Assembly (NCBI GenBank): GCA_003246455.1
Contig: QKAF01000163.1
Location: forward strand, 685-44,318
Direction: 5' to 3'
Length of the DNA: 43,634 nt
Source: Bacteroidota bacterium
Lineage (GTDB): Bacteria > Bacteroidota > Ignavibacteria > SZUA-365
The notes beneath the pieces were generated by a model. It was not told the origin of the DNA, made no database searches, and was given only the letters and a program-made list of their open reading frames with translations. Positions 1 through 43,634 of this stretch are shown in pieces. A program made the position numbers and the translations under genes. Numbering within the stretch: the stretch's first letter is position 1; each line of letters starts with the position of its first letter.

Positions 1-41
1 ACCCCCCCCCAGTTTCGGACATGCATCGAAAGGATAGAGAT

Positions 42-476
42 ATGAACGACATGCACAATACCCCAACCCCGACTACGGACATCGATCTGTCGAAATACTA
101 CATCGACGCCCCGCTCGCTCCGCCGCCGCCTGCGGCCACCGCAGCGCGTGAGCGCATGCGCCCGGTCTTCACCGGCCTGGAGGATCATACGATCACGCTG
201 AAAGAAGCCGGAACCCTGACGCGGAATTACCGAAAGGATGCCGGGGCAGGCGCGGTGAAAGGACGCTATTTCAGCCGTGCCGCTCTCGAGCAGCTGCTGC
301 TTCAGGAGGATGTGGTCGGGGTCCGCTACTATTACGGCAAGGACAGCGATGGACACCTTCAGATGGTGATGGTCGCCGTGGATCCATTCGGACAGGACCT
401 GACCGAGGGTTTCGTATTCGGTCACGCGCTGCCCGTCTCCCGCTTCCATGAAGAACCGAATGAACTGAACTCCTGA
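42..476 (+). CDS. Small conserved hypothetical protein, cytosolic
   Basis: A 144-residue protein with no signal peptide or membrane segment. The N-terminal 45 residues are rich in Pro, Ala and Thr and look disordered. A compact region follows, with a helix around LKEAGTLTRNYRKD, then SRAALEQLLLQ and a strand-rich stretch VVGVRYYYGKDSDG. This layout resembles, from memory, a small uncharacterised family common in Bacteroidota in which a helix is followed by 'GIRIYYG'-like strands; I know no function for it. An ATG at 21 is in frame, but the ATG at 42 is preferred because AGGA at 31-34 lies eight bases before it. The next gene is 154 bases downstream behind its own promoter-like site, so this is probably a separate transcript. 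Confidence 0.7.
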   Translation: MNDMHNTPTPTTDIDLSKYYIDAPLAPPPPAATAARERMRPVFTGLEDHTITLKEAGTLTRNYRKDAGAGAVKGRYFSRAALEQLLLQEDVVGVRYYYGKDSDGHLQMVMVAVDPFGQDLTEGFVFGHALPVSRFHEEPNELNS

Positions 477-513
477 ACCTCGCCGGGCGCTGCATCTCCC
501 GGGCCGCTCGAGC

Positions 514-544
514 TTGGTGTTTGCAGGGTGGAGTGCTATATTTA
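514..544 (+). promoter_or_regulatory. Putative promoter, TTG-N20-TATATTT
   Basis: TTG at 514-516 is followed by 20 bases and TATATTT at 537-543. This fits the Bacteroidota consensus (TTTG/TTG, about 19-20 bases, TAnnTTTG). Read as a sigma70 site it is TTGGTG-17-TATATT. It would start transcription near 550 and leave an 80-base leader before the membrane-protein gene at 631. The rest of the 477-630 gap shows nothing else recognisable. Confidence 0.5.
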
Positions 545-630
545 ACGATACACGAGGTGGTTGTCCTTTGAATGGATGACCATCTCGATGTATCTTTTGC
601 ATTCAGCACAATCCCCCAGCGAGGAATATC

Positions 631-1410
631 TTGCCTTCTTTCCTCCCCGCGTGCATTTTCCCCGTCCTCGCCCTGGCGCAATCCGCCGCGGCGGAAGGAT
701 ATGACAAGACAATCATCTGGACATTCTTCCTTTCTGCCTACACGGTGATTTTTCCGCTTGTCCTGGGCCTTATCGGGTTCAGCCGTTTCTCCAAGGCGCT
801 GCAGTATTTTGTCATCCTTCTCCTTCTTGTTCTTATCAGTGAGTCCACAGCGTTCTATCTCGGCTGGCAGAAGCTGAACAACCTGATCGTCTATGACGTG
901 TTCACCGCCGTGGAATACGCCTTCCTGATGATCGTTTTCAGCAACTGGTTCGAGAAACGAGGCATTCGTACCGCGCTGCTGGCGAGTATCCCGGTTTTCC
1001 TCCTGGTCTGGCTGTACGGGAAATTTATCGCGGGATCCACAGATCAGTTCGACAGCATTTTTCTTTCCGTCGAGAGCGTGGTGTTCGTTTTTCTCTCCGT
1101 GATCGTGCTGATCAAGGAAATGAAAGACAGCACGGTGCTGCTGGTGGACAACCCGGTCTTCTGGGTGTCGTCGGGACTGCTCGTTTATTTCGCAGGGAAT
1201 CTTTTTGTATTCGCGCTGATCGACCAGCTCCTTCAGCCCGGCATCGAGCGCTTTCACGGTGCCTGGATGATTCACACGGTGCTGAATGTGACGAAGAACA
1301 TCCTTTTTTCCCTCGGTTTCCTAAGTACGGGGGCTCCAAGCCTGAAGATCCGTTCCCTGTGGAGGAAACTCCGGCATCGCCGACGCGAGGAAGCAGGTCC
1401 GGGTGCTTAA
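631..1410 (+). CDS. Seven-helix integral membrane protein of unknown function
   Basis: A 259-residue, very hydrophobic protein with about seven membrane helices near residues 29-50, 56-77, 88-106, 112-132, 142-162, 174-198 and 212-234. It ends in a strongly basic cytosolic tail (KLRHRRREE). The TTG start is chosen because GAGGA at 621-625 lies five bases upstream and no ATG precedes the first helix. Similar seven-helix proteins stand beside histidine kinases in Bacteroidota genomes (from memory), and here a hybrid histidine kinase starts 154 bases downstream on the same strand. A sensory or accessory role is therefore inferred, but no ligand-binding motif is visible. It does not match a transporter family I recognise. 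Confidence 0.75.
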   Translation: MPSFLPACIFPVLALAQSAAAEGYDKTIIWTFFLSAYTVIFPLVLGLIGFSRFSKALQYFVILLLLVLISESTAFYLGWQKLNNLIVYDVFTAVEYAFLMIVFSNWFEKRGIRTALLASIPVFLLVWLYGKFIAGSTDQFDSIFLSVESVVFVFLSVIVLIKEMKDSTVLLVDNPVFWVSSGLLVYFAGNLFVFALIDQLLQPGIERFHGAWMIHTVLNVTKNILFSLGFLSTGAPSLKIRSLWRKLRHRRREEAGPGA

Positions 1411-1564
1411 GACTCAAAAGCCAGTGTGCTGTTCGTGACTGGGATTTTCCGACACAAAATTGTATTCTATCCGCCAAACGGACTTTTGCCTGATACTACA
1501 TTGACCTTTCCAGCTTGCCGAACGGGATATTGCGATCGCTGTCGGTAATCGTCGGAGAAAACAC

Positions 1565-3247
1565 GTGGCCGAATCGAATTCACTCTGGATCGTTGTCGTA
1601 GCGGGTACCATCGTCTTGCTGACGCTCGCGCTCGGCATCATCGTCGTGATCATTTTCCAGCAGCGCAGGGTATTCGCGCTGCAGAAAAGCAATCTCGATC
1701 AGCTCGCTGAAAGCGAGAAACGGTATCGCCGCCTCGTGCAGCTGTCCCCCTTTCCTCTTATCGTCACCGTCGACAGCATCATCGTCTTCATCAACGATGC
1801 GAGCCTCCGACTGCTGGACGCCGCGTCGGAAGACGATCTCTACGGACGCTCCGTGTTCGATTTCATCATGAGCGATTTCGAGCGGAGGGAGGACAACCGC
1901 CTGGTTCACATTCTTGCGCAGAACCAGGAAGTGAACGACGTCAAGGGCAATCTCGAGAAGCTCGACGGGCAGATCATCGATATCGAGCTGACCGCCGTTC
2001 CCATCATCTACGGAGAGAAAGAAGCGCGGCACATCGTCATCCGCGACATCACACAGCAGGAGCGTCAGAAGGCCGAGCTGATCGCGGCGAAAGAGCGCGC
2101 GGAGCAGTCCGATAAACTCAAGGATGCGTTCATCGCGAACATCTCTCATGAGATCCGCACGCCGCTGCACATCATCATCGGCTACAGCAACCTCATCACC
2201 AACGAACTGGTGGGGCAGCTGTACCCGGAAATGGACTCCTACTTCCAGGCGATCCGCCGCGGAAGTCAGCGCCTGATGCGCACCGTCGAACACATCCTGA
2301 ATATTTCCAGCATCCAGGTGGGTACGTTCAGCGTCCAGCCGGAAGAAATCCGCGTCTCGGATCGCATCGAGGAACTGGTCCACGAACTGAAATCCCTCGC
2401 CCACAAAAAAGGCCTCCTTCTCAATTACAAGACGGAGTGTCCCGCGGTCATTCTCTACGCAGATCGCTACTGCATCGACCAGGCAGTTTCCAACGTGATC
2501 GACAACGCGATCAAGTTCACGAAAAAAGGACAGGTCGATGTACGCGTCTATTGCCAGGATCGGCGCGTCTGCATCGAAATCGCCGACACGGGCATCGGCA
2601 TGGCTCCGGAGTATCTGCCGAAAGTATTCAGCGTCTTTTCACAGGAAGCATCCGGGTATACCCGTCCGTTCGACGGACTTGGTCTCGGGCTTTCTCTGAC
2701 GAAGAAGTACGTGGAACTGAACCGCGGATCCATCACCGTGAAAAGCCGCAAAGGCAAGGGCTCCACTTTCACGCTGCAGTTCCTGGCGGAACGCGTGGAA
2801 GAACCCGCCTTGCTGGACGACGCCCTCTACCCAGACGACATGCCGATCGAGCCGCTGGACTCCTCTCCCCAGGTGGAGGGGCTGCGCACGGTCCTTTTCG
2901 TCGAGGACGACGAGGAGACGCAGGAGTACATGGCGTCGCTGCTCGCGAGGGAGTATAACCTTCGCATCGCATCGACAGCGGAGTACGCCTGGAATATCAT
3001 GGATTCCACGACCATTGATCTCGTGCTGATGGACCTGTCGCTGCAGGGCGACGAAGACGGCATTTCCCTTACAAAGCGGATCCGTCGCGATCAGCGCTTC
3101 GGCGCGATTCCGATTATCGCAGTGACCGCGCACGCGTTTCCCAAGGATCGCATCCAGAGCCTCGAAGCCGGCTGCAACGCCTATTTCTCGAAGCCGTTCC
3201 AGATCGAAGAACTGAAAAAATCCATGGAGAACCTGCTTCGCGCATAG
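1565..3247 (+). CDS. Hybrid sensor histidine kinase: TM, PAS, HisKA, HATPase, receiver
   Basis: A 560-residue membrane-anchored sensor kinase. One membrane helix spans residues 8-32 and a PAS domain about 50-165. The HisKA box has the phospho-accepting His195 in NISHEIRTP. The HATPase region shows the N box around Asn314 (VIDNAIKF), G1 DTGIG (341-345) and G2 GLGLGL (371-376). A C-terminal receiver (about 441-560) has acidic residues EDDE at 447-450, phospho-acceptor Asp490, Thr521 and Lys543. All catalytic residues are present. With almost no periplasmic loop, the signal is probably read by PAS in the cytosol or through the adjacent seven-helix protein. The GTG start has GGAG about eight bases upstream. 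No DNA-binding output is attached, so a phosphotransfer partner or separate regulator must act downstream. It converges with the next gene, seven bases away. Confidence 0.93.
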   Translation: MAESNSLWIVVVAGTIVLLTLALGIIVVIIFQQRRVFALQKSNLDQLAESEKRYRRLVQLSPFPLIVTVDSIIVFINDASLRLLDAASEDDLYGRSVFDFIMSDFERREDNRLVHILAQNQEVNDVKGNLEKLDGQIIDIELTAVPIIYGEKEARHIVIRDITQQERQKAELIAAKERAEQSDKLKDAFIANISHEIRTPLHIIIGYSNLITNELVGQLYPEMDSYFQAIRRGSQRLMRTVEHILNISSIQVGTFSVQPEEIRVSDRIEELVHELKSLAHKKGLLLNYKTECPAVILYADRYCIDQAVSNVIDNAIKFTKKGQVDVRVYCQDRRVCIEIADTGIGMAPEYLPKVFSVFSQEASGYTRPFDGLGLGLSLTKKYVELNRGSITVKSRKGKGSTFTLQFLAERVEEPALLDDALYPDDMPIEPLDSSPQVEGLRTVLFVEDDEETQEYMASLLAREYNLRIASTAEYAWNIMDSTTIDLVLMDLSLQGDEDGISLTKRIRRDQRFGAIPIIAVTAHAFPKDRIQSLEAGCNAYFSKPFQIEELKKSMENLLRA

Positions 3248-3254
3248 CGGGAGA

Positions 3255-4670
3255 TCAGAGACGCCGGGCGACGACCACAGCCGCTTTCGCCGCCCCGACG
3301 GTGTTTTCATAGGTATCGATTCCCTCCAGCAGCACCACGTACGGACCCACCCGTGCGCGCCGTCCTGCATCATCCATTCCATCCCAGACGACGAACGCCT
3401 CCCGCCCCATGGGGTGGTTGTTTCGCAGAGTTGCGATCCGGCGTCCCGCGACGTCATAGATGCGGATCCGGACCTGATTGACGCTGGCCGGGAGCCGGCA
3501 GGTGAGTACGCAGAAGTCTTCGTGACCGTCGCCGTCCGGCGAGAAGGGATTGGGTGACACCGCTATTGACGTTTCCCCGGCTGTCACCCCGGGCGGCGCA
3601 TCGGTGTGGATGGAGTTTCGCAGGCCGGGGGTTCCTCCCGCGGTCGCGGCGCAGCTGCTCCAGGCGTTTGCGCCGAGCGCGTGAAACGCCGGATTCATCA
3701 GTTCGAGAGAAATACCGCCAGTGTTCGCCAGGAGAGGGTGATGCCAGTCTGCGTCGTACCAGACGCTGTCGATGCAGCACGCCGCAGCATCCATCAGCAG
3801 CACTTCGTCATCGGTGTTGGCAAACCCGAGCGAACTGCGGTCGAGGATGATCAGCAGATTGTCGCCATGGGAAGCCAGCGCGGGGAAACGGCTGAGTATG
3901 CTCGAATCCGCCGCGATCACCGCATAGCCCGACGCAGGAATTTCTCCCGCCGAAGTCGGAAAGACCACCCGATCACGATCGCCGTTGCTGTCGCGTTTGC
4001 CGGCCAGCGACCATCGTCCCAGATCCAGCGCGGAAGGTTCGGGATTGTACAGTTCCACCCACTCGCAGGAGCCGGAAAGCGGGGCCGGCATGATTTCATT
4101 GATGATGAGCCGGAAGCGGGGCAGGGGATCGGCCGGGGTGACGGAAACGCTGTTGCGCATGCCGGGCGTGCCCCCGGCGGGATCCGTGCACGCGGACCAG
4201 TTTTCGCGCAGCGGCGCAAGATCGTGGCGAAGCCGCTCCGCCGATACCCCGCGCCGGGCGGACCAGGAGGAAGTGTAGGAGAGCGAATCCACGGTACGGC
4301 CTTCAGCGTTGCGCAGGATGATATCGTCGCCGCCGTTATTGAGGGAAGGAAACCCGTCGGGGACCAGTACCGGGGAGGGAAGCGATTCCCATGCGGGGGC
4401 GAGCGGCAGCGCCGCGGCGATCACGGCATAGCCGCCCGCGGGAAGCGTGAATTCCTCGGATGAGAGTACAGCAGTGGCGCCGCTGCGGTCGAGCAGGGTC
4501 CATCCACGAATCGAAATCTCGTCCGCCGCGGCGTTGAACAGCTCGACCCATTCGGCCTCGCCGGTGCCGGGCGCGAACATGATCTCGTTGATAACGACTG
4601 ACTGTGCGACTGCCGGCAGCGCCGGCACAAGGAAAAAAAAGGAAAATGAAAAAGGAACGAATCGCAGCAT
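3255..4670 (-). CDS. Exported protein with two lamin-tail domains and a FlgD-like C-terminus
   Basis: A 471-residue secreted protein. Residues 1-23 are a signal peptide ending near AVAQ. Two lamin-tail (LTD) domains follow at about 26-175 and 188-353. Each opens with an INEIM motif and a WVELxN strand (INEIMFAP, EWVELFN; INEIMPAP, EWVELYN) and each closes with GGTPG-RNS. The C-terminal 100 residues form a FlgD-like Ig fold, with SPNPFSPDGDG at 372-382 and the strand IRIYDVAGRRI, as used in many FCB surface proteins and T9SS cargo. The open frame continues far upstream, but the ATG at 4670 is chosen because it starts the signal peptide and has GGGAG upstream. LTD proteins are often surface-associated and sometimes sit with nucleases; no catalytic motif is visible here, so a binding or structural role is inferred. 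Confidence 0.88.
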   Translation of the reverse strand: MLRFVPFSFSFFFLVPALPAVAQSVVINEIMFAPGTGEAEWVELFNAAADEISIRGWTLLDRSGATAVLSSEEFTLPAGGYAVIAAALPLAPAWESLPSPVLVPDGFPSLNNGGDDIILRNAEGRTVDSLSYTSSWSARRGVSAERLRHDLAPLRENWSACTDPAGGTPGMRNSVSVTPADPLPRFRLIINEIMPAPLSGSCEWVELYNPEPSALDLGRWSLAGKRDSNGDRDRVVFPTSAGEIPASGYAVIAADSSILSRFPALASHGDNLLIILDRSSLGFANTDDEVLLMDAAACCIDSVWYDADWHHPLLANTGGISLELMNPAFHALGANAWSSCAATAGGTPGLRNSIHTDAPPGVTAGETSIAVSPNPFSPDGDGHEDFCVLTCRLPASVNQVRIRIYDVAGRRIATLRNNHPMGREAFVVWDGMDDAGRRARVGPYVVLLEGIDTYENTVGAAKAAVVVARRL

Positions 4671-4802
4671 CGTGTGTCTCCCTGTTGTCGTTGCGATGAC
4701 ACAACCTACGCAGCGGCGACGATCGAATCCATGCAAAACGGCGTGACGCCCGGGGGCGTCGGGAAGCGGTTGTGAGAATTGCATGAGTGATAAAACTGTC
4801 AC

Positions 4803-4833
4803 TTGACAATTGCAGGAATTCCCCATACATTTT
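4803..4833 (+). promoter_or_regulatory. Putative strong promoter, TTGACA-17-TACATT
   Basis: TTGACA at 4803-4808 is followed by 17 bases and TACATTTT at 4826-4833. Read the Bacteroidota way it is TTG-N20-TACATTT. It lies 27 bases before the start of the small exported protein at 4860. It is the best -35 match to the general consensus that I found. The intergenic region 4671-4859 must also hold the promoter of the divergent lamin-tail gene, which I cannot place. Confidence 0.6.
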
Positions 4834-4859
4834 ACCTGACCTGAAGTAATCCGGAAGCC

Positions 4860-5264
4860 ATGAAACATCTCAGCAGCATACTTATCGTATTTCTTCTGCT
4901 CGCCGGGAGTGCCGTCAGCGGCGCATTCCTCGACTTCTTCAATGGCAGAAGCGACGGCGACAACGTCGTGCTCGAGTGGAAAACCCGCTCGGAATCGAAC
5001 CTGCTCCGTTATGAGATTCAGCGCAAGGCCGGTCAGAACGGCGATTTTGTCAGTCTCGCCACCGTGAATCCGAAGGGCTCCAATTCGCAGTACACCTACA
5101 TCGACCGGTCTGCATACAAGGACGCCGAGAGCATCTACGTCTACCGTCTCAGGATTGTCGAGTCGTCCTCCGGACCGACGTCCTACTCGAACGAAATCAC
5201 CGTTTCTCACAGTGTCAGCAGCGTCAAGCGCACCTGGGGAAGCATCAAGGCGATGTTCCGCTGA
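4860..5264 (+). CDS. Small exported protein with one fibronectin-III-like domain
   Basis: A 134-residue protein with a clear signal peptide (MKHLSSILIVFLLLAGSAVSG). A single beta-sandwich domain follows, with the typical sequence of small FCB Fn3-like modules: VVLEWKTRSESNLLRYEIQR, then a variable loop, then YTYIDRS and YVYRLRIVES. Such domains normally appear as repeats next to a sorting domain, whereas here one stands alone with a short basic tail (KRTWGSIKAMFR). It has its own good promoter and a terminator at 5289-5320, so it is a monocistronic and possibly well-expressed surface or periplasmic protein. Its function is unknown; protein-protein or polysaccharide contact is only an inference from the fold. 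Confidence 0.82.
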   Translation: MKHLSSILIVFLLLAGSAVSGAFLDFFNGRSDGDNVVLEWKTRSESNLLRYEIQRKAGQNGDFVSLATVNPKGSNSQYTYIDRSAYKDAESIYVYRLRIVESSSGPTSYSNEITVSHSVSSVKRTWGSIKAMFR

Positions 5265-5288
5265 GGAAGGCCGTCCCGAACGAAATTC

Positions 5289-5320
5289 AAGGGCATGCCG
5301 AAAGACATGCCCTTTCTTGT
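5289..5320 (+). terminator. Rho-independent terminator after the small exported protein
   Basis: A nine-base-pair perfect stem (AAGGGCATG, 5289-5297, with CATGCCCTT, 5306-5314) has an eight-base loop and is followed by the T-rich TCTTGT. It lies 25 bases after the stop codon at 5264. Confidence 0.75.
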
Positions 5321-5387
5321 ATCCCCGATTACGTCCGCCGCACATTTTCACGTGCCGCGGCCGACGTGTCACCCGGAAGAGATATCC

Positions 5388-6671
5388 ATGCGCCGTTCCC
5401 TGTTTCCCCTTCTCCTGATTCTCATCGCCGCCGGCTGCTCCGCGCCGCTGCAGCGGCAGCTTCATGACGGCGGCCTGCTCCGTGACGGCGGTCAGCCTGC
5501 AATCCGGGTCTGCATCGCCGACCGCGCGCGTGAAGCGGCGATCGGGATCAGCGACGGAGCCCTGCTTCTGACGGCGGACGGCCGGTACTCCCTCGACGGT
5601 TTCCGGGAACTGCGCTGCCGTCTTTCGGCTGACGGGGGAATACAGGTGCTCATGGACGGCCGCAAGGCCCGGCGCTTCGTCGGCGTGGCGCGCTGTTTCT
5701 ATCGTCAGCCCGGCTCCGTCTTCATGGTGAACGACCGTGCCTATTCGGACACGCTCGTCTTCGCTTCGGATGGTCAGCACCTCTACGTCATCAACATCCT
5801 TCCCCTCGAGGAATACCTCAAAAGCGTGGTCCCCCGGGAGATCGGACGGAACCGCAAGCCCGCGGAGGAGCAGGCGGCAGAGGCGCAGGCGATTCTTGCA
5901 CGGACCTATGCGCTCGGGAAGATCTCCCTTCCGCTCGCCCGGCTGTTCGACGTCTACGATGATACGCGCGACCAGGTCTTCGGCGGAATCGCCGAACGGG
6001 ATGAACTGACCTCGCGTGCGGTGGAGCGGACGGCGGGACAGGTGCTTGCGTACGAGGGAAAACTCGCCGAATGCTACTACCACTCCACCTGCGGCGGAAA
6101 CACGGAGGCTTCCTCGCTCGTCTGGCAGCGTCCCCAGTCCAAACCCTACCTGATCGGCAGCAAGGACCGCGGCGCCGACGGGGATTTCTGCCGCATCTCG
6201 CCGTCGTATCGATGGACGGAAGAATACACCCGCGAGGAACTCGAGTCCATTCTCCGCACTTTTCTCCCCTCCGCCAGCGACGCCATTCTGCCGTCAGATA
6301 TTCCGGGAGACCGATGGTATCTGCTTGATCTGAACGTACTTGCCCGCGGGGCTTCCGGACGCGTGACAACGCTGCAGATCGTGATGGGGAATCGGGGCCA
6401 GCAGCGGTCCTATTACCTGCACGGCGACAAGATTCGCTGGGGACTGCGCCGCAGCGACGACGGTCAGCCGCTGCGTTCCACGCTGTTCGATGTTTCCATG
6501 CGGAGAAACAGTGCGCACTGGATCGAACGCGTCCGTATCGACGGCGGCGGCAGCGGACATGGCGTCGGGATGTGCCAGTGGGGAGCAATCGGCATGGCCC
6601 GGGCGGGGTATCCCAGTGCGGAAATTCTGAAGAAATACTTTCCAGGGACGGAAGTGCTCTCCCTCTACTGA
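5388..6671 (+). CDS. SpoIID/LytB-domain lipoprotein (peptidoglycan-active)
   Basis: A 427-residue lipoprotein. The signal peptide ends in the lipobox AAGC, with Cys17 as the predicted lipidated residue. The middle and C-terminal parts are a SpoIID domain: LPLEEYLKSVVPREIG, with Glu151 at the position of the catalytic glutamate of Bacillus SpoIID, then the CGGNTE region, and the C-terminal signature GHGVGMCQWGA at about 390-400. SpoIID enzymes are lytic transglycosylases acting on denuded glycan strands. Outside sporulating bacteria they are thought to help cell-wall remodelling or septation. The frame is open upstream, but the ATG at 5388 is chosen for the signal peptide and the GGAAGAGA just before it. 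It is probably monocistronic, lying between a terminator and the glgA promoter. Confidence 0.92.
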   Translation: MRRSLFPLLLILIAAGCSAPLQRQLHDGGLLRDGGQPAIRVCIADRAREAAIGISDGALLLTADGRYSLDGFRELRCRLSADGGIQVLMDGRKARRFVGVARCFYRQPGSVFMVNDRAYSDTLVFASDGQHLYVINILPLEEYLKSVVPREIGRNRKPAEEQAAEAQAILARTYALGKISLPLARLFDVYDDTRDQVFGGIAERDELTSRAVERTAGQVLAYEGKLAECYYHSTCGGNTEASSLVWQRPQSKPYLIGSKDRGADGDFCRISPSYRWTEEYTREELESILRTFLPSASDAILPSDIPGDRWYLLDLNVLARGASGRVTTLQIVMGNRGQQRSYYLHGDKIRWGLRRSDDGQPLRSTLFDVSMRRNSAHWIERVRIDGGGSGHGVGMCQWGAIGMARAGYPSAEILKKYFPGTEVLSLY

Positions 6672-6745
6672 CAAACCGTCATGCTTCGCTGCACTTCTCC
6701 GGACTGCTACGCACCTGTCCGGCAAAAGTCATGAAAGGGTGTAAA

Positions 6746-6776
6746 TTGTAGATTTTTCACAATTTTCGTACTTTTA
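6746..6776 (+). promoter_or_regulatory. Putative glgA promoter, TTG-N20-TACTTTT
   Basis: TTG at 6746-6748, 20 bases, then TACTTTTA at 6769-6776. It lies 41 bases before the glgA start in an AT-rich patch that stands out from the GC-rich surroundings. A second candidate -10 (TAGAAT, 6785-6790) is nearby but lacks a good partner. The rest of the 6672-6817 gap holds only a weak six-base-pair hairpin (CCGGAC/GTCCGG, 6699-6722). Confidence 0.5.
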
Positions 6777-6817
6777 CACTTTGGTAGAATCTGCTATTCA
6801 CTTTCCCTGGAGCTTTT

Positions 6818-8305
6818 ATGGCGAAACCCATGAGTATCCTCTTCGTTTCCAGCGAGGTTGTTCCTTTCGCCAAAACGGGTGGCCTGGCAGACGTTTCGGC
6901 TGCCCTCCCTCAGGTCGTACGTGAACTCGGGCACGATATACGCATCATCATGCCGAAGTTCGCAGCAGTCAGCGACCGAAAATTCAAAATACATGACATC
7001 AAACGCCTGACCGATATGCCTATCGTTCTCGACGACCGGACATTTCTGGGCAGCGTCAAGAGCTCGTTTCTCACGAATATCAAGACGAAGGTACAGGTGT
7101 ACTTTCTGAGCAATGACCAGCTGTACTGCCGTTCCGATCTCTATGTCGATCCCAAGACGAAGGAAGCCTGGCCCGATAACGACGACCGCTTCATGTTCTT
7201 CTGCCGCGGCGTCATCGAAACGCTGATCCGCCTCGGATGGAAACCCGACATCATCCATCTCAACGACTGGCAGACCGGGCTGATCGCCGCGCTTCTGAAA
7301 ACCGAATACGCAGACGAACCGCTGTTCAAAAACACGAAAGTCGTTTTCACCGTCCATAACGCGGCGTATCAGGGAATCTTCCCGAAGGATTCCTTCGCCA
7401 AAACGGGCCTGCCGGACAAGACCTTCAAGACGGAAGGAGTCGAATTCCACGGCAACATCAATCTGCTCAAGGCCGGCTTGATGTACGCGGACGCGATTAC
7501 GACCGTCAGTCCCACCTACGCGAAGGAGGTGCGGGGTACGAAGGAATACGGCTACGGGCTCGAGGGGGTGTTCAAGAAGAAGGCGCGCAAGACGCACGGC
7601 ATTCTCAACGGCATGGACACCAGCATCTGGAATCCGGAAGTCGACAAGATGATTCCGAAAATGTACTCCGCCGAAACGCTGGAAGACAAGCAGGAAAACA
7701 AAAAGGCGCTCTGCGAGCGCTTCAAGCTTCCCTACGACCCACGCGTTCCGGTGATCGGCATCGTTTCACGCCTGGCCGACCAGAAGGGCTTCGACCTGAT
7801 CGAAGAGAAACTCGAAGATCTGATGAAAATGGATCTCCAGCTCGTCGTGCTCGGATCCGGTGAAAAGAAGTACGAGGATCTCTTCACCAAAGCCGCCAAG
7901 AAGTACAAGAAGAAGGTCGGCGCCCATATCGGGTTCGACGACGAGCTGGCGCATCTCATCGAGGCCGGTGCGGACATGTTCCTCATGCCGTCGAAGTATG
8001 AGCCCTGCGGACTAAACCAGATGTACAGTCTCCGCTACGGCACGCTGCCCATCGTTCGCGCGACGGGCGGGCTCGCCGACACGGTCGAGGATCTGGATGC
8101 CAAACCGAAAGCCGGGACCGGATTCGTATTCGAGAAGTACAACGCCAAGCAGATGCTCGATGCAGTCAAGCGCGCGCTGCGGGCGTTCGGCGACGAAAAG
8201 CTCTGGCAGGCCGCGCAGAAACGCAGCATGGCGAAAGACCACTCGTGGGATGCCTCGGCCCAGAAGTACATTGAGCTTTACAAGAATCTGCTCAAAAAGA
8301 AGTAA
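6818..8305 (+). CDS. glgA: Glycogen synthase (ADP-glucose type, GT5)
   Basis: A 495-residue cytosolic glycosyltransferase that adds glucosyl units from ADP-glucose to the non-reducing ends of alpha-1,4-glucan. The GT5 hallmark KTGGLADV is at residues 19-26. The Rossmann halves carry PDIIHLNDWQTGL, VFTVHNAAYQGIF, IGIVSRLADQKGFDL, and the C-terminal nucleotide-sugar motif PSKYEPCGLNQMYSLRYGT with the conserved Glu near 395. Length is normal for the family (about 480-500). TGGAG lies just upstream of the ATG; a second ATG four codons in is possible. It leads a same-strand run through rpiB. In Bacteroidota, as I recall, glgA is often followed by a gene for an exported DUF4270 protein, and the next gene here may be its counterpart. 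Confidence 0.96.
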   Translation: MAKPMSILFVSSEVVPFAKTGGLADVSAALPQVVRELGHDIRIIMPKFAAVSDRKFKIHDIKRLTDMPIVLDDRTFLGSVKSSFLTNIKTKVQVYFLSNDQLYCRSDLYVDPKTKEAWPDNDDRFMFFCRGVIETLIRLGWKPDIIHLNDWQTGLIAALLKTEYADEPLFKNTKVVFTVHNAAYQGIFPKDSFAKTGLPDKTFKTEGVEFHGNINLLKAGLMYADAITTVSPTYAKEVRGTKEYGYGLEGVFKKKARKTHGILNGMDTSIWNPEVDKMIPKMYSAETLEDKQENKKALCERFKLPYDPRVPVIGIVSRLADQKGFDLIEEKLEDLMKMDLQLVVLGSGEKKYEDLFTKAAKKYKKKVGAHIGFDDELAHLIEAGADMFLMPSKYEPCGLNQMYSLRYGTLPIVRATGGLADTVEDLDAKPKAGTGFVFEKYNAKQMLDAVKRALRAFGDEKLWQAAQKRSMAKDHSWDASAQKYIELYKNLLKKK

Positions 8306-8372
8306 CGGAAACCCCGCGGGATCTGCGGATCCGGGAAACATCCGTGCATCATGTTGTCCGGGGAATTCTCCC

Positions 8373-8403
8373 TTGCCGGGGATAGGCGGGATACAGTATT
8401 TTA
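8373..8403 (+). promoter_or_regulatory. Weak candidate promoter, TTG-N21-TATTTTA
   Basis: TTG at 8373-8375, then 21 bases and TATTTTA at 8397-8403, in the 159-base gap between glgA and the lipoprotein gene. The match is weaker than the other sites in this window, so the lipoprotein gene could equally be read through from glgA. Confidence 0.3.
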
Positions 8404-8464
8404 TCCCTTTACCTTTGCCGGACAGGATTCCGGCAGCATCGTGAATAATAAGGAACGCCCACAC

Positions 8465-9628
8465 GTGCGTATCGTCACCGTACTCGCAGCTCTGCTGCTG
8501 TTTCTGACAGCATGCCAGAACGATCCCGATCCGACAGGAATCGGTCTCATACCGGATACAGACATCATCGGAGCCCTCGACTTCGATTCGCAGCGCGACT
8601 CTTCCGCATCGCGGTCCGCGGTGTATCCCTTCGAAATGACGCATGGGACAGCCGACATCATCTCCGTCGGAGAAGCTGAAGGCTACACCAGTCGCGCGCT
8701 GATGCGGTGGATTTATTTCCCCGCGGGTTACGCGGCGGGCGGTCGCATCGTTTCGGCGACCATCCGCCTCCATTCGCTGCCGTATCACCTCGGCGACGCG
8801 TCCGCGCCGTTCCGTCTCGAAGCCAGGGAGATCACCAGTTTCTGGAACTCCTACACGTTCACGAATACGGACTGGGCCGATCTGAAATATGAAGCGACGC
8901 CTGCCGGTATCTTCGAAGGGACATTCGGAGACAACGACAGCATCGATATTCCCATCGACAGCGCACTCGTGCGTACCTGGCTGATAAACAGCAGCGTCGA
9001 TTCCAATATCACGAAAAACTACGGCGTGATGCTCCAGGCCCCGACCGGGGGTGTCCGCAGCTTCTACTCTCTCGATGCCTCGTCACTGGTGCGGCCTCAG
9101 CTCACCGTCATCATCGAACTGGACGGTGTACTGGATACCCTGGCCGGCGAGTCCGCCGACGACACCTACCTGGTCACCGGAGCCATGCGTGAAGACGCAC
9201 AGCGGATCGTGCTGCAGGGAGGCACTTCGGTGCGCGGGAAACTGTACTTCGATCTCTCGGCCATTCCGCCCGCGAGCATCGTCAATTTTGCGCAGCTCTA
9301 TCTCACCAAGGATCCGGATCTGAGTACGGCAAACTATCGCGGTGCGGATACTGTTCTTGTATATGAGAGCGTGGACAGTACGGACAATGTTCTCAACAGC
9401 AGCGGTGTCTTCAGTAGAGAAGTCGAGTCCTCGCCCGGTGTGTATATCGCGGACGGGATCCTGATCACGCGCGCGGTGCAGAAGTGGGTAAACCACAAGG
9501 ACAACTACGGGTTCATTCTCGTTGCGATGAATGAAAACACCGATCTCGACAGACTGGCTCTTTACGGAGCGGATGCCCCGGAGGACAAACGTCCCCGGCT
9601 GGTCGTGACGTACACTACCAAACCCTGA
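8465..9628 (+). CDS. Exported lipoprotein with two DNRLRE/DUF4270-like beta domains
   Basis: A 387-residue lipoprotein. The GTG start gives a short signal peptide (VRIVTVLAALLLFLTAC) with lipobox LTAC; AGGA lies ten bases upstream. An in-frame GTG at 8441 is a less likely start. The mature protein begins CQNDPDPTGIGLIPD, reminiscent of DUF4270 lipoproteins, which begin with Cys, acidic residues and an 'IG..L.PD' stretch. It holds two related beta modules: strands such as RALMRWIYFP and VSATIRLHSL, closing with LVRPQLTVII, and GKLYFDLSAIPP and NFAQLYLTKD, closing with RPRLVVTY. This is the pattern of DNRLRE-type domains. The next gene starts six bases downstream, so a lipoprotein/barrel pair is likely. 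The assignment to DUF4270 is inference from synteny and the N-terminus. Confidence 0.75.
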   Translation: MRIVTVLAALLLFLTACQNDPDPTGIGLIPDTDIIGALDFDSQRDSSASRSAVYPFEMTHGTADIISVGEAEGYTSRALMRWIYFPAGYAAGGRIVSATIRLHSLPYHLGDASAPFRLEAREITSFWNSYTFTNTDWADLKYEATPAGIFEGTFGDNDSIDIPIDSALVRTWLINSSVDSNITKNYGVMLQAPTGGVRSFYSLDASSLVRPQLTVIIELDGVLDTLAGESADDTYLVTGAMREDAQRIVLQGGTSVRGKLYFDLSAIPPASIVNFAQLYLTKDPDLSTANYRGADTVLVYESVDSTDNVLNSSGVFSREVESSPGVYIADGILITRAVQKWVNHKDNYGFILVAMNENTDLDRLALYGADAPEDKRPRLVVTYTTKP

Positions 9629-9634
9629 CCCGAT

Positions 9635-10837
9635 ATGAAAAAACTCATCATCGCATTTCTTCTTCTCACCAGTATCGCCGGCGCGCAGAACGGGGGTACC
9701 GTTGAGTCGCGCTATGGAATCGGCGAACTGGATCTGATGGTGACGGCACGTCAGCGCGGGATGGGATCGACGGCCGCCGGCCTGCAGTCCGCGACGGACA
9801 TCAACACCATCAATCCTGCTGCCTGGTCATCCATTCAGGAGCTCCGACTGCAGGGCGGGATGTCGCTCGAGTACATCACCATTTCTCGCAGTTCCGACGT
9901 CGCCAAAAGCGGCGCGATAAAGGGATTCGGATTCGTGTTTCCGCTCGAGGAAAGCATGAAGCTCCGGCTGGGCTCGGCGATCATGCCGGTCAGCCGCTCC
10001 GACTATGCGACCGTGAGCCGCGGATCGATCAATGACGAGGCGTACACGATTTCCTACGAGGGCGCAGGCGGCCTGTCGCTGTTCCGCGCAGGACTTTCCG
10101 CCGAACCGCTGCCCCATGTGAAAATCGGCGCCGCCTACAACTATTATTTCGGAAATATCGATCAGAACTGGGAGCTGCGTTTCGACAACGGATCCTGGTT
10201 CACTTCCCGGCAGACGCGTGCCACGAGCCATAACGGATCCGGTTTCCTTCTCGGCCTGCTGTATGACGGCATGAAGCACCTCAGCATCGGTGCGTCACTG
10301 CAGACCGCCGCCCAGCTCAACGCCAGCCGGAACCTCGTGCTGGAATACTCCACGCAGGATTCCACCCTGACGGGAGCGAGCGGCAAGCAGGACCTTCCGA
10401 TGGCCATCGATATCGGCATTGCCTGGGAGATGACCGACGAACTGCTGATCGCCGCCGATTACCGGCGTCAGGACTGGACCGAAGCGATCATGTTCGACGG
10501 GAAACAAACCGGACAGGGTGAAGCGTATAAATTCGCGGTGGGCGCAGAATGGTACCCATACAAAAATGACCTGGATGCGCGCACACTGAGCCGGACCGCG
10601 TTTCGCCTCGGATTCTACATGCAGCAGCCGTACCTGGCTTTCGAGAACTACAAGGCGACAGAGTACTTCATCACTGCAGGTGCGGGCTTCCCGATTTTCG
10701 GCAACAATCGCGGCGACATCGCCCTGGAATACGGATCCCGGAGCAGCGACAGTCCGCTGCTCGGAACCCAGAACATCATGCGAGCCAGTTTTTCCGTCAC
10801 TGTCGGCGAATCCTGGTTCATACGTAAAACCGAGTAG
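9635..10837 (+). CDS. Outer-membrane beta-barrel protein (PorV/FadL-like)
   Basis: A 400-residue protein with a signal peptide (MKKLIIAFLLLTSIAGA). The N-terminal motif RQRGMGSTAAGLQSATD...INPAAW is typical of the PorV/FadL superfamily of FCB barrels. After it come about fourteen alternating amphipathic strands with aromatic girdle residues, ending in SFSVTVGESWFIRKTE. Barrels of this kind carry hydrophobic compounds (FadL) or act as T9SS shuttle components (PorV); the sequence alone does not decide between these. It starts six bases after the lipoprotein gene and a TPR-protein gene follows after 32 bases, so the three are probably one transcription unit at the outer membrane. No T9SS core gene is nearby. 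Confidence 0.8.
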   Translation: MKKLIIAFLLLTSIAGAQNGGTVESRYGIGELDLMVTARQRGMGSTAAGLQSATDINTINPAAWSSIQELRLQGGMSLEYITISRSSDVAKSGAIKGFGFVFPLEESMKLRLGSAIMPVSRSDYATVSRGSINDEAYTISYEGAGGLSLFRAGLSAEPLPHVKIGAAYNYYFGNIDQNWELRFDNGSWFTSRQTRATSHNGSGFLLGLLYDGMKHLSIGASLQTAAQLNASRNLVLEYSTQDSTLTGASGKQDLPMAIDIGIAWEMTDELLIAADYRRQDWTEAIMFDGKQTGQGEAYKFAVGAEWYPYKNDLDARTLSRTAFRLGFYMQQPYLAFENYKATEYFITAGAGFPIFGNNRGDIALEYGSRSSDSPLLGTQNIMRASFSVTVGESWFIRKTE

Positions 10838-10869
10838 CAATTTCTTCGATTTCGACCCTGGAGGATACC

Positions 10870-12153
10870 ATGCACCCCCTCAAGAACAAGCTTTTCGGCA
10901 TCGCCGTCCTGCTTCTGCTGGCCGTTCAGCCCATGATCTCCGTGGCGCAGAACGACAGCAACGGTGAGGACACTGAAAGGCTGCTGCGCCGTAACTGGAG
11001 CCTTTTCCTTGAGTATTTCAAGACACACGATTTCAAGGCCGCCAAAAAGGCCGGCTGGAAAATCATGGAGCTCGATCCCACGCGCTTCAATACCTTTCAT
11101 GTGAAATTCATCGATCTGTACGACTCGCTTGCCACGGCAGCCGCGACACCGCAGGAAAAGGCCGGTATTGCAGATACGCTGCTCATGATCGTGGACAACG
11201 CTATCGCGTCGTTCCCCGATCGCAAAGAGGAGTTTTACCGGCTGAAGGGATATCAGACAGAACGGCAGTTCTCTGATCGCGACAAGGACGCCATCGCGGC
11301 GTATGAGGCCGGTATCGGCGAACATTACGACACCGTCGATCTCTACTACGTGGTGCGCCTCGCGGTTCTGTATTCAAAATTCCCCGAGTACAAGCAGAAT
11401 GCCATCAAAGTTCTTCAGGCAATCCTGCTGCGCGACCCGAACAATGAAATCGCGCAGGGTCTTCTGAAGGGTCTGATGGAAAATCCGGAAGAATATATCA
11501 CCGTGCTGCGCGATGCGTACTTCGCCGATTCCGAGAACGTGACGAAGCTCTATGAGCTCGCCAACGGTTTCTACGAACTCGTTCAGCAGTATGACAGCGC
11601 CGCGGTGTATTTCAAGAAGCTCACGACGCTCTCTCCCGATGTCAAGAACTACTGGCAGCGCTACGGCGCCTCGCTTCTGTTCATCGAAGACTACAAGCAG
11701 GCGACGGAGGCGTATCGGAAGGTGACCGAACTCGATCCCGAGTCGAAGGAAGCCTGGATGAACCTCGCGCGTTCGATCCTCCAGGAAGGCAAGCTCTCCG
11801 ATGCCCGCACGTATGCCGAGAAGGCGTCTGCACTGGATCCGGCATGGGGCGCACCGCACATGGTCGTGGCGAACGCTTATGAAATGGCGGTGTCGCGCTG
11901 CGTGGAAGGAACCCGCGGCGGCTGGTCCAAGATGAAGGTGCTCGATAAGATGGTGTATCTCCTCGCGCAAAGCGAATACGCACGCGCGGCGCAGGATCCC
12001 CAGTTCGAGGGGCAGGCACGCGATCGTTCGCGCGCGCTCGACACCCTGACGCCCACGGCCGAGGACCTTTTCCTCAACAAGATCCCCAAGGGGAAACCCT
12101 ACGCGATCAACAAGGACTGCTACGGCTGGATCGGCCGCAGCGTTACCCCGTAA
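10870..12153 (+). CDS. Exported tetratricopeptide-repeat protein
   Basis: A 427-residue protein with a signal peptide (cleavage near SVAQ-ND) and a helical body. TPR units are clear at about 218-330, for example YDSAAVYFKKLTTLSPD, YKQATEAYRKVTELDPE and LSDARTYAEKASALDPA. The N-terminal part (residues 35-120) is also helical, with an ELDP turn. The end INKDCYGWIGRSVTP holds a Cys-x2-Trp that resembles conserved tails of periplasmic TPR proteins in Bacteroidota (from memory). GGAGG lies six bases before the ATG. It is probably a periplasmic scaffold that works with the barrel and lipoprotein encoded just upstream; this is inferred from position only. rpiB follows eight bases later. Confidence 0.85.
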   Translation: MHPLKNKLFGIAVLLLLAVQPMISVAQNDSNGEDTERLLRRNWSLFLEYFKTHDFKAAKKAGWKIMELDPTRFNTFHVKFIDLYDSLATAAATPQEKAGIADTLLMIVDNAIASFPDRKEEFYRLKGYQTERQFSDRDKDAIAAYEAGIGEHYDTVDLYYVVRLAVLYSKFPEYKQNAIKVLQAILLRDPNNEIAQGLLKGLMENPEEYITVLRDAYFADSENVTKLYELANGFYELVQQYDSAAVYFKKLTTLSPDVKNYWQRYGASLLFIEDYKQATEAYRKVTELDPESKEAWMNLARSILQEGKLSDARTYAEKASALDPAWGAPHMVVANAYEMAVSRCVEGTRGGWSKMKVLDKMVYLLAQSEYARAAQDPQFEGQARDRSRALDTLTPTAEDLFLNKIPKGKPYAINKDCYGWIGRSVTP

Positions 12154-12161
12154 GGAATGCC

Positions 12162-12593
12162 ATGATAGCACTCGCCTCGGACCACGGAGGATTTCACTAC
12201 AAGGAGCGATGCAAGACGCTTCTCGACGAGCTGGGCCTTGCGTGGAAGGATTTCGGAACCACCAGCGACGAAAGCGTCGATTACCCCGACTTCGCCCATG
12301 CGGCCGCCGAGGCGATTCAGCGTGGTGAATGCGATCGCGGGATCTTCATCTGCGGGACGGGCATCGGCATCAGTCTCGCCGCGAACAGGCATAAGGGCAT
12401 ACGGGCCGCTGCCTGCCAGATACTGGAAGCCGCGCGCATGTCGCGACTGCACAACGACGCGAACGTGCTGGCGCTGGGTGAGCGCCTGGTCGACTGGCCT
12501 CTCGCCGAAAAGATGATCCGGCTCTGGCTCGAAACGCCCTTCGAAGGAGGGCGCCACGAACGCCGAATAGGAAAAATCGAAATCGAAGAATAA
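12162..12593 (+). CDS. rpiB: Ribose-5-phosphate isomerase B
   Basis: A 143-residue cytosolic enzyme of the pentose phosphate pathway interconverting ribose-5-phosphate and ribulose-5-phosphate. Family motifs are intact: ASDHGG (5-10), SVDYPDFA (38-45), the CGTGIG loop with catalytic Cys64 (64-69), and SRLHNDAN (94-101) with His97, equal to Cys66 and His99 of E. coli RpiB. Length is normal. It is the last gene of the run that starts at glgA, eight bases after the TPR gene, and the strong hairpin at 12593-12630 ends the unit. A member acting on allose- or galactose-6-phosphate cannot be excluded, but no such pathway genes are nearby. Confidence 0.95.
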   Translation: MIALASDHGGFHYKERCKTLLDELGLAWKDFGTTSDESVDYPDFAHAAAEAIQRGECDRGIFICGTGIGISLAANRHKGIRAAACQILEAARMSRLHNDANVLALGERLVDWPLAEKMIRLWLETPFEGGRHERRIGKIEIEE

Positions 12594-12630
12594 AAAGAAA
12601 CGTCCCGCCATCGAGCGGGACGTTTCTTTT
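12593..12630. terminator. Bidirectional intrinsic terminator between rpiB and the Yip1 gene
   Basis: A perfect 16-base-pair stem (12593-12608 with 12615-12630) has a six-base loop CATCGA. The arms begin AAAAGAAACG and end CGTTTCTTTT, so each strand carries a U-rich 3' end after a GC-rich core. The left arm begins at the last base of the rpiB stop codon. The convergent gene ends at 12672. Confidence 0.93.
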
Positions 12631-12671
12631 ACGGAAATCCAACGTGGAGGAAAAGTCCTGCCGCGGCGGGG

Positions 12672-13463
12672 TCACCCGCCGAATCCGCCGATCACTCCCA
12701 TGGCCGAAAGCAGAACCCAGAAAATGAATGCGGTGATCATCGCCTTCGTGCGGCTGATTTCCGCCACCTTCTCGAATCCGATACCGAGAACGTAGAACGC
12801 CCAGATCGACAGCGGATTGAGGAGCATGAGAATGCGCGTGCTCATCGCCGACATGTCGGCACTGTAGAACAGCGTCGGGCTCAGGTTCGCGAACGGACTG
12901 CCCGTGACGTAACTCAGCAGAAGGCTCAGCAGCTGATCGATGCCGGAAATATAGGCGCTGAGCCCCGCGGCCGAGAGGATCAGGGCGAAGCTCGCATCCC
13001 CTCGCATCACGAACCGTACGAGCAGCCAGTACAGCAGGCCGAACACGAAGAACATGATGATGAAGCCGATGCCGGCGCCGATCGAACCGGAGATCTTGAT
13101 GAATCCCTGCATGTTCTCCATCTGCTCGAGACCCTGGTCCGCCTGCTCCTGCGTCATTTTTCCGGACTCGACGCGTGCCGACAGATCCTTCGCCTGTTTC
13201 TCAACGATGGTGTTCATGAACTCGGGATTCTGGAAACGAAGGAACATGCCGACGATCATGATGACGGCGACCATGAATACGGGTACCAGCCAGTCGGAGG
13301 TGCGGGCGCCCGCGGCGCGCACGTTTTCGTAGGTCGCAGCCGGTTCGGTGATAATGCCGATGAACTTGTCGGAAATGGAAAGCGCCTCGACAGGGGGCGG
13401 CGGGACGCTGCTCATCCCCGTGTTTTCCATCTGCGGTTCAACCGCTGTCGTATCATCTGTCAT
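12672..13463 (-). CDS. Yip1-family integral membrane protein
   Basis: A 263-residue protein. The N-terminal 40 residues are polar and Pro-rich (SSVPPPPVEALSI). The start of the Yip1-type core follows: FIGIITEPAATYENVRA, then SDWLVPVFMVAVIMIVGMFL as the first helix. A charged helical insert (about 100-140, EKQAKDLSARVESGKMTQEQ) sits before four further membrane helices, ending GVIGGFGG. Bacterial Yip1 proteins are widespread and have no established function. The ATG at 13463 is chosen because GGAGGAA lies seven bases upstream; the open frame continues further but without signals. A promoter-like site lies upstream at 13515-13544. It is monocistronic. Confidence 0.85.
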   Translation of the reverse strand: MTDDTTAVEPQMENTGMSSVPPPPVEALSISDKFIGIITEPAATYENVRAAGARTSDWLVPVFMVAVIMIVGMFLRFQNPEFMNTIVEKQAKDLSARVESGKMTQEQADQGLEQMENMQGFIKISGSIGAGIGFIIMFFVFGLLYWLLVRFVMRGDASFALILSAAGLSAYISGIDQLLSLLLSYVTGSPFANLSPTLFYSADMSAMSTRILMLLNPLSIWAFYVLGIGFEKVAEISRTKAMITAFIFWVLLSAMGVIGGFGG

Positions 13464-13514
13464 AGAGAGATTCCTCCGAGAGTAAAGAAGAGGTAAGTGT
13501 TTTCTGAATGTGAA

Positions 13515-13544
13515 CAATCTACGCCTCCTGTCCGACGGATACAA
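13515..13544 (-). promoter_or_regulatory. Putative promoter of the Yip1 gene, TTG-N20-TAGATTG
   Basis: On the minus strand TTGTAT (13544-13539) is followed by 17 bases and TAGATT (13521-13516), that is TTG-N20-TAGATTG. It lies about 50 bases before the ATG at 13463. The remaining 13545-13761 region is GC-rich; TATATT at 13727-13732 could be a -10 box of the large gene at 13762, but no convincing -35 partner is present. Confidence 0.5.
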
Positions 13545-13761
13545 CGACAGGGAGAAAAAGAGCGGAACATGCGTTATGGCGAATGTCCCGGTATGAGCTT
13601 GCCGTCGTGCCGGGGCGGCGGATGACATCACAAGTACACCGCGGGGGCAGGGTTTATTCACGGAGGATGGAAACATTATCTGCGCGGGGGCGGGCTTTCG
13701 GCTCGATTATGTGCCCCGTGAGGCGCTATATTCTCCCTATGTCCATGAAACGGGGTTCTCC

Positions 13762-16700
13762 ATGAAATCGCTACGCATCACCTTTCTGCTTCCTGTCGTC
13801 ATGCTGCTTTTCCTGTCGTCGAATCTGGCATTCGCCCAATGGAAATGGCTTAATCCGCTGCCGGAGGGCAACGAGTTTCTTGACGCCACATTTCTCGACG
13901 CACAGCGCGGGTGGATCGTGGGAGGCAACGGCGCCCTTCTGCACACCACCGACGGCGGCATGACCTGGACCTCGCGGGCGAACATTCTCCGCACGACACC
14001 GTTTCTGGGATTGAGCATGGTCTTCACCGACGCGCTGACCGGCGTGATCTCGTTCAACAACGGTCTTCTGCTCCGGACGAGCGATGCGGGGATCAGCTGG
14101 GAACTGCTGCCGCGGACCGCCCTCACGATGCAGAAGCTTCGCAGGGCGCCGGACGGAAGCCTCTGGGGAATCGGCAGCCTGGGCGCCATCGCGCGCAGTA
14201 CCGACGCCGGTCTGACCTGGGAGCGCTTTTCCACCGGGACGACCACGGTGATTTACGACATCGCGTTCCCCGACGCGCAGACCGCCGTTGCGGTTTGCGG
14301 CGGCGGCCTGATCCTTCGCAGCCAGGACGGAGGACAAAGCTGGTCCAACGTCAACGCTCCCATCGGTACCGATATCACGTCCGTCGCTTTCCGCGATGCA
14401 CAGAACGGTTTCGCCGTGCAGAAACCCAAATACCTGCTGCGGACCACCGACGGCGGTGCGACGTGGAGCGATACCTCGTTCGTACTCAACGAACTGACGC
14501 AGGTCCGTTTCACTTCGGCGACTACGGGCTGGCTGGTCAGCAACAGCATCGGATCGGTGTTCAAGACCGTGGACGGGGGCATGAGCTGGCAGTTCATCGA
14601 AGTCGAACAGCCGCGTCGCTTCACCTTCTACGCCGTGTATCCGATCGACGATCAGAAGGCATTCCTGTTCGGGACCGGCGGAGCGGTTTTCTCGACCTTC
14701 GACGGGGGACAGTCGTGGACGCAGCACGGAACGGCATTCTCGCGCCAGCATTTCCATGGCGTCACGGCCCTGAGCGATTCCTCCGCATGGGTGTTCGGTG
14801 ACGGTTCCGCGTTCTATACCGAAGACCGGGGTGAAACCTGGAGCGGCTCCGATACCATCACGCTAGCCGGATTCCATTCGGGATTTGCGCTCTCGCCGAC
14901 ACGCATCCTCGGGACGGGCACCCAGGGGCAGGTCATGTTTTCCGACGATGCGGGACAGAACTGGACGACGCAGGTGCTCAACGGACGGGGACAGATCGCG
15001 CAGGTGCTTTTCGTCGATCAGGACAACGGATGGCTCACCGGTGCGCACGGCACGATCGCACGCAGCAGTGACGGCGGTGCAACCTGGATGGATCTCGACG
15101 CCGGCGTCACGCATGACTTCAACGGTATCGCGGCGATCTCCGCGAGCGAAGCCTGGATCGCAGGCGACGAGGGACGGATCTATCATACGAGCGACGGCGG
15201 TGCAAACTGGCAGGAACAGAACACGCCGATCTCGACGCACCTTCAGACCGTGTATTTCACTGACGCGATGAACGGATGGGCCGGCGGACAGCTTGCCCTG
15301 CTGAGAACCTCGGACGGAGGCACAACGTGGACCTCCGTGACCGGGCTGGCCGGACTCGACGTCATCTACCGTATCATTTTCACCGATGCGCAGCATGGAT
15401 ATTTCATGCTCAGCCGTTCGGTCGCACGCACCAGTGACGGCGGCGCGACGTTCTACCGCACCGATTACCCCGCCGTCGGGCTGCGCGACGTCGATGCCGT
15501 ATCGGACGGCCATCTCTGGCTGGCCGGAGATTTCGGTACCGTTCAGTCCTACACCCCTGCCGCGGCAATCTATATCCAGCCGACGATGCTTGATTTCGGC
15601 GACGTTTCGGTCGACCGGCAGCACACGCTGAGCTTCACGGTTTACAACCGCGGAGAAATTCCGCTGGACTTCAACAATGTCGCCACCGTGGGACCGGGAT
15701 TCCTGTTTGTCGGCGGAGACCTGTCGCCGCTGCAGCCGGGAGACAGCCGTGAAATAACCGTCGCATTCGCGCCGAAAGACACGGGCATGGCCTACGGTAC
15801 GGCGACCGTGTATTCGAACGCTGCGCTCGGGATTCCCTTCATCGATCTTGTGGGACACGGCGTGCCGCCCGGAACCTCCGCGTTCATTCATTCCCCGGAT
15901 ACGCTGGATTTCGGCACCCTGCTGCTCGGAACCTATGAATCGCGTTTCGTTCGGCTGACCAATCGCGGGACGCAGCCCATCCTCATCAGTGCGGAGCGCA
16001 GCAGCGGCGGAGATTCCACCATGTTCCAGGTGACCACGGAATCCACGTTCTTTTTCGCCGCAGGGAAGGTCGATTCGGTACAGGTCACGTTCTCTCCTCT
16101 TCGTCCGGGCGATTTCAACAGCTGGCTGCTTATCGGTTCGAACGACGTTGTTGAACCGCAGTACCGCATTCCGATCAAGGGAAGCGCTATCACACCGACG
16201 ATCGCGACGGACGATGTCATCGAGTTCGGCTATGTCCTCCTCGACAGCGGCAAGACGATCGACGTGAGCATCCGGAACGCGGGCCGCGCTCCGCTGCATA
16301 TCACGAGCTGGATGCCGGGCGGAGCGGATGCCTCGCTGTTCGCATTCACCGACCCCGGTGCGGTGACCATTGCCGGCGGCGATTCCCTGATCGTTCCGGT
16401 GACGTTCACTCCGCGTACCTACGGCGAAAAAAGCGCATTCATCACGATCGCGTCCGACGACCTGGTGAACAGCAGCTATGAACTGCAGCTGCATGGCAAT
16501 GCCACAACCCTCGGTGCGGAAGACGCACCCGCGCCCGCGGCGATTCTGCTTTCGCAGAACTACCCCAATCCGGTCTCTCTGGCGACGTCCGCTCAGACGG
16601 TGTACGCGTTTACGCTTCCGGCGCGCATGGCCGTGACCATGTCGCTGTACGACCTGCAGGGACGGGAAGTCCTCCGCGTGGCCGACGGCGAATACGCGGC

Positions 16701-16824
16701 CGGACGGCATGAACTTCGCGCGCAGCTTTCCGCGCTCCCGAGCGGCAGTTATCGTGCGGTGCTCACCGCGCGAGACGGACGGCATGAGCGGCAGAGCCAG
16801 GTATCGACAGTCATCATCCGCTGA
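13762..16824 (+). CDS. Large secreted protein: 13 BNR repeats, ASH domains, T9SS sorting domain
   Basis: A 1020-residue exported protein. After the signal peptide (ends LAFAQ) come thirteen BNR/Asp-box repeats of the form TxDGGxTW spread over about residues 40-590 (HTTDGGMTW, RTSDAGISW, RSSDGGATW and so on), as in Ycf48-like beta-propellers. Residues about 605-920 hold three ASH/'choice-of-anchor D' modules, each starting with a 'LDFGxVxxG/LLG' strand (LDFGDVSVDR, LDFGTLLLGT, IEFGYVLLDS). The last 85 residues are a T9SS type A sorting domain, starting with SQNYPNPVS and including MSLYDLQGREVLR and LPSGSYRAVL. The ATG at 13762 starts the signal peptide; an upstream in-frame ATG at 13711 is not supported. 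It is a surface-exported propeller protein, ligand unknown. menF begins five bases after its stop, an odd neighbour. Confidence 0.93.
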   Translation: MKSLRITFLLPVVMLLFLSSNLAFAQWKWLNPLPEGNEFLDATFLDAQRGWIVGGNGALLHTTDGGMTWTSRANILRTTPFLGLSMVFTDALTGVISFNNGLLLRTSDAGISWELLPRTALTMQKLRRAPDGSLWGIGSLGAIARSTDAGLTWERFSTGTTTVIYDIAFPDAQTAVAVCGGGLILRSQDGGQSWSNVNAPIGTDITSVAFRDAQNGFAVQKPKYLLRTTDGGATWSDTSFVLNELTQVRFTSATTGWLVSNSIGSVFKTVDGGMSWQFIEVEQPRRFTFYAVYPIDDQKAFLFGTGGAVFSTFDGGQSWTQHGTAFSRQHFHGVTALSDSSAWVFGDGSAFYTEDRGETWSGSDTITLAGFHSGFALSPTRILGTGTQGQVMFSDDAGQNWTTQVLNGRGQIAQVLFVDQDNGWLTGAHGTIARSSDGGATWMDLDAGVTHDFNGIAAISASEAWIAGDEGRIYHTSDGGANWQEQNTPISTHLQTVYFTDAMNGWAGGQLALLRTSDGGTTWTSVTGLAGLDVIYRIIFTDAQHGYFMLSRSVARTSDGGATFYRTDYPAVGLRDVDAVSDGHLWLAGDFGTVQSYTPAAAIYIQPTMLDFGDVSVDRQHTLSFTVYNRGEIPLDFNNVATVGPGFLFVGGDLSPLQPGDSREITVAFAPKDTGMAYGTATVYSNAALGIPFIDLVGHGVPPGTSAFIHSPDTLDFGTLLLGTYESRFVRLTNRGTQPILISAERSSGGDSTMFQVTTESTFFFAAGKVDSVQVTFSPLRPGDFNSWLLIGSNDVVEPQYRIPIKGSAITPTIATDDVIEFGYVLLDSGKTIDVSIRNAGRAPLHITSWMPGGADASLFAFTDPGAVTIAGGDSLIVPVTFTPRTYGEKSAFITIASDDLVNSSYELQLHGNATTLGAEDAPAPAAILLSQNYPNPVSLATSAQTVYAFTLPARMAVTMSLYDLQGREVLRVADGEYAAGRHELRAQLSALPSGSYRAVLTARDGRHERQSQVSTVIIR

Positions 16825-16829
16825 TCGGC

Positions 16830-18014
16830 ATGACAGATTATCCGGCGCAATTTCTTTCGCTCATTGAGCGGCGGCCCGGTCCGTATTTCTTCTGGCGCTC
16901 GCCGGAAGGCGAAATCCTGATGGCCGCCGGGTCGCGCCGGAACCATGGCGTCATTCCGTCCGGCGAGTGGCGATCCCGGATCATCGACGATCTCGGAGCC
17001 GATCCGGAGCATCCGTCGATCGCACTGCTGCATTTTTCTCCCACAGATACCGCTTCGTCGGAATGGGAAGGATTTCCTCCGGTTCATGTGTATGAGCCGG
17101 AGGTCGCGATGCATTTACGTGGCGGCGAACCGCGGTTCTGGGGTATGGACGCTTCGGCGCTTGCCGGTTCGGACGCAGGCCGTGATGCCGAGTCCGCCGG
17201 AGAAGGTACGCTCGAGATACGGGCGTGGGATCAGGAGCAGTATCGCGGGCGGGTCGAGGCGGCGCTTCATCCCCTGCGGGAAGGAGTTCTCGAGAAGGTG
17301 GTCATCGCCCGGCGGAGCACGATCCGCCTTTCTCGTTCGTTTGATCTGTACCGCGCGCTGCATGCGATGCAGCAGCAGCCCCACGCATTCTCCATCTGCT
17401 GGAGTCCCGACGGGCGCCGTTTTTTCCTCAGCGCCACCCCGGAACGGCTGGGCCGCGTCTCCGACGGCCACTTTGAAACCATGGCGCTTGCCGGAACCGT
17501 GACGCGGCGAGACGGCCGTTCGGTCGAAACACTGCTTTCCGATGCCAAGGAGCAGGCCGAGCACCACTTCGTCGTGGAGATGCTGCGTTCGGCGGCCGCG
17601 ACGTTCTCTTCCGCAGCTGCGGTGCGGGAGGTGCGCGTGCTCGAGCTCCCGCATGTGACGCACATCCTGACGCACATCGGGGGACGAATGAAAGCGGAAT
17701 GCGGAATGCGCCACGTCATCGCCGCACTGCATCCGACGCCTGCCGTCGCGGGGACCCCGCGAGGGGCCGCGGAAGAACTGATCGCCGCGCTCGAACCGTT
17801 CGACCGCGGGATGTACGCCGGGTGTGCCGGATGGTTTATCGGCGACCGGGAGGGCGACGCGGCGGTGACCATACGGAGTACGCTTGTGAGCGGGTGCGAC
17901 GCGCTCGTCTGGGCGGGAGCAGGGATCGTCGCGGAAAGCGACGCCGCGGCGGAGGAACGGGAGACCCGTGCGAAACTGCAGACCATGATCGATATTCTCG
18001 CTTCCGCCTGCTGA
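16830..18014 (+). CDS. menF: Isochorismate synthase (menaquinone-specific)
   Basis: A 394-residue chorismate-binding enzyme converting chorismate to isochorismate, the first committed step to menaquinone. C-terminal catalytic motifs are intact: LEKVVIAR (154-161) with the general base Lys156, ATPERL (202-207), LAGT (220-223), KEQAEHHFVVE (240-250) with Mg-binding glutamate, HPTPAVAGTPR (301-311), and AGAGIVAESDAAAEERET (362-379). The N-terminal 130 residues are divergent, as is usual in MenF/DhbC/EntC proteins. Placement directly before menD, menB, menA, menC and menE fixes the role as menaquinone rather than siderophore synthesis. It begins five bases after the large T9SS protein with no clear Shine-Dalgarno, so translation may depend on coupling. 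No pyruvate-lyase activity is expected. Confidence 0.95.
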   Translation: MTDYPAQFLSLIERRPGPYFFWRSPEGEILMAAGSRRNHGVIPSGEWRSRIIDDLGADPEHPSIALLHFSPTDTASSEWEGFPPVHVYEPEVAMHLRGGEPRFWGMDASALAGSDAGRDAESAGEGTLEIRAWDQEQYRGRVEAALHPLREGVLEKVVIARRSTIRLSRSFDLYRALHAMQQQPHAFSICWSPDGRRFFLSATPERLGRVSDGHFETMALAGTVTRRDGRSVETLLSDAKEQAEHHFVVEMLRSAAATFSSAAAVREVRVLELPHVTHILTHIGGRMKAECGMRHVIAALHPTPAVAGTPRGAAEELIAALEPFDRGMYAGCAGWFIGDREGDAAVTIRSTLVSGCDALVWAGAGIVAESDAAAEERETRAKLQTMIDILASAC

Positions 18015-18032
18015 GTTTCGACGCGGGAACGT

Positions 18033-18065
18033 GTGTCCGACACGACAATTCCGTATTTTAATACG
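18033..18065. promoter_or_regulatory. Paired palindromes between menF and menD
   Basis: Two inverted repeats lie in the 92-base gap before menD: GTGTC-C-GACAC (18033-18043) and CGTATT-TT-AATACG (18052-18065). The second is AT-rich and also contains a TATTTTA that could serve as a -10/-7 box. They may be an operator or an internal promoter of the men genes; no regulator can be named from sequence. Confidence 0.35.
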
Positions 18066-18106
18066 AAACCGGCATTTTACCCCCACTCCGAACCCTACGA
18101 AATCTT

Positions 18107-20734
18107 TTGCAGCGCTACGCAAACATCAATCAGCTCTGGGCGCATGTCATCACCGATGAACTTGCGCGAAACGGTGTGCGCCATGTCGTGATTTCTCCCG
18201 GGTCGCGCAACACCCCGCTGGTGCTGGCGTTCGCGGCGCACCCGGATATCACGGATCATTCCGTGATCGACGAACGCTCCGCCGCCTTTTTCGCGCTCGG
18301 CCTGGCGAAAGCCGGCGGGCAGGCCGTCGCCCTGCTCTGTACGTCCGGAACCGCGGCCGCGAATTATTTCCCCGCCGTATGCGAAGCGGATGCCGCGGAG
18401 GTGCCGCTCGTGCTGCTGACCGCCGATCGTCCGGGCGCACTGCGCGACAGCGGCGCCCCCCAGACGATGGATCAGATAAAGCTGTTCGGCGACCATGTCC
18501 GCTGGTTCATGGATGCCGGACTTCCGGAGGCGGACGACGTGCGACTGCGCGCGCTGCGTTCATCGATCTGCCACGCGTACGCGATGGCCGCGGGCGGTCC
18601 TGCCGGGCCGGTTCAGGTCAATCTTCCGTTTCGCAAACCGCTGGAACCGATTCCCGCGGAACGCCGCCGGGATCAGATTCCGGATGACGTGTACGTGCAT
18701 GATCTCGAAGCCGTCACCGGGAGAGCCGACGGACGTGCCTGGAGACGCACCTGCCCGGGATCTTCTCCGGACGGTGTTCTCGAGGAGGTCGCCGACGCCC
18801 TGCTGTCTGCGCGGCGTCCCGTGATTCTTGCCGGCACGAATGCGGACGCGGCGGCGTCGACGGAGGAACTGCTGCGTCTCGCGGAACGCCACAGTATCCC
18901 GATTTTCGCGGAGGCCACGTCCCAGCTGCGGTCCGGCCGATCTCATGCAATGCGATTCTCGACCCTGGACCTGCTGCTTCGTTCGTCCGCGTTCCGGAAC
19001 GCCTTCACGCCGGACCTGATCGTTCAGATCGGCGGAGTGCCGACGAACGCGTCGATCCAGCGCTTTGTCGGGCATTCGCCGGCCGATCACATCAGTATCA
19101 CGCGGGAGCACAGGCGCGCGGATGCGGCGCATACCGTGCGTCTGCACGTGCACGACGATGCCGGAACGTTCGTTACGCGGCTTTCGGCATTCCTCGCAGG
19201 CTGTCCGCCGCGGATCGGCGATCCGGATTTTCTGCGGTCGGTCAGCGTCGCCGACGATGCGGCGCGCGAAGCGATCGCAAAACGCTGGGCTGCCTCGACC
19301 CCGAACTTCGAGGGAGCGTTCATGTACCGTCTCGCAGGACTGCTGCCCGCCCACAGCACGCTATTCGTATCGTCGAGCATGCCGATACGCGATTTCGAAA
19401 CCTTTGCGCTCGATCTGCCCGAGGGCTGCCGGATCTTTTTCAACCGGGGAGTGAACGGGATCGACGGCATCGTGTCGACCGCGCTCGGCGTCGCTCGGGA
19501 GCGTGGAACTCCTGCGTTTCTTCTGACTGGCGATATCGCGTTTCTCCACAATCTGAACGCGGCGGCGGGGTCGCTGCTGCGCGAGATCCCGCTCACGGTG
19601 CTGCTGCTCAACAACGACGGCGGAGAAATCTTCGACATGCTGCCGGTGCGCGATTTCGATCCCGCCTATACGAAACATTTCACGACTCCGCACGGGGTGG
19701 ATTTCGCCAGCGCATGCGCGGCATTCGGGATCAGCCATGCGTACATCGCGAACGCCGGGGATCTGGAAAGCGCGCTCCACCGTAACGCCGCACAGTCCGG
19801 CATGCGGGTGCTCGAACTGCGGACGTCGATCAGGGAAAGCGGGTCGATCCGGCGTGATGTACTGGGCGATGTGACCGCGGCCGTCGACGAAGCACTGCCG
19901 CAGCGCGAGCCGTCACCGTCCGGGAAACGTGAAGCGTTTCCTTTCGCCTGGCGCGTCCTTTCGCACGGGGAGAGCGAGCCGGTGCTGCTGCTGCACGGTT
20001 TCACCCGCGCGAGCGGAAGCTGGACACGGGTGCTCGCCGAACTGACGCATCCGCATGCCATCGGCGTCGATTTGATGGGGCACGGAGAATCTCCTTCTCC
20101 CGACCCCGCGGTGCATTTCGGGATGTACGGACTCGAGCATGCGGCCGAGGAAATCCACCGCCTCATCCGGCGGCTCGGACTGGGGAAGGTGCATCTGGTG
20201 GGGTATTCCCTCGGAGGCCGGACGGCGCTGCACCTGGCGCTGCGGTATCCTGAAGTGCTGCATTCGCTCGCACTCGTCAGCGCGAATCCCGGCATCGAAG
20301 ATGCACAGGACCGCGCCCGGCGCAAGGAAGAGGATGCGGAACTCGCGGTACGGGTCGGTGAAATCGGACTCGAACGTTTCGTGGACGAGTGGGGCGGAGG
20401 CGCGCTGTTCGCGGCCCAGCGCACGCTTGACCCGGGTGCCTGGCTGGAGGCACGGCGCGACCGCATGCGCAGACGCTGCCGCGGTCTGCAGGGATCGCTG
20501 CTCGGCAGCGGACAGGGAGTGCAGGAATCGCTGTGGGAGTTCCTGCCGCAGCTCACGGTTCCGGTGCTTGTCGCCGCGGGAGCGGAAGACGGCCGGTACG
20601 CCGAGATCGCCGCGCGCATGACAGAACTGCTGCCGAACGCGGAACTGCGTGTTTTTGAAGGCGCCGGACACGACCTGCCGTTCGAGCGTCCGGCGGCACT
20701 CGCCGCCGCGCTGCAGGAGCGGTGGAAACGCTGA
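18107..20734 (+). CDS. menDH: MenD-MenH fusion: SEPHCHC synthase plus SHCHC synthase
   Basis: An 875-residue bifunctional enzyme in one uninterrupted frame. Residues 1 to about 590 are MenD, the thiamine-diphosphate enzyme that joins isochorismate and 2-oxoglutarate: PGSRNTPL (31-38), Glu56 of DERSAAFF activating the cofactor, [15 protein letters not shown], and the ThDP/metal site [11 protein letters not shown] (475-485) plus LNNDGGEIF. After a short linker (about 598-612), residues 615-875 are an alpha/beta hydrolase fitting MenH, which removes pyruvate to give SHCHC: LLHGF (628-632), nucleophile Ser701 in GYSLGG, Asp828 in AGAEDGRY and His855 in GAGHDLPFE. MenH usually has its own gene. 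The TTG start at 18107 matches the usual MenD N-terminus ([14 protein letters not shown]); no good Shine-Dalgarno is visible. Channelling the unstable SEPHCHC is a plausible benefit. Confidence 0.95.
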
Positions 20735-20786
20735 CCGCAGGAGATTTGTTGACCTGATACCCTATTCATTGCGACAGAATGGAAAC

Positions 20787-21635
20787 ATGAGCGACATCAA
20801 CTGGACAACCGTCAAGCAATACAGCGATATCACTTTCCGTAAGAGCGACGAAGGCATCATGCGGATCGCCATCAACAGGCCGGAGGTGCGGAATGCCTTT
20901 CGTCCCGAAACCGTCGATCAGCTGCTCGACGCCTTCCACATCGCCGCACTCGACCCCGAAGTCGGCGTCGTGCTGCTCACGGGCGAGGGTCCGGCAAAGG
21001 ATGGGAAATGGGCGTTCTGCAGCGGCGGTGATCAGAAAATCCGCGGCGATGCCGGCTACATGGCGCAGAACGAACACGCCGTGCCGCGCCTCCATATCCT
21101 GGAACTGCAGCGGCTGATACGGAGCATGCCCAAGGTGGTCATCGCGCTGATTGCGGGATACGCCATCGGCGGGGGGCACGTGCTGCATGTGGTGTGCGAC
21201 CTGAGCATCGCGGCGGAGAATGCAATATTCGGACAGACAGGTCCGAAAGTCGGCAGTTTCGACGGCGGCTTCGGCGCGTCGTACCTGGCCCGCATGGTCG
21301 GGCAGAAGCGCGCCCGCGAAATCTGGTATCTCTGCCGGCAGTATGATGCGCAGGAAGCGTTCGACATGGGGCTGGTCAACACGGTGGTTCCCGTCGAGCA
21401 GCTCGCCGACGAGGGCGCGCAGTGGGCGCGCGAAATAATGCAGAAATCGCCGCTGGCGATCCGCCTTCTGAAATCCGCGTTCAACGCCGAACTGGACGGA
21501 CAGGCGGGAATCCAGGAACTCGCCGGGAACGCGACGCTGCTCTATTACATGTCGGAGGAAGCGCAGGAAGGCAAGAATTCCTATGTCGAAAAACGGAAAC
21601 CGAACTTCCGCAAATACCGCTGGCTCCCGTGGTAG
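20787..21635 (+). CDS. menB: 1,4-dihydroxy-2-naphthoyl-CoA synthase
   Basis: A 282-residue crotonase-fold enzyme that closes the second ring of o-succinylbenzoyl-CoA to give DHNA-CoA. Signatures: [15 protein letters not shown] (77-91), the oxyanion-hole region [17 protein letters not shown] (124-140), and [20 protein letters not shown] (150-169). Gly152 in [10 protein letters not shown] is the residue found in bicarbonate-dependent (E. coli-type) MenB; the other type has Asp there. The C-terminal FRKYRWLPW matches the family end. The ATG at 20787 is chosen by homology; the frame is open upstream into the end of menDH. It lies 52 bases after menDH, and menA starts seven bases after its stop. 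Confidence 0.96.
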
Positions 21636-21642
21636 GAGGAGC

Positions 21643-22560
21643 ATGAAGAAGATGAGCCAGGCACGCCCCGCTTCCGATATCAGCCGTGCCCACGCATGGG
21701 TGCTGGCGTCACGGCCGAAAACACTTCCCGCGGCCGTTGTTCCGGTGCTGGTCGGTTCCGCGGTCGCCGCCTCGGAGGGAGCATTCACCGCGCTTCCCGC
21801 GGCCGTCGCACTGCTGTGCGCACTGCTGATACAGATCGGGACCAACCTCGCCAACGATTATTTCGATTTCATCAAAGGGGCCGATTCGGAGCATCGCATC
21901 GGACCGGTGCGCGTGACGCAGAGCGGGCTGATTCCGCCCCGCACCGTGCGTAACGCCATGATCGGGGTGTTCGTGCTGACCTTCATCCTCGGGCTGTACC
22001 TGGTTTCGGTCGGAGGATGGGTGATCCTGGCAATCGGCGTCGCGTCGCTTTTCTGCGCGGTGATATACACCGCCGGTCCGTTTCCCCTCGCGTATGTCGG
22101 ACTCGGCGACCTGTTCGTTTTTCTTTTTTTCGGTATCGTCGCCGTCACCGGAACGCATTACGTTCAGGCGCTGCACTGGTCGATGGATGCCTTCATCGCG
22201 TCTCTTCCGGTCGGCGCCATTTCCACGGCGATCCTCGTGGTCAACAATTACCGCGACATCGATACCGACCGGGTCGCCAACAAGAAGACCATGGCCGTGC
22301 GGATCGGCCGCGCGGCGACGAGGATGGAGTACCGGCTTCTGCTTCTTCTGGCCTATGCCGTGCCGGTTGCGCAGGTTCTGCGGACCGATGCACCGCTCTG
22401 GCTGCTGCTTCCTCTGCTCAGCCTTCCCTTCGCGTTCCGTGTTCTGCGCATCGTCGGGCGAAGCACCGACGGTGGGGAACTGAACAACGCACTCGCAGGG
22501 ACAGGACAACTGCTTGCCGTGTACGGCATCCTGTACGCGGCGGGCTGCTACCTGGCGTGA
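21643..22560 (+). CDS. menA: 1,4-dihydroxy-2-naphthoate polyprenyltransferase
   Basis: A 305-residue UbiA-family membrane enzyme that attaches the polyprenyl side chain to DHNA with loss of CO2, giving demethylmenaquinone. About eight to nine membrane helices alternate with two Asp-rich prenyl-diphosphate sites: NDYFDFIKGAD (first, near residue 70) and NNYRDIDTDR (second, near 205), followed by NKKTMAVRIGR. The N-terminal SRPKTLPAAVVPVLVGSA is typical of MenA. AGGAGGA lies four bases before the ATG at 21643, which decides the start against an upstream frame opening. It is translated in close succession with menB (7-base gap) and menC (3-base gap). Confidence 0.96.
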   Translation: MKKMSQARPASDISRAHAWVLASRPKTLPAAVVPVLVGSAVAASEGAFTALPAAVALLCALLIQIGTNLANDYFDFIKGADSEHRIGPVRVTQSGLIPPRTVRNAMIGVFVLTFILGLYLVSVGGWVILAIGVASLFCAVIYTAGPFPLAYVGLGDLFVFLFFGIVAVTGTHYVQALHWSMDAFIASLPVGAISTAILVVNNYRDIDTDRVANKKTMAVRIGRAATRMEYRLLLLLAYAVPVAQVLRTDAPLWLLLPLLSLPFAFRVLRIVGRSTDGGELNNALAGTGQLLAVYGILYAAGCYLA

Positions 22561-22563
22561 CCC

Positions 22564-23724
22564 ATGCGCTGCCGAATCCAACAGCGATCCCTTCCCCTGC
22601 GCCGCCCGTTTCACACGAGCGGGTGGACGCTCACTCAACGAGATATTCTGCTCTTCTCCATGCACGACGACCGGCGGGGACTGACGGGCTGGGGCGAAGC
22701 TGCGCCGCTTCCCGAATTCGGAACCGAAGACGCCGATACGTGCCTGCGCGCGCTTGAAGCCGCGGCGGCATTCTTCGGAAATATCGCCGACGTACTCACC
22801 GACGTGGTGGGCGGAGCCGGAACCGCTGACGGGGGCGAATCCGCCAGAGGCGAATCAGCACCCGCGCTGCCCGGTGTGATCACCGCGCTGGCGCATCTTC
22901 TTCCAGAACTGGCGGAAGCGCCTGCAGCACGATTCGCTGTCGAGTGCGCGTTGCTGGACCTGTTTTCACGGTCCGAACGCGTGTCGATGGCGTATGCGCT
23001 CGGCGGACAGTATCGCATCAGGATTCCGGTGAATGCGGTCATCGGCGCTGTACCGGCGGGAGAGGCGGCGCAGGCCGCTGCCGCCGCAGGCAGCGCAGGA
23101 TTCGACTGCCTGAAAATCAAGGTCGGGAGCGCTTCGCTGGAGGAGGATATCGACCGCCTCCGAGCGGTGCGGCTGGCAGTGCGGGCGGAGACACGCATTC
23201 GACTGGATGCGAACGGCGCATGGGAATTCGGAGACGCGGAAGAGGCGCTGCGCGCCTTTGCGATGTACGATATCGAATATGTCGAACAGCCCGTTCCCGC
23301 AGAAGATGTGGATGAGCTTGCCGCACTGACGGGAATGAACATCATCCGGATCGCGGCGGACGAGAGCGCGCAGAACCTGGAACAGGCGCGCCGTCTTCTC
23401 GCGCGTGACGCGGTGCATCTTTTCGTGATCAAACCGATGGCCGCAGGAAGCCTGGTCGACAGCCGGGCGTTCGCCATCGAAGCAGCGCGGCACGGCCGCG
23501 ATGTCGTATTCACCTCGCTCATCGATTCGGCCATCGGGAGGCGCGCGGTTGCGCAGCTCTGCGCTTCCCTGCCCGCATCGTCCCTGCATCACGGACTGGC
23601 AACAGGCGTGCTGTTCCTCACCGACACCCGGCGCGACATCATTGAAGAAGGAAGGCTCGTCCTTTCGGAAGAAAGCGGCCTGGGGATCACGCCGGACGCG
23701 ACCCGCGGTTCGGAGGCTGAATGA
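22564..23724 (+). CDS. menC: o-Succinylbenzoate synthase
   Basis: A 386-residue enolase-superfamily enzyme that dehydrates SHCHC to o-succinylbenzoate. Catalytic residues are intact: Lys184 and Lys186 (LKIKVG), metal ligands Asp215 (RLDANGAW), Glu241 (YVEQPV) and Asp266 (ADES), and Lys290 (VIKPM). The capping domain contains an Ala/Gly-rich insertion at about 80-105. Enolase-superfamily members can be racemases (NSAR) as well, but the cluster context fixes OSBS activity. It starts three bases after menA and its stop overlaps the menE start (ATGA). Confidence 0.94.
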   Translation: MRCRIQQRSLPLRRPFHTSGWTLTQRDILLFSMHDDRRGLTGWGEAAPLPEFGTEDADTCLRALEAAAAFFGNIADVLTDVVGGAGTADGGESARGESAPALPGVITALAHLLPELAEAPAARFAVECALLDLFSRSERVSMAYALGGQYRIRIPVNAVIGAVPAGEAAQAAAAAGSAGFDCLKIKVGSASLEEDIDRLRAVRLAVRAETRIRLDANGAWEFGDAEEALRAFAMYDIEYVEQPVPAEDVDELAALTGMNIIRIAADESAQNLEQARRLLARDAVHLFVIKPMAAGSLVDSRAFAIEAARHGRDVVFTSLIDSAIGRRAVAQLCASLPASSLHHGLATGVLFLTDTRRDIIEEGRLVLSEESGLGITPDATRGSEAE

Positions 23725-25190
23725 ACCTGCTGGCCGAGCACGCCGCATTGCGCGCCGGGACCGTCGCACTGGTCGACGGCTCCGAGCGCTGGAGCTGGCA
23801 TCGGCTCTTTGAAGAAGCACGAGCCATGGCCTGCGTGCTCCAGCGTTTTCACGGCGTCACTGCCGGGGATGTCGTGGCGACCGTCGCCGGCAACAGCGCG
23901 GTGCATGTCCTTCTGCTCCATGCAGTGTTCCTCTGCGGCGGCGTAGCCGCACCCCTGAACACGCGTCTCACGCCCTCGGAACGAGCCCGCCAGATTCAGC
24001 ATCTGAAGCCCCGGCTCGTCATCTCCGCCGTACCGGACGGGGAGAACGAACTCCCCCTCGATTCACTGATGGACCAAGCGGCGCGCGCGGATGCCGCGGA
24101 ATTTATCCCGCTCCCTTTCGACGAAGATCGGGGCTGCAGCATTCTGTTTACTTCCGGAACGTCGGGCACCATGAAGGCGGTGCCGCACACCTGGCGAAAT
24201 CACCGCGCAAGCGCCGAGGGCTCCGCGCGGAATCTTGGCGTGCGTCCGGAAGACAACTGGCTGTGCATTATTCCCCTTTTCCATATCGGCGGTCTGGCGA
24301 TCGTCACGCGCAGCCTGTTTTACGGCACGGCCATGACCGTCCGCCAGGGATTCGACGCGGATGCCATTCTTTCCCTGCTTCGTCAAGGAGACATCACGCT
24401 GCTTTCCCTGGTTCCGACGATGCTGCAGCGGATGCTGGAAACGGCTGAATCGTTCCGCGCCGCGGATTCCCCCTCGATGCGCGCCATTCTCCTTGGCGGT
24501 GCGGCGGCTTCCCAGGCCCTGTGGGAGGAGGCGCGACGGCGGGAGCTGCCGGTGCTCGGCACATACGGACTGACGGAAACCTGTTCGCAGGTCGTGACCG
24601 CGTCGCCGGAGGAACAGGATGGGATGGCGGGGAGCGCGGGGCGTCCGATCGGCGGTGCCGGCCTTCAGATCCGCGACGAGGACGGCTTGATTCTTTCCGA
24701 TGGAAACGAGGGAGAAATCTGGATCCGCGGGGCAATGGTTTCCGCGGGCTACCTGGACGACGCCGCCCGAAGTCGTGAACGATACGTCGATGGCTGGTTC
24801 CGGACCGGCGACATCGGCAGCATCGACGGTGCCGGTTGTCTGCACGTCATCGGACGCCTGGACGACATGATCGTCACGGGCGGGGAGAACGTCTATCCCT
24901 CAGAAATAGAAGATGTTCTGCTCCGACATTCCGCCGTGCGCGAAGCCGCGGTGACGGGGCTGCCCGACAGCACCTGGGGCCGGAAGGTTGCCGCGGCGGT
25001 CGTTCTCCGCGACGCGGTACCGTTCAGCGAACTCGATGCATGGTGCCGGCGGGAGCTGGCCGGGTACAAGATTCCGCGTGTCTGGCAGCAGATGAACGCG
25101 CTGCCGCGGACGCCGTCGGGGAAGCTGCGAAGGAAGGAGCTCGCCGAAATGATGATGAACGAAGAAGGTGGATCGACGGGGAAGGATTGA
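23721..25190 (+). CDS. menE: o-Succinylbenzoate-CoA ligase
   Basis: A 489-residue ANL-family adenylating enzyme that activates o-succinylbenzoate to its CoA ester. Motifs: ATP-binding FTSGTSGTMKAVPHT (143-157), TYGLTETCSQV, GWFRTGDIGSIDG, GRLDDMIVTGGENVYPSEIE, and the C-terminal catalytic Lys468 in PRTPSGKLRRKEL. The start codon overlaps the menC stop (ATGA), with CGGAGG five bases upstream, so translation is coupled. It is the last gene of the men run; ubiE converges 14 bases downstream with no room for a dedicated terminator. The last ~15 residues are a polar, Met/Glu-rich tail. Confidence 0.95.
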   Translation: MNLLAEHAALRAGTVALVDGSERWSWHRLFEEARAMACVLQRFHGVTAGDVVATVAGNSAVHVLLLHAVFLCGGVAAPLNTRLTPSERARQIQHLKPRLVISAVPDGENELPLDSLMDQAARADAAEFIPLPFDEDRGCSILFTSGTSGTMKAVPHTWRNHRASAEGSARNLGVRPEDNWLCIIPLFHIGGLAIVTRSLFYGTAMTVRQGFDADAILSLLRQGDITLLSLVPTMLQRMLETAESFRAADSPSMRAILLGGAAASQALWEEARRRELPVLGTYGLTETCSQVVTASPEEQDGMAGSAGRPIGGAGLQIRDEDGLILSDGNEGEIWIRGAMVSAGYLDDAARSRERYVDGWFRTGDIGSIDGAGCLHVIGRLDDMIVTGGENVYPSEIEDVLLRHSAVREAAVTGLPDSTWGRKVAAAVVLRDAVPFSELDAWCRRELAGYKIPRVWQQMNALPRTPSGKLRRKELAEMMMNEEGGSTGKD

Positions 25191-25204
25191 CCTCGGGTGT
25201 GCGC

Positions 25205-25894
25205 TTACCGGACGACACCGATGTAGAGATATGCGATGCCGCCGGTCAGGGGAATGGTGCGGCGATCGGCATACATGCCGCTTTCATCCATCAGTGCGAG
25301 GAACTCGTCTCCCGTCGGAAAGGCGGCGGATGTGCGCGTGAGATATTCATACGCATCACGTTTGCCTGACACCAGTCCGCCGACGAGCGGTATGACAACT
25401 TTGCTGTAGAAGGTGAAGAACGGCTTCATCCACCAGAGCGGGCGGCCGAATTCCAGGATCATGACGCGTCCGCCGGGGCGCACCACGCGTCCCATGCTGC
25501 GCAGCGCCTGGACGGGATCGTCGACGTTGCGGATACCGAACGCGATCGAAGCGACGTCGAACGTATTGTCGGCGTAGCTGAGCTGCATGGCGTCCTCAAC
25601 TTCCCACGCGACGTCCAGCCCGGCGTTCGCCGCTTTGGCGGGTGCGAACGCGAGCATGTCGGCGCAGAAATCGGTTCCGACAACGCGGCCTTCCGAACCG
25701 ACGGCGCGCTTGAATTCAAGCGCCAGGTCGCCGGTGCCTGTCGCGCAGTCGAGCACGCTGTCGCCCGTGCGTGCGGCACTCAGCCGAACCGTGGCTTTGC
25801 GCCAGCGATGGTGGACGCCAAGGGAGAGGACGGAGTTTGCGCGGTCATAGGACGCGGAAATTTCCGCGAACATGTCGTGGACTTCGCGGCTCAT
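25205..25894 (-). CDS. menG/ubiE: Demethylmenaquinone methyltransferase
   Basis: A 229-residue class I SAM-dependent methyltransferase of the UbiE/MenG family, performing the last step of menaquinone synthesis. The start VHDMFAEISASYDRANSVLSLG is characteristic, as are the SAM site VLDCATGTGD (47-56), GTDFCADML (73-81), IAFGIRNVDDP (117-127) and the C-terminal GGIAYLYIGVV. It is on the strand opposite to the other men genes but ends only 14 bases from menE, so the pathway is complete at one locus except for the thioesterase. It follows the DAHP synthase gene by 40 bases and is probably co-transcribed with it. Confidence 0.96.
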   Translation of the reverse strand: MSREVHDMFAEISASYDRANSVLSLGVHHRWRKATVRLSAARTGDSVLDCATGTGDLALEFKRAVGSEGRVVGTDFCADMLAFAPAKAANAGLDVAWEVEDAMQLSYADNTFDVASIAFGIRNVDDPVQALRSMGRVVRPGGRVMILEFGRPLWWMKPFFTFYSKVVIPLVGGLVSGKRDAYEYLTRTSAAFPTGDEFLALMDESGMYADRRTIPLTGGIAYLYIGVVR

Positions 25895-25934
25895 GCGGGG
25901 TTGCCTGTGCGGAAGTGGAAAGAAGAAATGAGCA

Positions 25935-26819
25935 TCAGGAGAGCGGCCGTCCCATCACAGAGGCGAGCAGATGGAGCTGTTCCATCATGCCGCGGTAAAG
26001 TTCGGGCGAGAGGGCCTGGTCGGCGTCGGAAAGGGCAACGGTCGGATCGGGGTGCACCTCGACCATCAGTCCGTCGAGCCCCGCGGCCATCGTCGCGGCC
26101 GCGAGCGCGGGGATCAGCGCCGGATTGCCGGTCGCATGCGACGGATCGACGATAACGGGAAGATGTGTCTGCTGGCGCGCGAGCACGGCGCCGGCAAGAT
26201 CGAGGGTGAAGCGTGTTTCGTTCGAGAAGGTCCGAATGCCGCGTTCGCAGAGGACGACCTGGTTGTTGCCTCCGACGATGATGTACTCGGCGGCAAGCAG
26301 CCACTCCTTGATCGTCGCGGCGAATCCTCTTTTGAGGAGGACGGGTTTGTTCGTCTGTCCGAGTTCCTTGAGCAGCGAGGTATTGTCCATGTTCCGCGAA
26401 CCGACCTGGAAGGCATCGACGAATTCGACCATCCCTTCGATATCACGCTCGGAGAGAACCTCGGTGATCATCGGCATGCCCTGCGCATCGGCAGCGTCGC
26501 GCATGAGCCGGACGCCGTCGAGGCCGAGACCCTGGAAGGTGTAGGGCGACGTCCGCGCCTTGAACGCGCCGCCGCGCAGAATGTGCGCTCCGTGCGCGGA
26601 AACGAGGGAGGCCGCCTCGCGGATCTGCGGTGCGGATTCGATCGCGCAGGGGCCCGCGATGACGACAAAACCTTTGCCGCCTACCTCGATATCACGAATA
26701 TGGACACGGGTGCGTGCCAGAATTTCAGGTCCTTCAGTCGTTGGAGAGGTGCGTCGTTCCGATGCAGGGGAAATGTTCGAACGGGGCGCTTTTTCTGTAT
26801 GTGTGTTCGCGAAACTCAA
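25935..26819 (-). CDS. aroF: 3-deoxy-7-phosphoheptulonate (DAHP) synthase
   Basis: A 294-residue enzyme condensing phosphoenolpyruvate and erythrose-4-phosphate, the first step of the shikimate pathway that makes chorismate. It is of the KDO8P/AroF-like type: AGPCAIES with metal ligand Cys58, GGAFKARTSPYTFQGLG, SRNMDNTSLL, KPVLLKRG, His228 in DPSHATG, Glu254 in VEVHPDP and Asp265 in LSDADQALSP. It lacks both a Thermotoga-type N-terminal regulatory domain and a chorismate mutase domain; the first 35 residues are low-complexity. The TTG start at 26819 is the only start codon before the conserved core, so the exact N-terminus is uncertain. With ubiE 40 bases downstream, it links chorismate supply to menaquinone synthesis. 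Confidence 0.93.
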   Translation of the reverse strand: MSFANTHTEKAPRSNISPASERRTSPTTEGPEILARTRVHIRDIEVGGKGFVVIAGPCAIESAPQIREAASLVSAHGAHILRGGAFKARTSPYTFQGLGLDGVRLMRDAADAQGMPMITEVLSERDIEGMVEFVDAFQVGSRNMDNTSLLKELGQTNKPVLLKRGFAATIKEWLLAAEYIIVGGNNQVVLCERGIRTFSNETRFTLDLAGAVLARQQTHLPVIVDPSHATGNPALIPALAAATMAAGLDGLMVEVHPDPTVALSDADQALSPELYRGMMEQLHLLASVMGRPLS

Positions 26820-26849
26820 TCCGGCAATCTGTAATTATCGCAAAAAACT

Positions 26850-26877
26850 AAATATAACACCAGTTTAACAATCTCAA
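26850..26877 (-). promoter_or_regulatory. Putative aroF-ubiE promoter, TTG-N18-TATATTT
   Basis: On the minus strand TTG (26877-26875) is followed by 18 bases and TATATTT (26856-26850), in the AT-rich 85-base gap between the SDR and DAHP synthase genes. It lies 30 bases before the aroF start. Confidence 0.5.
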
Positions 26878-26904
26878 CAGACTGAAACGTTCACAATTTG
26901 CATC

Positions 26905-27624
26905 TCAAATGTTGAGTTTTCCAAACAGCCGGATGTCTGATCCGTTCACTCCGGAAGCATCCTCGCTGAGGAGATATGTGATCGTTCCGGCGATTTCCTC
27001 GGGTGTGACCCAGCTGGGAACGTCTTCTTCCGCGCCCCACGACAGATTGGCTTCGGTGTTTATCACGCTCGGAATGATGCAGTTTGCGGTCACGCCGTAT
27101 GCCCGGCCCTCGTCCGCGAGAATCTTCGTGAGCGCGGATACACCGGCCTTGGCGACGCCGTATCCCGCCTGGTTCGCTGCGGGTTTGAGCACCGCCATCG
27201 CACCGATGCTGACGATGCGTCCGATGCCGCGTTCGCGAAAATGCCCCATGGCGAGTCGGCTGAAGTGAAAGAAGGGATGCAGGTTCAGGTTCAGAAGGAA
27301 ATTCCATTCTTCAAGCGATGTGTCCGCGATGGGCTGGAACCCCCGGACTCCCCCGAGAAGATGGACGAGGCCATACAGCCCGCTCTGCGTCACTGCCGCG
27401 TCGAAGACCCGCTGGGGTTCTCCGTCCGCAAGCAGATCCGCCTCGAGGAGGAAAAGCTGGTCGCGCTGCTGGGGTGCGATCTGCGCCCGGAGGTCCTGGG
27501 CTTCTTTCTCGTTTCTGTAGGGAACGATGCAGTGATAGCCTTCGTGGATCAGGCGCCGGGTGACGACGTTCCCCAGCGCGCCGGTTCCTCCGGTGATCAA
27601 AACAGATTTCATGGGTTCGTTCAT
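26905..27624 (-). CDS. Short-chain dehydrogenase/reductase
   Basis: A 239-residue NAD(P)-dependent oxidoreductase of the SDR family. The cofactor loop TGGTGALG is at residues 11-18, Ser139 (IVSIGAM), Tyr155 and Lys159 (YGVAKAG) form the catalytic set, and Asn114 supports it. The usual NNAG is replaced by LLGG (89-92). The substrate cannot be deduced. The ATG at 27624 is chosen because it lies just before the Rossmann fold (MNEPMKSVLITGG); an ATG 12 bases later is equally possible, and neither has a clear Shine-Dalgarno. It is divergent from crcB and upstream of aroF, from which the aroF promoter separates it. Confidence 0.9.
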   Translation of the reverse strand: MNEPMKSVLITGGTGALGNVVTRRLIHEGYHCIVPYRNEKEAQDLRAQIAPQQRDQLFLLEADLLADGEPQRVFDAAVTQSGLYGLVHLLGGVRGFQPIADTSLEEWNFLLNLNLHPFFHFSRLAMGHFRERGIGRIVSIGAMAVLKPAANQAGYGVAKAGVSALTKILADEGRAYGVTANCIIPSVINTEANLSWGAEEDVPSWVTPEEIAGTITYLLSEDASGVNGSDIRLFGKLNI

Positions 27625-27728
27625 ATTGGTGCAACAATCAGTCTCTGGTCTGTCAACATTTCCGCGCAGAGGATCATTCCCCGATTCCGAACGATTCCGT
27701 ACATTCCGATATGACAACGGAATGGAAC

Positions 27729-28097
27729 ATGATACTGGCAGTGGCCGCCGGAGGGGGGCTCGGCGCCGCCCTGCGCTATGTCGTCGCGGGTGTGGTGCAG
27801 CAGGGGGCGGGAGACGAATTTCCGTTCGGGACCCTGGCGGTGAACGTTATCGGCTCGCTGCTGCTCGGATTCATCGTACAGATCGCGGAAACCAGGACCG
27901 GTCCCGGTCCATGGATGAAGCTGTTTCTCACGGTCGGACTCTGCGGCGGGTTCACGACCTTTTCGACATTTTCGCTCGAGTCATTCCGTTTGCTGCAGGA
28001 CGGCAGCTACCTGCTTGCGGCGGGCAACATCGCGGGCAGCCTGCTTCTCTGCCTTTTCGGAATCTGGGCCGGAACTGTCCTGGCTCGAATGATGTAA
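27729..28097 (+). CDS. crcB: Fluoride ion exporter CrcB/Fluc
   Basis: A 122-residue membrane protein with four helices that forms a dimeric fluoride channel. Key features: GGGLGAALRY after the first residues, GTLAVNVIGSLLLGF (helix 2 with the polar Asn), and GFTTFSTFSLE, the helix-3 break that binds the central Na+ and carries the Phe-box residues. An ATG at 27711 is in frame; 27729 is chosen because Fluc proteins begin with the MxxxxxAxGGxLGAxxRY pattern and GGAA lies six bases upstream. I looked for a fluoride riboswitch in 27625-27728 and saw none. A DUF190 gene follows after 18 bases, a common pairing. Confidence 0.94.
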   Translation: MILAVAAGGGLGAALRYVVAGVVQQGAGDEFPFGTLAVNVIGSLLLGFIVQIAETRTGPGPWMKLFLTVGLCGGFTTFSTFSLESFRLLQDGSYLLAAGNIAGSLLLCLFGIWAGTVLARMM

Positions 28098-28115
28098 TCA
28101 GACGCGGAGATCGAC

Positions 28116-28466
28116 ATGGATACACGCGGCGACGCAAAACTGCTTCGGATTTTCATCGGCGAAAAGGACCGCTGCGAGGGACGTCCCCTCTACGAGTACA
28201 TCGTAAGGATCGCGCGGGAACAGGGGCTTGCAGGGGCGACAGTGCTGCGGGGCATCGAAGGCTTCGGGGCATCCAGCCGCATGCACACGGCGCGGATTCT
28301 CCGGCTGTCGGAGGATCTCCCCATCGTGATCGAAATCGCGGACAGCGAAGAGCATATCAGGCCGTTCGTCGAGCAGCTGCCCGGAATTTTTGACCGCGCC
28401 GGCTGCGGCGGCATGGCAACATTGGAAAAGGCGGAAGTTCTGCTGCTGCGTCCGTCAGCCAGGTGA
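28116..28466 (+). CDS. DUF190 (PII-like) protein associated with CrcB
   Basis: A 116-residue cytosolic protein of the DUF190 family, which has a ferredoxin-like PII fold. Family landmarks: LLRIFIGEKDRCEGRPLYE near the start, GLAGATVLRGIEGFGASS in the middle, LPIVIEIADSEEHI and VLLLRPS at the end. Such proteins are frequently encoded beside crcB and are thought to modulate or report on channel activity, possibly by binding a nucleotide; the ligand is not established. GGAG lies six bases before the ATG, and the 18-base gap to crcB indicates an operon. Confidence 0.9.
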   Translation: MDTRGDAKLLRIFIGEKDRCEGRPLYEYIVRIAREQGLAGATVLRGIEGFGASSRMHTARILRLSEDLPIVIEIADSEEHIRPFVEQLPGIFDRAGCGGMATLEKAEVLLLRPSAR

Positions 28467-28488
28467 CGGACACAGCAGCCCGTGTGCG

Positions 28489-28513
28489 ACCGAGGCGATC
28501 AGCTCGCCTCGGT
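28489..28513. terminator. Ten-base-pair hairpin between convergent DUF190 and desulfurase genes
   Basis: A perfect stem ACCGAGGCGA (28489-28498) with TCGCCTCGGT (28504-28513) and a five-base loop. The stop codon of the minus-strand gene (28501-28499) lies in the loop. It lacks a T tract on either side, so it may be a weak, Rho-assisted or mRNA-stabilising 3' hairpin for both genes. Confidence 0.45.
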
Positions 28514-29977
28514 GAATTCCGTGATCGAGGTCGTGGGGCGGAAGGAAAAATGGGGGAAATAGGATGAGAAATCGTAGTTGAAATGCCTGGGCCAGTACGT
28601 CCCGCTTCGGCGGTCGAGTACGTAGTCGCCCGTGAATTCACCGCTGCCGATGCGATGCAGCATGGCGACGAACCGGTCGACGTCGTCGATGTTGTTGTAG
28701 CAGCCGAAGCTTGCGCGCACCATTCCCGGCAGATTGGTGCGATCGCCGGACAGGATTTCCTCCGTTATCCGGTCCGCCGTTTCCTTGTCCACCTGCAGCA
28801 GCCGTTTGACGTACGGATGCGCGCAGAAACACCCGTTCCGCACGCCGATGCCGCCTTCAGCGCTGAGAATGGCCGCGACTTTCGCATGCGGTACCCCGTC
28901 GATATCGAAGCTGATCACGCCGACCTTGTTTTTTAGCTCGTCCTTCTCGACCGGTCCATAGAGCCGCATGCCGGGCACGTCCTTCATTTTTTCAATGGCG
29001 TAGCTGACGAGCAAGTGCTCGTGCTCCGCGATGCGGTCCATGCCGACCTTCATCAGCATGTGGATCGCCGCGGCAAGCGCAACCGCGCCGGGAACGTTGG
29101 GGCTTCCCGCCTCTTCGCGCGCCGGCGGTGCCGAGAACGCGACATAATCGGTTTCCACGATATCCACCACGCCGCCGCCGACCATGTCCGGATCGCCTTG
29201 CGAGAAATACTCCTTCGACCCGATCAGCACCCCGATACCGAACGGTGCGTACATTTTGTGCGCGGAGTATGCGATGAAGTCGATATGGCCGGGATCGTCG
29301 TCCGGCAGGACGTCGATCGGCCGGTGGGGGGCGAGCTGCGCGGCGTCGACGAACATGAGCGCGCCGTTCGCATGGGCGATCTCCGCCAGTTCATGAACCG
29401 GATTGATGATTCCCGAGATATTCGACGCACCGGTCGCGGCGAGGAAACGCACCTTGCCCCTGTTGCGCGCGAACGCATCCCGCAGGGCGTCCATGTCGAG
29501 ATAGCCTTTGTCGTCCACGCCCACGTGGATCACGTGCGCATGCTTGCGCCACGGGAGATCGTCGGAGTGATGTTCCATGAGGGTGGTGATCACGACATCG
29601 CCGTCACGCCAGTCGCAGCGATTGGCGAGCTTGTTGACCGCCTCGGTAGTGTTTTTCAGGAAGATCACCGTATTGCGTTCGAGATCCGCTCGGACGAAGG
29701 CGCCCGCGAGATCGTGTGCTTCGTCGAAGACCTGCGTGGCGAGCAGGGATTTGAAGCCGGTGCCGCGATGCACGCCGGAGTAAAACGGCATGAATTCTCC
29801 CATCACCTCGAAGGCGTGCTTGAACGACGGTGTGCTGGCGCCGTTGTCGAGAAAGACATAGGGTACGCGGGAGCCGTCCAGTACCGGCACCATCGTATCG
29901 ATGCCCATGATGTTGGGACGAAGATCCTCGAATTTCCAATCACAGGCGCGGGGGTGAGTGCTGTTCATTCTGTTCAT
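28499..29977 (-). CDS. Class V aminotransferase / cysteine-desulfurase-like enzyme
   Basis: A 492-residue PLP enzyme of the SufS/CsdA-like group. Visible residues: MEHHSDDLPW (134-143) with the PLP-stacking His, Asp211 in FVDAAQLAPH, the PLP Lys241 in SAHKMYAPFG, and RNGCFCAHPY (380-389), in which Cys385 aligns with the persulfide cysteine of SufS and Cys383 adds a second thiol. It is about 80 residues longer than SufS, with a C-terminal extension (about 450-492, rich in Phe, Tyr and Ser) and some extra N-terminal sequence. No suf or isc genes flank it, so its sulfur acceptor is unknown. The ATG at 29977 or the one three codons later may be used; neither has a good Shine-Dalgarno. A good promoter lies at 30016-30045. 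Confidence 0.88.
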   Translation of the reverse strand: MNRMNSTHPRACDWKFEDLRPNIMGIDTMVPVLDGSRVPYVFLDNGASTPSFKHAFEVMGEFMPFYSGVHRGTGFKSLLATQVFDEAHDLAGAFVRADLERNTVIFLKNTTEAVNKLANRCDWRDGDVVITTLMEHHSDDLPWRKHAHVIHVGVDDKGYLDMDALRDAFARNRGKVRFLAATGASNISGIINPVHELAEIAHANGALMFVDAAQLAPHRPIDVLPDDDPGHIDFIAYSAHKMYAPFGIGVLIGSKEYFSQGDPDMVGGGVVDIVETDYVAFSAPPAREEAGSPNVPGAVALAAAIHMLMKVGMDRIAEHEHLLVSYAIEKMKDVPGMRLYGPVEKDELKNKVGVISFDIDGVPHAKVAAILSAEGGIGVRNGCFCAHPYVKRLLQVDKETADRITEEILSGDRTNLPGMVRASFGCYNNIDDVDRFVAMLHRIGSGEFTGDYVLDRRSGTYWPRHFNYDFSSYFPHFSFRPTTSITEFTEAS

Positions 29978-30015
29978 TCAATAGAGTGTGAGCGAAACAA
30001 GGCATTCGAACAGTG

Positions 30016-30045
30016 AAATATAGGACATCGGCGGCACAGGGCAAA
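30016..30045 (-). promoter_or_regulatory. Putative promoter of the desulfurase-like gene, TTTG-N19-TATATTT
   Basis: On the minus strand TTTG (30045-30042), 19 bases, then TATATTT (30022-30016). This is nearly the full Bacteroidota consensus and lies 38 bases before the ATG at 29977. Confidence 0.6.
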
Positions 30046-30211
30046 GACGCGGAAAATCGGAGCAGCCGGGGAGGTGATAATTCACGTGCAAATTGTGATA
30101 ATCCCGATGCTTCAGGGAGGAGGTTGGACGTCCCGCGGCGGATTTTCCGCCAAAGCAGACCGCCTTTCGCCAATTATTTACGGGAGAATTTTCAGGTGGG
30201 CATTTCAATCC

Positions 30212-30242
30212 TTGACTTTTTCCACCTGTTGCCGTTAATTTG
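30212..30242 (+). promoter_or_regulatory. Putative promoter of rplM-rpsI, TTGACT and TAATTTG
   Basis: TTGACT at 30212-30217, with TTG followed by 21 bases and TAATTTG at 30236-30242. It lies 50 bases before rplM. The 30046-30211 part of the gap shows only a small hairpin (GGCGGA/TCCGCC, 30137-30151) and no gene. Confidence 0.55.
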
Positions 30243-30292
30243 TAGATCGGTTTAATTTTGTCGAGTCATAAACGGTTTCACAAAGGCATAAT

Positions 30293-30745
30293 ATGAGCAA
30301 ACGCACCACCCAGAGAACCTTTCATGCCAGCGAAGAAGAAGTCGACAAGAAATGGTACGTCGTCGATGCTGAAGGTCTGGTCCTCGGACGTCTTGCCGCC
30401 AATGTTGCGCGCATTCTCCGCGGGAAGCACAAGCCGATTTTCTCACCGCACATGGATAACGGCGACTTCGTGATTATTGTCAACGCCGGAAAGGTTCGTC
30501 TGACAGGCAAGCGGGAAGAACAGAAGTCTTACTTCACCTACTCGGGTTACCCCGGCGGTGACAAGACCCGTATGTTCAAGGACCTGATCAAGTCCAATCC
30601 GCAGTATGTGATCGAGCACGCGGTGCGTGGCATGCTTCCGCACAATCGTCTCGGTCGCCGTCTGATCAAGAAGCTGAAGGTCTATGCTGACGCCGGGCAT
30701 CCGCACGAAGCGCAGCAGCCGCAAGAGCTGAAATTCGAGATCTAA
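30293..30745 (+). CDS. rplM: Large ribosomal subunit protein uL13
   Basis: A 150-residue ribosomal protein of the 50S subunit, slightly longer than the 142-residue E. coli L13. Family signatures include KKWYVVDAEGLVLGRLA, the KHKPIFSPHMDNGDFVIIVNA stretch, KVRLTGKREEQKSYF, and HAVRGMLPHNRLGRRLIKKLKVY, which contacts 23S rRNA. It is followed by rpsI after 37 bases, the near-universal L13-S9 operon. The start is fixed by the conserved N-terminus MSKRTTQRTFHAS; a weak AAGG lies upstream. Confidence 0.98.
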   Translation: MSKRTTQRTFHASEEEVDKKWYVVDAEGLVLGRLAANVARILRGKHKPIFSPHMDNGDFVIIVNAGKVRLTGKREEQKSYFTYSGYPGGDKTRMFKDLIKSNPQYVIEHAVRGMLPHNRLGRRLIKKLKVYADAGHPHEAQQPQELKFEI

Positions 30746-30782
30746 CGAAACGATACTTCTTCACCAGATACACAAGGTAGTT

Positions 30783-31169
30783 ATGGTTCACAATATCTGT
30801 GTCGGGCGCCGGAAAACGGCAGTTGCCCGCGCATTTCTGACCCCGGGTACGGGCAAGATCACCGTGAACGGCAGAGACGTCAGCGTTTACTTCCCGACGG
30901 ACACGTTGCTGGAAGAAGTGCGTCTCCCGATGACGGCGACGGAAACCAACGACCGTTACGACGTGCGCATCCGCGTGCGCGGCGGCGGTACACATGGTCA
31001 GGCCGGCGCGGTCAAGATGAGCATCGCACGCGCGCTCCTCGCCATCGACGAGGAATTCCGTCCGAAGCTGCGCGTCTACAGTCTTCTGACCCGCGATTCC
31101 CGTATGGTCGAGCGCAAGAAATACGGTCAGAAGAAGGCCCGCAAGCGCTTCCAGTTCAGCAAGCGCTAA
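30783..31169 (+). CDS. rpsI: Small ribosomal subunit protein uS9
   Basis: A 128-residue 30S protein. It has the S9 pattern: CVGRRKTAVARAFLTPGTG at the N-terminus, GGTHGQAGAVKMSIARALL in the middle, and the basic tail KKYGQKKARKRFQFSKR. The last Arg of this tail reaches the P-site tRNA anticodon in known ribosomes. Length is normal. AAGG lies nine bases upstream of the ATG. It is co-transcribed with rplM; the 183-base gap before rpsB holds competing hairpins. Confidence 0.98.
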   Translation: MVHNICVGRRKTAVARAFLTPGTGKITVNGRDVSVYFPTDTLLEEVRLPMTATETNDRYDVRIRVRGGGTHGQAGAVKMSIARALLAIDEEFRPKLRVYSLLTRDSRMVERKKYGQKKARKRFQFSKR

Positions 31170-31203
31170 TCCAGGCATTTCCCTGTCTTCGGACAGGACC
31201 GCG

Positions 31204-31238
31204 CACGGCAGTCTTTCACGGCTGCCGCTGCGGCAGTC
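31204..31238 (+). promoter_or_regulatory. Competing hairpins in the rpsB leader
   Basis: Three copies of one six-base element occur in a row: CGGCAG (31206-31211), its complement CTGCCG (31222-31227) and CGGCAG again (31231-31236). The middle copy can pair with either neighbour. The first choice gives an eight-base-pair stem with a six-base loop, the second a six-base-pair stem plus a G-T and a G-C pair with a three-base loop. TTTTT follows at 31247-31251. The layout fits a leader switch or attenuator before rpsB, or the end of the rplM-rpsI transcript. The rest of 31170-31352 has no recognisable gene. Confidence 0.45.
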
Positions 31239-31352
31239 GATTCACATTTTTCATCACGCATGCGTCCGGACCGGATGTCGGGTGTGTCCTTCACGGGCAT
31301 GGACAGACGGGAGGATGGGCGCAGAGGAACAACAACCAATCCAGGAGCTCTC

Positions 31353-32114
31353 ATGTCCAAGGTCGCACTTGAAGACCTGCTCGCCGCAGGCACGCATTTC
31401 GGTCACCTGACCCGCCGCTGGAACCCGAAGATGAAACCGTACATCTTCATGGAACGCAACGGCATCCACATCATCGATCTCAAGAAAACCCAGGAACATC
31501 TCGACGCCGCCTGCGAAGCCATCGCCGACATCGTGTCCGACGGCAAGCGCATTCTTTTCGTCGGAACGAAGAAACAGGCGAAGGATATCATCCGCGAATC
31601 CGCGGTGAAAAGCGGCCAGAACTACGTCGTCGAGCGCTGGCTGGGCGGCATGCTCACGAACTTCTCCACGATCCGCAAGAGCATCAAGCGCCTTACCAAC
31701 ATCGAAAAGATGGAAAGCGACGGCACCTTCGAGAAGATCACGAAGAAGGAACGTCTCATGATCTCGCGTGAGAAAGAGCGTCTCAACCGCATTCTCAGCG
31801 GCATCGTGGACATGAACCGTCTGCCGGGCGCGCTCTTCGTCGTCGATATCAAGAAAGAGCATATCGCCGTGAAGGAAGCCCGCAACCTCGGCATCCCCGT
31901 GCTCGCCATTGTCGATACCAACTGCGATCCCGAGCAGGTCGATCACCTCATCCCGGGCAATGACGATTCCGCACGCACGATCGAACTGATCATCAAGGCG
32001 TTGACCGACGCGATCGATGAAGGACGGGAGCGCGGCCGCACGGCGAAAGCCGAACAGGAAGCGGAAGAAGAGCGCATCGCCAAAGAAACCGAGAGCACAG
32101 ACCAGGCCGAATAA
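31353..32114 (+). CDS. rpsB: Small ribosomal subunit protein uS2
   Basis: A 253-residue 30S protein. Signatures: [86 protein letters not shown] and [23 protein letters not shown]. It ends in an acidic, Glu-rich tail of about 25 residues. The ATG at 31353 is chosen over an upstream in-frame ATG at 31260 because AGGAG lies six bases before it and the conserved S2 start ([10 protein letters not shown]) begins there. An intrinsic terminator follows directly, separating it from tsf. Confidence 0.98.
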
Positions 32115-32121
32115 AATTCAG

Positions 32122-32150
32122 GAATGGCTGCTCGTTCAGCCATTCTTTTT
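32122..32150 (+). terminator. Intrinsic terminator between rpsB and tsf
   Basis: A perfect nine-base-pair stem (GAATGGCTG, 32122-32130, with CAGCCATTC, 32137-32145) has a six-base loop and five T residues at 32146-32150. It lies seven bases after the rpsB stop. It could be a full terminator or an attenuator that lowers tsf relative to rpsB. Confidence 0.85.
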
Positions 32151-32196
32151 AATACCGTCAACTACATTTTTCATTTTAACCCGATAGAGAGTACGT

Positions 32197-33042
32197 ATGG
32201 AAATCACAGCCGCCATGGTGAAGGAACTCCGCGACAAAACCGGCGCCGGCATGATGGATTGCAAGAAGGCGTTGGCAGAGTCCAACGGAAACATGCAGGA
32301 AGCAATTGAATATCTGCGCAAGAAAGGCGCCGCCACCGCCGAGAAGCGTTCTGACCGTTCGGCGAACGAAGGCGTTGTGATCACCGAGATCACCGACGGC
32401 GAAGGCATCATCGTCGAAGTCAACTGCGAAACCGATTTCGTCGCCCGCAGCGAGGACTTCCTCGGTTTTGCCAACCGCGCGCTGGCGCTCGTCAAGAGCG
32501 GCAAGCCCGCCGACCTCGATGCGCTTCTCGCGCTGGAAAGCGACGGAATGCCGCTCAGCGATCACCTGAAGGAGATCATCGGCAAGATCGGTGAGAAAAT
32601 CGAAGTGCGTCGTTTCGCGACCTTCAGCACCGAAGGCTCGCTCATCGAGTACATCCACCCGGGCGCGAAGCTGGGCGTCATGCTCGAGATCCAGGGCATC
32701 ACCGGCAACGAAGAAGTCATCAAGCTGGGCCGCGATCTCGCCATGCAGGTTGCCGCGATGAACCCGATCGCCATCGATCGCGACGCCGTGCCGCAGGAAT
32801 TCCGCGACAAGGAACTCTCGCTGTACCGCCAGCAGGCCGCCGAACAGGGCAAGCCCGAAAACATGCTCGACCGCATCGCCGAAGGAAAGCTGAACAAGTA
32901 CTTCCAGGAATCGACCCTGCTCGAGCAGACCTTCCTCCGCGACACCACGAAGACGGTGAAAGATCACGTCGCCGAAGTCGCCAAGGCCGTCGGCGCCGAT
33001 CTGAAAGTCACACGCTTCGAGCGTTTTCAGGTTGGCGGTTGA
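32197..33042 (+). CDS. tsf: Elongation factor Ts
   Basis: A 281-residue guanine-nucleotide exchange factor for EF-Tu. The N-terminal UBA-like module is evident (AAMVKELRDKTGAGMMDCKKALAE, then NMQEAIEYLRKKG), followed by the two core subdomains with VEVNCETDFVARSEDFLGF, the TDFV loop that inserts into EF-Tu, and IGEKIEVRRF. The second half contains VAAMNPIAIDRDAVPQE and a C-terminal FLRDTTKTVKDHV segment. Length matches E. coli EF-Ts (283). It is flanked by intrinsic terminators on both sides, so it probably has a transcript of its own; TACATTT at 32163-32169 is a possible -7 box without a clear upstream partner. Confidence 0.98.
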   Translation: MEITAAMVKELRDKTGAGMMDCKKALAESNGNMQEAIEYLRKKGAATAEKRSDRSANEGVVITEITDGEGIIVEVNCETDFVARSEDFLGFANRALALVKSGKPADLDALLALESDGMPLSDHLKEIIGKIGEKIEVRRFATFSTEGSLIEYIHPGAKLGVMLEIQGITGNEEVIKLGRDLAMQVAAMNPIAIDRDAVPQEFRDKELSLYRQQAAEQGKPENMLDRIAEGKLNKYFQESTLLEQTFLRDTTKTVKDHVAEVAKAVGADLKVTRFERFQVGG

Positions 33043-33062
33043 TGCCGCATCTCTTCAAAACC

Positions 33063-33095
33063 TGCCTTTTGGTTCACGCCAGAAGGCATTTTTTT
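33063..33095 (+). terminator. Intrinsic terminator between tsf and pyrH
   Basis: A ten-base-pair stem (TGCCTTTTGG, 33063-33072, with CCAGAAGGCA, 33079-33088, one G-T pair) has loop TTCACG and seven T residues at 33089-33095. The pyrH Shine-Dalgarno (GGAGGA) follows within ten bases, so any pyrH promoter must lie upstream of or inside this element, or pyrH depends on read-through. Confidence 0.88.
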
Positions 33096-33108
33096 ATCCG
33101 GAGGATCA

Positions 33109-33849
33109 ATGGAACCCAGGTTTGAACGCGTCCTTCTGAAACTGAGCGGCGAGGCCCTTATGGGTGAGCGCGATTACGGGATCGATCCCGCCGCGCTCCT
33201 CAGCTATGCCGACGAAATCATCTCCGCGGTGGAACTCGGCGTGCAGGTCGGCATCGTGCTCGGCGGAGGCAACATCTACCGCGGGGTGGCGGCCGCGGCA
33301 CAGGGAATCCACAAGGCCTCCGGCGATCAGATGGGCATGCTCGCGACCATGATCAACTCGCTCGCGCTGCAGAATATTCTCGAATCGAAAGGCGTCCATA
33401 CGCGTCTCGCAAGCGCGATCGAAATGAACCAGATCGCGGAACCCTACATCCGGCGGCGGGCCATCCGGCATCTCGAAAAAGGACGCGTGGTCATCATGGG
33501 CGCCGGTACCGGCCACCCGTATTTCACCACCGATACCGCCGCGGCCCTGCGCGCGGTCGAGATCGAAGCGGATGTCATCATCAAGGGCACCCGGGTCGAC
33601 GGTGTGTACGACAGCGATCCCGAGAAAAATCCGGAAGCCTTCCGCTTCCAGGAAATCAGCTATCTCGACGTGCTGAAACGGGATCTGCGCGTGATGGATT
33701 TGACGGCCATTACGTTGTGTCGTGAGAATAAACTTCCTATAATTGTTTTCGACATCAACACGAAGGGTAATCTCCGCCGCCTGCTGCTTGGCGAGGATGT
33801 CGGTACCATCGTGTCTGATACCGCTATGACGACTCCAATGAATTCGTAA
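33109..33849 (+). CDS. pyrH: Uridylate kinase (UMP kinase)
   Basis: A 246-residue amino-acid-kinase-fold enzyme phosphorylating UMP to UDP, unrelated to eukaryotic UMP/CMP kinase. Motifs: [11 protein letters not shown] near the start, [11 protein letters not shown] (phosphate binding), [42 protein letters not shown] and [16 protein letters not shown]. Length is close to the family norm of about 240. GGAGGA lies five bases before the ATG. frr follows after 16 bases, the usual pyrH-frr pair, and the conserved rpsB-tsf-pyrH-frr order is kept despite the intervening terminators. Confidence 0.98.
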
Positions 33850-33865
33850 TATCGGAGCTGCCGTT

Positions 33866-34423
33866 ATGATGAAGGAAATACTCAAGGATGCATCCCAGCG
33901 CATGGACAAGTCCCTCGAGACCCTGCGCGACGAACTCAGTAAAATCCGGACCGGCAAGGCCACGACCGCCCTGCTCGACGGCGTGCGCGTAGACTATTAC
34001 GGCACCATGACTCCGCTGAACCAGATGGCGAACATTTCGGTGATCGACGCCCACACCCTCGGCGTTCAGCCGTGGGACAAGAGCGCGCTGAATTCCATCG
34101 ACAAGGCGATCATGTCGGCCGATCTCGGCCTCAACCCTGCCAACGATGGAAACCTGATCCGCGTCCCGATTCCCGCTCTCAACGAAGAACGCCGCCGCGA
34201 TCTCGTGAAACTCGTCAAGCGCTTCGGCGAAGAAACCAAGGTTGCCGTCCGCAACGTGCGCCGCGATGCGAACGAACATCTGAAAAAGGCGGAAAAAGAA
34301 GATCATGTTTCCGAGGACGCCCGTGTGAAAGCAGAGAAGGATGTCCAGGAGATGACGGACAAGCATGTCGCCCGCGTGGACGAACTGCTGAAGATCAAGG
34401 AAGCCGAGATCATGGAAGTCTAG
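33866..34423 (+). CDS. frr: Ribosome recycling factor
   Basis: A 185-residue factor that, with EF-G, splits post-termination ribosomes. Family motifs: LRDELSKIRTGKATTALLDGVRVDYYG in domain I and II, TPLNQMANISVIDAHTLGVQPWD, NDGNLIRVPIPALNEERRRDLVKL and VAVRNVRRDANEHLKKAEK. The length is exactly typical (185 in E. coli). A weak Shine-Dalgarno (CGGAGC) precedes the ATG. It is the last gene of the translation cluster and is followed by a strong bidirectional terminator. Confidence 0.98.
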   Translation: MMKEILKDASQRMDKSLETLRDELSKIRTGKATTALLDGVRVDYYGTMTPLNQMANISVIDAHTLGVQPWDKSALNSIDKAIMSADLGLNPANDGNLIRVPIPALNEERRRDLVKLVKRFGEETKVAVRNVRRDANEHLKKAEKEDHVSEDARVKAEKDVQEMTDKHVARVDELLKIKEAEIMEV

Positions 34424-34444
34424 ACCGCGCTGCGGTTTTCATAT

Positions 34445-34476
34445 GAAAAAGCCCCGCCGATCGGCGGGGCTTTTTC
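34445..34476. terminator. Bidirectional intrinsic terminator after frr
   Basis: A perfect 14-base-pair stem (34445-34458 with 34463-34476), GAAAAAGCCCCGCC on the left arm, with loop GATC. Both strands carry an A/T-rich outer part, so it can end frr and the convergent lipoprotein gene that stops at 34549. Confidence 0.93.
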
Positions 34477-34548
34477 GTTCCGGGAGGATGCGTTTTCAGC
34501 TCCCCGGGAGAATCATTGTGTGGATGCGCCTTCAGGATGGTCGCGCAT

Positions 34549-35112
34549 TCATTCTTCCGTCTTTTCGCGCTTGAACTGCAGGAGAATCTGCGTCGTCCGG
34601 TCTGCGGTCCTGCCGGCATTCTTGTACTGCAGCGCTTCGAAACGATTGTCGAGACTGGCGACGCTGATCCATGCACCGTCGGTACTTCCGACCTGTCCGA
34701 TCTCGATGCCCAGAAGGCGGAACGCGTCGGTCACCAGGTACACGCCGTTGAGGTCGCAGACAAGAATCTCCGGCGTTGCGTCTTCCGCAGTCGAAGGGAA
34801 GTGACAGGTAATGGAGTCGCAGATACCGTAGTCGCGCACCACGGGAGGTTCCGTCTGCGTGAACGTCGCGAACTGCCTGTCGAAATCGGCCCGGGTCATA
34901 CTGAACCAGCGGCCGAGGTCGACGCTGTTCTGCTCGTCCGGTTGCATCGGCGTCATGTCGGACTCGACGGCGGTACTGTCGTCGGTGCTCATGACCGGTT
35001 TGTCATCACCCTGCTGGCAGGCGGGGAAACAGAGCGTCAAAGCGAGGACGCATGCGCCAAGGAGGCGCATCACCGGCGCAGTGAAGCGTCGGTGTTGGGG
35101 GTGTTGCTTCAT
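34549..35112 (-). CDS. Small lipoprotein of unknown function
   Basis: A 187-residue protein with a signal peptide that ends in a lipobox (FPAC, Cys32). An acidic Thr/Ser/Asp-rich linker follows (residues 35-65), then a compact domain from about 66 on: WFSMTRADFDRQFATFT, a pair of cysteines (GICDSITCHF), and strands ILVCDLNGVYLVTDA. The domain resembles small periplasmic proteins of unknown function and I do not recognise it. The start codon overlaps the stop of the Fe-S protein gene (ATGA), so it is translationally coupled to it and probably works with it at the membrane. A shorter start at Met15 is possible. It ends before the bidirectional terminator. Confidence 0.8.
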   Translation of the reverse strand: MKQHPQHRRFTAPVMRLLGACVLALTLCFPACQQGDDKPVMSTDDSTAVESDMTPMQPDEQNSVDLGRWFSMTRADFDRQFATFTQTEPPVVRDYGICDSITCHFPSTAEDATPEILVCDLNGVYLVTDAFRLLGIEIGQVGSTDGAWISVASLDNRFEALQYKNAGRTADRTTQILLQFKREKTEE

Positions 35113-37121
35113 TTTCTCATTGCCTCATACACGAGTTCCGCGATGTCCTTGACTTCCACTTCTTCCTGCTTCCCTTTCTCCTTCACCCCGTCGGTCATCA
35201 TGGTCATGCAGAACGGACAAGCGGAGGCGATGGTATCCGCGCCGGTCGCGAGCGCCTCTTCCGTCCGTTCGATGTTTACGCGTTTGCCCTCGGTCTCTTC
35301 CATGAACATCTGCGCGCCGCCGGCGCCGCAGCAGAAGCCCTTGTCGCGGCTGCGCTCCATTTCGATCAGTTCCGCGGCGGGGATTCCCTCGATGAGGTTT
35401 CGCGGCTGGTCGTAAATGTCGTTGTAGCGGCCGAGATAGCAGCTGTCATGGAACGTGACCGTTCCGTCAATGGGTTTGTCGAGCGCGATCACGCTCAGCT
35501 GAACGAGTTCGCTGATCAGCTGGGAATGATGAATCACGTTGTAATTGCCCCCGAACTGCGGGAACTCGTTCTTCAGCGAGTGGAAGCAGTGCGGACAGGC
35601 GGTGACGATGTTCTTGACCTTGTAGGAATTCAGCTTCTCGATGTTGTCCACCATCAGCGTCTGTGCGAGGTACTCGTTGCCCGCGCGGCGCGCGGCGTCG
35701 CCATTGCACTTTTCCTCCTTGCCGAGAATGGCGAATCGAATGCCCGCCTTCTGCATGATGCGCGCGAGCGCGACACTGACTTTCTTGTAGCGCGCGTCGA
35801 ACGAACCGGAACAGCCGACCCAGAACAGGTAATCGATTTCCTCGGCGCTGCCGAGCTGCGACAGCTGCGGAATGTCGAGACCGTCGGCCCAGGCGGCGCG
35901 GTCATCCGGGGAGAACTGCCACGGCGCGAAGTTGTTTTCGAGGTTCCGGTAGAGGACCTGCAGCTGTTCGGGGAATTCCCCTTCCGTGAGCGTGAGGTGA
36001 CGGCGAAGGTCCACGATCTCATCCACATGTTCGATCATGACCGGACACTCCTGCACGCAGGCGCGGCAGGTGGTGCAGGCCCACAGTTCCTGCGGCGTGA
36101 TGAAATCATGCAGCAGCTGGCGCTGAAGAACCGGCGAGTCCGTCGTTCCGGCCGCGAGCACCGGCGCCTTTTCCTCGAAACGGGTGCGCGTGTCGACAAT
36201 GATCTTTTTCGGCGAAAGCAGTTTGCCGGTGATGTTGGCGGGACACACGGATGTACAGCGTCCGCAGTGCGTGCAGGTGTAACTGTCGAACAGCTGTTTC
36301 CAGGTCAGATCTTCGATATCCGAAGCGCCGAATTTCTCCGCGGTCTCGTCTTCGAGATTCAGCGGTTTGAGCGCGCCGTCTCCTTCGAGATGAATCCCGC
36401 GGTTGCTGAAGTACACGTTCGGAATCGAGGTCAGGACGTGGAAATGCTTGGAGTATGGCAGGAAATTCAGGAATCCGAGCACGAACACGATATGGATCCA
36501 CCAGGAAAGCTCGAAGATGATTTCGGTGCCCGAATCGGCGCCGAACATGCCCGCGAGCGCCGTGCTGACGGGACGCCAGTGTCCCGCGAACGAACTGCCG
36601 TCCGTCATCGCGATGCGCGTTGCGTTCTGTAGAAGCATTGAAACCATGATGACCGCGATGGCGCTGAGAATCATGGTCGCGTCGAGCTGAGACGGTTTAT
36701 CGAGTTCGCGGAGCCGTTTCGGTCCGGAGACGTGACGGCGGAACAGGGCGTAGATGACGGCAGCCAGAACGATGACCGCCATGATGTCGCTGCCAAACGC
36801 GATCGCGCTGTACACGGGGCCCAGAAAGCTGAAGGAAAACCCGGGCATGAGACCTTCCCCGATGGACTCCGCCACCGCGGTGAGGAGAATCACGAAGCCC
36901 CAGAAAATGCCGAAATGGATGGGGCCGGCGATCGGGTCGCGGAGAATTTTCGTCTGCCCGAAGGCGATCGCGAGCACGTTGCTGATGCGTTTGTCAAAAT
37001 GGTCGAAGCGGTTTTCCGGCTTGCCGAGCTTCAGATACCCGAAAACGCGGCGGGCCGTGTAGCCGAACGCAGCAAAGGCGGCGATCAGTACCAGGAGAAA
37101 GATGATGTTCTTGATTTCCAT
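35109..37121 (-). CDS. Membrane HdrD/GlpC-like iron-sulfur oxidoreductase
   Basis: A 670-residue fused membrane protein. Residues 1-230 hold about five membrane helices resembling nitrate reductase gamma/HdrE-type heme b subunits, with His69 (GPIHFGIFWG) and His210 (WWIHIVFVLGF) as heme-ligand candidates. Two ferredoxin-like [4Fe-4S] motifs follow: Cys283-286-289-293 and Cys349-352-355-359. The C-terminal half carries two CCG-type domains: Cys437, Cys472, Cys509/512 and Cys561, Cys597/598 (FCCGAGG), Cys635/638. Proteins of this design are thought to link a thiol/disulfide or flavoprotein partner (for example EtfAB) to menaquinone. The ATG at 37121 is preferred over 37181, because the promoter box at 37183-37189 would leave no leader for the longer form. 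The lipoprotein gene overlaps its stop. Confidence 0.9.
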   Translation of the reverse strand: MEIKNIIFLLVLIAAFAAFGYTARRVFGYLKLGKPENRFDHFDKRISNVLAIAFGQTKILRDPIAGPIHFGIFWGFVILLTAVAESIGEGLMPGFSFSFLGPVYSAIAFGSDIMAVIVLAAVIYALFRRHVSGPKRLRELDKPSQLDATMILSAIAVIMVSMLLQNATRIAMTDGSSFAGHWRPVSTALAGMFGADSGTEIIFELSWWIHIVFVLGFLNFLPYSKHFHVLTSIPNVYFSNRGIHLEGDGALKPLNLEDETAEKFGASDIEDLTWKQLFDSYTCTHCGRCTSVCPANITGKLLSPKKIIVDTRTRFEEKAPVLAAGTTDSPVLQRQLLHDFITPQELWACTTCRACVQECPVMIEHVDEIVDLRRHLTLTEGEFPEQLQVLYRNLENNFAPWQFSPDDRAAWADGLDIPQLSQLGSAEEIDYLFWVGCSGSFDARYKKVSVALARIMQKAGIRFAILGKEEKCNGDAARRAGNEYLAQTLMVDNIEKLNSYKVKNIVTACPHCFHSLKNEFPQFGGNYNVIHHSQLISELVQLSVIALDKPIDGTVTFHDSCYLGRYNDIYDQPRNLIEGIPAAELIEMERSRDKGFCCGAGGAQMFMEETEGKRVNIERTEEALATGADTIASACPFCMTMMTDGVKEKGKQEEVEVKDIAELVYEAMRK

Positions 37122-37182
37122 GAAGATGGACCTGACAGGTTCGACGGGAGGGATATTGACGGCGCCGATTGGCGCGATCATT

Positions 37183-37212
37183 CAAATTACGGATTGAGGG
37201 GCGGATTCACAA
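37183..37212 (-). promoter_or_regulatory. Putative promoter of the Fe-S protein gene, TTG-N20-TAATTTG
   Basis: On the minus strand TTG (37212-37210), 20 bases, then TAATTTG (37189-37183), the same -7 box as before rplM. It implies a transcript start near 37175 and supports translation from 37121. Confidence 0.5.
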
Positions 37213-37216
37213 TGCG

Positions 37217-37237
37217 GCGGGAGGCAGGAGGCGGGAG
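37217..37237. repeat. Three GCRGGAG heptamers
   Basis: Three exact seven-base units, GCGGGAG, GCAGGAG, GCGGGAG, follow TTCAC at 37206-37210. The same unit and the same TTCAC prefix occur in the longer array at the end of the window (43587-43634). Confidence 0.6.
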
Positions 37238-37262
37238 GGGGTTCGGGATTGAGACCGACGGG

Positions 37263-37297
37263 AAAAAAAAAAGGACGTCCCGCGGGTGGGGACGCCC
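37263..37297 (-). terminator. Intrinsic terminator of the Omp28-like gene
   Basis: On the minus strand a nine-base-pair stem (37297-37289 with 37281-37273, one G-U pair) has a seven-base loop and is followed by ten U residues (37272-37263). It lies 20 bases after the stop at 37317. Confidence 0.9.
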
Positions 37298-37316
37298 CTG
37301 TGATACGATCGTGGGA

Positions 37317-39386
37317 TTAGCGGAGTACCTGCATGGTATGGCTGCCGACGAGGGCACCGCCGTCGAAGAGTTGGTAGTAATACATGCCGGGCCTCAGTGC
37401 CGACGTGTTCAGCTGCAGCTGGGAAGCCGCGGGAGCGACGGTGCGTGTCATGACGAGCCGGCCGTTGATGTCGAATACGCGGAGGCTGCGTTCCCGCGCC
37501 GCAGGGCTGAGCGGGATCAGTGTCGTCGACATCGCGGGATTCGGGTAATTCTGTCCGATATGCAGTGACGCCACCGCGCCGTCGAATTCCGCCGAGCTGA
37601 TGACGCCGTGGAACCACTGCCACGTCAGCTTCATCATTTCGTTCCGTACGGCTTCATCGCCAACCTGCTCGAGCCCGAAGGCGAAATACACCGTTTTGAA
37701 GCTGTTCTTCGCACCGCGGATACCGGCGATCAGACTGGGATCGTCGTTGTAATACGCGATGGCGACACCCTCGGGGGAAGGACGAATCTGGTCAGGGTAG
37801 AAGTACGGCGTTCCCTGGGTATTGCTGCCGTAGACGTTGACCAGTGCGGACGTCGCAACGCCGCCGAACAGAAGGTCTTCAGGCATGAAGGTCAGCGAAG
37901 CATTCGTCGGACCGCCGTCGTTCGTATAATTCGCAAACAGGTTGGTGCGGTAGAAGGCGCGGGAGGCCGAGGTGCCGTGTCCGTTGGGATCGAACACATC
38001 CCAGCCGACATCCTGTCCGGCGACGAGCAGGTTGCCGCCTTCGCCGAGGAAGCCGAGCATCGCGCGGCCGAATTCATCCGGCAGCGCCGGGAATGCCCAG
38101 CCGGCGTTGTAGTACAGGTGGTCGACGTCTCCGAGCATCTGGGCATCGTAGGCGCGCATGAAGGTACTGAGCGAGGTGACCGCGTGCGTGGTGCTTCCCG
38201 CAAGGGCGATGCCCGCGAGATACGCATTCTGGAAATCCGCGGCCTTCGTGCCGTCGTCGCTCCCCCAGCTGTTGTCGTTGTTGACGACAAGATCGGTGAC
38301 GTTGGAAATGACTCCTGTGCCGAAATACTGCGGAGTCAATTCCGTATCGTCCAGCGAGGCCATGCCGAGCATGCCCTCGGAAATGCCCGCATCGGATCCG
38401 ACGTGGTATGTGACGGAAACCGGAATGCTGCTGTTCGCGGGGACTGTAAGATCCGTTTCGCCGGACGCCGGTACGCCATCGACGGCATATTCCGCGGTCC
38501 AGTCGCCGGGCTGAGTGGAAGCCATGCTCAGGCGCACGCGCGCCTCTGCTTCACCGAAGTTGATGACGCGGCCGGAAAAACTCGTTGGCTGCTGCGGTGC
38601 ACCTTTCTTGAACTGCGCATCTTCCGCGACGAGTTCGACATCGGGGAGGAAACGCGCTCCGGCATTGACGACTTCCTTGGTCGCATCGAGCTGAACGAAA
38701 ACGACCGCGTAAATTTTCGTGGTATCCCACGTCACCGGGTCGAGGTCGTACGTCCATGAGAGATCGACCGATTCGCCCGTGGCCGCGGGAGTGAAGTCCT
38801 CTCCCGCGGGAGTGTTGAGAAAGCGTCGGAAGACATTCGGGAAATCCTTTTCGCCATTCGTGCCCGGGGCCGACGCGTAGCTTATGTCGCTCTCGATGAT
38901 GAGGGAACGCACGCGAAGCCCGACGCTGGGGAGAATTCCCGCACTCGTCAGGGTGGCGTGCACCGTCCGCTGCGATCCGTTCGAACTTTCCTGCACCCGG
39001 ATCCGCAGCGGTGAAGACTGTGCGGAAGCGCGGTCGAGGATATCCTGAGAAACACCCGAGGGGCCGCCGTTATACTGGTTTCCGAGCATGATCATGTCCG
39101 GGACGCCCGTGACGCTGTAATAGGTCACGCGCGCCGCCACGTCATCCTTGTTGTAGGCATTCATCGGATCGCGACCGGGCCACACGGCGTGGTAGGCGAC
39201 GTGAATGTAGTTTCCCTTGTTCTTGGAACGGATGTTCTGTTCGAACACGGGATTCTGTGCCGCGCAGGGGCCACAGCTCGCATTCGTGAAATGCTCGAAC
39301 AGGACGATTTTTCTTGCCTGGGCATGCAGATCCTGCATGGAAAGCAGAACGCCGAGCGCGAGCGCAAAAAGGAATACACGCTTCAT
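37317..39386 (-). CDS. Omp28-like secreted protein with T9SS sorting domain
   Basis: A 689-residue exported protein. After a signal peptide (ends DLHAQ) the N-terminal domain is thioredoxin-like: KIVLFEHFTNASCGPCAAQNP with a Cys38-x2-Cys41 pair, and a cis-Pro region SVTGVPDMIM, as in Omp28/redoxin proteins of Bacteroidota. The middle contains Ig-like strands (about 255-360) and a region with NNDNSW and AYDAQMLGDVDHLYYNAG. The last ~85 residues are a T9SS type A sorting domain: IGQNYPNPAMSTTL, LRVFDINGRLVM and LRPGMYYYQLFDG. AAGGAC lies before the ATG at 39386. It is a likely surface or extracellular thiol-active protein; substrate unknown. It is monocistronic, with terminators on both sides. 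Confidence 0.92.
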   Translation of the reverse strand: MKRVFLFALALGVLLSMQDLHAQARKIVLFEHFTNASCGPCAAQNPVFEQNIRSKNKGNYIHVAYHAVWPGRDPMNAYNKDDVAARVTYYSVTGVPDMIMLGNQYNGGPSGVSQDILDRASAQSSPLRIRVQESSNGSQRTVHATLTSAGILPSVGLRVRSLIIESDISYASAPGTNGEKDFPNVFRRFLNTPAGEDFTPAATGESVDLSWTYDLDPVTWDTTKIYAVVFVQLDATKEVVNAGARFLPDVELVAEDAQFKKGAPQQPTSFSGRVINFGEAEARVRLSMASTQPGDWTAEYAVDGVPASGETDLTVPANSSIPVSVTYHVGSDAGISEGMLGMASLDDTELTPQYFGTGVISNVTDLVVNNDNSWGSDDGTKAADFQNAYLAGIALAGSTTHAVTSLSTFMRAYDAQMLGDVDHLYYNAGWAFPALPDEFGRAMLGFLGEGGNLLVAGQDVGWDVFDPNGHGTSASRAFYRTNLFANYTNDGGPTNASLTFMPEDLLFGGVATSALVNVYGSNTQGTPYFYPDQIRPSPEGVAIAYYNDDPSLIAGIRGAKNSFKTVYFAFGLEQVGDEAVRNEMMKLTWQWFHGVISSAEFDGAVASLHIGQNYPNPAMSTTLIPLSPAARERSLRVFDINGRLVMTRTVAPAASQLQLNTSALRPGMYYYQLFDGGALVGSHTMQVLR

Positions 39387-39436
39387 GGGAAGTCCTTAAA
39401 AATGTAAGGGTAATGTCATGTGGAGTCGCAACCAGC

Positions 39437-39465
39437 AAAAAGAAAAAGTGAGGAAAAATCCTCAC
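39437..39465 (-). terminator. Intrinsic terminator of the TraB/GumN gene
   Basis: On the minus strand GTGAGGA (39465-39459) pairs with TCCTCAC (39454-39448) around a TTTT loop and is followed by TTTTTCTTTTT (39447-39437). It lies 25 bases after the stop at 39490. Confidence 0.88.
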
Positions 39466-39489
39466 TTGATCAAGATAAAACGACCGGGA

Positions 39490-40365
39490 TCAGTTTTTTA
39501 CCGGCGTTGCCCTGTATCCCTCTTTCCTGAGGAGCGCAAGTATTCCGCTTTCCCCGGCAAAATGGCCGGCGCCGACCGCGAAGAATGTTGGTTTTTCCGC
39601 GGCGATTTCCAGAATGCGCGGAATCCAGGCGTGATTGCGTGCTGTCAGCAGGGCGGCGTCGTATCGTCCGTATTCGATACCGGAGTCGAGCATGAAGCGG
39701 TAGAGCCCGTCGAGATCCTGCGCCTTGTACAGGTCCGTGAGCACGCGAAACGCCGCGCGGGTGCTGTCCATATGCGTCAGCATGTCCAGCACCATCGTGC
39801 CCTGTTCCCGGAGCGGAATCGTGCCGAAAGCCGCAAGCTGCTCCTCCGGCGTTTCGATGCCGACGGTTTCCTTGCCCTGCGATCGCGCGATCGCCATGAA
39901 CACCTCCTCGTACGATTTCGGCGTGCACTCCAGCACCTTTCCGATCAGCAGTCCGAAAAGGAACAGCGGCCTGATGTTGTTCATCGGGGTGAGAGACATT
40001 CCGACCGAATCCGTAAACCAGTTTTCGAGAAAGGTGAATTCCTCCGGGGTGAAGAGGTCGTTGAGCGTGCTGTCGCCCGGCATGAAGCTGAAATGACCCA
40101 TCTCTACCACGAGCCGCGGGTCGTCGAGATCCAGCTCCAGTGCCACGCGGGCCGTATTCCCGATCGCTTCGGTCATCGCGTCGGAGATCCGCATGTCGTC
40201 GGGACAGATGGCGTGGATCGTGCCGTAGAGATACGACGGCGCCGACAGGTTTTTCCCTTCGAGTTTCCACAGCAGCGACTGCGCCGGGAGCGAAGCGGGG
40301 AGCAGCAGCAGCAGGGGAAGCAGAACAGCGAAAGAGGAAAGCCAGGGTGCAGCGGATCGATTCAT
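39490..40365 (-). CDS. TraB/GumN-family exported protein
   Basis: A 291-residue protein with a signal peptide (LLLLLPASLPAQS). The mature part is a TraB/GumN (Tiki-like) domain: SYLYGTIHAI with the GTxH motif at 48-51, VALELDL, the helical centre with NNIRPLFLFGLLIGKV, ETPEEQLAAFGTIPL, and the closing FFAVGAGHFAGESGILALLRKEGY with the second conserved His. Tiki members are metalloproteases with the same fold; bacterial members probably are too, though activity has rarely been shown. The ATG at 40365 is chosen for its signal peptide; the open frame runs further upstream without signals. RlpA is encoded 113 bases upstream on the same strand. Confidence 0.88.
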   Translation of the reverse strand: MNRSAAPWLSSFAVLLPLLLLLPASLPAQSLLWKLEGKNLSAPSYLYGTIHAICPDDMRISDAMTEAIGNTARVALELDLDDPRLVVEMGHFSFMPGDSTLNDLFTPEEFTFLENWFTDSVGMSLTPMNNIRPLFLFGLLIGKVLECTPKSYEEVFMAIARSQGKETVGIETPEEQLAAFGTIPLREQGTMVLDMLTHMDSTRAAFRVLTDLYKAQDLDGLYRFMLDSGIEYGRYDAALLTARNHAWIPRILEIAAEKPTFFAVGAGHFAGESGILALLRKEGYRATPVKN

Positions 40366-40478
40366 CGTGGTATTCGCAGCAGGTTGTACGGAAAAGGGAA
40401 AAATAGGTGCCGCGGCCGATACCGCGAAAGGTCGAAATACGTGACGGGAAAGAAACACGCGGGCGCGCGAAGCGGGTG

Positions 40479-41156
40479 TCAGGGAATCCGTATGACGAAA
40501 CCGGAAAAGCCCTGTTCCTGCAGCGTCTTGAGTTTCCAGGCCGCGGCATCCCGGGTTTCGTAGTCCCCGACCACGATGCGATGGACGAGTTTTCCGGATA
40601 CGGTCGCCATCTGTACGTAGGCATTCTCGATCCCCGCAGCCTTGAGACGGTCGAGGTGATGGATCATGTTGCTCATCTGTTCAAATGATGCCACCTGCAC
40701 GGCATACCCCGAGAGTTCGGCGCGATCGACATTGACCGCGTAGAACTCGGTGTTGCCCCGCTCCTTTTCCTGGTCGGGACGATCGTCGAGGGCAACGACT
40801 TCCACCTTGACCCGCGCCGTGCCTTTTTCGATCATACCGATCTGTGCAGCGGCGGCACGGGTGAGGTCGATGATGCGACCCTTGGCGTGCGGTCCGTGGT
40901 CATTGATGCGCACCACTACGCTTTTCCCGTTGGAGAGATTGGTGACGCGCACCTTCGCGTTCAGGGGGATGGTTTTATGCGCGGCCGTCATTCCCCACAT
41001 GTTGAAGGTTTCGCCGCTCGATGTCTTGCGCCCGTGAAACTTTCGGCCGTAATACGAAGCGATGCCTGTCTGCACATAGCCGACGCTGTTCTGCGCGAGG
41101 GCACAGATCGGCAGCAGCAGAAATATCAGCAGGAGTCCCGTATTCCGTATTTTCAT
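40479..41156 (-). CDS. rlpA: RlpA-like double-psi-beta-barrel protein with SPOR domain
   Basis: A 225-residue exported protein. After the signal peptide (ends ALAQN) residues 29-115 form the RlpA barrel: GIASYYGRKFHGRKTSSGE, MTAAHKTIPLNAKVRVTNL, and VVVRINDHGPHAKGRIIDLT with the conserved Asp of the RIND motif. A SPOR domain (about 150-225, GYAVQVASFEQM and HRIVVGDYETRDAA) binds denuded peptidoglycan at division sites. RlpA acts as a lytic transglycosylase in Pseudomonas, so this may pair functionally with the SpoIID-like lipoprotein at 5388, which acts on the same kind of glycan. The ATG at 41156 is favoured over a TTG two codons upstream. No lipobox is present, unlike E. coli RlpA. Confidence 0.92.
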   Translation of the reverse strand: MKIRNTGLLLIFLLLPICALAQNSVGYVQTGIASYYGRKFHGRKTSSGETFNMWGMTAAHKTIPLNAKVRVTNLSNGKSVVVRINDHGPHAKGRIIDLTRAAAAQIGMIEKGTARVKVEVVALDDRPDQEKERGNTEFYAVNVDRAELSGYAVQVASFEQMSNMIHHLDRLKAAGIENAYVQMATVSGKLVHRIVVGDYETRDAAAWKLKTLQEQGFSGFVIRIP

Positions 41157-41175
41157 CGGCAACGCGGCGCTGTGG

Positions 41176-41202
41176 GAAATTACGAACGTTGAAGATAGGC
41201 AA
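41176..41202 (-). promoter_or_regulatory. Weak putative rlpA promoter, TTG-N17-TAATTTC
   Basis: On the minus strand TTG (41202-41200), 17 bases, then TAATTTC (41182-41176). The spacing is at the short end of the pattern. It is 20 bases before the ATG. The divergent gene at 41259 must also be promoted from the 41157-41258 gap, but I cannot place its boxes. Confidence 0.3.
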
Positions 41203-41258
41203 ATGTCGCGAATATTCCTGATATTTAGTCACTCTCGCGAATTCAGTACGACAAGGGC

Positions 41259-42488
41259 ATGACAAAGAAACGAAACACCGCAATCTCCGCAGGCAATGGA
41301 TCCGGCAGCATGAACGCGCTCGTCCTGATCGCCGGCGGCGCGCTGTTTGTCCTCTCCATCGTCTACGCGGTCGGCGGCTTCGACTGGGTGTGGAACAGCG
41401 GCGATCCCGACGTCCGGAACGGGGAGCAGGGAACGTCCTATCAGCCGCAGGAGAAGTGGCTGCAGCGTGCCTACATGATCGACGCGCTGTTTCACAAGGT
41501 CTATACCGCGGGATGGGAGGGCGCGAACGGCGCCATCGGCGACGCGCATATTTTCGCGGTCACGCATGACAGCAGTCTCCTGCATTTCCATACCATCCTG
41601 CATCCGATGAAGGATCTGTTCAACGGGACGTGGGTCGACGACAGGGCCTGGGCCGCGCTGGCGGAACTCTACTGGTGGGATTTCACCGGGCGCACGCGAA
41701 AAGAGCTCGTCGAAAGTGCGGAACTGCGGTATGTCGAAGCGAAAATGCAGGGACGCCTTTCGAACCATGAGGGATACTGGAGCTGGTACAACTGGCCGCC
41801 GAAGTCGGAAGTGCGGGACCAGATTTTCACCAACAGCAACATGAACCAGATGGTGAACGTCGCATGCCGCCTGTACGAGGCCACCGGGAAGAAAGAATAC
41901 CTGGATGACGCGCTCAAGGTCTGGAACGGCGACGGCAAGGTGCCGGGCATCGAACAGACGCTGTACCGGGGCGACGGGAGATGGGTGGGAGCGCGCGGTC
42001 CGGCGGCGTTCGGTAAACAGCTGCCGTGGGAAGGAATGTCCTACTGCAGCATCGGCGCGGCGATGTACCGCGTGACCAAGGATCCGAAGTACCGCGACAT
42101 CGTCGTCGCCACGGTACGGCGCGTGATGGATCCCGCCAACGGCTGGGTCGACGGAAAGGACTTCTATCAGCTGCGCATGGACGGCAACGGCGCGTTCGTG
42201 CATTTCGCCCTCGATGCGTACATGCTCGCACCCGACGAACTTCCGGACATTCCGACCAAGATCGATCGCATGCTCGAACATGTCTGGACAAACCACTATG
42301 GACAGGCGCGGGTGACGCTGCATCGCACGTCGGATCACGGCATCCGCAATGGATGGAATCCCAACGGCGGGGAAGACGGTTACGGCGTAGACGAGGTCGG
42401 GACCGTGCACCCGCAGTCGCAGGCGGTGCGCGCCTTCGGCGTGTTCGCTTATGTCGTCCACAAATATCTGAACGGCACAGCCCCGTAA
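41259..42488 (+). CDS. Membrane-anchored GH76-like alpha/alpha-barrel protein
   Basis: A 409-residue protein with a polar N-terminus, one membrane helix (about 19-39) and an outer domain rich in paired helices. The pattern FNGTWVDDRAWAALAELYWWD (120-140), then NMNQMVNVACRLYEATGKKEYLDDALKVW, resembles GH76 (alpha-1,6-mannanase) and related (alpha/alpha)6 enzymes, whose two adjacent catalytic acids would be Asp127 and Asp128. A Trp-rich substrate cleft is suggested by YWSWYNWPP. The similarity is by eye and the family assignment is moderate. A short AAGG lies three bases before the ATG. Its stop overlaps the next start by one base (TAATG), so the two genes are coupled. Confidence 0.7.
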   Translation: MTKKRNTAISAGNGSGSMNALVLIAGGALFVLSIVYAVGGFDWVWNSGDPDVRNGEQGTSYQPQEKWLQRAYMIDALFHKVYTAGWEGANGAIGDAHIFAVTHDSSLLHFHTILHPMKDLFNGTWVDDRAWAALAELYWWDFTGRTRKELVESAELRYVEAKMQGRLSNHEGYWSWYNWPPKSEVRDQIFTNSNMNQMVNVACRLYEATGKKEYLDDALKVWNGDGKVPGIEQTLYRGDGRWVGARGPAAFGKQLPWEGMSYCSIGAAMYRVTKDPKYRDIVVATVRRVMDPANGWVDGKDFYQLRMDGNGAFVHFALDAYMLAPDELPDIPTKIDRMLEHVWTNHYGQARVTLHRTSDHGIRNGWNPNGGEDGYGVDEVGTVHPQSQAVRAFGVFAYVVHKYLNGTAP

Positions 42489-43561
42489 TGGACTTCGTGA
42501 CGCAGCTTACGCTCGGCGCCGCGGTCGGGCAGGCAACGATGAACCGGGATCTCGGGAACAAGGCCGTCCTCTGGGGAATGCTGGCCGGAGCGCTTCCCGA
42601 CCTCGACGTACTGGCGAACCCCCTTTTCGATCCGGTCACGCAGCTAACCTGGCACCGGGGAATTTCCCACAGCATTCTGCTCACCGTCATACTCGCGCCG
42701 ATCCTGGGTTTGATCATCGCGCGTGTCCATGGCCGGCAGATCACCTTCGAGAAGGCGACGATTTTCGCTTTCCTGGCGCTCGGCACACACGTGCTCATCG
42801 ATCTCTGCACGACCTACGGCACGCAGCTGTTCGCGCCGTTTTCGAACAGTCTCGCGACATTCAACACGCTGTTCATCATCGATCCGCTGTACACGCTGCC
42901 GCTGCTGATTTTTCTCCTGCTGTCGCTGCTGCCGGGGGAGACCCGCGCGAAACTCTTCCGGAATGCCATCGGTCTCACGCTTTCCACCGCCTACATCGTT
43001 GTGGCCCTGCTGTTCAAGTTCAGCACTCTCGCCGCTTTCGAACGGGAAATCGCAGCGCAGAAGATTCCCGTGCAGCGCGTCATGACCGCGCCGACCCCGT
43101 TCAATACCATTCTGTGGCGCTGTGTGGCCGAAACATCAGACGGATATTTCATCGGGTACCGATCCCTTTTCGATACGCATCACGAGGTCCGTTTCTGGTT
43201 CGTCCCGCGCAACGAGCAGCTGCTGACGCCGCTCGAAGATCAGCGCGCGGTTACCACGCTCAAGTGGTTTTCAGACGGATGGTACGCCGTGCAGGCGGAT
43301 GACCAGGGGCTGCACTTTCACGACCTGCGTTTCGGCGAATTCGACACGGTGGACCCCGACAGGAATTTCGGCCTGCAGGATCCGCTGAATCTCGAGTACG
43401 TTTTCTCTTTCCGCCTATTCGAGTCGGGCGTGAAATCGGGTCCGGATCAGATTACGATCGAACAGGCCGACCTGCGGCTCACCGGAATGGGAGACATTCT
43501 CGACGTGCTCTGGAAACGCATGATGGGCGTGGGCAGACGAATGCCGGAAACGCCGTTGTAG
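42488..43561 (+). CDS. YdjM-type membrane-bound metal-dependent hydrolase family protein
   Basis: A 357-residue protein. The N-terminal half (1-185) is a YdjM/DUF457-like membrane domain: GALPDLDVLANPLF, the metal-site HRGISHS, GTHVLIDLCTTYGTQLFAPFS with His and Asp, and several helices. The C-terminal half (about 195-357) is a soluble beta-rich domain (APTPFNTILWRCVAET, GYRSLFDTHHEVRFW, WFSDGWYAVQADD) that appears in longer family members. No biochemical role is firmly established for the family, although some are linked to membrane lipid or envelope stress. The start overlaps the previous stop by one base. A palindrome and a heptamer repeat follow at once. Confidence 0.88.
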   Translation: MDFVTQLTLGAAVGQATMNRDLGNKAVLWGMLAGALPDLDVLANPLFDPVTQLTWHRGISHSILLTVILAPILGLIIARVHGRQITFEKATIFAFLALGTHVLIDLCTTYGTQLFAPFSNSLATFNTLFIIDPLYTLPLLIFLLLSLLPGETRAKLFRNAIGLTLSTAYIVVALLFKFSTLAAFEREIAAQKIPVQRVMTAPTPFNTILWRCVAETSDGYFIGYRSLFDTHHEVRFWFVPRNEQLLTPLEDQRAVTTLKWFSDGWYAVQADDQGLHFHDLRFGEFDTVDPDRNFGLQDPLNLEYVFSFRLFESGVKSGPDQITIEQADLRLTGMGDILDVLWKRMMGVGRRMPETPL

Positions 43562-43563
43562 GG

Positions 43564-43580
43564 ACGAGCCAACGGCTCGT
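43564..43580. repeat. Short palindrome ACGAGCC-AAC-GGCTCGT
   Basis: A seven-base-pair perfect stem (43564-43570 with 43574-43580) with a three-base loop, starting three bases after the stop codon. It has no T tract. Its form, GTAGGGACG plus a palindrome, is like the REP-type elements found in many environmental genomes, and it could also act as a 3' mRNA hairpin. Confidence 0.5.
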
Positions 43581-43586
43581 TCACGT

Positions 43587-43634
43587 GCAGGAGGCAGGAG
43601 GCAGGAAGCAGGAGGCAGGAAGCAGGAGGCAGGA
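43587..43634. repeat. GCAGGAR heptamer tandem array, cut by the window end
   Basis: Six complete units GCAGGAG/GCAGGAA and one partial unit follow TTCAC (43580-43584). The seventh base varies (G, G, A, G, A, G). The array runs off the end of the window, so its full length is unknown. A three-unit relative is at 37217-37237. Confidence 0.9.

Follow-up and report, generated by a model that had tools for sequence, protein, structure and literature searches.

The locus between glgA and rpiB in the window, a 43,634-nucleotide stretch of DNA from an Ignavibacteria-like member of the Bacteroidota, was found to encode homologues of BamH and BamG followed by an exported TPR protein. Judging from linkage and distribution, we consider it probable that this locus combines the BamH-BamG core with an unreported accessory factor of the BAM complex. 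Two papers of October 2025 describe BamG and BamH as core subunits of BAM in Bacteroidota (PMC12611786, PMC12578637), and neither names the TPR protein. The part of the locus for which no published description was found is the third gene, which encodes the bamG-linked TPR protein. The initial annotation had taken the whole module for a candidate uncharacterised one, which does not hold for BamH and BamG, but its proposal that the lipoprotein and the barrel form a unit of an outer-membrane assembly machine is borne out by their homology.

Three open reading frames on the + strand occupy the glgA-rpiB interval, separated from each other and from rpiB by gaps of 6, 32 and 8 nt, and their coordinates were confirmed (Table 1). 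Both the ORFs and the profile matches agree with the three-gene arrangement that had been proposed, including its 6 and 32 nt gaps. The start of the lipoprotein was placed at GTG 8465, from which the protein reads MRIVTVLAALLLFLTAC with the lipobox LTAC at 8504-8515; the longest mechanical ORF begins at 8351 and a GTG at 8441 is also possible. Terminator-like sites were found 18 times in the scan against 6.0 expected, while the promoter scan gave 2 sites against 2.5 expected and no promoter is claimed.

Table 1. Features of the locus, in positions of the window
Feature	Position	Strand	Evidence or remark
glgA	6818..8305	+	TIGR02095, E 1.9e-181; conserved upstream neighbour
BamH/DUF4270-type surface lipoprotein	8465..9628	+	NF033679, E 1.1e-21; family profiles against solved BamH; lipobox in orthologues
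BamG-type FadL-superfamily barrel, 400 aa	9635..10837	+	NF053685, E 3.6e-67; solved BamG chains
Exported TPR protein of the bamG-linked family, 427 aa	10870..12153	+	Proposed BAM accessory factor
Cys344 codon	11899..11901	+	Would form a disulfide with Cys417
C-terminal tail CYGWIGRSVTP (contains Cys417) and stop codon	12118..12153	+	
rpiB	12162..12593	+	PF02502, E 5.4e-56; downstream neighbour
Palindrome of 17 pairs, flanked by rpiB and the convergent gene	12593..12630	.	Possible terminator, listed for the - strand

On the strength of their sequences, the barrel and the lipoprotein are almost certainly homologues of BamG and BamH. The barrel matched the NCBIfam BamG model NF053685 with 227.2 bits, below the curated cut-off of 250, which is an automatic naming threshold rather than a biological feature. 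This cut-off is passed in 161 of the 392 genomes of the phylum, including two members of the same class with the same operon (G276 and G059), and because of its score the barrel is called here a homologue of BamG rather than an equivalog by NCBI naming. Solved BamG chains were matched in the PDB (9hiv_F, E 1.3e-26; 9hjm_F, E 6.8e-24; 9n2d_B, E 5.9e-20) and, apart from one chance match to an endoglucanase, these were the only matches at E<=1, with FadL and PorV absent. The barrel also carries a BamG-like extended N-tail, AQNGGTVESRYGIGELD, at residues 18-33 (9686-9733), which aligns with the tail of 9hiv_F, and an N-tail of this RYG/RFG type was observed in most rows of the BamG alignment.

BamG is itself a FadL homologue (PMC12611786, PMC12578637). 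The barrel shares this superfamily with FadL and PorV, as its match to Toluene_X/FadL shows (E 0.0063, under the cut-off of that family). The earlier description of a PorV/FadL-like barrel is therefore right as to the superfamily but not as to PorV or FadL themselves, since its significant matches among solved structures are to chains of BamG. The weak Toluene_X match would also suit a FadL-type transporter of fatty acids or hydrophobic compounds working with a lipoprotein partner, but those BamG relatives, the BamG-type N-tail and the adjoining BamH homologue make such a transporter most improbable. The same three observations, together with the lack of any PorV chain from the PDB search at E<=1, leave hardly any room for a PorV-type rather than a BamG-type barrel, even though PorV is also a FadL homologue according to PMC12578637 and SprA is encoded in the source genome. 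Dispensable paralogue pairs of the BamG2-BamH2 type occur in F. johnsoniae and B. thetaiotaomicron (PMC12611786, PMC12578637), and a barrel that scores below the naming cut-off could belong to such a pair instead of being the main BamG. This is very unlikely, as no other strong BamG match occurs in the source assembly, which is 98% complete; the next match has an E-value of 1.4e-9.

The lipoprotein contains a DNRLRE domain at about 8642-9109, as had been expected from the initial annotation. Its single-sequence search did not match DUF4270 at E<=1 and found no PDB relative, and the kinship to DUF4270, also anticipated, and to BamH becomes visible only by family profile. The family profile matched three solved BamH chains (9hjm_G, E 1.1e-18; 9n2d_C, E 7.1e-11; 9his_G, E 3e-5), and DUF4270 was matched in 9 of 30 operon-mates, the window protein itself being unmatched. 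A lipobox was found in all 38 lipoprotein orthologues, with at least two acidic residues among the six after the cysteine in 23 of them. The window protein carries this surface-lipoprotein signal as CQNDPDP, where two of the six residues following the lipid cysteine are acidic. An AlphaFold2 model of BamH built from 5 sequences had a pLDDT of 51.3 and was too poor for structure search.

The solved BAM of F. johnsoniae consists of BamA, D, G, H, M and P (PDB 9N2D), of which BamM and BamP are confined to Flavobacterium and Flavobacteriaceae (PMC12611786), and that of B. thetaiotaomicron and P. gingivalis consists of BamA, D and G-K (PDB 9HIS, 9HIV, 9HJ3, 9HJM; PMC12578637). Homologues of BamG and BamH are common to both and to the present locus. 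As in F. johnsoniae, BamA (E 2.7e-126) and BamD (E 6.8e-34, G000:C68) are also present, here elsewhere in the source assembly, and as in B. thetaiotaomicron and P. gingivalis, BamH is lipidated with acidic residues after the cysteine. Unlike in F. johnsoniae, bamH and bamG are adjacent and lie behind glgA, and BamH is shorter (a 387 aa precursor against the 517-aa chain 9n2d_C). The linked TPR gene sets the locus apart from both complexes as published.

The order glgA-bamH-bamG was observed in 36 of the 40 loci around lipoprotein matches of relatives, more often than chance would give, the other four being cut by contig ends; by single-sequence search it was recognised in 35 of the same loci. 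Co-occurrence of the genes in relatives and the link to glgA, both raised earlier, are thus confirmed. A role in glycogen metabolism was set aside as glgA is missing in eight loci where the TPR-bamG pair persists, and nothing found indicates a glycogen function for this conserved neighbourhood. The TPR gene lies directly 3' of bamG in 61 of the 95 bamG loci read, many of which were chosen for having it. Eight of these 61 have no recognised glgA, bamH or rpiB, and their neighbours are coaX and usually also lptC, a CNNM gene and a gene for a SurA-like PPIase. LptC and SurA-like PPIases belong to outer-membrane biogenesis, and the bamG-TPR pair adjoins both genes in 6 of the 61 loci. Among 40 loci taken around TPR matches, bamG was directly upstream in 36 and the other four were second copies away from bamG (L141, L142, L152 and L158). 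The TPR gene is absent from the remaining 34 of the 95 loci, so BamG works without the TPR protein. Seven of these TPR-less loci have lptC nearby, which means that the neighbours were kept and the TPR gene alone was lost; in L205, for example, lptC comes 54 nt downstream of bamG with no TPR gene between them.

A signal peptide was recognised by eye in the TPR protein. Cys344 and Cys417 were both found in 62 of 65 family members and neither in three, with no protein having a single one (L061, cut by a contig end, is not counted), and a disulfide probably staples the conserved C-terminal tail. The tail of the predicted model has a pLDDT near 65. Structure search with this model returned generic TPR superhelices, the best being O-GlcNAc transferase (Z 16.6, rmsd 12.5, 318 aligned), and profile searches by sequence returned generic TPR chains; these matches are uninformative on function. 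BamD (YfiO) is the periplasmic TPR lipoprotein of BAM, and the present protein resembles it in being exported and built of TPR repeats but is longer, has no lipobox and ends in the conserved cysteine tail. Identity with BamD was rejected: TIGR03302 is not among the 20 NCBIfam matches at E<=1, of 66 sequences of the family only 1 shows a lipobox pattern, and a separate BamD is encoded in the genome.

The TPR protein belongs to a specific family, which was matched in 178 of the 392 genomes of the phylum, none of them in f34, to which the listed genomes without BamG belong and which appears to be Chlorobiaceae. The wide TPR profile gave some near-threshold matches (G021, G295 and several in the Flavobacterium sample) that may be other TPR proteins; in G021, bamG has no TPR gene behind it (L060). 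On a FastTree tree, 15 changes in TPR state were counted, 9 of them forced by starred branches, against 28.0 in shuffles, and the gene has been lost repeatedly. It is absent from a genome with a BamG very close to that of F. johnsoniae. The genus of G212 was taken as Flavobacterium because its BamG matched 9n2d_B of F. johnsoniae at E 7.7e-215; the PDB comparison of the BamGs of L194 and L212 gives placement relative to solved BamGs only.

These observations make a BAM accessory role for the TPR protein fairly probable. The pair stays together in the eight loci that lack the other recognised neighbours, the TPR-positive genomes all fall outside f34, the cysteines are paired, and lptC and the SurA-like PPIase gene adjoin in some loci. 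Absence from 34 of the 95 loci, the second copies away from bamG, the silence of both BAM papers on such a protein, the score of the window's BamG below the naming cut-off and the pLDDT of the tail weigh against this reading, and genes with unrelated functions, such as glgA and rpiB, can also share an operon. The protein could instead work elsewhere in the periplasm, perhaps in T9SS, LPS transport or the cell wall, and do no more than share an outer-membrane-biogenesis operon with bamG. Its dispensability across lineages, the neighbouring glgA and rpiB, which have no known BAM role, and its position beside lptC in some loci would agree with this, but its persistence with bamG in the eight loci and its loss alone beside a retained lptC make a separate function rather unlikely.

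In the solved complexes BamG is a 14-stranded barrel bound to BamA, and BamH has a two-domain canopy fold docked on BamG. By homology, BamG of the source organism would lie in the membrane at the back of BamA, its extended N-tail threading the lateral opening of the BamG barrel itself. The lipidated tail of BamH would wrap BamG, and BamH would arch extracellularly above the place at which client barrels are folded by BamA. The TPR protein, exported without a lipid anchor, is proposed to dock with the tail of its helical array on BamG, or on the neighbouring BamA or BamD, from the periplasm and, once docked, may help to load or time client insertion; we infer both the binding to BAM and the docking place.

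Among 61 genomes of the window's class and nearer kin, SprA was above the cut-off in 60 and SusC in only 16, and most have BamG/BamH genes. It seems common for a BamG-BamH machine to occur without canonical SusC, and these counts suggest SprA-like proteins as an older client. A broader proposal is put forward tentatively: the TPR family might be as old as the phylum and serve the BamG-type BAM as an unrecognised subunit or loading factor in the periplasm, where its disulfide-stapled tail would hold on to BamG or BamA; it would have been missed because close relatives of one or more of the model species with solved complexes have lost it, and in the window's class the main special client of BamG-BamH might be the T9SS channel SprA, not SusCD. 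The locus bears on the question of which clients, among SusCD, SprA-like giants and surface lipoproteins, need BamG and BamH. If the TPR protein is a BAM factor, Flavobacterium would offer a ready genetic test, as the TPR profile matched 27 of 101 sampled genomes and left the other 74 unmatched, and the machine, most of whose new parts are extracellular, would gain a periplasmic part.

The three genes proposed by the initial annotation, coding for a lipoprotein, a barrel and an exported TPR protein, were found to be real and to lie between glgA and rpiB with the coordinates claimed. The lipoprotein and barrel genes are separated by 6 nt, the barrel and TPR genes by 32 nt and the TPR gene and rpiB by 8 nt, and a 17-pair palindrome may mark the end of the operon. 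The window lies on contig 37 of an assembly of 4.1 Mb (98.37% complete), where BamA (E 2.7e-126) and BamD (E 6.8e-34) are located on other contigs. The lipoprotein query was matched in 54 of the 61 genomes of the window's class and nearer kin. The order glgA-bamH-bamG was observed in 36 of 40 loci taken from these relatives, with the other four interrupted by contig ends (a single-sequence search recognised it in 35 of the same 40), and the expected co-occurrence of the lipoprotein and barrel genes behind glgA is thereby borne out. Upstream of glgA is a gene for a SpoIID/LytB-domain protein (TIGR02669, E 1.3e-57), which is near glgA in several relatives too. In many loci of the class, glgA and bamH are separated by a gene for a GmhB-type heptose-bisphosphate phosphatase, for example at 3414-3992 of locus L143.

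Features of the three-gene locus and of other genes in the window
Feature	Position	Strand	Remark
SpoIID/LytB-domain protein	5295-6671		upstream of glgA
glgA	6818-8305	+	upstream flank of the three-gene set
Lipoprotein (BamH homologue)	8465-9628	+	between glgA and rpiB
Barrel (BamG homologue)	9635-10837	+	between glgA and rpiB
Exported TPR protein	10870-12153	+	between glgA and rpiB
rpiB	12162-12593	+	downstream flank of the three-gene set
Palindrome, 17 pairs	12593-12630		possible operon end
Ycf48/choice-of-anchor-D protein	13711-16824		T9SS tail below threshold
Menaquinone cluster	16830-25190		menF, menD-menH, menB, menA, menC, menE
Fused menD-menH ORF	18107-20734		within the menaquinone cluster
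T9SS-tailed protein	37317-39386	-	Omp28-like region

The barrel matches the NCBIfam BamG model with E 3.6e-67 and 227.2 bits, under the naming cut-off of 250. Against PDB sequences it matches the BamG chains 9hiv_F (E 1.3e-26), 9hjm_F (E 6.8e-24) and 9n2d_B (E 5.9e-20), from the B. thetaiotaomicron (9HIV), P. gingivalis (9HJM) and F. johnsoniae (9N2D) complexes respectively, and besides BamG chains only one chance match was observed at E<=1. The alignment takes in the N-terminal tail, AQNGGTVESRYGIGELD in the window protein, and an N-terminal extension is described in PMC12578637 as marking BamG off from FadL transporters. The barrel is the sole strong BamG match of its assembly, the next best having E 1.4e-9. 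Second BamG copies in two other genomes (G032:C30:79643-80815 and G385:C149:14287-15459) score 333 bits with the BamG model, far above the class expectation, and could possibly reflect transfer from Bacteroidia.

As a single sequence, the lipoprotein matches a DNRLRE domain (E 1.1e-21) but neither DUF4270 nor any PDB sequence. Its suggested likeness to DUF4270 is upheld by family profiles and not by the window sequence alone. A profile of 38 orthologues reaches the DUF4270 chain 9hjm_G (E 3.6e-9), and a profile of 30 bamH-position proteins, selected across the phylum from the loci read, reaches 9hjm_G (E 1.1e-18), 9n2d_C, named 'Bam H' (E 7.1e-11), and 9his_G (E 3e-5). Nine of these 30 match Pfam DUF4270 individually and the window protein is not among them. 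All 38 orthologues have a lipobox pattern, and 23, including the window lipoprotein, have at least two acidic residues within six after the cysteine, a feature used in PMC12578637 as a criterion for surface lipoproteins. In its second half (residues 259-380) the BamH homologue is weakly similar to the TGF-beta prodomain family (PF00688 at E 1.5e-4, under its cut-off; BamH profiles against the BMP9 prodomain, E 2.5e-4 and 0.0014), perhaps through a common jelly-roll fold.

The TPR protein belongs to a specific family and not to a loose assortment of TPR proteins. In seven relatives' loci of the window's family having all three genes, identity to the window proteins is 62-83% for the TPR protein, 51-79% for the barrel and 42-67% for the lipoprotein. 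No NCBIfam equivalog names the TPR protein, all matches of the window protein being far under the cut-offs. A first profile found matches in 28 of the 61 relatives and 132 of 392 phylum genomes; a wider one found 178 of the 392 at E 1e-20, where BamG is present in 325. Among the 67 genomes without BamG, the 20 listed all belong to one genome family, f34, and no f34 genome is TPR-positive in the phylum set. This family is probably Chlorobiaceae, in agreement with the published BAM study's statement that BamG and BamH are missing in Chlorobiota.

Among 40 loci retrieved by way of their TPR matches, 36 have bamG directly upstream. The four exceptions (L141, L142, L152 and L158, L141 being cut upstream by a contig end) were fetched on purpose as second TPR copies away from bamG, in genomes that also hold a bamG-linked copy. 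The TPR gene directly follows bamG in 61 of 95 bamG loci, which is not a frequency because many of these loci were chosen for their TPR gene; among 20 loci drawn from the BamG list it was found in seven, two of them known beforehand. Neighbours of the 61 pairs are bamH (51), glgA (50), tatC (25), SHMT (24), rpiB (19), rho (11), coaX (7), lptC (6) and a SurA-like PPIase (6). The pair persists in eight loci (L137, L159, L195, L198, L207, L208, L210 and L212) with no recognised glgA, bamH or rpiB in the stretch read. The lptC gene also occurs in seven bamG loci without the TPR gene, following bamG after 54 nt in L205.

The N-terminus of the TPR protein resembles a type I signal peptide. Of 66 family sequences, one has a lipobox pattern. 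The AlphaFold2 model, built from seven sequences, is an array of helical repeats, and close to the C-terminus it has two short bridge strands (mean pLDDT 73.7, pTM 0.49, tail about 65). The tail is CYxWI[GN]-like in most members, and C[YFW]x[WFY][ILV] fits 51 of the 64 that reach the profile end. Scored within six columns and by the tail pattern, cysteines occur at the places of both Cys344 and Cys417 in 62 of 65 proteins, at neither in three and at one alone in none. The three are L152, a second TPR copy, and L198 and L208, which are sisters on the tree. This co-occurrence suggests a disulfide that would staple the C-terminal tail to the array.

On a FastTree BamG tree, presence of the TPR gene requires 15 changes against 28.0 for shuffled labels, and nine of the 15 are forced by well-supported branches. 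In G212, a genome whose BamG matches that of F. johnsoniae with E 7.7e-215, no TPR match was found at E 1e-20, and 27 of 101 genomes of its genus have one at that threshold, some weak. The repeated changes, read as losses, and the absence in G212 indicate that the TPR protein is accessory, and the model species F. johnsoniae may be without the gene, as judged from G212.

To account for BamG and BamH, PMC12611786 points to both SprA and SusC. Of the 61 relatives, 60 have SprA above its cut-off, the exception being a 68% complete genome, whereas 16 have SusC above its cut-off, the window's genome not among them, and 51 have some partial SusC match. By these profile matches the tie to SprA holds in the 61 relatives and that to SusC does not, although a divergent SusC could miss the cut-off. 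Elsewhere in the window, one protein carries a T9SS type A sorting tail (E 1.3e-8).

The three genes had been taken as an uncharacterised module. This does not hold for the lipoprotein and barrel, homologues of BamH and BamG, whose unit is already known as part of the outer-membrane protein insertion machine BAM (PMC12611786, PMC12578637), and it stands for the TPR protein. No TPR partner of BamG is mentioned in the literature searched (mostly titles and abstract openings), and 'TPR' and 'tetratricopeptide' have zero occurrences in the text of PMC12611786 and PMC12578637. Of the three genes, two are parts of a machine already published, and the product of the third makes a good candidate for a BAM accessory factor not reported before.
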